From contig NZ_LAVL01000034.1 of the NCBI RefSeq assembly GCF_001083785.1, positions 1 to 64,000 of the forward strand: DNA of 64,000 bases, in the 5' to 3' direction. Position 1 is the first letter of the stretch; each line of letters opens with the position of its first letter. Below the pieces are notes generated by a model. The model was given only the letters and a program-made list of their open reading frames with translations. It did no database searches and had not been told where the DNA came from. The stretch is from Nonomuraea sp. SBT364. Its GTDB lineage: Bacteria; Actinomycetota; Actinomycetes; Streptosporangiales; Streptosporangiaceae. Shown piece after piece: positions 1 to 64,000 of the stretch. The position numbers were made by a program, and so were the translations under genes.

Positions 1-1
1 G

Positions 2-481
2 GACCGGCTGCCCGAGGGGGTCACCGTGGAGGAGCACCTGACCTCGGGACGCAACGCCTTCGCCTGGAAGTGGCGCATCCCGTACTTCTACTGCCACTTC
101 ACCGAGCGGCTGCAGATGTCCGGTTACCTGCGGCTCATGGAAGAGGTGGTGGACCTCTTCCTCGCCGACCGGGGGGTGTCCGTCAAGCGGCTGCTGGACG
201 AGCAGCGGCTCATCCCCGCCGTGCCGCACTCGCGCATCACGATGCTCGACGAAGCCCTGATGGAGGAGGAGCTCTACATCGTCCTCACCGTCGAAGAGGT
301 GTTCAAGCGCCTGACGTACACCAGCCGGATGGACTGCTACGTCGTGCGGGACGGCGTCCTGGTGCGCACCGCGACGGGACGGATCACCCACGGGTACGCG
401 CGGCTGACCGGCAGATCCGAATGGAACCTGGTCGACCTCGACGACCGGCTCCACGACGCCCTGACCAGCCGCCCGTCATGA
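2..481 (+). CDS. Hotdog-fold thioesterase-like protein (5' end outside window)
   Basis: The reading frame is open to the left edge, so the true start is probably upstream. The first visible start is GTG at 26, and the residues before it also look coding. The segment from FAWKWRIPYFYCHF through GYLRLMEEVVDLFLADRG has the pattern of the 4HBT (4-hydroxybenzoyl-CoA thioesterase) hotdog family. The usual catalytic Asp of the DTDxxGHVNN motif is not recognisable, so the chemistry is uncertain, as in some polyketide-associated 4HBT proteins. The stop overlaps the ATG of the ketosynthase, placing it in the acyl-chain operon. A role in releasing or editing the acyl-ACP chain is inferred. Confidence 0.6.
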   Translation, partial: DRLPEGVTVEEHLTSGRNAFAWKWRIPYFYCHFTERLQMSGYLRLMEEVVDLFLADRGVSVKRLLDEQRLIPAVPHSRITMLDEALMEEELYIVLTVEEVFKRLTYTSRMDCYVVRDGVLVRTATGRITHGYARLTGRSEWNLVDLDDRLHDALTSRPS

Positions 482-1566
482 CCGACATCCTGGTCACCGG
501 GGTGGGCGCGGTGACCTGCCAAGGGTACGGAGCCGCCGCGCTGCACGCCGCCATGACCGCCGGGGCGCCGCCGGTGCCCGAGCGGCTGACCGACCTGCCG
601 GTCGTCATGCGCCATCCGCTGATCCACCGGGTTCCGGGCGTGCCGCGCGGCGCGGCGGAGCTGGCGGTCTCGGCCGTGCGGGAGGCGCTCGGCGACGCGG
701 GCCTGGAGCAGGTGCCCGACCTGCGCGTCGGCGTGGTCCTCGGCTCCTGCCTGGGCGACGTGGGCCCTGACGGAAGCCCGTCCTTCCAGGTGGCCTCGGC
801 CGTGGGGCGGTCGCTGGGCGCGTTCGGCACCAACATCAGCGTCAGCAACGCCTGCGCGGCGGGCGGTTTCGCGGTGTGCCTGGCCGCCGACCTGATCCGG
901 GCGGGCGAGGTCGACGTGGCGATCACGGGTGGCGCCGACGCCTATTCGAGAGTCGGCTGGGCGTCCTTCGACCGGCTCGGGGCGGTGGATCCCGTGCGCT
1001 GCCGGCCGTTCGACCGGGCCCGCCAGGGGACCATCCTCGCCGAGGGCACCGGGATCCTGGTGCTCGAAAGCGCCGAGCACGCCCACCGGCGCGGCGCGAG
1101 CGCGTACGCGAGGCTGACGGGGAGCGGGTGGAGCTGCGACGCGCACCATCTCACGGCGCCGGAGCCGAGCGGCGAGCAGATCATCCGCGGCATGCGGGAG
1201 GCGCTGGGCGGCGGCGAGCCCGGCTGTGTCATCCCGCACGGCACCGGCACGGTGCTCAACGACCTGGTCGAGAGCCAGGCCCTGCGGACCGTGCTCGGGC
1301 CGGGAGCCGGCCGCGTTCCCCTCTACAGCGCCAAGGCCCTGCTCGGGCACACCGGCGGAGCCTCGGCCGCGCTCGGCGCGGTGATGGCCTGTCTCATCCT
1401 GCGCGCCGGCGCCGTGCCGGCCAACGTCCCCATCGACGAGCAGGACCCGCGTTGCGAGATCTTCCTGCCCGTGGACGCGCCGGTCCCGCTGCCGGTCCCG
1501 CGCGTCCTGGTCAACGCCTACGCCTTCGGCGGCGCCAACGCCTCCTTCGTCCTGGAGGCCGCATGA
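478..1566 (+). CDS. Beta-ketoacyl-ACP synthase (catalytically complete KS, FabF/type II PKS type)
   Basis: A 362-aa condensing enzyme for chain elongation by decarboxylative Claisen condensation of malonyl-ACP. The full thiolase-fold catalytic set is visible: Cys126 in SNACAAGG, His254 in PHGTGT and His291 in SAKALLGHTGG. It is the only one of the three KS-like proteins in this operon with an intact Cys-His-His triad, so it should be the working ketosynthase. The ATG overlaps the upstream stop by 4 nt, and its own stop overlaps the next start (ATGA). At 362 aa it is shorter than typical FabF (about 410). Such KS/CLF sets with separate KR, DH and ACP occur in highly reducing type II PKSs that make polyene or cinnamoyl lipid chains. 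Confidence 0.88.
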   Translation: MTDILVTGVGAVTCQGYGAAALHAAMTAGAPPVPERLTDLPVVMRHPLIHRVPGVPRGAAELAVSAVREALGDAGLEQVPDLRVGVVLGSCLGDVGPDGSPSFQVASAVGRSLGAFGTNISVSNACAAGGFAVCLAADLIRAGEVDVAITGGADAYSRVGWASFDRLGAVDPVRCRPFDRARQGTILAEGTGILVLESAEHAHRRGASAYARLTGSGWSCDAHHLTAPEPSGEQIIRGMREALGGGEPGCVIPHGTGTVLNDLVESQALRTVLGPGAGRVPLYSAKALLGHTGGASAALGAVMACLILRAGAVPANVPIDEQDPRCEIFLPVDAPVPLPVPRVLVNAYAFGGANASFVLEAA

Positions 1567-2399
1567 TCGCGGTCACCGGCGTGGGCGAGGTCGGCGCGCC
1601 GCTCGACGTCACGCGCGAGCTGGGCGAGCGAGGCTACAAGTACCTCCTGCCCGCCTCGCGGCACCTGCTGGCGGCCACCCGGCGCGCGGTGGCCGGAGGC
1701 GGACGGCTGGACCGGGTGCCGGCCGACCGCAGGGGAGTGGCGGTGGGCTCCAGCACCGCCGTCCGCGAGTACTTCACCCAGGCCATGACGGCCACCCGCC
1801 AGGAGGACCTCAGCCCGGCCAGGGCCCCCTACTTCGCGATCAACGCGCTGACCACCCGCGTGAGCAGCGAGCACCAGCTCAAGGCGTTCAGCCTGACCTG
1901 CACGTCACCGGGCGTCGCCGGATTCGAGGCGATCGAGCTGGGCGCGCGGGCGCTGGCGACCGGCCGGGCCGATGTGATGGTCGTGGCCGCCATGGAGGAG
2001 ACCGGCGCGGTGGCGATGATCATCGAGCCAGGCGGCACGCATCAGCCCCGGCTGCTGGCGCGCACCGCCTTCGCGCCGCCGGACCTCGTCACCTCCGACC
2101 GGGGGCGCCGGCGGCTGCTCGCGGACGCGGCGGACATCGTCCAGCACGCCCGGCCGCGCCAGGTCCACGCGGTCGTCGACGACTCGCCCGTGGCCGAGGC
2201 GGTCGTGCGGGCCGTCACCACCGCGGGCGACGGCGTCGCGCCGGTGGTCACGGCACCCGGGGCCGGAGGGTGCCTGAGTCCCATGACGCTGCTTTCCCAC
2301 CTCCTGCGCACCGCGCGGGAGAACACCTTAGTGATCACCGCGACGGCCGAGGGCCACTACGCCTTCGGCGCCTTCCTCCCGGGGGTACCACCATGTTGA
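1563..2399 (+). CDS. Degenerate ketosynthase / chain-length-factor-like protein 1
   Basis: A 278-aa KS-fold remnant. A nucleophile-like Cys113 remains in TCTSPGVAG, but the regions where HGTGT and KxxxGHxxxA should lie read VDDSPVAEA and APGAGGCLSPMTLL, so both catalytic histidines are gone. It is therefore unlikely to condense alone. It is best read as a CLF-like partner that forms a heterodimer with the intact KS and shapes the chain-length pocket. It contains a TTA leucine codon at 2328-2330 (residue 256), which suggests bldA-dependent translation. The ATG lies in an ATGA overlap with the KS, and the end overlaps the SDR start by 7 nt. Confidence 0.7.
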   Translation: MIAVTGVGEVGAPLDVTRELGERGYKYLLPASRHLLAATRRAVAGGGRLDRVPADRRGVAVGSSTAVREYFTQAMTATRQEDLSPARAPYFAINALTTRVSSEHQLKAFSLTCTSPGVAGFEAIELGARALATGRADVMVVAAMEETGAVAMIIEPGGTHQPRLLARTAFAPPDLVTSDRGRRRLLADAADIVQHARPRQVHAVVDDSPVAEAVVRAVTTAGDGVAPVVTAPGAGGCLSPMTLLSHLLRTARENTLVITATAEGHYAFGAFLPGVPPC

Positions 2400-3232
2400 T
2401 CTCACTCGACAAGACCTGGGGCCTGGTCCTGGGCGCATCAAGCGGGATCGGCCGCGCGTGCGCCCTGGCCATGGCCGAGCAGGGGATGAACGTGGTGGGC
2501 GTGCACTTCGACACCGCGGCCGCGGCTGAGTCCGTGGCGGAGCTGACCGAGGAGATCACCGCCTGCGGCGTCCAGGCGCACTTCCACAACCTCAACGCCG
2601 CCCGCAAGACGACCAGGGACCAGCTCGTGGGCACGATCGCCGAGCTGACGGGCGGGGCGGGGCTGAAGATCCTGCTGCACTCGCTCGCCTTCGGAACCCT
2701 GGTCAGGTACCTGCCGGAGAAGGCCGGCGCCCCGATGCTCACCCAGCGCCAGCTGGAGATGACCACGGACGTCATGGCCCACAGCCTCGTGTACTGGGTG
2801 CAGGACCTGTGCGCGGCCGACCTGCTGCCGCCGGGGGCCAAGGTCTTCGCGATGACCAGCGCCGGAGCCGTGCAGCATCTGCCCAGTTACGGCGCAGTCT
2901 CGGCGGCGAAGGTGGCGCTGGAGGCGCACGTGCGCCAGCTCGCCTGCGAGCTCGCGCCACGCGGCGTCGCGGTGAACGCGCTGCGCGCGGGCGTCACCCT
3001 CACACCGGCGCTGCGGCGCATTCCGGAGCACCGCGAGTTCAGCCGGGACAGTGCGCGCAACAACCCGCACCACCGGCTCACCACACCTCAGGACGTGGCC
3101 GAGGCCATGGTCCTGTTGTCCGCGACCAGCTCCTCGTGGATCACCGGCAACACGATCGGAGTCGACGGCGGCGAACTGCTGGCCGCGGGCGGCTCCTGGG
3201 CATCTCAGGAAGGGATTGGGCAAGATGGATGA
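2393..3232 (+). CDS. SDR enoyl-ACP reductase-like protein (FabI/FabL type)
   Basis: A 279-aa short-chain dehydrogenase with the NAD(P)-binding motif GASSGIG near the N-terminus and an active-site Y-x6-K arrangement (YGAVSAAK). Classical SDRs have Y-x3-K; Y-x6-K is the hallmark of enoyl-ACP reductases such as FabI and FabL. The HSLAFG segment also resembles the FabI HSIAF region, and the C-terminus has ITGNTIGVDGG. The likely role is to saturate some of the 2-enoyl intermediates made by the neighbouring KS, KR and DH enzymes. The chosen ATG overlaps the previous gene by 7 nt. Resistance to an enoyl-reductase inhibitor is an alternative, but the operon context favours biosynthesis. Confidence 0.78.
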   Translation: MLISLDKTWGLVLGASSGIGRACALAMAEQGMNVVGVHFDTAAAAESVAELTEEITACGVQAHFHNLNAARKTTRDQLVGTIAELTGGAGLKILLHSLAFGTLVRYLPEKAGAPMLTQRQLEMTTDVMAHSLVYWVQDLCAADLLPPGAKVFAMTSAGAVQHLPSYGAVSAAKVALEAHVRQLACELAPRGVAVNALRAGVTLTPALRRIPEHREFSRDSARNNPHHRLTTPQDVAEAMVLLSATSSSWITGNTIGVDGGELLAAGGSWASQEGIGQDG

Positions 3233-4256
3233 GCTGGTCATCTCTGGCTGCTCCGTGATCTCCCCGTTCGGGCTGGGCGTCGAAGCCTTCGCCGCGGGAC
3301 TCGCCTCGGGCACCCGGCCGATGTCCGCCACCTCCGGCGGGCCGTACGCCGGAGCCTGCCTCATTCCGGACTTCGACGCCCGCACCGTGCTGGGCGCCAA
3401 GGGGACCCGGACGATGGACCGGGCCACCGCCATCGCCGTGGCGAGCGTGGGAATGCTGCTGGACACCCCCGTGACGGAGCATCCGCACGAGGTGGGCCTG
3501 GTCCTCGGGACGAGCTCCGGGAGCATCCAGAGCATCATGGACTTCACCCGGGAGTCGCTGGTCGGGGACAAGCCCTACCACGTCGACCCCGCCCGCTTCC
3601 CCAACACGGTGATGAACCGGGCGGCCGGTCAGAGCGCGATCTGGCACGGGCTGAAGGGCCCCAACGCCACGGTCGCCGGCGGGGCGGCCACCGGCCTCCT
3701 CGCTCTCAACTACGCCACCCGGCTGCTGCGCCGCGGCCGGTGCAAGGCCGTCCTGTGCGGTGCCGTGGAGGAGTACTCCGAACAGCGGGGCTGGCTCGCC
3801 TGGCATGCCGGCCGGCGGGAGGTGCCGCCGGGCGAGGGTTCCGCGATCTTCCTGCTGGAGTCCAGGGAGGACGCGGCCGCGGCGTCGCGCGAGCCGCTGG
3901 CGGCCGTGCTCGGCTCCCGTTTCATGGTCCACGAGCGCGCGGTCGAGGTCCCCGGGGTGCTGACCGCGTGCGTGCGCGGGCTCCTGAAGGATCTCGGCCT
4001 GCGCGCCGAGGACATCGGCGCGGTCCTCTCCTCGGGCGCCGAGGGGGAGGACGCCGCTCTCGACGCCATCGTCGGCCCGCACGCGCCGCGGCGGAACTGC
4101 CGCGAGGCACTCGGCGACACGGCTTCGGCCGCGTCGGCGTTCCAGCTCGCCGCGGCTGTCACGGGCGGACCGTCCGGAGCCGTGACCCTGGTGACCTCGG
4201 TCGACCGCGACGGGGTCGTCGGGTGCACGGCCCTGCAGCTGGAGCGAGCGGCATGA
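3225..4256 (+). CDS. Ketosynthase-like protein lacking all catalytic residues (CLF-like 2)
   Basis: A 343-aa KS-fold protein. The nucleophile position reads ATVAGGAATG, so Cys is replaced by Gly. The HGTGT equivalent reads VLSSGAEGEDA, and the second His motif is lost (EALGDTASAASAF). It cannot be a condensing enzyme. Known chain-length factors also lack the Cys but usually carry Gln there. It probably pairs with the KS at 478-1566, alone or in competition with the other degenerate KS. The ATG overlaps the SDR stop by 8 nt, and its stop overlaps the AccDA start (ATGA). Confidence 0.75.
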   Translation: MDELVISGCSVISPFGLGVEAFAAGLASGTRPMSATSGGPYAGACLIPDFDARTVLGAKGTRTMDRATAIAVASVGMLLDTPVTEHPHEVGLVLGTSSGSIQSIMDFTRESLVGDKPYHVDPARFPNTVMNRAAGQSAIWHGLKGPNATVAGGAATGLLALNYATRLLRRGRCKAVLCGAVEEYSEQRGWLAWHAGRREVPPGEGSAIFLLESREDAAAASREPLAAVLGSRFMVHERAVEVPGVLTACVRGLLKDLGLRAEDIGAVLSSGAEGEDAALDAIVGPHAPRRNCREALGDTASAASAFQLAAAVTGGPSGAVTLVTSVDRDGVVGCTALQLERAA

Positions 4257-5890
4257 CGGTGCTGGAACAGATCGACGCGCTGCCCGCCGACACCTGGCGA
4301 CGCTGCGACGGCTGTGCCGTCCTCCTGCATCGCGAGGCGCTGGTCAGGCATGAGCACACCTGCCCGAACTGCGGCCGGCACTTCCCGGTGCGCGCGTTCG
4401 AGCGCATCGGCATGCTGACCGACCCGGGGAGTTTCGGCGAACGCCACGGCCGGCTGGCTCCGCTCGACCCCCTCGGCTTCGAGGACCGGCTGACCTACCG
4501 CGAACGCCTGGCCCGCGCCAGGGAGCGGACCGGGCTCAACGACGCGGTGGTCACCGGCCTGGCCACGCTCAACGGGCGGCCGATGGCGCTGGCCGTCATG
4601 GAGTTCGCCTTCTTCGGCGGCAGCATGGGCTCCGTCGTCGGGGAGAAGGTGGCCAGGATCGCCGGGGACGCCCTGCGCGAACGGCTTCCGCTCGTGGTGG
4701 TCTCCGCCTCGGGCGGCGCGCGCATGCAGGAAGGCGTGCTGTCGCTCCTGCAGATGGCCAAGACCGCGGAGGCGGTGCGCGCCCTCAGGCAGGCCGGTGT
4801 GCCCTTCGTCAGCGTGCTGGCCGACCCGGTCTACGGCGGGGTGGCCGCCTCCTTCGCCAGCCTGGGCGACGTGATCATCGCCGAGGAGGGCGCCAGGGCG
4901 GGTTTCGCCGGCCCCCGGGTGATCGAGCAGACGATCAGGCAGGCGCTGCCGCCGGGGTTCCAGACCGCCGAGTTCCTCCTCGGCCATGGCCACGTCGACC
5001 GTGTCGAGCGGCGCCAGGAACTGCGCGGCCTGCTGGACCGGCTCCTCGGGCTCCTGTCAGGGGAGCGCGTCGCCGGTGAACTCCGCGAGCCGTCCGGCGC
5101 CCGGCCGTCCGGGGACCTGGACGCCTGGGAGACGGTGAAGCTGGCACGCGATCCGGGGCGGCCGAACGCGCGGCGCCGGGTGGAGGAGCTGTTCACCGAA
5201 TTCACCGAGCTTCACGGCGACCGCCAGGGCAGCGACGATCCGGCCGTGCTCGGTGGCCTGGCCAGGCTGGCGGGTCATCCCGTCATGATCATCGCTCATC
5301 ACAAGGGCGCCGACACCGCCGAGAACGTCGCACGCAACTTCGGGATGCCGCATCCCGGCGGCTATCGCAAGGCCATGCGCCTGTTCCGCCTCGCGGAGCG
5401 CCATCGGCTGCCCGTGGTGACGCTGGTCGACACGCCGGGCGCGTACCCGGGGCTGGCCGCGGAGGAGGGGAACCAGAGCGGCGCCATCGCCGAGTGCCTG
5501 CTGCTCGCCTCGGGGCTGCGCACTCCCGTGCTGTCGGTGATCACCGGCGAGGGCGGCAGCGGCGGGGCGCTGGCCCTGGCCGTCGGCGACCGCCTCCTCA
5601 TGGAGGAGCACGCCGTCTTCTCCGTCATCAGCCCCGAGGGCGCGGCGTCCATCCTGTACGGCACGGCCGCCCGGGCTCCCGAGACGGCCAGGGCGCTGAA
5701 GCTGCGGGGCGCCGACCTGCGGTCGATGGGCCTGGTCGATGACGTGGTGCCGGATCAGGACCTCGGCCCCACCCTGGCGCGGCACCTGCGCGAGCTGCTC
5801 GCCGTGCCGATCGACGACCTGGTGGCCAGGCGCCGCGACCGATTGCGCTCCCACGGCGTGTGGAGCACGGAGGGAGAAGATCATGACTGA
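4253..5890 (+). CDS. accDA: Acetyl-CoA carboxylase carboxyltransferase, fused beta-alpha (AccD-AccA) chain
   Basis: A 545-aa fusion. The N-terminal half is AccD-like: a Cys4 zinc ribbon (C18, C21, C37, C40) precedes a crotonase-fold domain with the SGGARMQEG motif. The C-terminal half is AccA-like, with ELHGDR, GGYRKAMRL, DTPGAYPG and GEGGSGGALALAVGD. Together they transfer carboxyl from carboxybiotin to acetyl-CoA to make malonyl-CoA. With the BCCP and biotin carboxylase genes that follow, this operon carries a complete bacterial-type ACC, unusual in actinomycetes, whose main enzymes are AccA3/AccD-type acyl-CoA carboxylases. Dedicated malonyl-CoA supply to the adjacent KS is the likely job. 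Confidence 0.9.
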   Translation: MTVLEQIDALPADTWRRCDGCAVLLHREALVRHEHTCPNCGRHFPVRAFERIGMLTDPGSFGERHGRLAPLDPLGFEDRLTYRERLARARERTGLNDAVVTGLATLNGRPMALAVMEFAFFGGSMGSVVGEKVARIAGDALRERLPLVVVSASGGARMQEGVLSLLQMAKTAEAVRALRQAGVPFVSVLADPVYGGVAASFASLGDVIIAEEGARAGFAGPRVIEQTIRQALPPGFQTAEFLLGHGHVDRVERRQELRGLLDRLLGLLSGERVAGELREPSGARPSGDLDAWETVKLARDPGRPNARRRVEELFTEFTELHGDRQGSDDPAVLGGLARLAGHPVMIIAHHKGADTAENVARNFGMPHPGGYRKAMRLFRLAERHRLPVVTLVDTPGAYPGLAAEEGNQSGAIAECLLLASGLRTPVLSVITGEGGSGGALALAVGDRLLMEEHAVFSVISPEGAASILYGTAARAPETARALKLRGADLRSMGLVDDVVPDQDLGPTLARHLRELLAVPIDDLVARRRDRLRSHGVWSTEGEDHD

Positions 5891-6323
5891 TCTCCGCGCG
5901 ACCGTCGAGGCCACGGGCCTGATCCTGGACCTGGTGCGTGGCAGCGACGTGCAACGCCTGGTGGTGCAGGGCGACGGCGTCACGATCGAGGTCGAACGCT
6001 CGGCCCTGCCCGCCGCCTCCGCCGCACGGCCCTCGGAGGCCGCGCCGGACGCCGCGGCCGAGACCACGGCGGGGGAGCCGGCCGAGGCGGTGACCGCCCC
6101 GCTGATGGGGGTCTTCTACCAGCGGCCGGCCCCGGACCAGCCGCCGTTCGTCACCGTCGGCCAGCACGTCGAGGCCGGGGAGCAGGTGGCGATCGTCGAG
6201 GCGATGAAGATGATGAACCCGGTCGTGGCGGAGCACGCCGGCGTCGTGGTGCGGATCAACGTCGCGGACGGCGAGGTCGTGGAGTTCGAGCAGCCGCTCA
6301 TGGAGCTGGGGGCGGTGGGCTGA
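5883..6323 (+). CDS. accB: Biotin carboxyl carrier protein of ACC
   Basis: A 146-aa BCCP. A short N-terminal segment is followed by an Ala/Pro-rich linker (about residues 45-65) and a biotinyl domain. The biotinylation motif EAMKMMN places the modified lysine at residue 109. It shuttles carboxybiotin between the biotin carboxylase encoded next and the fused carboxyltransferase encoded before it. The ATG overlaps the stop of accDA by 8 nt, so the ACC subunits are translationally coupled and probably made in fixed ratio. Confidence 0.92.
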   Translation: MTDLRATVEATGLILDLVRGSDVQRLVVQGDGVTIEVERSALPAASAARPSEAAPDAAAETTAGEPAEAVTAPLMGVFYQRPAPDQPPFVTVGQHVEAGEQVAIVEAMKMMNPVVAEHAGVVVRINVADGEVVEFEQPLMELGAVG

Positions 6324-6324
6324 G

Positions 6325-7680
6325 GTGGAGCGTCTGCTGGTCGGCAACCGCGGCGAGATCGCGGTCCGCATCGTCCGCGCCTGCCACGACCTCGGCATCG
6401 GCAGTGTTGTCGCGTACTCGTCCGCCGATCGTGACAGCCTGGCCGTGGAACTCGCCGACCGTGCCGTACACATCGGCCCCCCGCCCGCGCGGCGCAGCTA
6501 CAACGACATCCCTTCCCTGTTGTACGCCTGCGCGCTGGCCGAGGCTGACGCCGTTCATCCGGGATATGGCTTCCTGTCGGAAGAACCGCTGTTCGCGACA
6601 GCCTGCGCCGAGGTCGGCCTGACCTTCGTCGGGCCCTCCCCCAAGCACATCGCGCTCATGGGCAACAAGCTGGACGCCAGGGCCGCGATGCGGGCGTGCG
6701 GCGTGCCGGTGCTGCCCGGTTCCGACGGCGCGGTGGAGGGGATCGCCCAGGCCGCCGAGGCCGCTGACCGGATCGGCTATCCGCTGATCCTCAAGGCCGT
6801 GGCGGGCGGCGGCGGCCGGGGCATGTGCGTCGTCCGCGCGCCCGGCGAGCTCGCGCGGATGTGGGAGGACACCAGGGCGGTCGCCCGGACCCTGTTCCGC
6901 GACGACCGCATCTATCTCGAGCGGTACGTGCCCCGCGGCCGGCACATCGAGGTCCAGATTCTCGCCGACTCCTTCGGCAACGTCATCGATCTCGGCGAGC
7001 GCGACTGCACCGTCCAGCGCAGGCACCAGAAGCTGGCCGAGGAGACCCCGGCCCCCTCCCTTCCCGGCGATCTCCGGGAGCGGCTGCGTGAGGCCGCCGT
7101 CCTGGGCGCGACGTCGGTGGAATACGTCAGCGCGGGCACCATGGAGTTCCTGGTGTCCGACGACGGCGAGCCGTACTTCCTGGAGATGAACACCCGCCTC
7201 CAGGTGGAGCATCCGGTCACCGAGGAGCGCACCGGGATCGACCTGGTCGAGTGGATGATCAGGATCGCCCGAGGTGAGGCGCTCCCCTTCCGGCAGCGCG
7301 AGCCCGACCTGGACAGGCACGCCATCGAGGTGCGGATCAACGCCGAGGACGTGGCCCGGGACTGGGCGGGCAGCACCGGTCGCGTCGAGCGGCTGCGATT
7401 GCCCGGAGGCCCGGGGATCCGCGTCGACACCCACCTCTACGAGGGGTACGTGGTGCCGCCGTTCTACGACTCGCTGCTCGCGAAGATCATCGCGACCGGC
7501 CCCACGCGGGACGTCGCGCTGCGGCGGATGGCCCGCGCGCTGCGGGAGTTCCGCTGCGAGGGCGTGGTGACCAACGCCGACTTCCATCGAACCTTGCTGG
7601 CCGACCGGGACTTCCGGGCCGGGGACTACCGGCTGGACATCGTCGACAAGCTGTGCACGACCGAAAGGAGCACGACATGA
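6325..7680 (+). CDS. accC: Biotin carboxylase subunit of ACC
   Basis: A 451-aa ATP-grasp biotin carboxylase. It shows the N-terminal GNRGEIAVRI motif, the glycine-rich ATP loop KAVAGGGGRGM, ERDCTVQRRHQK, and the core EMNTRLQVEHPVTE with catalytic and Mg-binding residues. Length and order match free AccC (about 450 aa) and not the AccA3-type BC-BCCP fusion of most actinomycetes. The start is a GTG one base after the accB stop. It ATP-dependently carboxylates the biotin on AccB, completing the pathway-dedicated ACC. Confidence 0.92.
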   Translation: MERLLVGNRGEIAVRIVRACHDLGIGSVVAYSSADRDSLAVELADRAVHIGPPPARRSYNDIPSLLYACALAEADAVHPGYGFLSEEPLFATACAEVGLTFVGPSPKHIALMGNKLDARAAMRACGVPVLPGSDGAVEGIAQAAEAADRIGYPLILKAVAGGGGRGMCVVRAPGELARMWEDTRAVARTLFRDDRIYLERYVPRGRHIEVQILADSFGNVIDLGERDCTVQRRHQKLAEETPAPSLPGDLRERLREAAVLGATSVEYVSAGTMEFLVSDDGEPYFLEMNTRLQVEHPVTEERTGIDLVEWMIRIARGEALPFRQREPDLDRHAIEVRINAEDVARDWAGSTGRVERLRLPGGPGIRVDTHLYEGYVVPPFYDSLLAKIIATGPTRDVALRRMARALREFRCEGVVTNADFHRTLLADRDFRAGDYRLDIVDKLCTTERSTT

Positions 7681-7937
7681 CCGCCTCCCCGGTGGACAAG
7701 GACGAACTGCGGACGGTGATCGCGACGACGCTCGACGTCGACGTGGCCGAAGTCACCGACGACGCGCACTTCGTCCACGATCTGGAAGTCGACTCGCTGA
7801 TGGCGCTGGAGATCGCGGTGACTCTGGAGAAACGCTTCCAGGTCAAGATCGACGAGACCGAGATGGCCGGGATCACCTCCTTGAACAGCACGTACGACCT
7901 GCTGTGCGGCCTGCTGGCGGAAGGGGCCGGCCGGTGA
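7677..7937 (+). CDS. Acyl carrier protein of the type II PKS/FAS
   Basis: An 86-aa ACP with the phosphopantetheine attachment motif EVDSLMALE (Ser40). It lies in the middle of the reductive PKS/FAS genes between biotin carboxylase and the two dehydratase-like hotdog proteins. It is therefore the probable carrier for chain elongation, as distinct from the second ACP at 13,337 that sits with FAAL-1. The ATG overlaps the accC stop (ATGA), and the stop overlaps the GTG of the next gene. Confidence 0.9.
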   Translation: MTASPVDKDELRTVIATTLDVDVAEVTDDAHFVHDLEVDSLMALEIAVTLEKRFQVKIDETEMAGITSLNSTYDLLCGLLAEGAGR

Positions 7938-8260
7938 GCGCCATTCTCGCGGTGAACACGCCGAGCGACGGCGGCGTCTACGTCGACCCGCGTGAGCCGG
8001 TCCTGGCCGGGCACTACCCGGGCTTTCCCGTCTTCCCCGGTGTGGGCGTGCTGGAGGTCGCCGACCAGGCCATCCGTGCGGCCTACGGCGCGGATCTGGT
8101 TCTCACCGAGATCGTCAGCGGGCGTTTCCTGCGGCCGGTCCTCCCCGAGGACACGCTCACCGTGCGGGTCGCCGAGCAGGGGGACGGATTCTCCGCGGTG
8201 GTGAGCACCGAACGCGGTGAGACCGCGCGGCTCCAGGTGCGCTACCGGACGACGACATGA
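7934..8260 (+). CDS. Hotdog-fold dehydratase-like protein 1
   Basis: A 108-aa single hotdog domain with GHYPGFPVFPGVGVLEV, which matches the FabZ core GHFPGxPIMPGVLxxEA including the His and the downstream Glu. It probably dehydrates 3-hydroxyacyl-ACP or forms a two-protein dehydratase with the following hotdog protein. It is shorter than FabZ (about 150 aa) because the N-terminal HRxPFLLVD segment is absent. Paired dehydratases of this kind are known in polyene-forming type II PKSs. It starts at a GTG inside the ACP stop overlap. A thioesterase role is less likely given the FabZ-type motif. Confidence 0.72.
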   Translation: MSAILAVNTPSDGGVYVDPREPVLAGHYPGFPVFPGVGVLEVADQAIRAAYGADLVLTEIVSGRFLRPVLPEDTLTVRVAEQGDGFSAVVSTERGETARLQVRYRTTT

Positions 8261-8724
8261 TCGGGATCGACGGGATCAAGAAGATCATCCCGCACCGCTT
8301 CCCGATCCTCCTGCTGGACCGGGTGCTCGACGTCTCGCCGGGCGAGAGTTTGGTCGCGGTGAAGGCCGTCACGGGCACGGAGCCCTGCTACGAGCGGATC
8401 GGCGACCAGGAGGGCCCCGGCGCCTACCACTACCCCTGGCCGCTGCTGCTGGAGTCCTGGGCGCAGGCCGCGGCGCTGCTGGCGTTGTGGGAGTCGCCCA
8501 CCCCCGACGTGCTCACCGGTGACGTGGTGCTGGCGGGCGGCATGCGCAACGTGCGCTTCCACCATCCCGTGCTGCCGGGCCAGGTGATCGAGCACCGCGT
8601 ACGCATGGTCCGCAAGGTCGGCGAGAACGCCATCATGGAGGGCGAGTCGCTGGTCGGGCCGGTCGTCGTGCAGGAGATGGGAACCATGATCGAGACGACT
8701 CGGCCGATCGGGGTGCTGGCATGA
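8257..8724 (+). CDS. FabZ-like 3-hydroxyacyl-ACP dehydratase (hotdog protein 2)
   Basis: A 155-aa hotdog protein. The N-terminus reads IIPHRFPILLLDRV, the FabZ signature. The catalytic region reads GAYHYPWPLLLESWAQAA where FabZ has GHFPGxPIMPGVLxxEAMAQ. The His and the Glu are still present, but the PG...PGV segment is shortened and altered. It may share catalysis with the preceding 108-aa hotdog protein, each supplying what the other lacks. Tail residues VLPGQVIEHRV and VGENAIMEGES fit the family. It is translationally coupled on both sides. Confidence 0.75.
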   Translation: MIGIDGIKKIIPHRFPILLLDRVLDVSPGESLVAVKAVTGTEPCYERIGDQEGPGAYHYPWPLLLESWAQAAALLALWESPTPDVLTGDVVLAGGMRNVRFHHPVLPGQVIEHRVRMVRKVGENAIMEGESLVGPVVVQEMGTMIETTRPIGVLA

Positions 8725-9452
8725 CGGTCGCACTGGTCACCGGCGGTTCCCGGGGCATCGGGCGAGCCGTCGCCTGCGCCCTGGCGGGCGACGGGCAGGA
8801 CATAGCTCTCTGCTACCAGTCCAACACCGACGCGGCCGAGGCGGTCGCCAAGGAGATCGAGGCGTGCGGCGTGCGCGCCATGATCCGCAAGGTCGACGTC
8901 ACCGACCGGGCCCAGGTACGCGCCTTCGCCGGGGACGTGGAGGCCGAGCTCGGCCCGGTGCGCACCGTGGTCACCTCCGCCGGGATCACCCGGGACAAGC
9001 CGCTGGCGCTGCTGGCCGACGCCGACTGGGACCGGGTCCTCGACGTCAACCTGGGCGGCACCCACAACATCGTGCGGGCGGTCATCCTCGGCATGATGAA
9101 ACGCGGCGGCGGGCGCGTCATCACCCTGTCGTCCGTCGCCGGGGTGGCGGGCAACGTCGGGCAGACCAACTATTCCGCGTCCAAGGCGGGGATCATCGGC
9201 TACACGAAGGCCCTGGCCAAGGAGGTCGGGCGCTACGGCATCACCGCGAACGTGGTCGCGCCGGGCTTCATCGAGACCGACATGACCGCCGACCTGCCGG
9301 AGAAGGCCACCGCGCAGCTCCGTGAGCGGATCTCGCTCGGGCGCTTCGGCGCGGCCGGCGAGGTCGCGGAGCTGGTCTCCTTCCTCGCCTCCGAACGCGC
9401 CGGCTACATCACCGGCCAGGTCGTGCGCGTCGACGGGGGGATGGCGCTGTGA
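8721..9452 (+). CDS. fabG: 3-oxoacyl-ACP reductase (FabG)
   Basis: A 243-aa classical SDR: TGGSRGIG cofactor motif, NxGxT-type SAGITRD, catalytic Ser in SSVAGVAGN and YSASK (Y-x3-K), and the C-terminal ITGQVVRVDGGM. It reduces 3-ketoacyl-ACP to 3-hydroxyacyl-ACP with NADPH, between the KS and the dehydratases of the same operon. Length and motifs are canonical. ATGA overlaps are present at both ends. Confidence 0.92.
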   Translation: MTVALVTGGSRGIGRAVACALAGDGQDIALCYQSNTDAAEAVAKEIEACGVRAMIRKVDVTDRAQVRAFAGDVEAELGPVRTVVTSAGITRDKPLALLADADWDRVLDVNLGGTHNIVRAVILGMMKRGGGRVITLSSVAGVAGNVGQTNYSASKAGIIGYTKALAKEVGRYGITANVVAPGFIETDMTADLPEKATAQLRERISLGRFGAAGEVAELVSFLASERAGYITGQVVRVDGGMAL

Positions 9453-10093
9453 AGTTCTACTTCAACCTCCGCAGTCCCTACTCCTGGCTGACCGTGCACG
9501 ACCTGCTCGCCCGCCATCCCGGCCTGGCGCGCCGGCTGGAGTGGATCCCGTTCTGGGACCCGGAGGAGGCCACGCTGCGCGAGCTCGACGCGGCGGGCGG
9601 CCGGTTCGGCTACACGGCCATGTCCAAGGCCAAGCACCTGTACATCCTCCAGGACGTGCGGAGGCTGGCCAGGGCTCGGGGCCTGGAGCCGCGCTGGCCG
9701 CTGGACCGCGGCCCCCGATGGGAGGTGCCCCACCTCGCCTACCTGATCGCGGCCGATCACGGGGCCGGGCAGGAGTTCGCGGTGCGGGCCGGCGAACTGC
9801 GCTGGCAGCAGGGGGCCGACATCTGCGATCCGCAGGTCGTCGCCGAGCTCGGGCGTTCGCTCGGGCTCGACGAGGCCGGGCTGATCGCCGCGGCGGACGA
9901 CCCCAAGCTGCGCGAACGGGGGATCGACGCGCTGCGGTCGGCCGATCGCGACGGCGTCTTCGGAGTGCCCTTCCTCGTCCACGGGCGGGAGAAGTTCTGG
10001 GGACTGGACCGGCTGGACAGCTTCGCCGAGTCGGCCGGCGAGCCGGTGGCGGGCGGATACCCGCCGGAAGATCACCCAGGTGGCTGTGGCTGA
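9449..10093 (+). CDS. DsbA-family protein of the 2-hydroxychromene-2-carboxylate isomerase type
   Basis: A 214-aa thioredoxin-fold/helical protein beginning FYFNLRSPYSWL. The CxxC of disulfide oxidoreductases is replaced by SPYSW, the mark of HCCA isomerase and kappa-GST-like enzymes. A cis-Pro segment FGVPFLVHGREKFWGLDRL is visible near the C-terminus. In clusters for cinnamoyl or polyene lipids, DsbA-like proteins act as double-bond isomerases on ACP-bound polyenes. A similar E/Z isomerisation of the acyl chain is inferred here. The start is a GTG in the fabG stop overlap. It has no signal peptide, so it is cytoplasmic and not a periplasmic oxidase. Confidence 0.72.
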   Translation: MKFYFNLRSPYSWLTVHDLLARHPGLARRLEWIPFWDPEEATLRELDAAGGRFGYTAMSKAKHLYILQDVRRLARARGLEPRWPLDRGPRWEVPHLAYLIAADHGAGQEFAVRAGELRWQQGADICDPQVVAELGRSLGLDEAGLIAAADDPKLRERGIDALRSADRDGVFGVPFLVHGREKFWGLDRLDSFAESAGEPVAGGYPPEDHPGGCG

Positions 10094-10103
10094 GGAGTAG
10101 GGG

Positions 10104-11813
10104 ATGAGCTCCATGGACTTCATGAGCACGTTGAGCCGGCACGCCGGCGCATTCGCCGACAGGCCCGCCGTACTCTTCCACGACCGGCGGGGTGAAGAGA
10201 GGCGCACCTACGGCGAGCTCGACCTCGCCGCCCGCCGGATCGGCGGCTGGCTGGCCGAGCGGGTCGAACCCGGCGCGCGGGTGCTGCTGTGCTACCCCTC
10301 CGGCCTGGAGTTCGTCGAGGTCTTCCTCGGCTGCCTGGCCGCCGGTGCGGTAGCCGTTCCCGCGCCGTTCCCGGACGCCTCTCCGCTGCACCGCGAACGG
10401 GTCCTCGCGGTGGCCGCCGACGCGGAACCCGCCCTGGCGCTCACCTCCGGGCAGCTCGTCGAGGCCCTCTCGGCCGCGCTCGCGGACGGCCGGCCCGGCC
10501 TGGAGGCAAGCGCCGCGGGGTACGGCGAGCCGCTGCCGAGGTCCCACGTGACCGGGCCCGGCTCGCTGGCGTTCCTGCAGTACACCTCCGGCTCGACCAG
10601 CGACGCCAAGGGCGTCATGGTCAGCCACCGCAGCCTGGTCGACACCCTGCGCGTCGGCGCGGAACTGCTGGACGTGGGCGAGGGCGCGCGGTTCTGCAGC
10701 TGGCTGCCCCTGCATCACGACATGGGGCTGGTGGCCATGCTGCTGCTGCCGCTGCACCTGGGCGGGACCACCGCGCTGATGTCGCCGACCGATTTCCTGC
10801 GCCACCCGTGGCAGTGGCTCGATCTCATCACCCGGCACGGGGCGGAGGTCAGCGCGGCGCCGAACTTCGCCTACGACCTGTGCGCGCGCCGGGTCACCGA
10901 CGAGCAACTGCGCGGCCTGGACCTGTCCTCCTGGCGGCATGTCTGCAACGGCGCCGAGCCCATCGACGCCGGGACGCTCACGCGTTTCGCCGACCGGTTC
11001 GCCGCCGCGGGGCTCAAGCCGGAATCGCTGACCGCCGGCTACGGCATGGCCGAGGCCACGCTGTTCATCTCCGGAACCGCTCCCGGGCATGCCCCGGTCG
11101 TCACCACCGTCGACCCCTGGGCGCTGGAACGGGACATGCTGGACCCCGCTCCGAGGGGCAAGGCCCTGGTGGGGTGCGGGCGCCCGCGAGCCCTCCAGGT
11201 GCGCATCGTGGATCCCGACACGGGCGCGGAGCTGCCGGAGGGGCGGGTCGGCGAGATCTGGGTGCGCGGCCCCGGTGTGGCAGCCGGATACTGGCGCAAG
11301 CCCGAGGAGACGCGGCGCACCTTCGGCGGCAGCACCGCCGCGGGCGAGAGCGGCTACCTGCGGACCGGAGACCTCGGCGCGCTGCTGGACGGCGAGCTCT
11401 ACATCACCGGGCGGATCAAGGACCTGGTGATCGTCAACGGCCGCAACCTCTACCCGCACGACCTCGAGCGGGCGCTGGGCAAGGTGCACGCGGCGGTGGA
11501 GAACATGCCGTCGTGCGTCTTCTCCGTGGCCGTGCCGCGTGAGGAGATCGTGGTGGTCCAGGAGGTCAGGTCGCGGGCGCTCGCCTCGCCGGGAGAGCTG
11601 GTCGAGGAGATCAGATCGGCCCTGAGCCGCCGGTTCGGGGTGGGGGCCGCCAACGTGTGCCTGGTACGGCCGGGTGAGATCCGCAGGACGACCAGCGGCA
11701 AGATCCGGCGGCAGGTCACCAGGCAGCTCTTCGCCTCCGGCGGGCTCACCGTCCATCACGAGGCCCTGTCCCACGGGGTGATCGCCCATTACCGGAAGAG
11801 CCACGATGCGTGA
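10104..11813 (+). CDS. Fatty acyl-AMP ligase (FAAL-1)
   Basis: A 569-aa ANL enzyme that adenylates a free fatty acid and loads it on an ACP, the usual initiation step for lipopeptides. Intact motifs: P-loop YTSGSTSDAKG (about residue 160), SWLPLHHDMGL, AGYGMAEATL, LRTGDLG, ITGRIKDLIV, NGRNLYPHDLE and the C-terminal TTSGKIRR with the catalytic Lys. SWLPLHHDMGL and RNLYPHDLE are typical of FAALs and not of CoA ligases. Together with the flavoprotein, ACP and C domain that follow, it forms the lipo-initiation cassette known from acidic lipopeptide and ramoplanin-type clusters. The partner ACP is probably the one at 13,337. Confidence 0.9.
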   Translation: MSSMDFMSTLSRHAGAFADRPAVLFHDRRGEERRTYGELDLAARRIGGWLAERVEPGARVLLCYPSGLEFVEVFLGCLAAGAVAVPAPFPDASPLHRERVLAVAADAEPALALTSGQLVEALSAALADGRPGLEASAAGYGEPLPRSHVTGPGSLAFLQYTSGSTSDAKGVMVSHRSLVDTLRVGAELLDVGEGARFCSWLPLHHDMGLVAMLLLPLHLGGTTALMSPTDFLRHPWQWLDLITRHGAEVSAAPNFAYDLCARRVTDEQLRGLDLSSWRHVCNGAEPIDAGTLTRFADRFAAAGLKPESLTAGYGMAEATLFISGTAPGHAPVVTTVDPWALERDMLDPAPRGKALVGCGRPRALQVRIVDPDTGAELPEGRVGEIWVRGPGVAAGYWRKPEETRRTFGGSTAAGESGYLRTGDLGALLDGELYITGRIKDLVIVNGRNLYPHDLERALGKVHAAVENMPSCVFSVAVPREEIVVVQEVRSRALASPGELVEEIRSALSRRFGVGAANVCLVRPGEIRRTTSGKIRRQVTRQLFASGGLTVHHEALSHGVIAHYRKSHDA

Positions 11814-13347
11814 CCTGGAGCTTCCGCCGGAGCTGACGGTCGAGCACTGCCTGGAGCTGGACGCGCGTGAAGAGTTCCCCGACGCGCTCTGCGACTCCTT
11901 GACCGACCTCGGAGCGGAGCGGCTCTACCTGCCGGGGGTGCCCGCCGAACGGCTGCTGGCCATGATCAGGGATCTGGCCGGCCGCGACTTCACGGTGGCG
12001 CTCGCGCACTGCAAGACCTACCTGGGCTCGGTGGCCACCTGGGTCGGCGGAAGCCCGGCGCAGGTGGCGGGGCTGGCGGCCAAGGTGTCCGGCGGCGCGG
12101 TGGTCTCCCTGGCGCTCACCGAACGTGATCACGGCAGCGACGCGCTGGCGGGAGATGTCACGGCCACGCCCGTCCCCGGCGGCTACCGCGTCGACGGGGA
12201 GAAATGGCTGATCAACAATGCCACCCGGGCGGACGTGGTCTGCGTGCTGGCCAGGACCGGGAACAAGGGCGACGCGCGGGGATTCAGCCTGTTCCTGGTG
12301 GACAAGCACAGCCTGCCCGCCGGCACCTACCGATGCCTGCCGAAGGTGGCCACCCACGGGGTGCGGGGCGCCGACATCAGCGGCATCCGCTTCACCGGCG
12401 CGGTGGTCCCGGCCGACGCGATGATCGGAGAGCCGGGGAGGGGCCTGGAGATCCTGCTCAAGGGCCTGCAGATCACCCGTACCCTGTGCGGCGGCATGTC
12501 CCTGGGCATGGGGGAGCACGCCCTGAGGACCGTGCTGGAATTCGCCGAGAACCACCGGATGTACGGCAGGCGGCTGGCCGACCTTCCGCTCGCCACGCGC
12601 GCCCTGGCGGACTCGTACGTGGATCTGCTGGTCGCCGAGGCCGTCACCGTGGTCTCCACCCGGTCGATCCACTCGCTGACGGGCGAACAGAGCCTCATCT
12701 CCGCCATCGTCAAGTACTACGTGCCCACCCTGATCGACCGGACCATCCAGCGGCTCGCCAAGGTGCTGGGCGCCCGTGCCCTGCTGATGGACGGGCCCTT
12801 CCAGAAGATCTGGCGCGACCACGCGATCGTCGGCGTGTTCGACGGCAACACCTGGGTCAACCTCAGCACCCTGGTCAACCAGTTCCCGGCGTTGACGCGG
12901 GGCTACCGCGACGCGCGGGTGGACCAGGAGGGGCTGGCCGCGGCGACCGGACTGAAGCAGCCCCTGCCACCCCTCGATCCGGGACGGCTGAGCCTGGCCG
13001 CGCGCGACGGCTGCAGCCTGGTGCAGAGCCTGGCCGTGAGCCCCGACGCACCGGAGGAGCTGCGCGACCGGGCCGACCGGCTGCACCGCTCCATGGCCGA
13101 GTGGCGGCCTCGCGGGCGGGAGGTGCCGCCCGAGCTGTTCGGCCTGGCGAGGGACTACGCCCAGCTGTACGCGGCGGCGGCCTGCGTGCGCGTGTGGGCG
13201 GACAACGCCCTCGACGACGTCTGGCTGCGCGCGTGCCTGGCCAGGGTCTTCGGCCGCCCGGACGAGGCCACCGAACATCTGCTCGACCTGACGCGGCGCG
13301 GCCGCCCGTTTTCGTTCTTGCGAGGAGTCACCGACCATGACACTTGA
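11806..13347 (+). CDS. Acyl-CoA dehydrogenase-like flavoprotein 1 (acyl-ACP desaturation)
   Basis: A 513-aa ACAD-fold protein. The FAD-binding segment SLALTERDHGSD and the beta-domain GEKWLINNATRAD are clear. At the position of the catalytic-base motif (YEGT in medium-chain enzymes) it reads FDGNT, so Glu is replaced by Asp. ACADs between a FAAL and an ACP are known from friulimicin- and ramoplanin-type clusters, where they introduce alpha,beta (or further) double bonds in the ACP-bound acyl chain. That role is inferred here. It overlaps FAAL-1 by 8 nt and the ACP by 11 nt. It is a paralogue of the protein at 24,700-26,370 (shared FQKxxRD segment). Confidence 0.82.
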   Translation: MRDLELPPELTVEHCLELDAREEFPDALCDSLTDLGAERLYLPGVPAERLLAMIRDLAGRDFTVALAHCKTYLGSVATWVGGSPAQVAGLAAKVSGGAVVSLALTERDHGSDALAGDVTATPVPGGYRVDGEKWLINNATRADVVCVLARTGNKGDARGFSLFLVDKHSLPAGTYRCLPKVATHGVRGADISGIRFTGAVVPADAMIGEPGRGLEILLKGLQITRTLCGGMSLGMGEHALRTVLEFAENHRMYGRRLADLPLATRALADSYVDLLVAEAVTVVSTRSIHSLTGEQSLISAIVKYYVPTLIDRTIQRLAKVLGARALLMDGPFQKIWRDHAIVGVFDGNTWVNLSTLVNQFPALTRGYRDARVDQEGLAAATGLKQPLPPLDPGRLSLAARDGCSLVQSLAVSPDAPEELRDRADRLHRSMAEWRPRGREVPPELFGLARDYAQLYAAAACVRVWADNALDDVWLRACLARVFGRPDEATEHLLDLTRRGRPFSFLRGVTDHDT

Positions 13348-13576
13348 TCACATCCGCCTTTGGCTGCGCGAGCGGGTCGCCTTCTACGTGGAGAGGACGC
13401 CCGAGGAGATCGATCCCGACGCCAAGCTCGTCGAGGTGGGGCTGGACTCTGTCTTCGCCATGAGCCTGAGCGGCGACATCGAGGACGAGTTCGGGCTGGT
13501 CGTGGAGCCGACGGTGGCGTGGGACCACCCGACCGTCAACGCCCTGGCCGATCACCTCCACGCGGAAGTCGCCTGA
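13337..13576 (+). CDS. Acyl carrier protein for lipo-initiation
   Basis: A 79-aa ACP with VGLDSVFAM, the pantetheinylated serine being residue 38. It begins with IRLWLRERVAFYVER, typical of FAAL-partner ACPs. Placed directly between the FAAL/ACAD pair and the free C domain, it should receive the acyl-AMP product and present the (possibly desaturated) chain to the C domain. Both ends overlap neighbouring genes, so FAAL, flavoprotein, ACP and C domain form one coupled cassette. Confidence 0.9.
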   Translation: MTLDHIRLWLRERVAFYVERTPEEIDPDAKLVEVGLDSVFAMSLSGDIEDEFGLVVEPTVAWDHPTVNALADHLHAEVA

Positions 13577-14913
13577 TGGAGTTGTCGATCGGCCAGCAGG
13601 CCCTGTGGTTCCTCTACCGCCTGGCACCGGAGAGCACGGCCTACCTGATCACCGTCGCGCTGCGGGTCTACGACGTGCTGGACCTCGATCGGCTGCGCGG
13701 GGCCACCGCGGCGGTCATGGCCCGGCATGAGCTGCTGCGGTCGGTCTTCGACGAGGTCGACGGCGTGCCCCGGCGCTCGCCGGCCGACCTGCCGCCGCCG
13801 CTCACGGTCGTCGACCTGGGCCCGGTGGACGAGGACGCCTTGCGTGCCGGGGCGGCGCGGGCCGCCGGGCAGCCGTTCGACCTCGGCGAGGGGGCGTTCA
13901 GGGTCACGCTGGTGCGCGGCGGCGCCGGTGACGCGGTGCTGCTGGTGACGGCGCACCACATCGTCAGCGACGCGATGTCGCAGTGGATGATCCTGCGCGA
14001 CCTGCTGTGGGCCTACGAGCAGGACGAGCCCGGCTGGCCGGTGATCACGCGGACCTTCGACGACTACGTACGGCATGAGCGCGAGTCGCTGGAATCGCCG
14101 CGGCGCGGACGGCTGGAGCGCTACTGGCGTGGTGTCTGCGAGGGCGCCGAGCCCGCGGGCCTGCCGGCTGACCGGACCCGTTCAGCCGGGTCGTTCCGGG
14201 GGGCCGCGGTCACCCTGGTGTGGCCGGAGAGCACCGGGGCGCGCCTGATCGACCAGGCCCGGAAGCTGGGGGTGACGCCCTTCGCCGTCGTGGTCGCCGC
14301 GCTCCAGGCGGCGCTCCACCGGCGCGGCGCGAGCGGCGACTTCCTCATCGGCTGCCCCGTCAGCACCCGCTTCGCCGCCCGGACCCGCGACGTCGTCGGC
14401 TGCTTCGCCAACACGGTGCCGCTCCGGGCCAGGCTGACGCCGGGGATCACGCTGGGGGAGGCCGCCGTCGCCGCGCACCGCGAACTGGTGGCGGCGACGG
14501 CGCACGGAGAGTTTCCGTCGGCCCTCATCAGGGAGCTGTCACCCGGTCGCGGGCTGCCCTATCACCTGGCCGTCAATCTGCTGTCCATGGACGCGATGGA
14601 CCCGCCGCTGCCGCTGGCGGCGGACGGCTCGATCGAGGGCCCGCCGACGACCTATCGCGGGATGCGGATCGCCGTTCTCGACCTCGCGCAGATGGAGGGC
14701 CAGTTCGACCTGATGGTGGATGTCCGCAGGGCCGGAACGCTGTTCACCGCCGTGGTCAAGTATGACGCCGACCTGTTCGACCAGCTCACGATCGAGCGCT
14801 TCACCAGCCGGCTTCGTCAGGTGGTGGAGTCGGGCCCTGACGCGCCGATCGGCCGGGTGCCCAGGGTGGACGAGAGTGAGGTGGCGCGATTACTCGCCTT
14901 CGGTGAAGCATGA
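13576..14913 (+). CDS. Free-standing NRPS condensation domain (probable starter C domain)
   Basis: A 445-aa single C domain, the size of one domain with no A or T partner. Core motifs: IGQQALWFLYRL (C1), RHELLRSVF (C2), AHHIVSDAMS with the HHxxxD catalytic motif at about residue 127 (C3), and GCFANTVPLR (C5). NRPS-1 starts with an A domain and lacks its own N-terminal C domain. This protein is therefore the logical catalyst for N-acylating the first amino acid with the chain from the preceding ACP. A TTA codon at 14890-14892 lies near its end. It is the last gene of the coupled acyl operon. Confidence 0.85.
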   Translation: MELSIGQQALWFLYRLAPESTAYLITVALRVYDVLDLDRLRGATAAVMARHELLRSVFDEVDGVPRRSPADLPPPLTVVDLGPVDEDALRAGAARAAGQPFDLGEGAFRVTLVRGGAGDAVLLVTAHHIVSDAMSQWMILRDLLWAYEQDEPGWPVITRTFDDYVRHERESLESPRRGRLERYWRGVCEGAEPAGLPADRTRSAGSFRGAAVTLVWPESTGARLIDQARKLGVTPFAVVVAALQAALHRRGASGDFLIGCPVSTRFAARTRDVVGCFANTVPLRARLTPGITLGEAAVAAHRELVAATAHGEFPSALIRELSPGRGLPYHLAVNLLSMDAMDPPLPLAADGSIEGPPTTYRGMRIAVLDLAQMEGQFDLMVDVRRAGTLFTAVVKYDADLFDQLTIERFTSRLRQVVESGPDAPIGRVPRVDESEVARLLAFGEA

Positions 14914-15076
14914 GTCATGCTCATTGTTATTGGCTCACAATCGCCCTCCGCCACCCCTAATAGAATATTGTTCCCCCCTTTTGGTTCCTGGGGTCTGTCC
15001 CGAATGATGGGTATAGTTGCGTTTGGCCCGATCGGGCGCAAGGTCCCATCCTTGTGAGCCTGCAAGGGGAGTTTGT
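14914..15076 (+). promoter_or_regulatory. AT-rich intergenic region before FAAL-2 (probable promoter)
   Basis: These 163 bp are clearly more AT-rich than the flanking genes (TAATAGAATATTG near 14,958). They separate the coupled acyl operon from the FAAL-2 gene. One copy of the cluster heptamer (GGTATAG at 15010-15016) is present, but without the second copy 11 bp away that the other sites show. A Shine-Dalgarno-like AAGGGGA at 15064-15070 precedes the ATG at 15077. No convincing -35/-10 pair was found. Confidence 0.4.
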
Positions 15077-16807
15077 ATGGGGGAAATATCTGTTTTCGGG
15101 GCGATACTTCGTCACGTCGAGGAAAGACCGCACGCTGACGCGGTCATATTCAAGGGGGACGGCGAAACTCGAATCGGCTACCTGGATCTCCACCTGGCCG
15201 CGAGGGAAGTGGCGTCTTGGTTACAGACCGTATGCAAACCGGGGGACCGAGTCCTGCTCTGCTACCCGACGGGTATCGAGTACGTGCGCTCCTTCCTGGC
15301 CTGCCTCTACGCGGACGTCGTCCCGGTGCCGTTGCCGCTCCCCTCACACGCGGAGCACCATCTCAGCACGCAGACCGGCATCGCGCTTGACGCCGACGCC
15401 CATCTCGTCCTCACCGACACGGCCCACGCCGACGCCATCCATGCCTGGCTGAACCACGACGACCTGGGCACCTACGCCTGCGTCGCCACCGACGGCGTCG
15501 TCTACGAGGACCCCGCCGACTGGGTCGAACCCCTGCGGTCCGGCGACGACCCGGCACTGCTCCACTACACCAGCGGCCTGGCCGGTGAACCCGTCGGCAT
15601 CCCGCTGTCGCACACCAACCTCCTGCACAACGTGGAGTCCCTGATCGAGGCGTGTGACCTGCGTCCGGGCGTGCGCACGGGCGGCTGGCTGCCCCTCCAC
15701 CACGGGCTCGGGCTGTTCACCCTGCTGCTGGCGCCGCTGCTCTCGGGGGGCACGGCGGTGCTCGTCCCGCCGCACACGTTCTGCGCCGACCCGGTCGCGT
15801 GGCTGCGCCTGCTCGACGACTACCGGGTGGAGGTGAGCGCGGCCCCGGGATTCGGGTTCGACGAGTGCCTGCGCGAGATCACCCACGAGCAGTGCGCGAC
15901 GCTGGACCTGTCCCGATTACGCCACCTGCTGGTGCTGGAGATGACCGGCCTGCCCTCGATCGAACCGGACAACCTCGTCGAGCTCGCACACCGCCTGCGC
16001 CACGCCGGGCTGCGGTCCGAGGCGCTGCGCACCGCCTTCTGCCTTCCCGAGGCCACGATGATCGCCTCGGTGGGATCGGCGGGACAGGTCCTGCGGGCCC
16101 CGCGATTCGACACGCGCGCGCTGGACAAGAGCCTCATGCTGCCCGGCACCGACGGGCCGCGACTCGCCGGCCTCGGCGAACCCGGCGACCAGGACCTTCT
16201 GATCGTCGACCCGTTCACGGGCGTCCCGGTGACGGAGGGGACCGTCGGGGAGATCTGGGTGCGGGGACCGCATGTCGCCGCCGGCTACTGGCACGAGGAC
16301 CGGCTCAGCGCCGAACGATTCGACCAGATCACCGCGACGGGGGAGAAGGGGTTCGTGCGCAGCGGCACCCTGGGGGCCACGGTGGACGGCGAACTCTACG
16401 TGGCGGGCGCGTCACGTGACCTGATCCTGCATCGGGGCCGTCCGCTGCACCTCGGCCGGGTGGAACGCAGCCTTCTGGACCTCGGCTCCATCGTCGCCTG
16501 CACCGCCTTTCCCGCGCTGGACACGCCCGAGGAGATCATCGTGGTCGCCCAGCCGGACGGCGCGGACGAGGGCGGGCTGGTACGCGCCGTCCGTGCCCGG
16601 CTCGCCCTGCGCTTCGGGCTGCAGCGGGTCGGTGTCGTCCTGGTCAGGCCCGGTCAGTTCCCGGCGGCCCCGGACGGCGGGGTCAACCGGCAGCTCGTGC
16701 GGGAACTACTCAGAGCCAACGCCCTGGACGTGCTCGACGGCGATGTCCCGAGCGGCCTCGACCCGCCGGCGACCGCCCCCGGATTTCCGCGACCGGGGAG
16801 CCGCTGA
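15077..16807 (+). CDS. FAAL-like protein with degenerate adenylation motifs (FAAL-2)
   Basis: A 576-aa protein alignable to FAAL-1 along its whole length, but with its catalytic motifs eroded. The P-loop YTSGSTSDAKG becomes YTSGLAGEPVG. The A8 RTGDLG becomes RSGTLG, losing the ribose-binding Asp. GRIKDL becomes GASRDL, GRNLYPHDLE becomes GRPLHLGRVE, and the A10 SGKIRR becomes DGGVNR, losing the catalytic Lys. The fold-bearing segments (SWLPLHHDMGL-like GGWLPLHHGLGL, GEIWVRGPHVAAGYW) remain, and the frame is open with no stop or frameshift. It is therefore probably a maintained non-adenylating protein and not a decaying gene. TTA codons occur at 15221-15223 and 15917-15919. Its role is unknown; a scaffold, chaperone or acyl-gatekeeper is conceivable. 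Confidence 0.8.
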   Translation: MGEISVFGAILRHVEERPHADAVIFKGDGETRIGYLDLHLAAREVASWLQTVCKPGDRVLLCYPTGIEYVRSFLACLYADVVPVPLPLPSHAEHHLSTQTGIALDADAHLVLTDTAHADAIHAWLNHDDLGTYACVATDGVVYEDPADWVEPLRSGDDPALLHYTSGLAGEPVGIPLSHTNLLHNVESLIEACDLRPGVRTGGWLPLHHGLGLFTLLLAPLLSGGTAVLVPPHTFCADPVAWLRLLDDYRVEVSAAPGFGFDECLREITHEQCATLDLSRLRHLLVLEMTGLPSIEPDNLVELAHRLRHAGLRSEALRTAFCLPEATMIASVGSAGQVLRAPRFDTRALDKSLMLPGTDGPRLAGLGEPGDQDLLIVDPFTGVPVTEGTVGEIWVRGPHVAAGYWHEDRLSAERFDQITATGEKGFVRSGTLGATVDGELYVAGASRDLILHRGRPLHLGRVERSLLDLGSIVACTAFPALDTPEEIIVVAQPDGADEGGLVRAVRARLALRFGLQRVGVVLVRPGQFPAAPDGGVNRQLVRELLRANALDVLDGDVPSGLDPPATAPGFPRPGSR

Positions 16808-16850
16808 GGACGCCGCGCGTGTTGACCGGCTCCCATTTCCGTCGTGCACG

Positions 16851-16868
16851 GATATAGGAAAGATATAG
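16851..16868 (+). promoter_or_regulatory. Direct heptamer repeat, putative SARP operator upstream of sbnA
   Basis: GATATAG (16851-16857) and GATATAG (16862-16868) are separated by 4 bp, giving an exact 11-bp period. SARP regulators such as ActII-ORF4 bind heptameric direct repeats with this spacing just upstream of -10. A -10-like GATAGT (4 of 6 matches to TATAAT) lies at 16880-16885. The same arrangement recurs at 28385 and 28717, and the cluster encodes its own SARP. Confidence 0.65.
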
Positions 16869-16941
16869 CGGCGTGGCCGGATAGTGAGCTGGCTGGTTCT
16901 GGTTGCGGAGCCGGCGCAATTTCATGGACGGAGCCAGCGCT

Positions 16942-17928
16942 GTGCCAATATCCACCACGACTGGAATTCTTTCGGCTATTGGTGGGACGCCGCTCGTCGA
17001 ACTCGAACGGCTCGTCCCGGGACTGTTGGTGTTCGCAAAGCTGGAGAGGTTCAATCCCGGGGGGAGCCTCAAGGACCGCAGTGCGCTCAGCATGCTGAGC
17101 GCCGCCATCGACGCAGGTGATCTCGTTCCCGGGGTCTCCGTCGTGGTGGAGTCCAGTTCGGGCAATCTGGCCATCGGCATGGCGCAGATCTGCCGCTACC
17201 TCGGCCTCAGGTTCATCTGCGTGGTCGATGCCAGGACCACGGAGCAGAACCTGGCGATATTGCGGGCTTTCGGGGCCGAGGTCGAGGTCGTGGAGCTGCC
17301 CGATCCCGGGACCGGGGAGTACCTGCCGCGCCGGATCCAGCGGGTGCGGGAGCTGCTCGACACCATTCCGAACTCCTTCCATCCCAACCAGTACGGCAAT
17401 CTGCTGAACGCGCGGGCGCACTTCCAGACGATGCACGAGATCGTGCGGGCGCTCGACGGCGGGATCGACCACCTGTTCGTCCCCGTGAGCTCGTGCGGCA
17501 CGCTGGTCGGCTGCGCCGACTACGTCGCCGCGCACGACCTGCCCATCAAGATCACGGCGGTGGACGCGATCGGCAGCATGATCTTCGAAGGGCAGCGGCC
17601 GGCACCCCGGCTGCTGCCGGGCCACGGCGCGGCCATCCGCCCGGCCCTCTTCCGCGAGGGCGCGGCCGATCGCGTGGTCCACGTGTCCGACCTCGACTGC
17701 GTGGTGGGGTGCCGAAGGCTGACGGAGCGCGAGGCCATCCTCGCCGGGGCGTCGTCCGGTGCGATCGTCTCCGCGCTGACCGCGACCCAGCACGAGATCG
17801 CCCCCGGGGCCACCTGCGTACTGCTGCTCCCGGACGGCGGAGATCGCTATCTGGACACTATCTACTCCGACGAGTGGGTGCGCCGCACCTTCGGCGAGGT
17901 CTCGCACCTGTGGAAAGAAGGGATCTGA
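16942..17928 (+). CDS. sbnA: SbnA-like PLP enzyme: N-(2-amino-2-carboxyethyl)-L-glutamate synthase
   Basis: About 328 aa, cysteine-synthase fold. KLERFNPGGSLKDRSA carries the PLP-binding Lys. ESSSGNLAIGMA, FICVVDARTTEQN, VDAIGSMIFEGQ and LLPDGGDRYLDTIYSDEW track staphyloferrin-pathway SbnA closely. SbnA condenses O-phosphoserine with glutamate to ACEGA, which SbnB oxidatively cleaves to L-2,3-diaminopropionate (Dap). The GTG at 16942 was chosen because CGGAG lies 8 nt upstream. ATG 16924 and TTG 16903 are in-frame alternatives with poorer ribosome sites. The gene opens the unit preceded by the GATATAG repeat and is followed 2 nt later by sbnB. Confidence 0.9.
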   Translation: MPISTTTGILSAIGGTPLVELERLVPGLLVFAKLERFNPGGSLKDRSALSMLSAAIDAGDLVPGVSVVVESSSGNLAIGMAQICRYLGLRFICVVDARTTEQNLAILRAFGAEVEVVELPDPGTGEYLPRRIQRVRELLDTIPNSFHPNQYGNLLNARAHFQTMHEIVRALDGGIDHLFVPVSSCGTLVGCADYVAAHDLPIKITAVDAIGSMIFEGQRPAPRLLPGHGAAIRPALFREGAADRVVHVSDLDCVVGCRRLTEREAILAGASSGAIVSALTATQHEIAPGATCVLLLPDGGDRYLDTIYSDEWVRRTFGEVSHLWKEGI

Positions 17929-17930
17929 CC

Positions 17931-18911
17931 ATGCTGGTCATCCGACACGACGAGGTGCGCGACATCCTGCGGGGTGCCGAGCAGGCCGTGCTGGAGCTCG
18001 TGCGCGACACCTATCGCGAGCACGACGCCGGCGAGACGGTGGTGCCCCACTCGACGTTCCTGCGCTTCCCCGGGGAGAGCGCCAACCGCATCATCGGCCT
18101 GCCCGCGTTCGTGGGAGGGGAGCAGCCGATCGCCGGGATCAAGTGGGTGGCCTCCTTCCCCGGCAACCTCGGCAGGGGGCTGCCGCGGGCCAGCGCCACC
18201 ATCGTGCTGAACTCCATGGAGACCGGCAGGCCGCTGGCCCTGATGGAGGGCGCGCAGATCTCCGCCGCGCGCACGGCCGCCGCCACGGCGGTCGCCGCCC
18301 AGACCCTCGCCGGTCCGGACCCGGTGCGGTCCATCTCCATGATCGGATGCGGCCTGATCAACTTCGAGGTGCTGCGGTTCCTGCCCGGTCTCTCGGCGCT
18401 GACCCTCTTCGACGTGTCACGGGCCCGCGCCGAGGCCTTCGGCGCACGCGCACGGCAGGCGCTGCCCGCACTCGACGTGCGGATCGCCGCCACCTCCGCG
18501 GAAGCCGTCGCGGCGGCCGGCGTGCTGTCGCTGGCGACCACCGCCATCGAACCGCACATGACCCTGGACGGGGCCCGGCCGGGAGCGGTGGTGCTGCACA
18601 TCTCGCTGCGCGACCTCACCCCGGAGACCGTCCTGGCCGCGCGCAACGTCGTCGACGACGTCGACCACGTACTGCGCGAGCGCACCTCGGTGCACCTGGC
18701 GGAGCTGGCCACCGGCGACCGCGCCTTCGTCCACGCCACACTCGGCGGACTCCTGCGCGGGACCACCACGCTGCCCGGCGGCGGCTCATCGATCATCTTC
18801 TCCCCCTTCGGCCTCGGCGCGCTGGACCTGGCACTGGCCAGGTACGTGCTCGAACAGGCTCTCGCCCGGAACTCCGGGCTGGCCGTCGAGGCCTTCCAGC
18901 AACCCGTATGA
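17931..18911 (+). CDS. sbnB: SbnB-like N-(2-amino-2-carboxyethyl)-L-glutamate dehydrogenase
   Basis: A 326-aa member of the ornithine cyclodeaminase/mu-crystallin family, with GIKWVASFPGN, ALMEGAQISAARTAA and the NAD-binding IGCGLINFEVL. Next to an sbnA homologue it should oxidise ACEGA to 2-oxoglutarate plus L-2,3-diaminopropionate. The start follows the sbnA stop by 2 nt (AAGAAGGG ribosome site). Dap can be an NRPS substrate itself or the precursor of ureidoalanine. The carbamoyltransferase at 23,804 argues for the latter. Confidence 0.9.
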   Translation: MLVIRHDEVRDILRGAEQAVLELVRDTYREHDAGETVVPHSTFLRFPGESANRIIGLPAFVGGEQPIAGIKWVASFPGNLGRGLPRASATIVLNSMETGRPLALMEGAQISAARTAAATAVAAQTLAGPDPVRSISMIGCGLINFEVLRFLPGLSALTLFDVSRARAEAFGARARQALPALDVRIAATSAEAVAAAGVLSLATTAIEPHMTLDGARPGAVVLHISLRDLTPETVLAARNVVDDVDHVLRERTSVHLAELATGDRAFVHATLGGLLRGTTTLPGGGSSIIFSPFGLGALDLALARYVLEQALARNSGLAVEAFQQPV

Positions 18912-18924
18912 AGGAGCAGCCACC

Positions 18925-19098
18925 ATGAGTGACCGGTACCTGGTAGTGCTCAACGACGAAGAGCAGTACTCCATCTGGTGGGCGGACCGAGACCTGCCGG
19001 CCGGATGGCGCGCCGAAGGCACGGGGGGCACCAAGGACGAGTGCCTGCGGCACATCGAGCAGGTCTGGACCGACATGCGACCCCGGAGCCTGCGGTGA
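18925..19098 (+). CDS. mbtH: Short MbtH-like protein 1
   Basis: 57 codons. It begins MSDRYLVVLNDEEQYSIWWA and continues to VWTDMRPRSL, the MbtH family signature (NxExQxSxW, then WTDMRP). MbtH proteins bind A domains and are often needed for their solubility and activity. The gene is compact and lacks the usual C-terminal tail. A strong AAGGAGC lies 8 nt upstream of the ATG. Its TGA overlaps the GTG start of NRPS-1 by 4 nt, so it is co-translated with that synthetase. It is a close paralogue of the protein at 28,467. Confidence 0.93.
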   Translation: MSDRYLVVLNDEEQYSIWWADRDLPAGWRAEGTGGTKDECLRHIEQVWTDMRPRSLR

Positions 19099-22000
19099 AG
19101 GACGGCTTCCTCGGCGACCTGGTGTGGCGGCAGGCCGCGGCGACCCCCGACGCCGTCGCCGTCGTGGACGGGGAAAGGACCCTGACCTACGCCCAGCTCA
19201 CCCGCCGGGCCGCTCGCCTCGCGCACCTGCTGGGCGAGTGGGGCATCGGCCGGGGTGACGTCGTCTGCCTCAACCTGCCGCGCGGCGCCGACTTCATCGT
19301 GGCCCTCCTCGGCATCTGGCGCGGCGGCGCCGCCTACCTGCCGACGGATCCCGAGCACCCGCGCGAGCGCCGGGATCGCATCCTGCGGGACGCCCGCCCC
19401 GCCATCGTGCTCACGCCGGAGCTGCTGCGCTCGCTGCCCACCCCGGAGGCCGGCCAGGTCCCGGTGGCCGGGGCGGACGCGGCGTACGTGATCTACACGT
19501 CGGGTTCGACCGGGCGCCCGAAAGGCGTCGTGGTGACGCACGAGGGCATCGCCAACCGGGTGCTCTGGACGACACGGACCCATGAGCTGGGCCCGTACGA
19601 CAGGCTGTTGCACAAGACGTCGGTCACGTTCGACGCCGCCGGTTGGGAGATGATCGCTCCTTTGCTGAGCGGCGGCACGGTGGTGATCGCGCCGCCGGGC
19701 GCGGAGCGCGATCCGGCGTCGCTCGTCCGCCTGATGCGCGAGCACGAGATCACGGTGCTCCAGGTGGTCCCCTCGCTGTTGCGTGAGCTGGTGCGTGAGC
19801 CGGGCTGGACCGGCCTGGCCTCGCTGCGGCTGTTGTTCAGCGCCGGCGAGCCGTTGCACGCCGGCCTGGTGCGGGAGGCGGCTCTGCCGTCGATGGCGAT
19901 CTGGAACACCTATGGACCCACCGAGTGCGCCATCGACGTGACCGCTCATCAGGTCGACCCCGATCAGCCCGGGGATTCGGTGCCGATCGGCCGGCCGATC
20001 TCCGGTATGCGCGTGCGGGTGCTGGACGAGGAGGGCGGCCTGGCGCCCATCGGCGTCCCCGGTGAGCTGTGCGCCGGCGGGCCCGGGGTCGGGCGGGGCT
20101 ATCTCGGCATGCCCGCCATGACGGCCGAGCGGTTCGTGCCCGACCCCTATGGCGAGGGCGAGCGGCTCTACCGGACCGGTGATCTCGTGCGCTGGTCCGA
20201 GGACGGCGTCCTGCACTTCATGGGCCGGCTCGACGAGCAGCTCAAGGTCAACGGCGTCAGGGTCGAGCCCGCGGAGATCGAGGCCGTGCTCCAGGGCCAT
20301 CCGGCGGTGGCGGCGGTGGCCGTCGTGGCGTCGGAGGGACGGCTGGTCGCCCACGTCGCGGGCCGGGTCGCCCCCGCCGAGCTGCGGCTCTTCGCCCGCG
20401 ACGTCCTGCCGGACACCCACGTGCCGACCAGGTACGTCCTGCACGACAAGCTGCCCGTGCTGCCCAGCGGCAAGATCGACCGCTCGGCGCTGAAAGCCCC
20501 CGTCGCACCGGCCGCCCACACCCCGCCCAGCACGCCCGCCGAGCATCGCGTCGCCGCCGTGTGGTCCGAACTGCTGGGCGTCGAGCGGATCGGCGCCGAC
20601 GACGACTTCTTCCAGCGCGGTGGCACCTCGCTGCTGCTGACCAAACTCGCCAACCGGCTCGACGTGCCCGTCCCCGACCTGTACGCCGTCTCCACGGTGG
20701 CCGGCCAGGCCGAACTCCTGGACCGGCAGGGCGCCACGGCCGAGCGCGTCGGCCCCGCCGGGCACGCGCGCTCGGCGGAGGTCTCGTACGGCCAGCGCCG
20801 CCTGTGGTTCCTCGACCGGATCCAGCCCGGCAGCCCCGAGTGGGTCGCGCCCCTGTTCGTCAGGCTGGAGAACGCGGACGCCGGCACCGTACGCGCCGCC
20901 CTGAACCGCCTGGCCGAGCGGCACGAGATCCTGCGCACCCGCTACGTCCCGGTGGCCGGCGAGCCCCGGCAGATCATCGACGACCCCGCACCGGTCGAGC
21001 TGAGGGTCGCCGCCGCCGGCGAGGACCCCGCGGCGCTGGTCGCCGGGCAGCTCGCCCGGGGCTTCGACCTGGAACGCGGGCCGGTGTGGCGGGCGATGCT
21101 GGCCGGCGACCTCCTCCTGATCACCATCCACCACATCGCCTGCGACGGCTGGTCCACCGTGGTGCTCGACCGGGAGCTCCGCGCGCTGTGCGCCGGCGCG
21201 GACCTGCCGCCGGTGCCCCTGCAGTACGCCGACTACGCGGCCTGGCAGCGCCGTGCCCTGACCGCCGAGACCCTCGCGGACGACCTCGCCCACTGGCGCG
21301 AGCACCTCGCCGGCGTGCCCGTCCTGGAACTCCCCACGGACCGGCCCCGGCCCGCGCACCGCGACCACCACGGCGCCATGGTCACGTTCGACATCCCGGC
21401 GGAGCTGGGGAACGCCCTGGCCGCCTGGGGACGTGAGCGCGGCGCGACCCTGACCGCCGTGCTGATGACCGCGTGGGCGATGCTGCTCTCCCGGCACAGC
21501 GGGCAGCGGGACTTCGCCGTCGGCACCCCGGTCGCCGGGCGCGAGCGCGCCGAGTTCGGCGACGTGGTGGGATTCTTCCTCAACGCCCTCGCCCTGCGCA
21601 TGGACCTGACCGGCAACCCCACCTTCGAGGAGGCGGTGGCACGCGTCAACGCCGCCTGCCGCGCCGGTTTCGCACGCCAGCGCCTGCCCTTCGACCGGCT
21701 GGTGGAAGAGCTCCAGCCCGGGCGCGATCTCACCAGGACCCCGATCTACCAGGTCAGCTTCGACCTGCACGAGGCCGGCCACACCGACACCGCGCTGGAG
21801 GCGGCGGACGCCTCGGTCATGGCCGAGGCGTGGCTGATCGCCAAGACCGACCTCAGCCTGCTCGCGCAGCGTCGGCCGGACGGCTCGGTCCTGGCGTCCC
21901 TCGAGTACGCCACGGCGCTGTTCGACCGGGCCACGGCCACGACCATGGCCGCGCGCTTCCTCAAGCTCCTGCGCGACGTCGCGGCGCAACCCCGGCTCCG

Positions 22001-23807
22001 GCTGTCCGCCGTCGACCTGGCCGACTTCGAGCATCCGGCGCGGCTCGGCGGCCTGCCCGCCCGCTGCGTGCACGAGGTGTTCCAGGAGCAGGCGGCACGC
22101 ACCCCCGGCGCCCCGGCCGTGGACGGCATGACGTACGGCGAGCTGAACGCGCGGGCCAACCATCTCGCCCGGCACCTGCGCGCGCGGGGAGCGGGCCCCG
22201 GCAAGCCGGTCGGCGTCTGCCTGGAGCACGGGCCGGATCTGATCATCACCCTGCTGGCCGTGCTGAAGTCCGGCGCCGCCTACCTGCCGCTGGATCCCGA
22301 CCAGCCGGCGGAACGGCTCGCGTTCATGATCGAGGACGCCGGCGCCGCGCTCGTGGTGACCACCACCGGCCTCGCGGGCAAGGTCACGGAACCGGCGGTG
22401 CTGCTCGACACGCTCGCGCCGGGCTCCGCGCCGGACGACCCCGCGGCGGCGGCCGCACCGGACGACGTCGTGTACGTGATCTACACCTCGGGCTCCACCG
22501 GACGTCCCAAGGGCGTCGAGGTGACGCATGCCAATGTGCTGCGCCTGTTCACGGCGACCGAGGCGGCCTTCTCCTTCGGTCCCGGCGACGTGTGGACGCT
22601 GTTCCACTCCTACGCCTTCGACTTCTCCGTCTGGGAGATCTGGGGGGCGCTGCTGCACGGCGGCCGCCTCGTCGTCGTCCCCAGGGACGTGGTGCGCGAC
22701 CCGGGCCGCTTCGTCGACCTGCTGCGCGAGGAGCGGGTCACCGTGCTGAACCAGACGCCGTCCGCCTTCCGGCAGCTCGCCGCCTTCGCCGCCGAGGACG
22801 ACCCCCGGCTCACGGGGCTCGCGCTGCGCGCGGTGGTGTTCGGCGGCGAGAGGCTCGACATGGGCGAGCTGACCCCGTGGATCCGCCGCTTCGGCACCGG
22901 GCGTCCGCGACTGATCAACATGTACGGCATCACGGAGACCACCGTCCACACCACCCTCCACGAGATCCGTCCCGGCGACCACGGCAGCCCGATCGGCGTC
23001 CCGCTCGCCGACCTCAGGGTGCACCTGCTGGACGAGTACGGGGGAGTGGCGCCCGTCGGCGTGCCCGGCGAGATCTACGTCGAGGGGCCGGGCGTGGCAC
23101 GCGGCTACCTGAACCGGCCGGCGCTGACGGCGGAGAGGTTCCTGCCCGCGGCCGGCGGCGGACGCCTCTACCGCAGCGGCGACCTGGCCAGGCGGAACGC
23201 CGACGGCAGCCTGGAGTTCCTCGGGCGTGCCGACGACCAGGTGAAGATCCGCGGCTACCGCATCGAACTCGGCGAGATCCAGGCGAGCCTGCTCGGCCAC
23301 CCCAGCGTCCGCGACGCGGTGGTCGTGGTGCGGGACCAGGCTCTCGTCGGCTACGTCGAACCGGCGGGCGACAGCATCGACGTGGGTGAGCTCAAGACGG
23401 CACTGGGCCGGGCGCTGCCCGACTACATGGTGCCGGCCGCCATCATCGCCCTGGACCGCATTCCCCTCACGGTCAACGGCAAGCTCGACCGGGCCGCCCT
23501 GCCGGCGCCCGGACGTGAGGAGACGGGCGCGGCGGGGTTCGTCGCGCCGCGCAACGCCGTGGAGACGCTGCTGGCCGAGATCTGGCAGGAGGTTCTCGGC
23601 ATCGACAAGGTGGGCGCGCGGGACGACTTCTTCGCCCTGGGCGGCAACTCGCTCCAGGTGCTGAAGATGATCGCGCGGGTCCAGGAGGAGCTCGACCTGG
23701 AACTCGGCGCCCGTCAGGTGTTCGAGCAATCCGAACTGGCAATGCTGGCCGGTCACATCGAGGCCGTCTTGCTGGCTGAGGACTTCCGTGCGGAGGAAAC
23801 GGCATGA
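19095..23807 (+). CDS. NRPS-1: A-T-C-A-T, first two modules
   Basis: A 1570-aa synthetase starting at a GTG in the mbtH stop. Order: A1 (P-loop about residue 134), T1 (GGTSLL, Ser512), C with HHIACDGW (about 679), A2 (P-loop about 1130), T2 (GGNSLQ, Ser1519). There is no N-terminal C domain, epimerase or TE. The pocket residues I read by alignment to GrsA are D-A-W-Q-F-A-T-I-D-K for A1, close to a known glutamine code (DAWQFGLIDK), and D-F-W-N-V-G-M-V-H-K for A2, essentially the threonine code. A1 is a plausible site for ureidoalanine, a glutamine isostere. The free C domain at 13,576 would acylate residue 1. The synthetase is followed directly by the carbamoyltransferase. Confidence 0.9.
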   Translation: MKDGFLGDLVWRQAAATPDAVAVVDGERTLTYAQLTRRAARLAHLLGEWGIGRGDVVCLNLPRGADFIVALLGIWRGGAAYLPTDPEHPRERRDRILRDARPAIVLTPELLRSLPTPEAGQVPVAGADAAYVIYTSGSTGRPKGVVVTHEGIANRVLWTTRTHELGPYDRLLHKTSVTFDAAGWEMIAPLLSGGTVVIAPPGAERDPASLVRLMREHEITVLQVVPSLLRELVREPGWTGLASLRLLFSAGEPLHAGLVREAALPSMAIWNTYGPTECAIDVTAHQVDPDQPGDSVPIGRPISGMRVRVLDEEGGLAPIGVPGELCAGGPGVGRGYLGMPAMTAERFVPDPYGEGERLYRTGDLVRWSEDGVLHFMGRLDEQLKVNGVRVEPAEIEAVLQGHPAVAAVAVVASEGRLVAHVAGRVAPAELRLFARDVLPDTHVPTRYVLHDKLPVLPSGKIDRSALKAPVAPAAHTPPSTPAEHRVAAVWSELLGVERIGADDDFFQRGGTSLLLTKLANRLDVPVPDLYAVSTVAGQAELLDRQGATAERVGPAGHARSAEVSYGQRRLWFLDRIQPGSPEWVAPLFVRLENADAGTVRAALNRLAERHEILRTRYVPVAGEPRQIIDDPAPVELRVAAAGEDPAALVAGQLARGFDLERGPVWRAMLAGDLLLITIHHIACDGWSTVVLDRELRALCAGADLPPVPLQYADYAAWQRRALTAETLADDLAHWREHLAGVPVLELPTDRPRPAHRDHHGAMVTFDIPAELGNALAAWGRERGATLTAVLMTAWAMLLSRHSGQRDFAVGTPVAGRERAEFGDVVGFFLNALALRMDLTGNPTFEEAVARVNAACRAGFARQRLPFDRLVEELQPGRDLTRTPIYQVSFDLHEAGHTDTALEAADASVMAEAWLIAKTDLSLLAQRRPDGSVLASLEYATALFDRATATTMAARFLKLLRDVAAQPRLRLSAVDLADFEHPARLGGLPARCVHEVFQEQAARTPGAPAVDGMTYGELNARANHLARHLRARGAGPGKPVGVCLEHGPDLIITLLAVLKSGAAYLPLDPDQPAERLAFMIEDAGAALVVTTTGLAGKVTEPAVLLDTLAPGSAPDDPAAAAAPDDVVYVIYTSGSTGRPKGVEVTHANVLRLFTATEAAFSFGPGDVWTLFHSYAFDFSVWEIWGALLHGGRLVVVPRDVVRDPGRFVDLLREERVTVLNQTPSAFRQLAAFAAEDDPRLTGLALRAVVFGGERLDMGELTPWIRRFGTGRPRLINMYGITETTVHTTLHEIRPGDHGSPIGVPLADLRVHLLDEYGGVAPVGVPGEIYVEGPGVARGYLNRPALTAERFLPAAGGGRLYRSGDLARRNADGSLEFLGRADDQVKIRGYRIELGEIQASLLGHPSVRDAVVVVRDQALVGYVEPAGDSIDVGELKTALGRALPDYMVPAAIIALDRIPLTVNGKLDRAALPAPGREETGAAGFVAPRNAVETLLAEIWQEVLGIDKVGARDDFFALGGNSLQVLKMIARVQEELDLELGARQVFEQSELAMLAGHIEAVLLAEDFRAEETA

Positions 23808-24703
23808 CGCCCCATCACCTGATCTCGATCGACGACCTCTCGGACGAGGCTCTGCGCCATCTCGTCGGCCGCGGCCTGGACTACCGCAACAGCGTCGGCG
23901 CGACGTCGCACCCGCTGGCCGACCAGGTCGTCGGCATCTACTTCAGCAAGACGTCCACCAGGACGCGGACCGCCTTCACCTCCGGAGCGCTGCGCCTGGG
24001 GGCGCGCACGATCGCCTTCGGGCCCCACGACCTGCAGACCAACACCGGCGAGTCGATCGAGGACACGGCCAGGGTGCTGAACCGGATGCTGGACGTCTTC
24101 GTCATGCGCACGGCGGGCGATCCGGCCGAGATGCGGATGTTCGCCCAGGACCGGCGCATGTCGGTGATCAACGCGATGAGCGCGACCGAGCACCCCACCC
24201 AGGCGCTGACCGACCTCACCACGCTGAAGTGGCGCTTCGGCGCCATCGAGGGGCTGCGCATCCTGTACGTGGGCGAAGGCAACAACACCGCCGCCGCCCT
24301 CGCCCTTGCGCTGAGCAGGTACGAGTCGGTGAGCCTCGAACTGCGCACGCCGCCGGGCTACGGGCTGTCCGAGGACGTGCTCGACAGGGTCGATCCCAAG
24401 GTGGTCGTCGAGCGTCACGACATGCGGGACCTGCCGGAGGCCGCGGACGTCATCTACACCACCCGCTGGCAGACCACGGGGACCGACAAGCCCGATCCGA
24501 ACTGGCGGGACGTCTTCGCGCCCTTCCAGGTGACCGGGCGGTTGTGGCGGTCGAGCCCGGAGGCGGTGTTCATGCACGACCTGCCCGCCCACCGTGGCGA
24601 GGAGGTCACCGCCGAGGTCATCGACGGCCCGCACAGCATCGTCTTCGACCAGGCGGAGAACAAGCTGCACAGCGCCATGGCTGTGCTCGAGTGGTGCCGA
24701 TGA
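23804..24703 (+). CDS. Carbamoyltransferase of the OTCase family with altered amino-acid site (candidate diaminopropionate carbamoyltransferase)
   Basis: A 299-aa protein with the carbamoyl-phosphate motifs STRTRT and EHPTQ, so carbamoyl transfer is likely. The ornithine-side motifs differ: HCLP of OTCases reads HDLP (MHDLPAHRGEEV), and the SMG loop is replaced by TRWQTTGTDK. Another amine is therefore expected. With sbnA and sbnB in the same unit, the candidate substrate is L-2,3-diaminopropionate (giving 3-ureidoalanine) or a Dap residue on a T domain. Viomycin and capreomycin clusters also combine SbnA/B-type enzymes with an OTC homologue for beta-ureidodehydroalanine. It has ATGA overlaps with NRPS-1 and with the next gene. 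Confidence 0.85.
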   Translation: MTPHHLISIDDLSDEALRHLVGRGLDYRNSVGATSHPLADQVVGIYFSKTSTRTRTAFTSGALRLGARTIAFGPHDLQTNTGESIEDTARVLNRMLDVFVMRTAGDPAEMRMFAQDRRMSVINAMSATEHPTQALTDLTTLKWRFGAIEGLRILYVGEGNNTAAALALALSRYESVSLELRTPPGYGLSEDVLDRVDPKVVVERHDMRDLPEAADVIYTTRWQTTGTDKPDPNWRDVFAPFQVTGRLWRSSPEAVFMHDLPAHRGEEVTAEVIDGPHSIVFDQAENKLHSAMAVLEWCR

Positions 24704-26370
24704 CCGCACTGGAAGAGCTGCTCGGGGACCCGTGGAACCCGGCGAACCCGGCCGGGTTCGCCGCCGTCCTGGCCGCCGACGAGCAGGGCGAGCTGCTGAC
24801 CGCGGGGGAGTCGATCCTCGACGAGGTACGGCTGGGCGACCAGTTCGTCCCGGCTTCGCTCGGCGGCGCCTTCGTCGGCGTGGACGGACTGGTCCAGGCG
24901 ATGAGAGCGGTCTTCAGGCGCGATCCCTCGCTGGGCATCGGCTACGGGGTCACGAGCTTCATCGCCGCGGTGCCGGTGTGGACGGCCGGCGACGCCGGTC
25001 AGCGCAAATGGCTCGCCGGGCAGCTGCTCGGCGGGGAACGGGCGGCGGCGGCCTTCACCGAGCTGGCCCACGGCGCCGACTTCTCGCGCATGTCGATGCG
25101 CGCGGAGACGCGCGGCGACAGCCTGGTGATGACGGGCGCCAAGCAGCTCATCAACAACATCGGCAGAGCGCGCGCCGTCACGCTGTTCGCGCGGACCTGG
25201 GCCGAGCCGGGCAGCCGCAGCCACTCGATGCTGCTGGTCGACCTGGCCGGCGTCCGCGACTATCGCATCCTGCCCCGCCACCACACGTCGGGGCTACGGG
25301 CGACGCCGCTGGCCGGCGTGGAGTTCAACGGCAGCCGCGTCCCCCTGGACGCGATGCTCGGCGCCCCGGGCAGCGGGCTGGAGACCGCCCTGCGCGCCTT
25401 CCAGGTGACCCGGATCGCGCTCCCCGCCATCGCGATCGGCGCGCTGGACACCCAGCTGCGGCTGGCGCTGAGCTTCGCCGGCGAGCGGGTCCTGTACGGG
25501 CGGCCGGTGGCGGACATCCCGGTGGCCCGGGACTGCCTGGTGGGCGTCTTCGCCGACCTGCTGGTCTGCGACGCGTTCAGCGCGGTGGCGGCGCGCGCGC
25601 TGCACCTGCTCCCCGAGCAGACCAGTGTGCTGGCGGCGGCCTGCAAGTACGTGGTGTGCGCCTTGCTCGACTCGGCTTCCTACGACCTGTTCACCGTCCT
25701 CGGCGCGCGTTCGTACCTCCGCGAGGGGCCTTACGGCGTGTTCCAGAAGTACTTCAGGGATCTCGCCGTGGCCGCGCTCGCTCATTCGAGCAGCGCCGCG
25801 TGCCTGGCGACGATCATCCCGCAGCTGCCCCGGCTGGCGCGGCGAAGCTGGCTGCGTGCCGATCCCGGGCCGGAGGAGCTGTTCAGCCTCGGCTCCCCGC
25901 TGCCCGAGCTCGACTTCGACCGGCTGGTGCCGGACGCGAAGGGCCGCGAGAGCCTGTCCGCCGCGCTGTCCCGGGTGCAGGACGCCGAACTGCGGACCTT
26001 CTTCCTCGGCCGCCTGGCCGAGCTGCGGACCCGGTGCCAGGACCTGCCGCCGGGCGAACGGACGGTGACGGCCTCGGCCGGCACCTTCGCGCTGGCCGAG
26101 GAGTACGCCTTCCTGCTGGCCGCCGCCGCGTGCGCCGGTGTGACTTCAGGGGCGGCTTCTGTGCGGGCCGGCGCGTTCAGCGCCGCCTGGCAGGCGGTCG
26201 CGCTGCGCCGGATCGCCGGACGGCTGGGGGCGCCCGCTCGTCCGGCGGGCGAGGCGGGCAGCGTGATGTTCGCCGAACTGCTTTCCCGGCATGAGGGCTC
26301 ACAGACCTTCGACGTGGTCGCCCGGCAATTGGCGCGGCACGGACGCCGATTCGCGGCCGGTGACCGGTAG
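24700..26370 (+). CDS. Acyl-CoA dehydrogenase-like flavoprotein 2
   Basis: A 556-aa ACAD-fold protein. The FAD region AFTELAHGADFSRM and the beta-domain segment AKQLINNIGRAR are recognisable. At the catalytic-base position (YEGT in medium-chain enzymes, FDGNT in the paralogue at 11,806) it reads AHSSSA, so no acidic base is present there. Two roles are possible. It may partner the first ACAD in desaturating the acyl chain, as two ACADs do in ramoplanin-type clusters. Or it may desaturate the ureidoalanine residue, as an ACAD homologue is proposed to do in the tuberactinomycins. The coupled position after the carbamoyltransferase favours the second, and the sequence kinship favours the first. 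It is the last gene of the sbnA unit. Confidence 0.75.
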   Translation: MTALEELLGDPWNPANPAGFAAVLAADEQGELLTAGESILDEVRLGDQFVPASLGGAFVGVDGLVQAMRAVFRRDPSLGIGYGVTSFIAAVPVWTAGDAGQRKWLAGQLLGGERAAAAFTELAHGADFSRMSMRAETRGDSLVMTGAKQLINNIGRARAVTLFARTWAEPGSRSHSMLLVDLAGVRDYRILPRHHTSGLRATPLAGVEFNGSRVPLDAMLGAPGSGLETALRAFQVTRIALPAIAIGALDTQLRLALSFAGERVLYGRPVADIPVARDCLVGVFADLLVCDAFSAVAARALHLLPEQTSVLAAACKYVVCALLDSASYDLFTVLGARSYLREGPYGVFQKYFRDLAVAALAHSSSAACLATIIPQLPRLARRSWLRADPGPEELFSLGSPLPELDFDRLVPDAKGRESLSAALSRVQDAELRTFFLGRLAELRTRCQDLPPGERTVTASAGTFALAEEYAFLLAAAACAGVTSGAASVRAGAFSAAWQAVALRRIAGRLGAPARPAGEAGSVMFAELLSRHEGSQTFDVVARQLARHGRRFAAGDR

Positions 26371-26467
26371 GCCGGTGGGGTGCGAACAACACCCGGAGTA
26401 TGTGCCGTCATTCATGTCGAATTAACCTATGGCCACCATCATATCGTTGCGAACACGGGGTTGCGTG

Positions 26468-28360
26468 ATGACGAAAGGCGATAAGGTGCTGCAGTTTCGT
26501 ATTCTCGGGCCGATAATGGTGAGCGATCAATCGGGGCCGATCGAACTCAGCGCCACCAAGATACGGACGCTTCTGTCGATCCTCCTGCTGGCGCGTTCGC
26601 GTATCGTGTCGGATTCCTGGATCGCGGAGATGCTGTGGGGGGAGGAACTGCCCACCACTTCCGAGGCGCAGATCCAGATCTACGTTTCGAGGCTGCGGCA
26701 GAAGCTCGGCGTCTCCATCGCGCGGCAACGGCCCGGCTACCTCATGGAGATCGACCCCGGCACGGTGGACCTGCTGGACTTCGAACGGCTCACCCGGCAG
26801 GGCAGGCAGTTGCTGGAGAAGGGCGAGGCGGTTGAGGCGGCGCGAGTCCTGAGCGAGGCGCTGTCGCTGTGGCGCGGCCCGGCGCTGTCGGGCGCAACCG
26901 ACCTGCTCACCGCGGTGGAGCGCCCTTCCCTGGAGGAGGCGAAGCTCGCCACCCTCGAGGATCGCGTCGACGCCGACCTGCTCTCGGGCCGGCACGCCGA
27001 CCTGGTCGCCGAACTGACCGGGTCGGTGTCCCTGCACCCGTGGCGCGAACGCCTGCGCGGCCAGCTCATGCTGGCCCTGTATCGGGGCGGCCGTCAGGCC
27101 GACGCGATCAGCGTCTACGAGGACCTGCGCAGCCTGCTCGCCGACGACCTGTCCACCGAGCCCGGCCAGGAACTGCGGGAGCTCTACGGCAAGGTGCTCG
27201 TCGGCGACCCGGAGCTGGACGCGGTGGGGGAGCGCCCGGCGGTCACCACCCGGCTGCGCCCCGGCCAGTTGCCGCCTGACCTGGGCGACTTCACGGGCAG
27301 GTCCACGGAGGCCGCCGAGCTCCACGCCTCTCTCGGGCGCAAGGGGGGGCAAGGGGTCACGGTGGGCTGTGTCATCGGCGGCATGGCCGGGGTGGGCAAG
27401 ACCTCGCTGGCCGTCCACGCGGCCTACCAGGTCCTCGACCGCTACCCGGACGGTCAGCTCTTCGTCGATCTCGGGGGACTGCTGCCCCGCCCGCTGTCCC
27501 CGTTCGACGCGCTCGGGGAGATGCTGCTGTCACTCGGCGTGGACCCTTCGGGGGTGCCGTCCTCGTTCGAGGAGCGGCTCCGCCTCTACCGGAGCCGGAT
27601 GATCTATCAGCGGATCATGGTGGTGCTCGACAACGCCGCGAGCGAGCAGCAGGTCCGCCCCTTGCTGCCGCCGGGGCCCAGGAGCGCCGTCCTGGTGACC
27701 GGGCGGGCCCGGCTGGTGGTCGACGGGATCCCGGGGCTGGACCTGGACGTCCTGACCGAACGGCACGCCGTCGCGCTGCTCGGCAAGATCATCGGAGCTG
27801 ATCGCGTCCAGGCGGAGCAGAAGGAGGCCGAGCGGATCACCGCGCTCTGCGGCTACCTGCCGCTGGGTGTCCGCCTCGCCGGGGTGCGCCTGGTGGGCAA
27901 GCCGCACTGGCCGCTGAGCCGGCTCGCGCAGCGCCTGGAGAGCCAGCGGGAGCGGCTGGACGAGCTGGGCATCGCGGACGTCACCGTCCGGGACCGGCTG
28001 AGCCGCAGCTACCTCGCGCTGCCGACGGCCACCCAGCGCGCCCTGCGGCTGCTCGTGCTGCTCGACGTGCCCGCCTTCACGCCGTGGATGGCGGCCGTCG
28101 TCCTCAACACCAAGGTCACCCAGGCCCGCGACCTGATCGAGCAGCTCCTGGACGCCCGGCTGCTGGACAGCGTGCCCGGCTCGCACGAGATGTCGACGCA
28201 GTACCGCTTCCACGCGCTGGTGCGCGCGTTCGCGCTGAACTACGCCGTGCAGGAGGAGTCCTCGCGGGAGCGCAAGGCGGCCCTGGCCCGGATGACGACC
28301 GCCACCACCCAGATCGACGACATCGGATTCCGGGAGGTCGTGCCGGCCCGGTGCGGCTAG
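26468..28360 (+). CDS. SARP-family transcriptional activator with NB-ARC ATPase domain (AfsR-like, no TPR tail)
   Basis: About 630 aa. The N-terminal OmpR-type winged helix (FRILGPIMV ... LWGEELPTTSEAQIQIYVSRLRQKLG) is followed by the bacterial transcriptional activation domain (to about residue 250). An NB-ARC module then has the P-loop GGMAGVGKTSLA and the Walker B-like VVLDNA. AfsR proteins (about 990 aa) have C-terminal TPRs; this one ends after the NB-ARC/winged region. Three in-frame starts are possible: 26429, 26468 and GTG 26486. The last has AAAGG 7 nt upstream and would give the common MLQFRILGP start. It is the likely pathway-specific activator acting on the 11-bp-period repeats at 16851, 28385 and 28717. 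No TTA codon was noticed in it. Confidence 0.88.
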   Translation: MTKGDKVLQFRILGPIMVSDQSGPIELSATKIRTLLSILLLARSRIVSDSWIAEMLWGEELPTTSEAQIQIYVSRLRQKLGVSIARQRPGYLMEIDPGTVDLLDFERLTRQGRQLLEKGEAVEAARVLSEALSLWRGPALSGATDLLTAVERPSLEEAKLATLEDRVDADLLSGRHADLVAELTGSVSLHPWRERLRGQLMLALYRGGRQADAISVYEDLRSLLADDLSTEPGQELRELYGKVLVGDPELDAVGERPAVTTRLRPGQLPPDLGDFTGRSTEAAELHASLGRKGGQGVTVGCVIGGMAGVGKTSLAVHAAYQVLDRYPDGQLFVDLGGLLPRPLSPFDALGEMLLSLGVDPSGVPSSFEERLRLYRSRMIYQRIMVVLDNAASEQQVRPLLPPGPRSAVLVTGRARLVVDGIPGLDLDVLTERHAVALLGKIIGADRVQAEQKEAERITALCGYLPLGVRLAGVRLVGKPHWPLSRLAQRLESQRERLDELGIADVTVRDRLSRSYLALPTATQRALRLLVLLDVPAFTPWMAAVVLNTKVTQARDLIEQLLDARLLDSVPGSHEMSTQYRFHALVRAFALNYAVQEESSRERKAALARMTTATTQIDDIGFREVVPARCG

Positions 28361-28384
28361 ACCCTCCCCGGGGCGGCCTGCGTA

Positions 28385-28402
28385 CGTATAGGGGGGATAT
28401 AG
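28385..28402 (+). promoter_or_regulatory. Direct heptamer repeat, putative SARP operator upstream of mbtH-2
   Basis: CGTATAG (28385-28391) and GATATAG (28396-28402) are spaced 4 bp apart, an exact 11-bp period. The second copy and the following CGG are the same as in the 16851 site. GAGACT at 28413-28418 is a weak -10 candidate. The site lies 65 bp before the MbtH-2 ATG in the short gap after the SARP gene. Confidence 0.62.
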
Positions 28403-28466
28403 CGGACATGTTGAGACTCCTCGCCAAGCCTCATCGGCGTATCAGCCCCGCCTGGCAGGAGTTCAC

Positions 28467-28676
28467 ATGATCGAGCAGCGGACCGCCACCTACATTGTCG
28501 TGCTCAACGACGAGGAGCAGTATTCGATCTGGTGGGCCGACCGGCCTCTGCCGGCCGGTTGGCGAACCGCGGGTTTCACCGGGACCCGTGAGGAATGCCT
28601 GTCCCATGTCTCGCAGGTCTGGACCGACATGCGCCCCGCGAGCCTGCGCCGTGAAATGGATGGGCGTACCCGATAA
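28467..28676 (+). CDS. mbtH: MbtH-like protein 2
   Basis: A 69-aa MbtH family protein with VVLNDEEQYSIWWADRPLPAGW and VWTDMRPASLR. It is nearly the same as MbtH-1 (18,925) through the core but has extra residues at both ends. The ATG at 28467 follows CAGGAG. It has its own putative SARP site upstream (28385) and a hairpin downstream (28682), so it forms a separate small transcript between the SARP gene and NRPS-2. Two MbtH copies suggest that the two NRPS units are served independently. Confidence 0.93.
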   Translation: MIEQRTATYIVVLNDEEQYSIWWADRPLPAGWRTAGFTGTREECLSHVSQVWTDMRPASLRREMDGRTR

Positions 28677-28698
28677 AAAGGCGCGGCGCCGCGATTTT
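28674..28698 (+). terminator. Hairpin terminator after mbtH-2
   Basis: The perfect palindrome CGCGGCGCCGCG (28682-28693) is preceded by an A-run (ATAAAAAG) and followed by ATTTT. This is the layout of a bidirectional intrinsic terminator. It begins at the mbtH-2 stop and separates it from the NRPS-2 promoter region. Confidence 0.6.
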
Positions 28699-28716
28699 CC
28701 GCGCCCGGCGTTCTCC

Positions 28717-28734
28717 CGTATAGAGCCCGTATAG
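28717..28734 (+). promoter_or_regulatory. Direct heptamer repeat, putative SARP operator upstream of NRPS-2
   Basis: CGTATAG (28717-28723) and CGTATAG (28728-28734) are identical copies 4 bp apart, again an exact 11-bp period. This is the third such site. It lies 58 bp before the ATG of NRPS-2 and just after the mbtH-2 terminator. That places it to drive NRPS-2, NRPS-3 and the coupled MFS gene. Confidence 0.68.
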
Positions 28735-28791
28735 GCATTGATCGAAGGCTCGTCCCTAGATGGCCAACCACCTGTCTAGGGAGCAACGGGG

Positions 28792-39774
<10,983 letters not shown>

Positions 39775-39784
39775 GAGTCCGCGC

Positions 39785-42700
39785 ATGAAGCGCCGAGGTC
39801 TGGCCGATTATCTGCCCCTGTCGCCGCTCCAGGAGGGAATGCTGTTCCATTCCCTCTACGACCATGACGCCGTCGACGTCTACATGCCCCAGACGGTCCT
39901 GGAGTTCCACGGCGAACTCGACGTCGAGGCGCTGCGCGTGGCCGTCCACGCCCTGCTGGAACGCCACGTCAACCTGAAGGCCTGCTTCCGCACCCGCAAG
40001 AACCAGGGCGCGCCGGTGCAGCTGATCCCCGTCGACGTGGAGGTGCCGCTGCGCCGGATCGAGCTGACCGACCTGCCGGAGGGCGAGCGGGACGCCGAAC
40101 TGGAACGACTGCTGCTCGCCGACCAGGCGGAGCGGTTCGACCTGGCGAAGCCGCCGATGCTGCGGATCATGGTGATCCGTCACGCGGAGGACAGGACGCT
40201 GCTCGTCCTCACGCACCACCACATCCTCATGGACGGCTGGTCCGCGCCGCCGCTGTTCCGGGATCTGCTCACGCTCTACCGGCAGCGCGGCGACCCCGCG
40301 GGGCTGCCGCCGGCGACCCCGTACAAGACGTACCTGGAGTGGCTGGCGCGGCAGGACGCCGACGCGGGACGGCAGGCGTGGACGCGGGAGCTCGACGGCC
40401 TCGACGAGCCGACGCTGGTCGTGCCGGAACTCGGCGACCACATCCCGTCGCTGCCGGGCACGGTCGAGGCGGAGCTGAGCCCCGAGCTCACCGAGAGCCT
40501 CACCCAGCAGGCGCGCCGGGCCGGGCTCACGGTCAACACGGTGGTCCAGGGCATCTGGGGACTGGCCCTGGCCCGGCTGCTCGGGCGCGACGACGTGGTG
40601 TTCGGCGCGACCGTGTCCGGCCGCCCGCCGGAGATCGCGGGCGTCGAGGACATGGTGGGGCTGTTCATCAACACCGTGCCCGTCCGCATGCGCGTCTCAC
40701 CGGGCGACTCCTTCGCCGACGTGTGCGGCCGCCTCCAGCGCACGCAGGCGGAGCTGCTGCCGCACCACCACCTCGGCCTGGTGGAGATCCAGCGGCTGGC
40801 CGGCCGCGGGACGCTGTTCGACACGCTGATGGTGTTCGAGAACTACCCGCCGGCCACCGACGCCGACCGGGACATGGGCGCGCAGGTGAGCGTGGTGGGC
40901 ACGGCGGGCACCGACGCCACCCACTATCCGCTGTCCCTCGCCGTCGCTCCGGGCGCCCGCATGGGGCTGCGGCTGGACTACCAGACCGACCTGTTCGACC
41001 GGGAGTTCGCCGAGCGGATCGCCGGCTGGCTGGTGCGGCTGGCGGAGTCGTTCGCCGACGATCCCTCCCGCCCGGTGTCCGGAGTGGACGTCCTGCAGCC
41101 CGCCGAGCGGGAGCAGGTGCTGGTGGCGAACAACGCCACCGCGCACGAGGTGCCGCGCGCGACCCTGCCGGAGCTGTTCCTGGCCCAGGCCGCCCGCACC
41201 CCGGACGCGGTGGCGGTCGTGTCCGGCGGGACCGCGCTGACGTACGCGGAACTCGACGCGCGCGCCACCCGCCTGGCGGGCGAGCTCGTCGCCCGGGGAG
41301 CCGGGCCGGAACGCCTGGTCGGAGTGGCGCTGCCGCGCTCGGCCGAACTCGTCGTGGCGATCGTGGCGATCCTCAGGTCCGGCGCGGCCTACGTGCCGAT
41401 CGACCCGGACTACCCGGCCGCCCGGATCGCCTACCTCGTCCAGGACGCGGCCCCCGCCGTCGTGGTCACGCGGGCGGGCGTGGACCTGCCCGAGGGGATC
41501 GACACCCTCCTGATGGACGACGCCCTCATGGACGACGCCCGCGCCGCGGACCCGGCCGTAGCCGGCCTGCCCGCGCCGGATCCGGCGAACCCCGCCTACG
41601 TGATCTACACCTCCGGATCCACCGGGACGCCGAAGGGCGTCGTGGTCACGCACGCGAACGTGGTGAACCTGTTCCACGACCACCTGGCCAGCCTGTACCG
41701 CCCGCTCGCGGGCACCGGCAGGTTCCGCGTGGCGCTGGCCGCGTCGATCTCCTTCGACGCGTCGGTGGCCGCGCTCCTGTGGATGGTGGCGGGGCACGAG
41801 CTGCACGTCCTGGACGACGAATGCCGCTACGACCCGGCCGCGTTCGTCGCCTACGCGCGGACGAACCGCATCGACCTGATCGACGTGACCCCGTCGTTCG
41901 CCGAGCAGCTCGTCACCGCCGGGCTGCTGACCCAGGCGCCCCCGTCCGTCCTGATCGTGGGCGGCGAGCCCATGAGCGAATCGCTGCTCGGCACGCTCGG
42001 GTCGGCGGCCGGGACCGCCGTGTACAACTGCTACGGCCCGACGGAATCCACCGTGGACGCGCTCTACCACCGGATGGACGGCGAACGCGAACAGGTCATC
42101 GGCAGGCCCGTGTGGAACCTCCGCGCCTACGTGCTCGACGCCCACGGGCTTCCCGTGCCGATCGGCGTCTCCGGCGAGCTGCATCTCGCCGGCGCCGGGG
42201 TCGCCAGGGGCTACCTCAACCGGCCCGGCCTCACCGCGGAGCGGTTCGTGCCCTGCCCGTTCGGCGGGCCCGGCGAACGGATGTACCGCACCGGCGACCT
42301 CGTACGGTGGCGGCCCGACGGCACGGTGGAATACCTCGGCCGCGCCGACGAACAGGTGAAGGTCCGCGGCTTCCGGGTCGAGCCGGGTGAAGTGGAGAAC
42401 GCCCTGCTCCGGCACTCCGGCGTGTCACGGGCGGTGGTCGTGGCACGCGACGAGCAACTGGTCGCCTACGTCGTACCCGCGGGCGGCGACGACGGCGCGG
42501 GCCGCCAGGTCGAGGAGTGGCTGAACCTCCACGAGTCCATCGAGCACACGGACGTCGAATCGACCCCCTTCGGCACCGACTTCGGCGGCTGGGACTCCAG
42601 CTACACGGGTGAGCCGATCCCGCTCGACGAGATGGAGAGCTGGCGCGCGGCCGTGATCGCGCGGATCGCGGAACACCGGCCCCGGCGCGTCCTGGAGATC

Positions 42701-44908
42701 GGCGTCGGCACCGGCCTCCTGCTGGCCGAACTGGTGGACGGCGTGGAGACCTACTGGGGCACCGACCTGTCGCCGTCCGCGATCGCGCTGCTCGGCGAGC
42801 ACATCCGGGCACAGGGGCTGGAGGACAAGGTACGGCTGCGCTCACAGCCCGCGGACGTGACCGACGGGCTGCCGTCCGGCTTCTTCGACACCGTGATCAT
42901 CAACTCGGTCGTCCAGTACTTCCCCAACGGCGCCTACCTGAGGCAGGTGCTCAATCAGGCGATCGATCTGCTGGCTCCGGGCGGCAGGGTGTTCGTCGGC
43001 GACGTCCGCCGCGGCGAGACCCTCCGGGCGCTGCACACCGCGATCCAGTTCCGCAGGGACCCCAAGCCCGCGGACCAGGGTGCGGACCAGGCGATGGTCG
43101 CCCGCGTCGAACGGGCGATGCTGCTGGAGCGGGAGCTGGTCATCGACCCGGAGTTCTTCACCGCCCTCGCGGCCGAGAACGGCTACGTCGGCGCCGTCGA
43201 CATCCGGCTGAAGCGGGGCGCCCGCCACAACGAGCTGACCCGGCACCGCTACGAGGTGGTGCTGCACAAGGCCCCCGCCGCCGGCCGGTTCGTGGGAGCG
43301 GTGCCCGAACTCGTCTGGGGCAAGGACGTTCACGAGCTCGACGACCTGGGCGGGCACCTCACCCGGCCGGTGCGCGTGAGCGGGATCCCGAACGCGCGGC
43401 TGGTCAACGAGGTCGCGGCGGCGCGGGCGCTCGCACAGGGAGTGTCACCGGAACTGGCGCGGGCGCAACTGAGCGCCCCCATCCCGGCGCAGGACCCCGA
43501 AGCGCTGCACGCCTGGGCGGCGGAGCGGGGCTGCTCGGCCCACCTGACCTGGTCGCGGGCCAGGACCGACGCCTTCGACGCGGTCTTCCTGCCCGGCACG
43601 GCGTCGCCGGCCGCGCTGGACGGCATCTACTTGGCACGGCAGGACCGGCTGTGGCCGGACACGGTCAACGACCCCGCCGGCGCGCGCCGTACGGGTGAAC
43701 TCGCCGTGTCACTGCGGCGCTTCGCCGGCGAATGGCTGCCCGGCCACATGGTGCCCGCCGCGATCGTCGTCATGGACGCCCTGCCGCTCACCGCCAACGG
43801 GAAGCTCGACCGGGCCGCGCTGCCCGCGCCCGACCTGTCCGGCCTGGTGTCCGCCGGCGAGCCGCGCAACGCCAGGGAGGAGACCCTCTGCCGGCTGTTC
43901 GCCGAGGTGCTGGGTCTGGAACGGGTCGGCGTCGAGGACGGGTTCTTCGAGCTGGGCGGCAACTCGCTGCTGGCGATCCGGCTCGCCTCGCGGATCCGTT
44001 CGGTGCTGGACCACGAACTCCCGGTACGCGTCGTGTTCGAGGCCCCGACCGTCGCGGCGCTCGCCCGGCGGCTGGGCACCGACGCCGCGGACGCCGGACT
44101 GGGCGTCCTGCTTCCCCTGCAGACCGGCGGGGACCGGCCGCCGCTGTTCTGCGTGCACCCGGCCGGCGGCCTGGCCTGGCCCTACGCCCGGCTGATCGGG
44201 CTGCTCGACGCGGACCAGCCGATCTACGGGATCCAGGCACGGGGCATCACCCAGCCGGACCGGAGCCCGCGGTCGATCGGCGAGATGGCCGCGGACTACG
44301 CCGAGCAGATCCGCACGGTCGCACCGGAGGGCCCGTACCGCCTGCTGGGCTGGTCGTGGGGCGGGCAGATCGCCCACGAGATCGCCGTGCACCTGCGCAA
44401 GTTCGGGCACCAGGTGGACCTGCTGGCGATGCTCGACGCCTATCCCGAGGCGGAGGCGGGCGAGGTGCCCGGCGAGGCCGAGTTCATCGGCAACATCCTG
44501 CGGGAGACCGGGGTCGACACCGGCGCCCTGGACGGCCGCCCGCTGACCTTCGCCCTGCTGCGCGAGGTCCTCAGCGACACCGAATCCCCACTCGCGGCGA
44601 TCAAGGACAGTGGCTCACCATTGACGAACCTCGACGAACCGACGCTGCGGTCGATCTACCGCGTCTACCGCAACGAGGAAGGCATCGGAACCCAGCCGCC
44701 GGACGCCGCGTTCGACGGCGACCTGCTGTTCTTCACGGCCGCACAGGGCAAACCGGTGTCCTCGCCGGGTGAGCTGTGGCGGGCGTACGTCACCGGGAGC
44801 ATCAAGGAGTACGAGATTTCCTGCGCGCACCACGAGATGACCGATCCGGGGCCGCTCGCCGAGATCGCCACTCTGCTCAAGGCCCACCTGGGGCAGGTGA
44901 CCCGATGA
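39785..44908 (+). CDS. NRPS-3: C-A-MT-T-TE, terminal module with N-methyltransferase and thioesterase
   Basis: A 1707-aa synthetase. C domain with HHILMDGW (about residue 145) and [12 protein letters not shown], fitting the D-acyl-accepting class expected after the NRPS-2 epimerase. A domain (P-loop about 608) is interrupted after A8 by a SAM methyltransferase ([10 protein letters not shown], about 969), the usual layout for N-methylation. T is GGNSLL (Ser1394). The TE has GWSWGG (Ser1524), MLDAYPE and a late His in CAHHEM. The pocket reads D-A-A-D-I-G-C-V-D-K; two acidic residues hint at an amide or basic side chain, but I cannot assign it. The ATG at 39785 is preferred over the in-frame TTG at 39740, which would overlap NRPS-2. 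The TE should release the product, possibly as a macrolactone through a threonine hydroxyl. Confidence 0.92.
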
Positions 44909-46188
44909 GCACCACGCAGTCGCAGTCGCAGCCGCAGGAGCCGGTGGCCGGCATCCTGCCGCTGAACCGCAACCGGGACTTCATGCTGCTGTGGACGGGC
45001 GCCGGGTTCACCTCGCTCGGCGCCATGCTCACCATGACGGTCTACCCGCTGCTGGTGCTCTGGCAGACCGAGTCCACCCTGGCGACCGGCCTCATCGCGG
45101 CGGCGACCTCGCTGCCGCACCTGCTGGTCCAGGTGCCCGCGGGCGCGATCGTCGACCGGTTCGACCGGCGGCGGCTGATGATCTTCTCGGATCTCGGGTG
45201 CGTGGTGGTCGCCGTCAGCGTGTTCGTCGCGGTCCTGGCCGACGCGATCTGGTTGCCTCACCTGATCATCGCGGCGTTCGTGCAGGGCAGCCTGAGCATC
45301 TTCTACGAGCTGGCGGAGCGCTCGGCCGTGCGCAACCTGGTGCACGAGTCCCAGGTGCCGGTCGCGCTGAGCCGCAACGAGGCTCGGATGCAGGGCGTGA
45401 ACATGCTCGCCAACCCGCTGGGCAGCCTCCTGTTCAGCCTCGTGCGCTGGACCCCGTTCCTGCTCACGGCGGTGATGCACCTGATCTCGCTGGTGCAGTT
45501 GCTGTTCATCCGCAAGCCGTTCCAGGCGGAGGGCGCGCCGGAGGCGCGGGGCAAGCTGTACGCGGAGATCTCCGAGGGCATCCGATGGGTGTGGCGGCAG
45601 CCGTTCCTGCGGGCGGCGATGCTGCTGATCTCCGCCAGCAACATGATCTTCATGGGGATGACGCTGACCCTGTTCGCCGTCATCCACGACGGCGGCTACT
45701 CGCCCGCGGTGGTCGGCCTGGTGGTCACCGCGGGCGGCATCGGCGGCGTGGCCGGTGCGATGACCGCGACCGTGTGGCGGCGGCAGGTGACCATGCGGAC
45801 GCTGGTCGTCGGCGGGCTCTTCGTGTGGGCGATCTGCATCGCGCCGCTCGCGTGGGTCACCGACCCCTGGCTGCTGGCGGTGTTGTTCGCCTGCAACGGC
45901 TACGTGTCCGGGGTGTTCAACGTCGCCGGTTCGGTCTACACCATGCAGGTGACGCCCGACCACCTCTTCGGCCGCGTCCTGAGCGTGATGATGACGCTCG
46001 GGTCGGGCGCGAACTTCCTGGGCAGCCTGCTCGCGGGCGCCGCGCTCACCTGGTGGGGGGTGACGAACTCGGTGCTCGGCATGACCGCTCTGATGGGCCT
46101 GCTCGTCGTCGCCGCGGCGCTCAACCCGTCCGTCCGCGACGTCGCCGGCACCCCGCACGGAGGCCGGCTGCCGAGCGGCGGCGAGTGA
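44905..46188 (+). CDS. MFS transporter, probable product exporter
   Basis: A 427-aa polytopic membrane protein with about 12 hydrophobic segments and the MFS loop motif [13 protein letters not shown] after the second segment. It resembles the EntS/DHA3-type exporters common in NRPS clusters. The ATG overlaps the NRPS-3 stop (ATGA), so it is co-translated with the terminal synthetase, which supports a role in exporting the finished lipopeptide. No regulatory domain is visible. Confidence 0.85.
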
Positions 46189-46276
46189 CGACGGTCCTGG
46201 TCGCGGAGGGGCTGTAGCTAGTGCCACCCGGAAACGGCATCAGGCAGTACCGACAGCGGCTTCCCCGGCTGCGACA

Positions 46277-48364
46277 GTGAAGAGCATGTTGAGTCGGATC
46301 GGCAGTTTCTGTTACCGCCGCCGGGGCTGGGTCATCGCGGCCTGGATCCTGATCGTCATCGCAGGAGGGACGTCGGTCGGCCCCCTCCTCCAGACCGTCA
46401 GCTCCGCCAACTTCATCAGGGGCCTGGAAGCGGACGAAGGCCAGCGGGCCCTGGTGGAGGGCCGCGTGCACGGCCGCGAGTTCACCACCGTGGTGGCCGG
46501 GATCGACCGCGCCGCGCCGGAGCTCGCCCGGGCGGTCGCCGACGTGCGGGGCATCCCCGGGGTGCACGCGGTCGGCGAGCCGTACGCGGCGGACACCGGA
46601 TCCGGCGCGGCCGTCCAGGTCCAGCTGGTGAAGGCCGGCGACCAGAGCCTCCCGCTACGGCAGGCGCAGGACCGCTTCGGCGATCTGGCCGAGGGACACC
46701 CCGGGGTGAGCGTGCGGTTCGGCGGGATCGACCTGATCTCCGACGACACGAACGCGCTGGCGCAGCAGGACATGGCGAACGCGACGATGTACTCGCTGCC
46801 GATCACGCTGGTGGTGCTGGTCTTCGTGTTCGGCGGCCTGCTCGCCGCGAGCATCCCGGTGATCACGGCGGTCGCGACCATCGCGTCGTCGTTCGGCCTG
46901 ATGCTGCTGGCGACCCGGGTCCTGCAGATCGACAACACCGTGCTCAGCGTGGTCGACCTGCTGGGGCTGGGGCTCTCCATCGACTACGGCCTGCTGCTGG
47001 TGGCCCGGTACCGGGAGGAGCTCGCCGCCGGGCACGACCGGCCGGAGGCCATCCGCCGCGCCTGGGCGACGGCCGGGCGCACGGTGCTGTTCAGCGCGCT
47101 GACCGTCGCGGCGGCGCTGTCCAGCCTGCTGGTGATCCAGCAGCCGCGCCTGCAGACGATGGGCGCCGCCGGGATCGCCTCGGCCCTGCTGGGCATGCTG
47201 GCCGCGGTCACGCTGGTCCCGGCGTTGCTGGGGGTGTTCGGCGGACGCGTCAGGCCGTCGCGGGCCCGGACCCGGCCGGTCAGCGGGGTGTTCGCCAGGA
47301 TCGCCCGGATCACCCAGCGCGTACCCGTGCTGGTCCTCGCCGGTGTGCTGATCGTCCTGGCGGTCGCGAGCAGCACGCTCACCAACCTCGAGATCAGGAT
47401 GGCCGGCGCGGACAGCGTGCCGCCCGGCATGCAGTCGCTGCAGGTCGAACGTGAGGTGTCCGAACACTATGGCTTCACCAGCAACCCGCCGCTGCGGGTG
47501 GTCGCCGAGCACGGCCCCGCCGAACTGGAGGCGTGGAGCGCCGGACTGCGCGGCGCCCCCGGCGTGGCCAGGGTCGAGCCGGCCCGCGCCGAAGGCCCCG
47601 GCCTGTCGTCGGTCGCCGTGCTCGTGCGTGGCGACTCGCAGGGCCCGGTCGCGAAACAGGTGCTGGACCGGCTGCGGGCGGACCGGCCCGACGGGGTCCG
47701 CTCATGGGTGACGGGGGAGACCGCCGGGCTCCACGACCTGCTCGACCGGACCTCCCGGGACCTGCCACTGGCCATCGCCGTGGCGCTCCTCGCGATGCTC
47801 GTGCTGCTGTTCCTGATGACCGGTTCGCTGATCGCGCCGCTGGTCGCGGTGGCGCTGAACATCGTGTCGCTGTCGGCGACCTTCGGCATGCTCGTGCTGC
47901 TGTTCCAGCAAGGCCGGCTGTCCGGCCCGCTCGACACGCTGCCCGTCTCGGGGCTGAGCGTCTACCTGCTGGTCACCGTGTTCGCGTTCGGCTTCGCCTT
48001 CGCCATGGACTATCACGTGTTCCTGCTGGCCCGGATCAAGGAGTACGCCGACCGGGGGCACGACACGAACACCTCGGTGCGGTACGGCCTGCAGCACAGC
48101 GGACGGCTGATCACCTTGGCCGCCGCGGTCATGGGGATCGTCTTCGCGTGCTTCGGCGCCTCGAAGATCGGCGACCTGGAACAGCTCGGCCTGGCCCTGC
48201 TGGTCGCCGTGATCGTCGACGCCACGCTGGTGCGCTGCCTCCTGCTGCCCGCCACCATGACCCTGCTCGGCCGCTGGAACTGGTGGGCGCCGTGGGGGAT
48301 GCGCCGCGTGCACCGGCGCATCGGGATCCGCGAGCACGAGCCCGAGCCGTTGGCCAGGGTGTGA
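46277..48364 (+). CDS. MMPL-family (RND-type) membrane transporter
   Basis: A 695-aa protein with the two-repeat MMPL architecture. An N-terminal segment (about residues 15-35) is followed by an extracytoplasmic domain, then five hydrophobic segments with GLSIDYGLLLVARYREE, then a second extracytoplasmic domain, then five more with FAMDYHVFLLARIKE. The intramembrane Asp-Tyr pairs (SIDYG, AMDYH) are the proton-relay signature of the family. MMPL proteins export lipids and lipopeptides in actinobacteria, so a second export route or self-protection is inferred. The start is a GTG at 46277 (ATG 46286 is an alternative), 88 nt after the MFS gene. Confidence 0.85.
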   Translation: MKSMLSRIGSFCYRRRGWVIAAWILIVIAGGTSVGPLLQTVSSANFIRGLEADEGQRALVEGRVHGREFTTVVAGIDRAAPELARAVADVRGIPGVHAVGEPYAADTGSGAAVQVQLVKAGDQSLPLRQAQDRFGDLAEGHPGVSVRFGGIDLISDDTNALAQQDMANATMYSLPITLVVLVFVFGGLLAASIPVITAVATIASSFGLMLLATRVLQIDNTVLSVVDLLGLGLSIDYGLLLVARYREELAAGHDRPEAIRRAWATAGRTVLFSALTVAAALSSLLVIQQPRLQTMGAAGIASALLGMLAAVTLVPALLGVFGGRVRPSRARTRPVSGVFARIARITQRVPVLVLAGVLIVLAVASSTLTNLEIRMAGADSVPPGMQSLQVEREVSEHYGFTSNPPLRVVAEHGPAELEAWSAGLRGAPGVARVEPARAEGPGLSSVAVLVRGDSQGPVAKQVLDRLRADRPDGVRSWVTGETAGLHDLLDRTSRDLPLAIAVALLAMLVLLFLMTGSLIAPLVAVALNIVSLSATFGMLVLLFQQGRLSGPLDTLPVSGLSVYLLVTVFAFGFAFAMDYHVFLLARIKEYADRGHDTNTSVRYGLQHSGRLITLAAAVMGIVFACFGASKIGDLEQLGLALLVAVIVDATLVRCLLLPATMTLLGRWNWWAPWGMRRVHRRIGIREHEPEPLARV

Positions 48365-48447
48365 TTTCTACAGGCTTGTCCCGGAACCGGGCGCGTGATT
48401 GCCTACCATCGGAGACGGCCGCACCGCGTGGGAACCTGGGAGGTCTC

Positions 48448-49704
48448 GTGACCGTCGGGGGACGGGTGCTGCGCGCGCCGTGGCAGGCCGGCACCTGGCT
48501 GGCCACGTTCCAGATCGCCGCGGGCAGCGTCGTCGGGATGCTGGCGTTCACCGTGCTCAGCGTGGCCGGCACCGTCGTCCTGATGCTCGCCCTCGTCGGC
48601 GTCCGCCGGCTGCCGCTGTCCGGCCTGCTGTGGCTCGGCCGGATGTGCACGCGGATGCACCGCTCCCGCTTCGCCGCCCTGCGCGGCGAGCCGATCCCGG
48701 CCGTCGTCCCGCGGCCTCCCGGCGGCCGGGGCCTGCGCGCGCGCGTACGGGCCGAGGCGCAGCAGCCCGTCGTCCGCTCGCGCCTGGCCTACAGCCTGCT
48801 CAGCGGCCTGGGGCTCACGCTGGGCGCGGCGGTCTCGATGACCCTGTGGACCGTCGGCCTGCTGGGCACGCCGATCGCCGCCTATGCGTGGGCGCTGCCG
48901 GCCGGCAACGGCTTCGGCTGGCGGCTGCACGAGCCGGCGACGCTGGCCGCGCTCACGTCGGCCGGCCTGCTGTGCCTGCACGCCACGCCGTGGGTGGTGC
49001 GCGCGATGGCCGCATGGGATGCCGCCATCGCCAAACGCCTGCTGGCCTCCTCGCACGTCGACCATCTGGTGCAGCGGGTCGAGGTGCTGTCGGAGAACCA
49101 GATCCGCCTCCTCGACGCCGCGGACGCCGAACGCAGGCGGATCGAGCGCGACCTGCACGACGGCACCCAGCAACGCCTGACGTCGCTGGCCATGAACCTG
49201 GGCATCGCCAGGGAACTGCTCTCCCACCTCCCGCCGGACGCGCACAAACTGATCGCCGACGCGCACGAGGAAGCCAAGCAGGCACTGACCGAGCTGCGCG
49301 GATTCGTCCGGGGGCTGCATCCGGCGGTACTGGACGACCGTGGCCTCGACGCGGCGCTGTCCGGGATCGCGGCGAGACTGCCGCTTCCCGTGCATCTCAC
49401 CGTCGACGTGGCGCCTCGGCCGTCCAGGACGATCGAGGCGGCGGCCTACTTCGTCGTCTCGGAGGCACTGACCAACGTCGCCAAGCACACGGAGGCCGAC
49501 AACGTGCACATCGAGGTCAACCGGCAGGATGACCGGCTGCGAATCCACATCGCCGACGACGGCGGCGGCGGCGCCACTCTGGAGAAGGGCACCGGACTGC
49601 GCGGACTGCGCGAACGCGTGACCTCGGTCGGCGGCGAACTCCACATCGACAGCCCGGTGGGCGGGCCGACGGTGATCTCCGTGGAGCTGCCGTGCGCGTC
49701 GTGA
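48448..49704 (+). CDS. Sensor histidine kinase (HisKA_3, NarL/DesK type)
   Basis: A 418-aa kinase. The N-terminal half has several membrane segments in two groups (about residues 15-55 and 115-185). The dimerisation/phosphoacceptor helix then has ERDLHDGTQQRL, followed by an HATPase_c domain (SEALTNVAKH, ADDGGGG, GTGLRGLRERV). It should sense a membrane signal, perhaps the lipopeptide or envelope stress, and phosphorylate the regulator encoded next. The GTG at 48448 has GGGAGG 5-11 nt upstream. The stop overlaps the response regulator start by 13 nt. Confidence 0.9.
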   Translation: MTVGGRVLRAPWQAGTWLATFQIAAGSVVGMLAFTVLSVAGTVVLMLALVGVRRLPLSGLLWLGRMCTRMHRSRFAALRGEPIPAVVPRPPGGRGLRARVRAEAQQPVVRSRLAYSLLSGLGLTLGAAVSMTLWTVGLLGTPIAAYAWALPAGNGFGWRLHEPATLAALTSAGLLCLHATPWVVRAMAAWDAAIAKRLLASSHVDHLVQRVEVLSENQIRLLDAADAERRRIERDLHDGTQQRLTSLAMNLGIARELLSHLPPDAHKLIADAHEEAKQALTELRGFVRGLHPAVLDDRGLDAALSGIAARLPLPVHLTVDVAPRPSRTIEAAAYFVVSEALTNVAKHTEADNVHIEVNRQDDRLRIHIADDGGGGATLEKGTGLRGLRERVTSVGGELHIDSPVGGPTVISVELPCAS

Positions 49705-50333
49705 TCGCCGAGGACTCCGCGCTGCTGCGGGAGGGCCTGGTCCGCATGCTCGAACTGGCCGGGATCCAGGTGGTCTCGACCGCCACGGACGCCGAGGGCC
49801 TGCTGGCCGCCGTCGAGCTGCACCAGCCGGATCTCGCGCTGGTGGACGTGCGGATGCCGCCCACCCAGACCGACGAGGGCATGCGCGCCGCCCTGGTCGT
49901 CCGCGAGCGGTGGCCGCAGGTCGCCGTGCTGGTCCTGTCGCAGTACGTGGAGGAGGAGTACGCCACCGAACTGCTCGCCGGGGAGTCGAGCGGTCTCGGC
50001 TACCTGCTCAAGGACCGCGTGGCGAACTTCCGCGAGTTCCTCGACGCCGTGCGCCGCGTCGCGTCGGGCGGCACGGCGCTCGATCCCGAGGTGGTTTCGC
50101 AACTGCTCGTCCGCCGCAGGCCCGACAGCCTCGCCCGGTTGTCGCTGCGCGAGCGTGAGGTGCTGACGCTGATGGCCGAGGGCAGGTCGAACGCGGGGAT
50201 CGCGATGGGGCTGGCGATCAGCGAGAGCGCGGTCGCCAAGCACATCAACGGCATCTTCACCAAGCTCGACCTGCAGACGACCGACACCGACCACCGAAGG
50301 GTGCTCGCCGTGCTGAAATACCTGAAGGCTTGA
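49692..50333 (+). CDS. NarL-family response regulator
   Basis: A 213-aa regulator. The receiver domain has VVIAEDSALLREGL, ALVDVRMPP (phosphoacceptor Asp) and GYLLKDRV. A C-terminal LuxR-type helix-turn-helix follows (LSLREREVLTLMAEGRSNAGIAMGL ... VAKHINGIFTKLDL, quoted in two parts). It is coupled by overlap to the preceding kinase and to the following DUF4097 gene. Targets are unknown; the ABC pair at 51,540 or the MMPL gene are natural candidates. Confidence 0.92.
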   Translation: MRVVIAEDSALLREGLVRMLELAGIQVVSTATDAEGLLAAVELHQPDLALVDVRMPPTQTDEGMRAALVVRERWPQVAVLVLSQYVEEEYATELLAGESSGLGYLLKDRVANFREFLDAVRRVASGGTALDPEVVSQLLVRRRPDSLARLSLREREVLTLMAEGRSNAGIAMGLAISESAVAKHINGIFTKLDLQTTDTDHRRVLAVLKYLKA

Positions 50334-51058
50334 TGACGGCGTCGCGCGGGGCACGGGCCGGCTGGATCACGCTCGGGGCCGGGGCGGCGCTCATGATCGC
50401 CGTGCTGATCGGCCTGTCGTTATGGTCCTGGCTGGCCAGGGAGACCGCGACGCAGCGGCAGACCCACCAGCGCGCGGTCAGCCGGATCACCCTCGACCTC
50501 GGGATCGGTGAGGTGCGCCTGGTCCCGGGCGAGGCCGGCCGGGTCGACATCGAACGGCGCCTGACGTGGTCGGGCCCCAAGCCGGCGCTGCAGGAGCAGT
50601 GGTCCGGCGACGCGCTCCGGATCCAGGCGAGCTGTGACGAGGAGCTGCTGATCGCGGCCTGCTGGGTCAGCTACACGATCCGCGTACCGGCCGGGACCGC
50701 GGTGGACGCACGGACCGCCGAAGGGGACATCACGCTGCGCGACCTGACCGGGGCGCTGCGGCTCACCACGGAGACCGGTGCGATCACGGGCACGGGCCTG
50801 CGGGCGGCGGACGTCGAGGCCGACGCCGTGCTGGGCGACATAGCGCTGAGATTCGTCCGGGCGCCGCTTTCGTTGCGGGCCGATTCGGAAGCCGGTGACA
50901 TCGATGTGGAGGTGCCCGAGGGTGACGACTACGCACTCGATATTCGCGGCGGGCTCGGCGAACCGGCCGTCGGCGTACGCGCGACCACCGGCGCCGCCAA
51001 CGAGATTTCGGTGCGCAACACCACGGGCGGGATACGGGTCGCGTATTTGGGCTCCTGA
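50330..51058 (+). CDS. Membrane-anchored DUF4097-type beta-repeat protein
   Basis: A 242-aa protein with a short cytoplasmic start, one membrane helix (about residues 12-32) and an extracytoplasmic domain of repeated short beta segments (DITLRDLTGALRL, GAITGTGLRA, GDIALRFV, GDIDVEVPEG). This is the pattern of DUF4097/adhesin-like proteins. Such proteins often accompany two-component systems and ABC exporters in envelope-stress modules. A TTA codon is at 50420-50422. The start overlaps the response regulator stop. The function is not established. Confidence 0.72.
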   Translation: MMTASRGARAGWITLGAGAALMIAVLIGLSLWSWLARETATQRQTHQRAVSRITLDLGIGEVRLVPGEAGRVDIERRLTWSGPKPALQEQWSGDALRIQASCDEELLIAACWVSYTIRVPAGTAVDARTAEGDITLRDLTGALRLTTETGAITGTGLRAADVEADAVLGDIALRFVRAPLSLRADSEAGDIDVEVPEGDDYALDIRGGLGEPAVGVRATTGAANEISVRNTTGGIRVAYLGS

Positions 51059-51137
51059 ACGGCTGTCTCTGTCAACTGTGCCCGTGAGCCGGTTGTTCCT
51101 TCTCCGCCGCCGGCCTCGACACCGCCCCGTTCGGGCA

Positions 51138-51155
51138 CCCGGCGCATCCGCCGGG
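51138..51155 (+). terminator. Hairpin after the two-component/DUF4097 operon
   Basis: The perfect 7-bp inverted repeat CCCGGCG-CATC-CGCCGGG lies 80 bp after the DUF4097 stop. There is no U-tract, as is usual in high-GC actinomycetes. It is a plausible terminator of the kinase/regulator/DUF4097 transcript. Confidence 0.45.
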
Positions 51156-51362
51156 CTGCTTGCGGCGCAGCAGGACCGGGCACCATTCTCGCGAGTCCGT
51201 CTCCCTCATACACCCATCGTGTCAGGTTTCTTGGCAAGTGTCGGTAAGGACTGCCCTACTTCTTCGCGGTAGCTAACTACACCCCGGGCATGCAGCCAGT
51301 GCCCGGAATGGCGAATCCCCGCCATTTTGATTTATCGCGAGCGCACCATCATTTCATGAAAC

Positions 51363-51380
51363 GCTATAGTCTTACTATAT
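51363..51380 (+). promoter_or_regulatory. Weaker heptamer direct repeat upstream of the ABC transporter
   Basis: GCTATAG (51363-51369) and ACTATAT (51374-51380) again have an 11-bp period and share the TATA core with the three stronger sites. TGTATT at 51389-51394 (4 of 6 to TATAAT) begins 8 bp after the second copy, the spacing seen in SARP-dependent promoters. The match is looser, so this is a candidate only. Confidence 0.4.
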
Positions 51381-51539
51381 TCGGTGGATGTATTGGAATC
51401 CTGTCCGTCGGCGGGCAGGATTGGCCTGCGTATCGAGCCGTCCGGAGAATGGCACGGAGACTTCTCCCGCCACCGCACGGCTCGCTGACGCGGTAGTCGT
51501 CCCTGTCCCCCCGGTCGCAGAAGGTGTGGAGGTTCGCTC

Positions 51540-53426
51540 GTGCTGAGCATCGCGATGAGCACGCTTCGGGCGCGGTGGGTGGCCTTCGTCGTGGCCCTCG
51601 TCGCGCTCGCCCTGGGCGTCGGCGTCATTGCCACCATCGCGCTGGTGATGAACTCGGCGCTCACGGGCTTCCCGCAGGAACGCGCCGCGCTGACCGGGAC
51701 CGTGGTGCTGCTCAGCGTGTCCGCGGGGGTGACGGGGTTCGCCACCGTCTTCATCGTGGCCTCCACCTTCGCCCTCACGGTGATCCAGCGCACCCGTGAG
51801 CTGGCGCTGTTCCGCCTGATCGGCGCCACTCCCCGCCAGGTGCGGCAGATGATCGTGGTCGAGGCGTTGCTCCTGGCCGGAGTGGCCTGCGTGATCGGCG
51901 TGCTGATCAGCCTCGCGGGCGCCCCGGTGCTGGCCTCGGTGCTGGCCTCCGGCGGCCTGGCGCCGTCCTGGTTCGAGGTGTCGATCTCGCCCCTGCCGCT
52001 CGTGCTCGTCTGCCTCGCCGGGCTGGCGGTGGCGGGGCTGAGCGTGTCGGCCGCCTCGCGCCGCGCGGCGGCCATCCGGCCGACGCAGGCCCTGCGCGAG
52101 TCGGACGGCGACCCGCCCCGGTCGCAGCGCGGCCGGTCGGCGCGGACCGGCTGGGGCCTCGCGCTCCTGGCGATCTCGATCATGGGGATGGGCGTGGTGG
52201 CGGCGGTCCTGCCGGAGATCGCCACGGTCCCCGTGGTCTACCTCTGGGTGCTGCTCACGCTGATCGCGGCGGTGGCGCTGCTGACCCCGGCCCTCATCCC
52301 GCCCATCCTGAAGCTGCTGACCTGGCCGTGGGCGCGTGGTGGCAGCGCGATCGGCACCCTGGTGCGGGAGAACACCCTCACCATGGCCCGGCGCACGGCC
52401 GCGACGACGCTGCCCATCCTCATCACCGCCGGCATGTCGATCAGCCTGCTCGGCGCGCTGGAGACGATCGGCCAGGCCCAGGCGGCCGAGGCGGGCGCCC
52501 GGTTACGCGCGGACCACGTGCTGGTCCCCGCGAGCGGCGCGACCATCGGCGTCGAAGCCCTCGAACAGGCGCGATCGATCCCCGGCGTCCAGGTCGCCCC
52601 GCTCGCGCCGATGACCGTGCGCTCGGCCCTTGAGCCTGGGATGACCGACGCGTTCTTCGGTTACGCCACCGATTCGGCGCGGTTCGCCGAGATGACTTCC
52701 CTGCCCCTGCTCTCCGGCTCGCTGCGCGACTTCGGGCCCGGCAGCATCGTGGTGTCGGAGATCTGGGAGCTCGACGTCGGCCGGCGCGTCCAGGTCACGC
52801 CGGACAACGGCAAGCCGGTCCAGCTCACGGTGGCCGCGGTCGTGGGGAGCACGAGCAGCGGTGGAGACTTCTACCTGGACGCCTCCGACGGCGGGGCGAG
52901 CCCGGCCGAGGTGGCGTACGTGCGGGCCGGGGCCGACGCCGTCGCGGCGCTGCGGGACAGGAGCGCCGGCCTGGGCGCCGCGCTGCTGACCAAGGAGCAG
53001 TGGGTCGCCACGGCGGGCACCGGCGACCAGGGCACCAGCGTGATCGGCATGCTGGTGACGCTCGGGATCGCCATCGTCTACAGCTGCATCGCCATCGTCA
53101 ACACCATGGTGATGGCCGCCACCGGGCGCCGGCGGGATCTGACCATGCTGAGGCTGGTCGGAGCCACGTCACGGCAGGCGGTCGCGGCGCTGCTGGTCGA
53201 ATCGGTGGTGATCGTGGCGGCCGCGATGGTGCTGGCCACCGGCGCGTCGGCGGTCAACTTCGCGGGGCTGCTCGCCGCGCTCACGCAGATCGTGCCCGGC
53301 GCCACGCTCGCCATCCCCTGGGCGCCCGTCCTCGCGTTCGCCGCCACGAGCGCCCTGCTCGCCATCCTCGCCACGACGCTGACCGCCATGGCGGCTCTGC
53401 GTACTCCCGCGCCGGTGTCAGAGTGA
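51540..53426 (+). CDS. FtsX-family ABC transporter permease
   Basis: A 628-aa permease with two FtsX units. The N-terminal helix is followed by segments with RTRELALFRLIGATPRQVRQM. A central region of about 250 residues is extracytoplasmic. A C-terminal FtsX unit carries RRRDLTMLRLVGATSRQA. It pairs with the ATPase gene that overlaps its stop. Such MacB/BceB-like pairs act in peptide-antibiotic export or detoxification, so self-resistance to the lipopeptide is inferred. A TTA codon is at 52503-52505. The start is GTG 51540. Confidence 0.88.
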   Translation: MLSIAMSTLRARWVAFVVALVALALGVGVIATIALVMNSALTGFPQERAALTGTVVLLSVSAGVTGFATVFIVASTFALTVIQRTRELALFRLIGATPRQVRQMIVVEALLLAGVACVIGVLISLAGAPVLASVLASGGLAPSWFEVSISPLPLVLVCLAGLAVAGLSVSAASRRAAAIRPTQALRESDGDPPRSQRGRSARTGWGLALLAISIMGMGVVAAVLPEIATVPVVYLWVLLTLIAAVALLTPALIPPILKLLTWPWARGGSAIGTLVRENTLTMARRTAATTLPILITAGMSISLLGALETIGQAQAAEAGARLRADHVLVPASGATIGVEALEQARSIPGVQVAPLAPMTVRSALEPGMTDAFFGYATDSARFAEMTSLPLLSGSLRDFGPGSIVVSEIWELDVGRRVQVTPDNGKPVQLTVAAVVGSTSSGGDFYLDASDGGASPAEVAYVRAGADAVAALRDRSAGLGAALLTKEQWVATAGTGDQGTSVIGMLVTLGIAIVYSCIAIVNTMVMAATGRRRDLTMLRLVGATSRQAVAALLVESVVIVAAAMVLATGASAVNFAGLLAALTQIVPGATLAIPWAPVLAFAATSALLAILATTLTAMAALRTPAPVSE

Positions 53427-53446
53427 CGACAGAGAAGGTGACTGCC

Positions 53447-54175
53447 ATGGACTTCGCCGTCGAGCTGCGCTCGGTGCGCAAGACGTACGGGACCGGGAGC
53501 GCCGCGGTGACCGCGCTGGCGAACCTGAGCATCGGATTCGCCACCGGCAGCTTCACCGCCGTGATGGGGCCGTCGGGATCGGGCAAGTCCACGCTGCTGC
53601 AGTGCGCGGCCGGGCTGGACCGGCCGGACTCCGGCCAGGTGATCCTCACCGGCGTCGATCTGGCCACGCTGGACGAGCAGCGGCTCACCGTACTGCGCCG
53701 CGAGAGGATCAGCTTCGTCTTCCAGGCGTTCAACCTGATCACCGCGCTGACGGCCGCGCAGAACGTCGGGCTGCCGCTGCTCCTGGCCGGTCGCAAACCC
53801 GCCGACGAGCAGGTTCGCCGCGCCCTGGCCGAGGTCGGCCTGGCGGAGCGGAGCTCGCACCGTCCGGCCGAGCTGTCCGGCGGGCAGCAGCAGCGGGTCG
53901 CGATCGCCCGCGCCCTCATCACGCAGCCGGCGGTGCTGTTCGCCGACGAGCCGACCGGTGCGCTCGACACCCGCAGCGCCAAGGAGGTGCTGGAGCTCGT
54001 CCGCGCGATGGTGGACCGGCACGACCGGACAGTGATCATGGTGACCCACGACCCGGTCGCCGCCTCCTACGCCGACTCGGTGGTGTTCCTGACCGACGGG
54101 CAGGTGGTGGACAGCCTCCAGCGCCCCACCGCCGATCGCGTCGCCGCCCACATGACCCAGCTGGAACGCCGATGA
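53447..54175 (+). CDS. ABC transporter ATPase (MacB/LolD type)
   Basis: A 242-aa ATPase: Walker A GPSGSGKS, Q-loop FVFQAFNLI, signature LSGGQQQRVAIARAL, Walker B VLFADEPTGALD and the H-loop VTHD. It energises the FtsX permease encoded immediately upstream. The ATG at 53447 has GAGAAGG 9 nt upstream. An in-frame GTG at 53423 overlaps the permease stop and could be the true coupled start. Confidence 0.92.
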   Translation: MDFAVELRSVRKTYGTGSAAVTALANLSIGFATGSFTAVMGPSGSGKSTLLQCAAGLDRPDSGQVILTGVDLATLDEQRLTVLRRERISFVFQAFNLITALTAAQNVGLPLLLAGRKPADEQVRRALAEVGLAERSSHRPAELSGGQQQRVAIARALITQPAVLFADEPTGALDTRSAKEVLELVRAMVDRHDRTVIMVTHDPVAASYADSVVFLTDGQVVDSLQRPTADRVAAHMTQLERR

Positions 54176-54918
54176 GCCCCTACCACGGCGATCTGTGGAT
54201 CCGCCGCTTCCACGAGCCGTCGCCTGACGCGCCGCGACTGGTCTGCTTCCCGCACGCCGGCGGTTCCGCCAGCTACTTCGTCCCCCTGTCGCAGGCGCTC
54301 CTGCCCGACCTGGAAGTGCTGGTGATCCAGTATCCGGGCCGCCAGGACCGGGTCTCCGAGCCGTGCGTCGAGGACCTCCACGCGCTGGCAGACGAGATCT
54401 TCCGGCGGGTGCGGAAACTCGCCGGTCCGCCTCCGGCGCTGTTCGGGCACAGCATGGGGGCCACGCTCGCCTTCGAGGTGGCGCAGCGGCTCGAAGGCGA
54501 CGGGATCGCGGTGCCGCATCTGTTCGTCTCCGCCGCGCGCGGTCCCTCCTCCGAGCGGTCGGAGGAGGTGCACCTGCGCGACGACGACGGGATCATCGCC
54601 GAGATGCGCCGGCTCAACGGCACGGACGACTCGCTGCTTCTGGACCCCGAGCTGATGCGCCTCGTCCTGGGCCCGATCCGCAGCGACTACAAGGCCCTGG
54701 AGCGCTACCGATACGCCGGGGGTGTGCTCACCTGCCCGGCGACCGCACTGGCCGGCGAGGCCGACCCGGGCACCAGCCTCAGCGCGGCACGCTCGTGGCG
54801 GGATCACACGCGCGGCACGTTCGCCTTCAGGTCGTTCCCCGGCGGCCACTTCTACCTGAACGACGAACTGGCCGGGGTCACCCAGGAGATCAGGCGGACG
54901 CTGCGGCCGGGGAGCTGA
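54172..54918 (+). CDS. Type II (editing) thioesterase
   Basis: A 248-aa alpha/beta hydrolase of the NRPS-associated TEII family: CFPHAGGSASYF oxyanion region, GHSMGA with the nucleophilic Ser, VLGPIRSDYKALERY, and the His in FPGGHFYL. It removes wrongly loaded acyl groups from T domains. The start overlaps the ABC ATPase stop (ATGA). It is the last gene that clearly belongs to the biosynthetic cluster, so the right border probably lies just after 54,918. Confidence 0.92.
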   Translation: MSPYHGDLWIRRFHEPSPDAPRLVCFPHAGGSASYFVPLSQALLPDLEVLVIQYPGRQDRVSEPCVEDLHALADEIFRRVRKLAGPPPALFGHSMGATLAFEVAQRLEGDGIAVPHLFVSAARGPSSERSEEVHLRDDDGIIAEMRRLNGTDDSLLLDPELMRLVLGPIRSDYKALERYRYAGGVLTCPATALAGEADPGTSLSAARSWRDHTRGTFAFRSFPGGHFYLNDELAGVTQEIRRTLRPGS

Positions 54919-54922
54919 CGCA

Positions 54923-54943
54923 GGGCCGCCGCGACGACGGCCC
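54923..54943 (+). terminator. Inverted repeat at the cluster's right end
   Basis: GGGCCG and CGGCCC arms with a 9-nt loop begin 5 nt after the TEII stop. There is no U-tract. It is a plausible terminator for the ABC/TEII transcript. Confidence 0.35.
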
Positions 54944-55141
54944 GCCAGCCGGTCCCGGGCTGGAACCCGCGCTCGACGTACGCCGACAGCACCGCGGCCG
55001 CCACGGACGCGGTGCCCAGCATCGCGGGAACGGCCACGACGGCGATGAGCCGCGCACCCGGCACCTCGAAGATCGCAGACGAATGCTGATGGGGGCGATG
55101 CGGACGACGATGAGTTTTCGGGTGCGGGCCGCGGCCTGGAA

Positions 55142-55735
55142 TCAGTCCTCCAGCGGTTCCGCGCCGAGGAACGGCAGGTTCGGCAGGTCCGGGGAGAAGG
55201 TCAGCCCGGTGATCCGGGCGGCCAGGGCGAACGCCCGCTCGATCGGGTGGTCGGTGTCGGCGTCGGCGGCAGGGTCCAGGCCGGCCTCGCGCATCTCGGC
55301 GGCGAAGCGGTCCGGGTCGGTGCCCGAGCGGATGTCCGGATACCGAGGGTCGAAGGTGACGACCGGCGTGCCGTCGACGATGTAGGCGAAGGTGTCCTGG
55401 GCGTAGTCGTGGCGGCAGACCGACACGACCTCGGTCCGCCGTGAGACCGGGCCGTAGACGTCGTGGTCGACGGCGAGCTGCCAGCCTCCGGGTTCGACGA
55501 CCACGGCCCACTCGCCGAGTTTCGTGGCGCCGATGTAGCCGGCGGCGTCGTCCCGCATGCTGTCGATCGAGCGCTCGTCCAGGTCGCCGAACGCCACCTC
55601 CTCGATGGTGTCCTCATTCACGCCGAATCGGCGCAGGACCTCGTCCGGGGAGAGGTTGCGTACGAAGGAGACGCAGTAGATGTCGCCCAGCGTCTCGGAG
55701 CCGGGGAAGGGGGCGGGGGGCGCGGTCATGCTCAC
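55142..55735 (-). CDS. DUF6461-like protein of unknown function
   Basis: A 197-aa soluble protein on the opposite strand. It has an IYCVSFVRNLSPDEVLRRFG start, a WAVVVEPGGWQL segment and a YAQDTFAYIVDG segment. This layout resembles DUF6461 proteins, which are frequent in actinomycetes. I cannot assign a function. The frame starts at 55735; a second Met two codons on is also possible. The convergent orientation to the TEII gene and a different gene density mark the end of the biosynthetic cluster. Confidence 0.7.
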   Translation of the reverse strand: MSMTAPPAPFPGSETLGDIYCVSFVRNLSPDEVLRRFGVNEDTIEEVAFGDLDERSIDSMRDDAAGYIGATKLGEWAVVVEPGGWQLAVDHDVYGPVSRRTEVVSVCRHDYAQDTFAYIVDGTPVVTFDPRYPDIRSGTDPDRFAAEMREAGLDPAADADTDHPIERAFALAARITGLTFSPDLPNLPFLGAEPLED

Positions 55736-55898
55736 TCCTTGATCGGTGTGAGCGGCATGATGGCAGACGCGGCCGACGAAATGCCGCCGGCGCGGCGGGC
55801 TGAGAAACAGGTCACACGAAACCTATACAAACCGGACAGAAGGCCATAATCTCTACTTGTCCCAGTCGGGGGACGACTGGGACACCAAAGCATTCGGT
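55736..55898 (-). promoter_or_regulatory. Intergenic region between two minus-strand genes
   Basis: 163 bp upstream of the DUF6461-like gene, AT-richer around 55,805-55,860. A single GTATAGG (minus strand, 55811-55817) has no partner 11 bp away. It probably holds the promoter of the minus-strand gene. Confidence 0.3.
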
Positions 55899-57200
55899 TC
55901 AGCTCTGCTTGCGCTGCATGATCGCCGATATCACCAGCAGCGCCACGGGGACGAGCAGGCCCAGAGCCAGGTCCTTGGGCTCGATGAGCCGGGCGAGCAG
56001 CCCGGCGGTGCCGCCCAGGCTGAAGGTGGCCAGCACGACCCAGGCCCAGTGCCTGCGGGCCCAGCGCAGCGGATGCGGTCCCGGCCGGGCCGGCAGCAGG
56101 GGCTTCAGGACCGTTCCCAGCGGCAGGTCGCGGTTGCCCTGGCGGATCACGATGACGCCGTCCGCCCAGACGATCCGGTCCGCGGCGCGCGCGAGCGGTA
56201 GCGCGCGGAACCCGGCGAGCGTCTCCACGCACGGCCACACGCCCCACAGCGTGAGGTTCATGTCGTGGTTGTTGGGCCACGAGCCGTCCTCGCACTGGTC
56301 GGTGACGATGCGGTGGACGGCCTCCGACAGCCGGGCCAGCACGTCCGGCTCGGGCGCCCGGGGGTGGCGCATGAGGGCCGTGGCGGCGACCGGCAGCGCG
56401 TAGTGCATGAGCGGCGGGGGCCGCCAGATCTCGTTTCCGGCGGCGGTCGGCAGCACCACCGCGGTGCTCTCGACCCGATTGCGCTTCTCGTCCAGCGAAC
56501 CGGTGTCGACGTGTTCGAGCAGCCAGTCGAACCGGCCGCTCAGCCGTTCGTCCGCCGGGTCGGCCCCGGCCTCCAGCAGCGTCGTCAGAGCCATCGCCGT
56601 GTGTGCCACGCGTGGTGCGGCGCTGCCCGGTTCGGCCCCCCAGGCCTGCGGGAACAGGCGCTGGTCGAGGAGCCAGGCCACGCCCGGCTCGATGGCCGGA
56701 TCGTACGGCGCCGCGGCCACGAGGGCGCGGATCGCCAGGCAGGTGAGCCAGGTTCGCGGCGGGCAGTCGGCGAAAGATCCCCAGCCGCCCGAAGGGTGGC
56801 GGTTGTGCCGAAGCCACTCCACCGCGCGCGCCAGGTCGGGGGAGTCGGGGCGGGAGTCGCACCGGAGCGTCGCCAGGCATCGGATCACCCAGGCCGTCGC
56901 CTCGACGACGGGCCGCTCACCGCTGGTGTTGGTCCACCAGCCGCCGTCGACGCGGGGATCGTCGGCCTTGAGCTGCCGCGCCCGGAGGAAGGCGAGGGCG
57001 TCGGTGAGGTGGTGGGGGGTCTCGCCCGCGGCGTGGAAGGCCAGCAGCGCCACGGCGGTGGCGGTCGCGCCCGGGGGAGGAGTTTCGAGCATGTGATACC
57101 AGCCGCCACCGCCTGCGGGGCTTTCCGCGTACGTCCGGCGCAGCAGGCTCATCGACCGGCGCAGCGCACCCTCCACCTGGGTCAGATCTATCTCGGACAT
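55899..57200 (-). CDS. Prenyltransferase/squalene-oxidase-type toroid repeat protein with C-terminal membrane helices
   Basis: A 433-aa protein. From the N-terminus it shows repeated QW-like blocks (GGWWTNTSGERPVVEATAW, GGWGSFADCPPRTW, QAWGAEPG, GSWPNNHDMNL), the alpha/alpha-toroid pattern of squalene-hopene-cyclase-like proteins. Two hydrophobic helices end the chain (about residues 375-425). I do not see the DxDD protonation motif of cyclases, so a catalytic role is doubtful. The ATG at 57200 was chosen because AAAGGG lies 5 nt before it. The gene is divergent from the HIT gene. The function is unknown. Confidence 0.65.
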   Translation of the reverse strand: MSEIDLTQVEGALRRSMSLLRRTYAESPAGGGGWYHMLETPPPGATATAVALLAFHAAGETPHHLTDALAFLRARQLKADDPRVDGGWWTNTSGERPVVEATAWVIRCLATLRCDSRPDSPDLARAVEWLRHNRHPSGGWGSFADCPPRTWLTCLAIRALVAAAPYDPAIEPGVAWLLDQRLFPQAWGAEPGSAAPRVAHTAMALTTLLEAGADPADERLSGRFDWLLEHVDTGSLDEKRNRVESTAVVLPTAAGNEIWRPPPLMHYALPVAATALMRHPRAPEPDVLARLSEAVHRIVTDQCEDGSWPNNHDMNLTLWGVWPCVETLAGFRALPLARAADRIVWADGVIVIRQGNRDLPLGTVLKPLLPARPGPHPLRWARRHWAWVVLATFSLGGTAGLLARLIEPKDLALGLLVPVALLVISAIMQRKQS

Positions 57201-57282
57201 CGAGCCCTTTCGTGCCGGGCCACCTGAGATCTTGCACGCATCGTACCTATTGATGGTGTTGCCGGGGATGGAGCAGTTGAAT

Positions 57283-58440
57283 ATGTTTGGTGAGCCTTTC
57301 GTAATTGATCTGGATAAATCCATATTTTCGGCGTCCCTTTTGGAGTGGGAGCGCATGGATGAGGGCGACACGATGGTCATCGGCGGAACCCCGCGATGGG
57401 CCGACTCCCTCCGGAACGGGGCGGGACTGGTGCATCTGGGATCGTCGCCGGACGGCTACGCGGTGGAGGGGACCGTGGTCAGAAGGCCCGCAGGCCGGGC
57501 GCTGCCGTACCCCTCGGAGTTCTTCCGGCGCGTCCACTGCGACCTGACGACGGGCGCCCATCTCGCCGAGCGGGCGCTCTCGCTCGCCGCTCCGGGCGGG
57601 ACCGTGATGCTGGGGCCGGTGCCGCGGGCCGAAAGCGCGTCCTGGCTGGAACGCATGAACGCGGCGGGACTCACCGGAGCGGAAAAGGACGGGACGGTAA
57701 TAGGGCGGAAAGGAGCGCAAGGACGGGCCGGGGATGCGGATTGTGTTTTCTGCGCCCGTTATCGATTCCGGATGAACGCCGACGCCGGGGTGCCCGGTGC
57801 GGCGGGCGTGCTGTGGGGGGACGACGACCTCTGGTGCGTCCCGGATCTCGCGCCGCTGCGGCAGGGGCATCTGCTGCTGGTGTCCACCGCGCACCACCCG
57901 TGTTTCGGCGCGTGCCCGCCGGAACTGCTCGGCAAGCTCGCCGCCTGCCGCGCCCTGGTGACCGGCGTGCTCACCAGCGTGTACGGGGTGCCCGTCACCT
58001 TCTTCGAGCACGGCCCGGCGACCTCGCAGGGAGCCGGCGCCTGCATCGACCACGCCCACCTGCACTGCGTGCCCGGGCTGCCGTCGCTGCGCGGCAGGGT
58101 CGAGGCCGAAGGGCTGCGGGCCGGGCCGTACGAGGTGACGGGCCTCTACCGCCGCCGGACCTCCTACCTCTACGTCGAGGACGAGGCGGGCCCGGCCGTC
58201 TACCCGTGCCGTACGCCGCTGCCCTCGCAGTTCCTGAGGAAGGCCGCCGCCGGTGGACGGCCGTGGCGCTGGCAGGAGACCTACGGCACGCCGGCGACGC
58301 GCGAGCTCTTCCTGGCGACCTTGCGCGCGCTGCTGCCGTGGGCCGACCGGCTGCTGAGCGGCCAGGCGGACAGCAGCCACCGCAGCTCCGCCGCGGTCAC
58401 GGCGTCACCGAACCCCATGGACTCGGGGGCGCGCTCGTAG
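57283..58440 (+). CDS. HIT-domain protein with methyltransferase-like N-terminal segment
   Basis: About 385 aa. The C-terminal two thirds begin with CVFCARY and carry HAHLHCVP, the HxHxH motif of histidine-triad nucleotide hydrolases/transferases. The N-terminal part (DTMVIGGTPRW, CDLTTGAHLAERALSLAAPGGTVMLG) looks like the back half of a Rossmann methyltransferase. GGAG at 57270-57273 favours the ATG at 57283; other in-frame starts exist at 57232 and 57268. The last 160 nt overlap the convergent PfkB gene. The role is unknown; nucleotide or sugar-nucleotide chemistry is suggested by the HIT, PfkB and Nudix neighbours. Confidence 0.68.
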   Translation: MFGEPFVIDLDKSIFSASLLEWERMDEGDTMVIGGTPRWADSLRNGAGLVHLGSSPDGYAVEGTVVRRPAGRALPYPSEFFRRVHCDLTTGAHLAERALSLAAPGGTVMLGPVPRAESASWLERMNAAGLTGAEKDGTVIGRKGAQGRAGDADCVFCARYRFRMNADAGVPGAAGVLWGDDDLWCVPDLAPLRQGHLLLVSTAHHPCFGACPPELLGKLAACRALVTGVLTSVYGVPVTFFEHGPATSQGAGACIDHAHLHCVPGLPSLRGRVEAEGLRAGPYEVTGLYRRRTSYLYVEDEAGPAVYPCRTPLPSQFLRKAAAGGRPWRWQETYGTPATRELFLATLRALLPWADRLLSGQADSSHRSSAAVTASPNPMDSGARS

Positions 58441-59252
58441 CCGGTCTCGTAGTCGCGGTGCGCGAGGCCGTGATGGTAGACCGTGGACCGGCCCATGTTG
58501 CCGGCCCCCGACCGGATGAGCCACACCGGACGGCCCGGCACCGCCGCGTCGAGATGCGGGAAGAGCTGGGCCGGGGTCGCGCACCGCGTGCCGAGCAGGC
58601 CGTTGAGCGTCTGCAGCTCGCCCACGACGACGTCGGCCGTGTTCAGCGCGGGCAGCCACCGGCGGGCGTCCAGGCGCAGGTGGATGTCGTGGGGCACCAT
58701 GTCGACGCAGACCAGGGCGCCGCCGGACCGGGCGATGCCCGCCGCCTCCAGCACCGCCTCCGCCGACCGCGGATAGAGGAGCTCGTACCCGGTCAGGAAC
58801 AGGACGTCCGCCGAGGCGATCGCCCGGCCGGCCGCGCGCACGTCCGAGGGCGCGAGCAACTGCCCTTCCGGCAGCGCCTCGGCGACCATGAGCCGCACCC
58901 CGTCGCCCGGCTCCGCGTCGCGCACCACCACGACGCGGCCGGTGGAGACGCCCTCCACGACAGTGAGACGCGGCTCGACGCCCAGGGCGGCCAGCTCGGC
59001 CAGGATCGTCTCGGTGAACGCGTCCCGGCCGATCCTGGCTACCAGCTCGACCCGGTCGAAGTGGTGGACCGCCTGCCGTGCCAGGCCGAGTGCCACCCCG
59101 GCGGGCGTGATGTGGACCGGCGCGTAATGCAGGCGGTTGGTGTCGAGCTCGCCGAAGCGCAGGGAGTCGAGGCGGACGCGGATGTCCATGCGGATCTCCC
59201 CGACGACGACCAGGCTGCCCGCCCGGTCACCGGACGGCACGGCGGCCGTCAT
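58281..59252 (-). CDS. PfkB-family carbohydrate kinase
   Basis: A 323-aa ribokinase-like protein: VVGEIRMDIRV at the N-terminus, HITPAGVALGLARQA (substrate region), VARIGRDAFTE, and near the C-terminus MGFGDAV, where PfkB kinases have GAGD with the catalytic Asp (kept here). The substrate is unknown. The ATG at 59252 overlaps the Nudix stop by 4 nt, so the two are co-expressed. Its 3' end overlaps the convergent HIT gene by 160 nt. Confidence 0.8.
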   Translation of the reverse strand: MTAAVPSGDRAGSLVVVGEIRMDIRVRLDSLRFGELDTNRLHYAPVHITPAGVALGLARQAVHHFDRVELVARIGRDAFTETILAELAALGVEPRLTVVEGVSTGRVVVVRDAEPGDGVRLMVAEALPEGQLLAPSDVRAAGRAIASADVLFLTGYELLYPRSAEAVLEAAGIARSGGALVCVDMVPHDIHLRLDARRWLPALNTADVVVGELQTLNGLLGTRCATPAQLFPHLDAAVPGRPVWLIRSGAGNMGRSTVYHHGLAHRDYETGYERAPESMGFGDAVTAAELRWLLSAWPLSSRSAHGSSARKVARKSSRVAGVP

Positions 59253-59812
59253 GCCGAGAGGGAGTCGGCGAGACCCTGCCTGTGCAGGCGGACGAAATGC
59301 TCGACGGCCAGGTCCATCCCGGGAATGAGCCGGTATCCGGGTAGCTCGCCGAGCGCCACCCAGCGGACCTCGCTGATGTGGTCGCCGGGCACCTGATGGG
59401 CGGGGGAAAGGCGGCGGGACAGGGGTTTGCAGATCCGGCCCACCGCGATCGCGCGGACCGGGGAGCGGCCCCCGTCGCGCATGAGCCAGTCCCACATGTG
59501 GAACGGCGGCCCCGGCTCGATGTCGATGCCCGATTCCTCGCGTACTTCGCGGACGATGTGCTCATCCAGCCCTTCGGCCGGTTGCATGCGCCCGCCCGGC
59601 GCCTCCCACAGGCCCGGATGGTAAGGGTCGTCGGCCGATTTGCGCACCAGGAGCAGCCGGCCGTCGTCGGCCGTGAAGGCTTTCTGCACGAAGGTGACAT
59701 GGACATGCCGGCGGCTTGCGCGATCCGCCCCGGTAAGGCCGCTCAGAAGCTGCTTCGCCACGGATTCCACCCCTGCTGAATAGGGAACATCCTTGCGTGA
59801 GCCGGCGCCCAA
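59249..59812 (-). CDS. Nudix hydrolase
   Basis: About 187 aa if the TTG at 59812 is used; GTG codons at 59770 and 59761 are shorter alternatives. The Nudix box is complete: GG at the start of GGRMQPAEGLDE, then REVREESGID, matching Gx5Ex7REUxEExGU. It hydrolyses nucleoside-diphosphate-linked substrates; the exact one is unknown. It is translationally coupled to the PfkB kinase gene. Confidence 0.8.
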   Translation of the reverse strand: MGAGSRKDVPYSAGVESVAKQLLSGLTGADRASRRHVHVTFVQKAFTADDGRLLLVRKSADDPYHPGLWEAPGGRMQPAEGLDEHIVREVREESGIDIEPGPPFHMWDWLMRDGGRSPVRAIAVGRICKPLSRRLSPAHQVPGDHISEVRWVALGELPGYRLIPGMDLAVEHFVRLHRQGLADSLSA

Positions 59813-60061
59813 CCATAGCGCCCTTTCATTCTTCGCAAGCCTTGAACGCGCGGCTGCCTGCGATTCTCCGGATGAAAATGAGCGAATCTTGTATTTGCCA
59901 GTATCAGACTAAAGACGATGGAATGCCAGTGCGGTCCCCGGGCCGAGTTTCGCCGATATTAAAAGGTGTGATTCGGGCGGCTGAATGCTGCCGTGCCGAT
60001 CGACTGTGGCCTCTCCGGTCTTGATCTTCAGCGCGTTCGCTGGGAGCTTGTCGGGGTGTCC
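59813..60061 (+). promoter_or_regulatory. AT-richer divergent intergenic region
   Basis: 249 bp between the minus-strand Nudix gene and the plus-strand membrane protein. It is low in GC for this window (for example ATCTTGTATTTGCC near 59,888 and GATATTAAAAGG near 59,957). It probably holds both promoters. I found no clear operator or RNA element. Confidence 0.3.
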
Positions 60062-62383
60062 ATGTGGAGTCGCGTTCTCTTGAAAGGGCTGGCCGTCGTG
60101 CTGCCGGCCGCCGCGCTGGCCGGGCTCGGGGCGTACGCCGTGTCGCTGGGTGGGCCCGACCTGCGGGAGGCGCTGGCGTCCGCGCCGCCGGAGGCCACCT
60201 CGGTCACGGTCAGCGGGCTGATCACGACCGAGACGTTCCCCCGCATCGACGGGATCGTCCGCGAGCGGACCGGTGCGGCGCTGGCCGGGACGGCGGGCGA
60301 GGCGAGCATCCGGCTCCACTCCGACGCCTACGCGATGCCGGGCCAGGAGAACCAGCGCCGGCCCGAGCGGCTCAGGTTCGACAGCATGAGCGACCTGCGC
60401 GAGCACGCCAGGCTCGTCGCGGGTGCCTGGCCGGCGTACGGCGGCGACACCGTGCAGGCCGTCGTCTCGCAGCGGGCCGCCACGCTCGCCAGGCTGCGCG
60501 CCGGGCAGGAGTTCACCGCCCAGGGACGCATCGACGGCAAGCCGGTGAAGGTCAGGATCACCGGCATCTACCTGCTGGAGGACGCGCACGGGCCGCGCTG
60601 GGCGGACGATCCGATGCTGGCGTGGGGCATCGACGAACGCGACTACTACACCACCTACGGCCCGCTGATGGTCGACCAGCGGACCTTCCTCGACCGCTTC
60701 GCCACCAACGTCAAGGCGTCCTGGACCTTCGTCCCCGACCTGCGCGCCGGCGACTCGCGGGCGATCGCCGCCGGCCTCGCGGGCCTGCGTCAGAGCCTGC
60801 TGGACGCGGGCTGCGCCGACTGCACCCCGCGAAGCGCGCTGCCCGCGACGGTGGCCAGGCTCGGCACCGTCGCGGCGACCTCGCGGGCGGCCGTGCTCGG
60901 GCTGGCCGGCGTGCTCGGCGTGGCGTCCCTGCTGCTGCTCGTGCGGCGGCCGGGCGTGCGCGGGGTGTCGGTCGCGCTGGCCGCCGCCCTCGTCGTCACC
61001 ACCGTGTCCACGGCCGCCACCTGGCGGACCTCGCAGGCCGACCAGGCGAGCCACCGGGCGGGCGCCGACCTGCGGCTGTACGGTCCGGCGGAGGGCGGCA
61101 GGCCGCACGCGCTCGGGCGCGGCAGCGCGTTCGCCGCGCTGCCCGGCGTGACCGCCGCCGTGCCCGCCTACCGGGCGACGGTCGTGGTCGACAAGCACGA
61201 CGCCACGCTCGTCGGCCTCGACGCCGACCGCCTCGCCCAGGCGTACCGCATCCGCCCCGACCTGTCCGAAGGCACGGTCGCCGAACTGGCCGCCGGGCTC
61301 GCCGCCGGACGCCCGGCACTCGGCGGGCTGCCCGTGCCCGGCACGCCGCGCTCGCTCGTCGTCGAGGCCGAGACGCCCGACGGGCCGCTGCCGCTGGACC
61401 TGGTGGTGTCCGACGCCCTCGGCGCCTGGCACGGCGTGCCCGTGCCGCCGCTGCGCACCGGCGCCACCGAGGTGGACCTGTCCGGGCTGGCCGGTCCCGG
61501 CGAGGAGATCGCCTACCCGCTGACCGTCCGCGGCTTCCTCGGCCGGGTCGTGGACGGCACCCCCCGCACCGCCACCGTGACCGCCCTGCGCGCCGGCGAC
61601 CGGAAGCTGGCGCTGCCCGGCGGACAGCGGTGGACGGGCGGCGAGCAGGTCGGCGACGGGCTGTTCACCCTGCGGGTGGCCGACACCGCGGTCACCGTGC
61701 GGCCGGTGCCCGACGCCGTGCCCGCCGACGGGCCGCTGCCCGTCGTCGTCACCGCCGACCTGGCCGCCGCGCACGACCTGGCGACCGGCCGGGAATCGGT
61801 CATCGTGCTGGAACGCCGGCCCCTGCGCGTCAAGGTCGCCGGCATCGTCGACCGGCTGCCCGCGACCACGCCCGAACTCCCCGCCATCCTCGCCGACTGG
61901 CCGACCCTCCAGGTCCGCGCGCTGGCCGCCGGCAGGCTGCCGGAGCCCGCGACCGACTGGTGGCTCGTCACCGGCGACCCCGGACGCGCCCGCGCCGAGC
62001 TGGCCGCGCACACCGGCTGGGACGTCACGGTGGCCGGCTGGCGCGACCTGGCCGCCCCGCTCGCCGCCGGCCAGCGGGCCGCGCTCGCGCTCGGCCTGGC
62101 CGCCGCGCTCGCCGTCCTGATCCTGGCCGCGCTGCTGGCGGGGGCGCGGGCCCTCTGGTTCGCGGCCGGCGGGGTGACGGCCGGCCTCGCGCTGGCGTAC
62201 GTGGCCGTCCCCGTGCTGGTACGCGACGGGCAGGCGGCCGCCGTCACGCCGGATCCCGCGCTGGACCTGGCCTGGCCGGTGGCCGTGGCCGTCCTGGTGC
62301 TGCTCGCCGGGCTGTCCGGGCTGGCCCAGCTCAGACGCGCTCGCCCCCGTCCGCACCCCGCGGCAGTGCCGGTACGGGCATAG
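60062..62383 (+). CDS. FtsX-like membrane protein with large extracytoplasmic domains
   Basis: About 773 aa. One N-terminal helix (about residues 5-27) is followed by an extracytoplasmic region of about 240 aa, two adjacent helices (about 275-320), a second extracytoplasmic region of about 350 aa and three C-terminal helices (about 675-760). The outline is that of MacB/FtsX-type ABC permeases, but there are fewer helices than the usual duplicated FtsX modules, and no ATPase gene is adjacent. The ATG at 60062 is used; GTG 60056 is possible. It may be a degenerate or orphan permease. Confidence 0.6.
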   Translation: MWSRVLLKGLAVVLPAAALAGLGAYAVSLGGPDLREALASAPPEATSVTVSGLITTETFPRIDGIVRERTGAALAGTAGEASIRLHSDAYAMPGQENQRRPERLRFDSMSDLREHARLVAGAWPAYGGDTVQAVVSQRAATLARLRAGQEFTAQGRIDGKPVKVRITGIYLLEDAHGPRWADDPMLAWGIDERDYYTTYGPLMVDQRTFLDRFATNVKASWTFVPDLRAGDSRAIAAGLAGLRQSLLDAGCADCTPRSALPATVARLGTVAATSRAAVLGLAGVLGVASLLLLVRRPGVRGVSVALAAALVVTTVSTAATWRTSQADQASHRAGADLRLYGPAEGGRPHALGRGSAFAALPGVTAAVPAYRATVVVDKHDATLVGLDADRLAQAYRIRPDLSEGTVAELAAGLAAGRPALGGLPVPGTPRSLVVEAETPDGPLPLDLVVSDALGAWHGVPVPPLRTGATEVDLSGLAGPGEEIAYPLTVRGFLGRVVDGTPRTATVTALRAGDRKLALPGGQRWTGGEQVGDGLFTLRVADTAVTVRPVPDAVPADGPLPVVVTADLAAAHDLATGRESVIVLERRPLRVKVAGIVDRLPATTPELPAILADWPTLQVRALAAGRLPEPATDWWLVTGDPGRARAELAAHTGWDVTVAGWRDLAAPLAAGQRAALALGLAAALAVLILAALLAGARALWFAAGGVTAGLALAYVAVPVLVRDGQAAAVTPDPALDLAWPVAVAVLVLLAGLSGLAQLRRARPRPHPAAVPVRA

Positions 62384-62435
62384 CGCCGCATTCCACGGAC
62401 AACCGGCGGCGGTGCCGGCCCAGTCCCGTCGGAGG

Positions 62436-62768
62436 TCATCGCCCGGGCGGCACGGCCATCTCCCCGAGCTCGGACCAGCCGTCCTGCGGGATCGTCGTGT
62501 TGACGATCCGCGGCGTCTCGGCCAGGTGCGGCGGCAGCGTCCGCCGCGCCTCCCGGAAGTGGTCGGACTGCACGTGCGCCGCACCGGCGTCGGCATCCCG
62601 GAACGCCTCGACCAGGACGAACTCGTTCGGGTCGTCGAGGCTGCGCGACCAGTCGAACCACAGGCACCCGGGCTCACCCCGGGTCGCGGCGGTGAACTCC
62701 GCGGTGATCTCCGCCCACCGGGCGGCGGACTCGGGCAGGACGCGGAACTTCGCGGTGATGAAGATCAT
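62436..62768 (-). CDS. Antibiotic biosynthesis monooxygenase (ABM) domain protein
   Basis: A 110-aa single ABM-fold protein: MIFITAKFRVLPESAARW, EPGCLWFDWSRSLDDPNEF and HVQSDHFREA are typical of YgiN-like quinol monooxygenases. These are small dimeric cofactor-free oxygenases or stress proteins. It is divergent from the VOC gene and separate from the NRPS cluster, so a link to the lipopeptide is unlikely. Confidence 0.82.
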   Translation of the reverse strand: MIFITAKFRVLPESAARWAEITAEFTAATRGEPGCLWFDWSRSLDDPNEFVLVEAFRDADAGAAHVQSDHFREARRTLPPHLAETPRIVNTTIPQDGWSELGEMAVPPGR

Positions 62769-62907
62769 CGGCTCTCCTCGGCTCTAGGAGAACGATCGTA
62801 TGGGGCACGGCGCGAAAAACTTCCCGGCGGCGTGTCGATCCGGCGGCCGGTCGTTCGACGCCCTGGTGGCGGGGGACGTTCCCCCCCGTGAGCGAGAGGA
62901 CGACGTC

Positions 62908-63363
62908 ATGCAGAAGATCACGACCTACCTGTGGTTCGACAAGGAGGCCGAGGAGGCCGCCACCTTCTACACCTCGCTGTTCCCCGGTTCCCGGATCGGC
63001 GACGTGCAGCGCTACCCCGAGGGCGGGGTGATGACGGTGACGTTCGAGCTGGCCGGGCAGCGCTACATCGCGCTGAACGGCGGCCCGGAGTTCAAGTTCA
63101 CCGAGGCGATCTCCCTGTACGTGGACTGCGAGTCCCAGGAGGAGGTCGACGAGCTGTGGGCCAGGCTGACCGAGGGCGGCGAGGAGAGCCAGTGCGGCTG
63201 GCTCAAGGACCGCTACGGCCTGTCCTGGCAGATCATCCCCCGGGCGCTGACCGACCTGATCGGCGGCTCCGACCCGGCGACCTCCGCCCGGGTCGTGCAG
63301 GCCATGCTCGGCATGAAGAAGATCGAGGTTCAGGGCCTGCTGGACGCGGCCGCGCGTACCTGA
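62908..63363 (+). CDS. VOC/PhnB-like (glyoxalase-fold) protein
   Basis: A 151-aa protein of the PhnB/3-demethylubiquinone-methyltransferase-like VOC family: ITTYLWFDKEAEEAATFYTSLFPGS, QRYIALNGGPEFKFTEA and GWLKDRYGLSWQIIP (each a conserved block). The ATG at 62908 follows GAGAGGA. The substrate is unknown. It is a single-gene transcript ending before the palindrome at 63406. Confidence 0.85.
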   Translation: MQKITTYLWFDKEAEEAATFYTSLFPGSRIGDVQRYPEGGVMTVTFELAGQRYIALNGGPEFKFTEAISLYVDCESQEEVDELWARLTEGGEESQCGWLKDRYGLSWQIIPRALTDLIGGSDPATSARVVQAMLGMKKIEVQGLLDAAART

Positions 63364-63405
63364 CACGTGCCTGACCAGGGCGTGTTCCACCGGCGGCGCT
63401 CCCCG

Positions 63406-63425
63406 GGGCGGGGGCGCCCCCGCCC
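63406..63425 (+). terminator. Perfect 20-bp GC palindrome, probable terminator
   Basis: GGGCGGGGGC followed directly by GCCCCCGCCC, 43 bp after the VOC stop. A second hairpin GCCCT-GTC-AGGGC (63422-63434) overlaps its end. There is no U-tract. The position fits termination of the VOC transcript. Confidence 0.5.
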
Positions 63426-63509
63426 TGTCAGGGCGTACAAAACTGTTTTGACAACACTGAGTTGTGACAGTTCCGGATTTTGGCTGGTCCGAAAAGGGGA
63501 TTCTGTTGA

Positions 63510-63532
63510 TATAAGCGGTGGGAGCGCTCCCG
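63510..63532 (+). promoter_or_regulatory. -10-like element and CebR-like palindromic operator before the S8 peptidase gene
   Basis: TGGGAGCGCTCCCG at 63519-63532 matches the CebR/CelR operator consensus TGGGAGCGCTCCCA at 13 of 14 positions. TATAAG (63510-63515) ends 3 bp upstream, so a LacI-family repressor bound here would cover the transcription start. Further upstream, AACTGT...ACAGTT and ACAAC-ACTGA-GTTGT inverted repeats lie at about 63,440-63,475. Confidence 0.6.
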
Positions 63533-63553
63533 ATTACGAATGAGAGTGAAACA

Positions 63554-64000
63554 TTGGCGCACCACCCCCGATTTCCCGCGGTCTTAGCCGGCTTCGCGCT
63601 CGCGATCGCCGCCGCGGCGACGCCGAGCCAGGCGACGCCGCCGCCCGCGCAGGGCCCCTCCGCCGCCTCCCCGGCGGCCGGTCAGCCCGCCACCCTCACA
63701 CTGATCACCGGTGACGTCGTCACCTACACGCCGGTCGAGAACGGCGTGCCCGCCATCGGCATCCGCCAGGCGCCCCGCCCCGACGGTGCCTCCATCACCT
63801 TCGCCACCCTGCCCGACCGCGACGGCGGCTGGCTGGTCCTGCCGTCGGACGCGGCGGCGCTGGTCACCGAGGGCGTCCTGGACGCCGAGCTGTTCGACGT
63901 GACCACGCTGGCCCGCGAAGGCCGCGCCGAGGCGCTCCCGCTGCTCGTCACCTACCGGGGTGAGCCCGCCGACGGCGCGCTCACCCGCGCCGCCACCGCG
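63554..64000 (+). CDS. Secreted S8 (subtilisin-like) peptidase, N-terminal part (runs off window)
   Basis: The frame is open from a TTG at 63554 to the window edge (149 codons). No in-frame ATG or GTG precedes it, and GAGAG lies just upstream. The first 27 residues form a signal peptide (short basic start, PAVLAGFALAIAAAA core, TPSQA cleavage region). The mature start has ATLTLITGDVVTYTPVENG and LFDVTTLAREGR, the propeptide pattern of large actinomycete S8-family peptidases. The catalytic domain lies beyond the window, so the class is inferred. A TTA codon is present in the signal peptide. Confidence 0.68.
   Translation, partial: MAHHPRFPAVLAGFALAIAAAATPSQATPPPAQGPSAASPAAGQPATLTLITGDVVTYTPVENGVPAIGIRQAPRPDGASITFATLPDRDGGWLVLPSDAAALVTEGVLDAELFDVTTLAREGRAEALPLLVTYRGEPADGALTRAATA

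Follow-up and report, generated by a model that had tools for sequence, protein, structure and literature searches.

A single tightly packed operon of the soil actinomycete Nonomuraea sp. SBT364, at positions 16924-26370 of the window (the whole stretch of 64,000 nucleotides that was analyzed), very probably makes L-3-ureidoalanine (albizziine), with which the adenylation domain A1 would charge the initial carrier protein of a synthetase for a lipopeptide. The operon comprises sbnA, sbnB, an mbtH-like gene, the peptide synthetase gene NRPS-1, a carbamoyltransferase gene and an acyl-CoA dehydrogenase-like gene. The gene families, motifs, A1 code, clade and co-distribution described below are direct observations on the sequences; in particular, the DAWQFATIDK-type code of A1 is confined, among decoded domains, to genomes with an L-2,3-diaminopropionate transcarbamylase (DPTCase). 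DPTCases are known enzymes; no A-domain clade or code dedicated to their product was found in the literature searched.

Operon layout and supply of diaminopropionate

The operon lies on the plus strand and begins with sbnA (16924..17928; alternative GTG start at 16942), which encodes a PLP enzyme for the first step of L-2,3-diaminopropionate (Dap) synthesis, and sbnB (17931..18911), which encodes a dehydrogenase for the second. An earlier note, made from the sequence alone, had identified both genes as such, and this identity holds, since SbnA scored 392.5 bits against TIGR03945 (cut-off 349.95) and SbnB 384.2 bits against TIGR03944 (cut-off 326.9). Both genes thereby pass the NCBIfam equivalog cut-offs for the SbnA/SbnB pathway known from staphyloferrin B and poly-Dap; in contrast to that pathway, Dap is here most likely carbamoylated before use. 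Next comes an mbtH-like gene of 57 aa (18925..19098), named from a reading of its sequence; in several related loci a relative of this gene adjoins sbnA/sbnB.

NRPS-1 (19095..23807) has the organization A1-T-C-A2-T according to Pfam domains and a motif scan, and it opens with an A domain, without an N-terminal C domain. Its start is probably GTG 19095, which is preferred because a longer frame from 18978 overlaps the mbtH-like gene. A1 (19140..20501), a putative ureidoalanine-activating domain as judged by code positions, clade and distribution, is followed by A2 (22098..23510; code DFWNVGMVHK). The carbamoyltransferase gene (23804..24703; Pfam OTCace_N/OTCace and motifs) overlaps the NRPS-1 stop at its 5' end and, at its 3' end, the start of the gene for the acyl-CoA dehydrogenase-like protein ACAD2 (24700..26370; NCBIfam relatives, all below cut-off). 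The gene order in the earlier note (sbnA/sbnB-type genes, NRPS-1, OTCase homologue) and its other sequence statements were all verified. Not described there were the mbtH-like gene within the operon, the coupling of ACAD2 behind the carbamoyltransferase, and operon counterparts, which are present in N. ceibae and [Actinomadura] parvosata subsp. kistnae.

The surroundings show a lipopeptide architecture with fatty-acyl-AMP-ligase-like (FAAL) genes. Upstream lie a FAAL-like gene (15017..16807, plus strand; Pfam AMP-binding, with NCBIfam FAAL models below cut-off), a gene for a free-standing condensation domain with the motif HHIVSDA (13360..14913, plus strand; Pfam Condensation, 188.9 bits), ACAD1 (11806-13347; 35% identical to ACAD2) and a second FAAL-like gene (10104-11813), so named solely on its 38% identity to the 15017-16807 protein. 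Downstream, also on the plus strand, follow NRPS-2 (28792..39774), read from motifs as C-A3-T-C-A4-T-C-A5-T-E with domain order and E assigned by eye, and NRPS-3 (39740..44908), read as C-A6-T-TE with a methyltransferase inserted in A6, the methyltransferase and TE again assigned by eye. The extracted codes are DVWNVAMVHK (A3), DFWNVGMVHK (A4), DAAV-AAVAK (A5) and DAADIGCVD (A6, with the last position beyond the methyltransferase insert). We take DFWNVGMVHK, shared by A2 and A4, to be a Thr-type code and that of A3 to be Thr-like; a PDB search with A6 gave no informative match.

Signature of the carbamoyltransferase

In the operon's carbamoyltransferase, STRTRT begins at residue 51, HPTQ at 130, TRWQTTG at 220 and HDLP at 258. 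The protein has the carbamoyl-phosphate motifs of a DPTCase (STRTR and HPxQ), a 240s loop of the type (T/S)RWQTTG in place of DxxxSMG, and HDLP rather than HCLP, invariant in 26 aligned relatives. These residues agree with the original reading, in which an OTCase homologue keeps STRTRT and HPTQ, lacks the SMG loop and has HDLP for HCLP. TRWQTTG with HDLP is the published signature of DPTCase, the DBTCase loop being TRWQSMG (PMC4581275), and the proposal that the homologue is a Dap enzyme gains support from this match. A 2018 review (PMC6022934) swaps the two loop motifs relative to that 2015 review, which we followed and whose residue table agrees. Features of ornithine carbamoyltransferases are missing: scores against two ornithine models are below cut-off (256.6 bits, cut-off 306; 240.1 bits, cut-off 280.85), and neither DxxxSMG nor HCLP is found. 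The genome has a separate ATCase and OTCase, the latter carrying SMG and HCLP.

The DPTCases of viomycin, capreomycin and zwittermicin A share the family, the carbamoyl-phosphate motifs, TRWQTTG, HDLP and nearby Dap-forming genes, a match drawn from published motifs; the Nonomuraea enzyme differs in that its gene belongs to a lipopeptide operon and is accompanied there by an A domain from a dedicated clade. In the search for a zwittermicin anchor, 348 class genomes around G378 yielded a DPTCase only in G378 itself. In the PDB, 83 sequences match the carbamoyltransferase (E 1e-10), and the best 60 of these are ornithine, putrescine or aspartate enzymes, CAD or PyrB, with no Dap enzyme by annotation among them.

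A first sample comprised 345 genomes of the same order, Nonomuraea sp. SBT364 included, 34 with and 311 without DPTCase. From 10 of the 34, SbnB is missing at E 1e-80, as might be expected if the carbamoyltransferase accepted 2,4-diaminobutyrate (as in padanamide), 2,3-diaminobutyrate or ornithine; such an acceptor is nevertheless very improbable here, given that sbnA and sbnB of the same operon pass their equivalog cut-offs and that the loop is TRWQTTG and not the TRWQSMG of DBTCase. Nine of the ten genomes have SbnA homologues only below cut-off, and eight of the nine carry the A1 code, so that the genes seen do not account for a supply of Dap in them and their acceptor may be a different one. 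The loop version TRWESMG was found in one genome (G290).

The A1 code, its distribution and its lineage

The pocket of A1 reads DAWQFATIDK, as the earlier note had it at all ten positions. The same extraction applied elsewhere gives codes presumably typical of Thr, Ser, Asp and Gly, which serve as a calibration of the code reading. In the main texts of the open-access literature searched, DAWQFATIDK was not found and DAWQF occurred in 3 papers, one of them on indigoidine; 145 PDB sequences match A1 (E 1e-20). The glutamine-activating A domain of indigoidine synthetase has the code DAWQFGLINK (PMC3992020); A1 departs from this published code, equalling it at 7 of 10 positions, including W239, Q278 and F299, and having A, T and D at positions 301, 322 and 331 where the indigoidine synthetase domain has G, L and N.

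Among the 345 genomes of the first sample, all 32 matches to A1 of at least 395 bits were decoded, and 30 have the code or a one-residue variant. All 30 are in DPTCase genomes (28 of 34); no decoded domain of the 311 genomes without DPTCase has the code, their two matches of at least 395 bits being serine-type. Fisher's test gives p 1e-35 for this association, with undecoded genomes counted as code-less and relatedness uncorrected; because the sampled genomes are not independent of one another by descent, p-values make the evidence look stronger than it is. With one weaker match (G126) added, the code is present in 29 and absent from 5 of the 34 DPTCase genomes, and in 22 genomes the code domain shares a contig with the DPTCase gene, at a distance of 3.3-27.5 kb.

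For a second sample, drawn from another order and comprising 255 genomes (51 with DPTCase, 204 without), the looser pattern DA[WLF]QxAT[IV]D was used. Among decoded domains, the pattern occurs in 21 of the 51 DPTCase genomes vs 0 of the 204 others, within 23.9 kb of DPTCase in 19 genomes; at the threshold used, 30 of the 51 are without it. Where the DPTCase is at least 60% identical, the pattern is missing from 12 of 33 genomes, two of which carry DAWQTGTIDK, and five (8 of the 12 were searched) have an A1-like domain with its code unread on the contig of the DPTCase gene, at most 30 kb away. Of 44 named DPTCase genomes searched, 34 showed the pattern and 10 did not. These absences are not exhaustive, as the A-domain searches scored only four (first order) or six (second order) candidates in most genomes, and codes were read in 18 of the 58 genomes that have A1 matches but no DPTCase, the best matches of the other 40 scoring 379.9 bits or less.

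Altogether, 71 distinct A domains fit the code pattern, 47 of them with exact DAWQFATIDK, and 451 stretches of the genome collection encode relatives of the carbamoyltransferase; on these numbers, the observation exceeds chance. How well the code is conserved inside the 71 domains carries no weight here, six of the positions being set by the pattern used to select them. The confinement of the code to DPTCase genomes among decoded domains of two orders supports the earlier proposal that A1 selects ureidoalanine, and would be without reason if A1 activated L-glutamine and ureidoalanine were used elsewhere, a reading that we consider extremely unlikely despite the seven code positions shared with indigoidine synthetase.

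The same proposal is favored by the absence of the A1 code from all 20 sbnB regions that lack a carbamoyltransferase match. In 10 of these 20, a different code, D[IV]WE[LI]TADD (last position read in one), occurs near sbnA. Its domains form a separate clade (support 100), and three clusters (L109 with G348, L151 and G264) contain both codes, from which we infer that two different substrates are probably selected. Two high-scoring A1 relatives from genomes without DPTCase, G257 and G912, have the changed codes DALQLGTVDK and DAWQSGTNEK. These observations make it distinctly unlikely that A1 activates Dap, leaving carrier-bound Dap or the finished peptide to be modified afterwards by the carbamoyltransferase, even though the neighboring genes supply Dap and Dap residues could conceivably be tailored at a late stage. 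Madurastatin was considered as an anchor for a Dap code and set aside, as review passages on it describe Ser, beta-Ala and hydroxy-ornithine, not Dap.

In a quick tree of 106 of the 159 domains, 40 code-pattern domains and the G257 domain form one branch (support 99); the G912 domain was left out. A single clade with a shared code, present among decoded matches in DPTCase genomes only, constitutes an association with the enzyme and not a substrate, and we propose that this clade, common to many actinobacterial clusters, is a dedicated ureidoalanine-activating lineage. Among the nearest other A domains by search score, the serine type predominates (15 of 18 decoded), but this score-based suggestion of a sister group was not adopted, since the tree, which contains no glutamine domain, leaves the sister group of the A1 clade unresolved.

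The similarity of the A1 code to the glutamine code may have arisen by convergence, ureidoalanine being a glutamine isostere. On balance, we lean slightly towards a single A lineage, distinct from the Dap-associated clade and found in several cluster types, that specialized on free L-3-ureidoalanine and whose pocket converged on the glutamine code. The clusters include lipopeptides, larger NRPS clusters with Asp-like codes, and small ones in which an sbnA-sbnB-DPTCase operon is combined with two A domains. If this is true, there would be an A-domain code for ureidoalanine where predictors would be drawn to glutamine, and D[IV]WE[LI]TADD would be a further candidate code, one for Dap that is left unmodified; predictions would be corrected in dozens of actinobacterial clusters (the 71 pattern and 47 exact domains), revealing a large, unrecognized class of ureidoalanine peptides. 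The timing of carbamoylation, on the free amino acid or on the peptide, would become directly testable, and lipopeptides with a glutamine mimic beside the acyl chain would be indicated.

Predicted product and the role of ACAD2

In the pathway that we propose, every substrate, the order of steps and the product are inferred. SbnA and SbnB would form Dap, and the carbamoyltransferase, with carbamoyl phosphate as donor, would carbamoylate free Dap at its beta-amino group, giving L-3-ureidoalanine. A1, with MbtH, would then pick the finished ureidoalanine, neither Dap nor glutamine, by means of DAWQFATIDK; most likely, the free, pre-formed amino acid is loaded as residue 1 of a lipohexapeptide. 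The lone condensation domain and the FAAL/ACP lipid set probably N-acylate this residue in trans, and the predicted product is acyl-Uda-Thr-Thr-Thr-X-(N-methyl)Y, which the TE of NRPS-3 would cyclize or release. The parallel to enamidonin-type lipopeptides drawn in the earlier note could not be sustained. Enamidonin, autucedine and olenamidonin are likewise actinobacterial lipopeptides with 2,3-diaminopropionate, but their backbone is Phe-Dpr-Dpr-Gly with dehydro-beta-alanine, with no ureidoalanine residue described, and the order of codes in the window (DAWQFATIDK, Thr type, Thr-like, Thr type, DAAV-AAVAK, DAADIGCVD) does not correspond to such an assembly line.

For ACAD2, lipid desaturation is more likely than desaturation of ureidoalanine. 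Its gene is translationally coupled to the carbamoyltransferase gene and lies directly behind the carbamoyltransferase gene in G146 as well, and tuberactinomycins contain a beta-ureidodehydroalanine residue; even so, we regard it as unlikely that ACAD2 desaturates ureidoalanine to beta-ureidodehydroalanine, as occurs in viomycin and capreomycin. The G146 cluster has both FAAL genes and ACAD1 upstream, an ACAD2-like gene adjoins an ACAD1-like gene in L140, and a FAAL-like gene is followed by an ACAD1-like gene in G257. Moreover, ACAD relatives are present in only 3 of 35 other carbamoyltransferase regions (G145, G146 and a weak match in G290) and in 2 of 80 loci of another set (L102, identical to G146, and L140), so that most such clusters manage without one nearby. 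A VioJ-like role had been considered for ACAD2 when G146 at first seemed to be without lipid genes, and was rejected once two FAAL-like genes and ACAD1 had been found farther out in G146.

Gene order and the carbamoyltransferase

The window covers positions 1 to 64,000 of a contig that is 69,688 bases long, in a 10 Mb genome. From 16924 to 26370 on the forward strand it encodes, in succession, sbnA, sbnB, mbtH, NRPS-1, a carbamoyltransferase and the acyl-CoA dehydrogenase-like ACAD2 (24700-26370), with four-base overlaps at mbtH/NRPS-1, NRPS-1/carbamoyltransferase and carbamoyltransferase/ACAD2. The earlier note's order of sbnA- and sbnB-type genes, NRPS-1 and then an OTCase homologue was borne out, with mbtH and ACAD2 also in the row. 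The nearest relatives by carbamoyltransferase belong to the same genus, Nonomuraea ceibae (89%) and [Actinomadura] parvosata subsp. kistnae (76%), and both share the sbnA-sbnB-mbtH-NRPS-1-carbamoyltransferase arrangement. The N. ceibae contig stops shortly past the carbamoyltransferase gene, and in the parvosata strain an ACAD2 relative lies directly 3' of it.

The carbamoyltransferase carries both family Pfam domains and scored under the cut-off in all 16 carbamoyltransferase models listed. In a 2015 review (PMC4581275), (T/S)RWQTTG and HDLP mark the L-2,3-diaminopropionate (Dap) transcarbamylase, DPTCase, and TRWQSMG marks the 2,4-diaminobutyrate counterpart, DBTCase. A 2018 review (PMC6022934) has the two loop motifs swapped; the 2015 assignment was used because that paper's residue table matches its own text. 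Both TRWQTTG, at the loop, and HDLP are present in the window's enzyme, confirming the claim that it lacks the ornithine motifs, while the genome's own OTCase (contig C14) keeps SMG and HCLP. As an ATCase is also encoded elsewhere (contig C97), the window's carbamoyltransferase is a third, dedicated enzyme. T219, T220, W222, T224, T225, G226 and HDLP were invariant in all 26 aligned relatives, picked from 36 DPTCase-like places in genomes of the same order; outside the alignment, G124 has HGLP, a second copy in G335 has TRWETTG and HTLP, and a second copy in G290 has TRWESMG. The 46% relative at G290:C1:3016391-3017299 (L078/L079), with TRWESMG and HDLP, resembles the 2,4-diaminobutyrate enzyme described for padanamide. 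DPTCase-like proteins also occur outside actinobacteria, in Chryseolinea serpens and Marininema halotolerans (L158 and L173; 61% and 64% identity), where nearby A domains have other codes; horizontal transfer of these genes is possible.

The A1 code and its occurrence with DPTCase

The pocket of A1, the first A domain of NRPS-1, had been read as D-A-W-Q-F-A-T-I-D-K, and extraction returned the same code. Elsewhere the same extraction returned DFWNVGMVHK, DVWHLSLVDK, DLTKVGHIGK and DILQLGLVWK, which we take to be Thr, Ser, Asp and Gly codes, respectively, and which served as calibration. The description of A1 as near-glutamine also held: seven of ten positions equal those of the indigoidine glutamine code DAWQFGLINK, as given in PMC3992020. 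In the loci read ahead of the second-order sample below, the code pattern was matched by 71 A domains (47 exactly) out of 398 distinct ones with at least 400 aa, a proportion that is not a natural frequency because the loci were gathered via DPTCase and A1 queries. Pairwise identities among the 71 fall to 43%; the constancy of their pattern-fixed positions is no evidence.

Among 345 genomes of the same order, including the window's own, 34 encode a DPTCase-like protein (E 1e-60) and 88 an A1 relative (E 1e-105, four A-domain candidates scored per genome). Every one of the 32 places matching A1 with at least 395 bits was decoded. Thirty have DAWQFATIDK (28), DAWQAATIDK (1) or DAFQFATIDK (1) and lie in 28 genomes, all with DPTCase; the remaining two have serine-type codes and lie in genomes without it. 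G126, a weaker match, has the exact code, so that 29 of the 34 DPTCase genomes possess it (exceptions: G034, G153, G228, G290 and G326). In 22 of the 29, code domain and DPTCase share a contig, with 3.3 to 27.5 kb between them; in seven, all drafts, they are on separate contigs. The code was absent from all 18 genomes decoded among the 58 with an A1 match and no DPTCase, which gave 15 serine-type codes, DVPVYIQVDK (G027), DILQLGLIWK (G301) and DALQLGTVDK (G257); the other 40, undecoded, had best matches of at most 379.9 bits, a range overlapping the G126 score.

A second sample comprised 255 genomes from the order of the DPTCase genome Streptomyces sp. NBC_01549 (G348, counted in), 51 of them with a DPTCase-like protein. 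All 30 A1 matches at E 1e-115 were decoded. D-A-[WLF]-Q-x-A-T-[IV]-D was found in 21 genomes, every one with DPTCase, at most 23.9 kb away in 19, and among these matches in none of the 204 genomes without DPTCase, which yielded DAWQSGTNEK (G912) and serine codes in two others. Two DPTCase genomes gave DAWQTGTIDK and two only serine codes. At this threshold no match with the pattern was obtained in 12 of the 33 genomes whose DPTCase has at least 60% identity, nor in any of the 18 whose DPTCase is more distant. With a laxer threshold, applied to 16 genomes including eight of those 12, undecoded A1-like domains were seen within 30 kb of DPTCase in G827, G839, G849, G915 and G916. The co-distribution p-values ignore genome relatedness.

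The pattern was also read in 34 of 44 further genomes reached via named DPTCase loci, which give no null because they were chosen for their DPTCase. The 34 include G380 (through L178), G354, G358, G359, G362 and G361; it was not found in G355, G356, G360, G366, G368, G369, G372, G376, G378 and G379, and G369 has DASQFAHIDK in a domain outside the A1 clade. Streptomyces sp. SM10, Kitasatospora paracochleata and Actinacidiphila guanduensis have sbnA-like (37-40%), sbnB-like (41-47%) and DPTCase genes in a row, and in Streptomyces sp. Tue 6430 the DPTCase is accompanied by a partial sbnA match; within the 40-80 kb read, only two A domains were found in each of the four, DLPKIAEVGK and DAWQCATIDK.

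sbnB regions without a carbamoyltransferase match

SbnB exceeds its cut-off in 99 of the 345 same-order genomes. We read 20 sbnB regions, 19 from genomes without DPTCase and one (L266) about 33 kb from the DPTCase of G153. None has a carbamoyltransferase match, none the A1 code, and in five no A domain was found. D[IV]WE[LI]TADD, a candidate code for unmodified Dap whose tenth position (K) was read in a single region, lies near sbnA in ten regions (L261-L263, L272-L277, L279). A quick tree built from 106 of the 159 A domains placed all 13 domains with a Dap-associated code in one clade (support 100) and the 40 A1-pattern domains in another (support 99), with the G257 domain as its sole extra member; the tree did not resolve the group nearest to the A1 clade. 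Both codes occur together in clusters G264, L151 and L109/G348, where activation of Dap itself by A1 would require a single cluster to use two distinct codes for Dap.

Two natural controls bear on the proposed activation of ureidoalanine, carbamoylated Dap. The G257 cluster starts much like the operon in the window (sbnA 65%, mbtH, then the A1-clade domain); the genome has only one carbamoyltransferase relative at E 1e-25 (36% identity), and the code is changed to DALQLGTVDK. G912, left out of the tree, has an A1 relative with the changed code DAWQSGTNEK and no DPTCase at E 1e-60. Both go the predicted way, and two cases are few.

Proposed pathway and lipid genes

SbnA and SbnB are described in PMC4668381 as making Dap from phosphoserine and glutamate, and the window's homologues would do likewise. 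Carbamoyl phosphate and Dap would then give ureidoalanine, which A1 with MbtH would activate and a lone C domain with the fatty-acyl-AMP ligase (FAAL)/ACP set would acylate. Thr, a Thr-like residue, Thr, an epimerised residue and an N-methylated residue would follow before TE release, the part past residue 1 being a prediction made only from codes and by-eye reading of domains. Both DPTCase and ureidoalanine residues were known before; the literature searched, the main texts of mostly open-access papers, yielded no dedicated clade of A domains for ureidoalanine with a code close to that of glutamine.

Dap supply poses a problem in ten of the 34 same-order DPTCase genomes, which have no SbnB at E 1e-80 (G003, G005, G034, G041, G058, G080, G126, G194, G195, G199); only G126 has SbnA over the cut-off. 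Eight (G003, G005, G041, G058, G080, G194, G195, G199) have the code without such an SbnA, and there the amino acid could have a separate source or could be some other diamino acid.

Positions 26-10093 hold a lipid-building block. NCBIfam models point to a ketosynthase (fabF and AmcF, scores under the cut-off), a further pair of KS-like genes, a fused AccD-AccA protein whose AccD score is over the cut-off, BCCP and biotin carboxylase. Our own reading adds a thioesterase, an SDR, an ACP, a pair of dehydratases, a ketoreductase and, without an NCBIfam match, a DsbA/HCCA-isomerase-like protein. The block resembles a dedicated supply line of the type II polyketide or fatty acid kind, equipped with an acetyl-CoA carboxylase of its own, and may be cut off because the contig starts at base 1 of the window. 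Between it and sbnA (10104-16807) lie two FAAL-like proteins, the acyl-CoA dehydrogenase-like ACAD1 (11806-13347) and a free-standing condensation domain. ACAD2 was initially read as a counterpart of the tuberactinomycin desaturase, a reading demoted in favour of a lipid role, which is more likely because the wider parvosata region contains two FAAL-like genes and ACAD1, and an ACAD1-like gene adjoins an ACAD2-like one in Micromonospora locus L140. The suggested enamidonin-type parallel was not supported.

In NRPS-2 (28792-39774), the second condensation domain has HHAVMEGW in place of the expected HHxxxDG, a D-to-E change (residues about 1250-1275). A6, the A domain of NRPS-3 (41195-42487), has the code DAADIGCVD and a methyltransferase insert and shares 62% identity with a Streptomyces zagrosensis A domain (L118:14450; DAADVGCADK) in a DPTCase locus. 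Three more DPTCase loci, L123, L153 and L167, hold similar codes.
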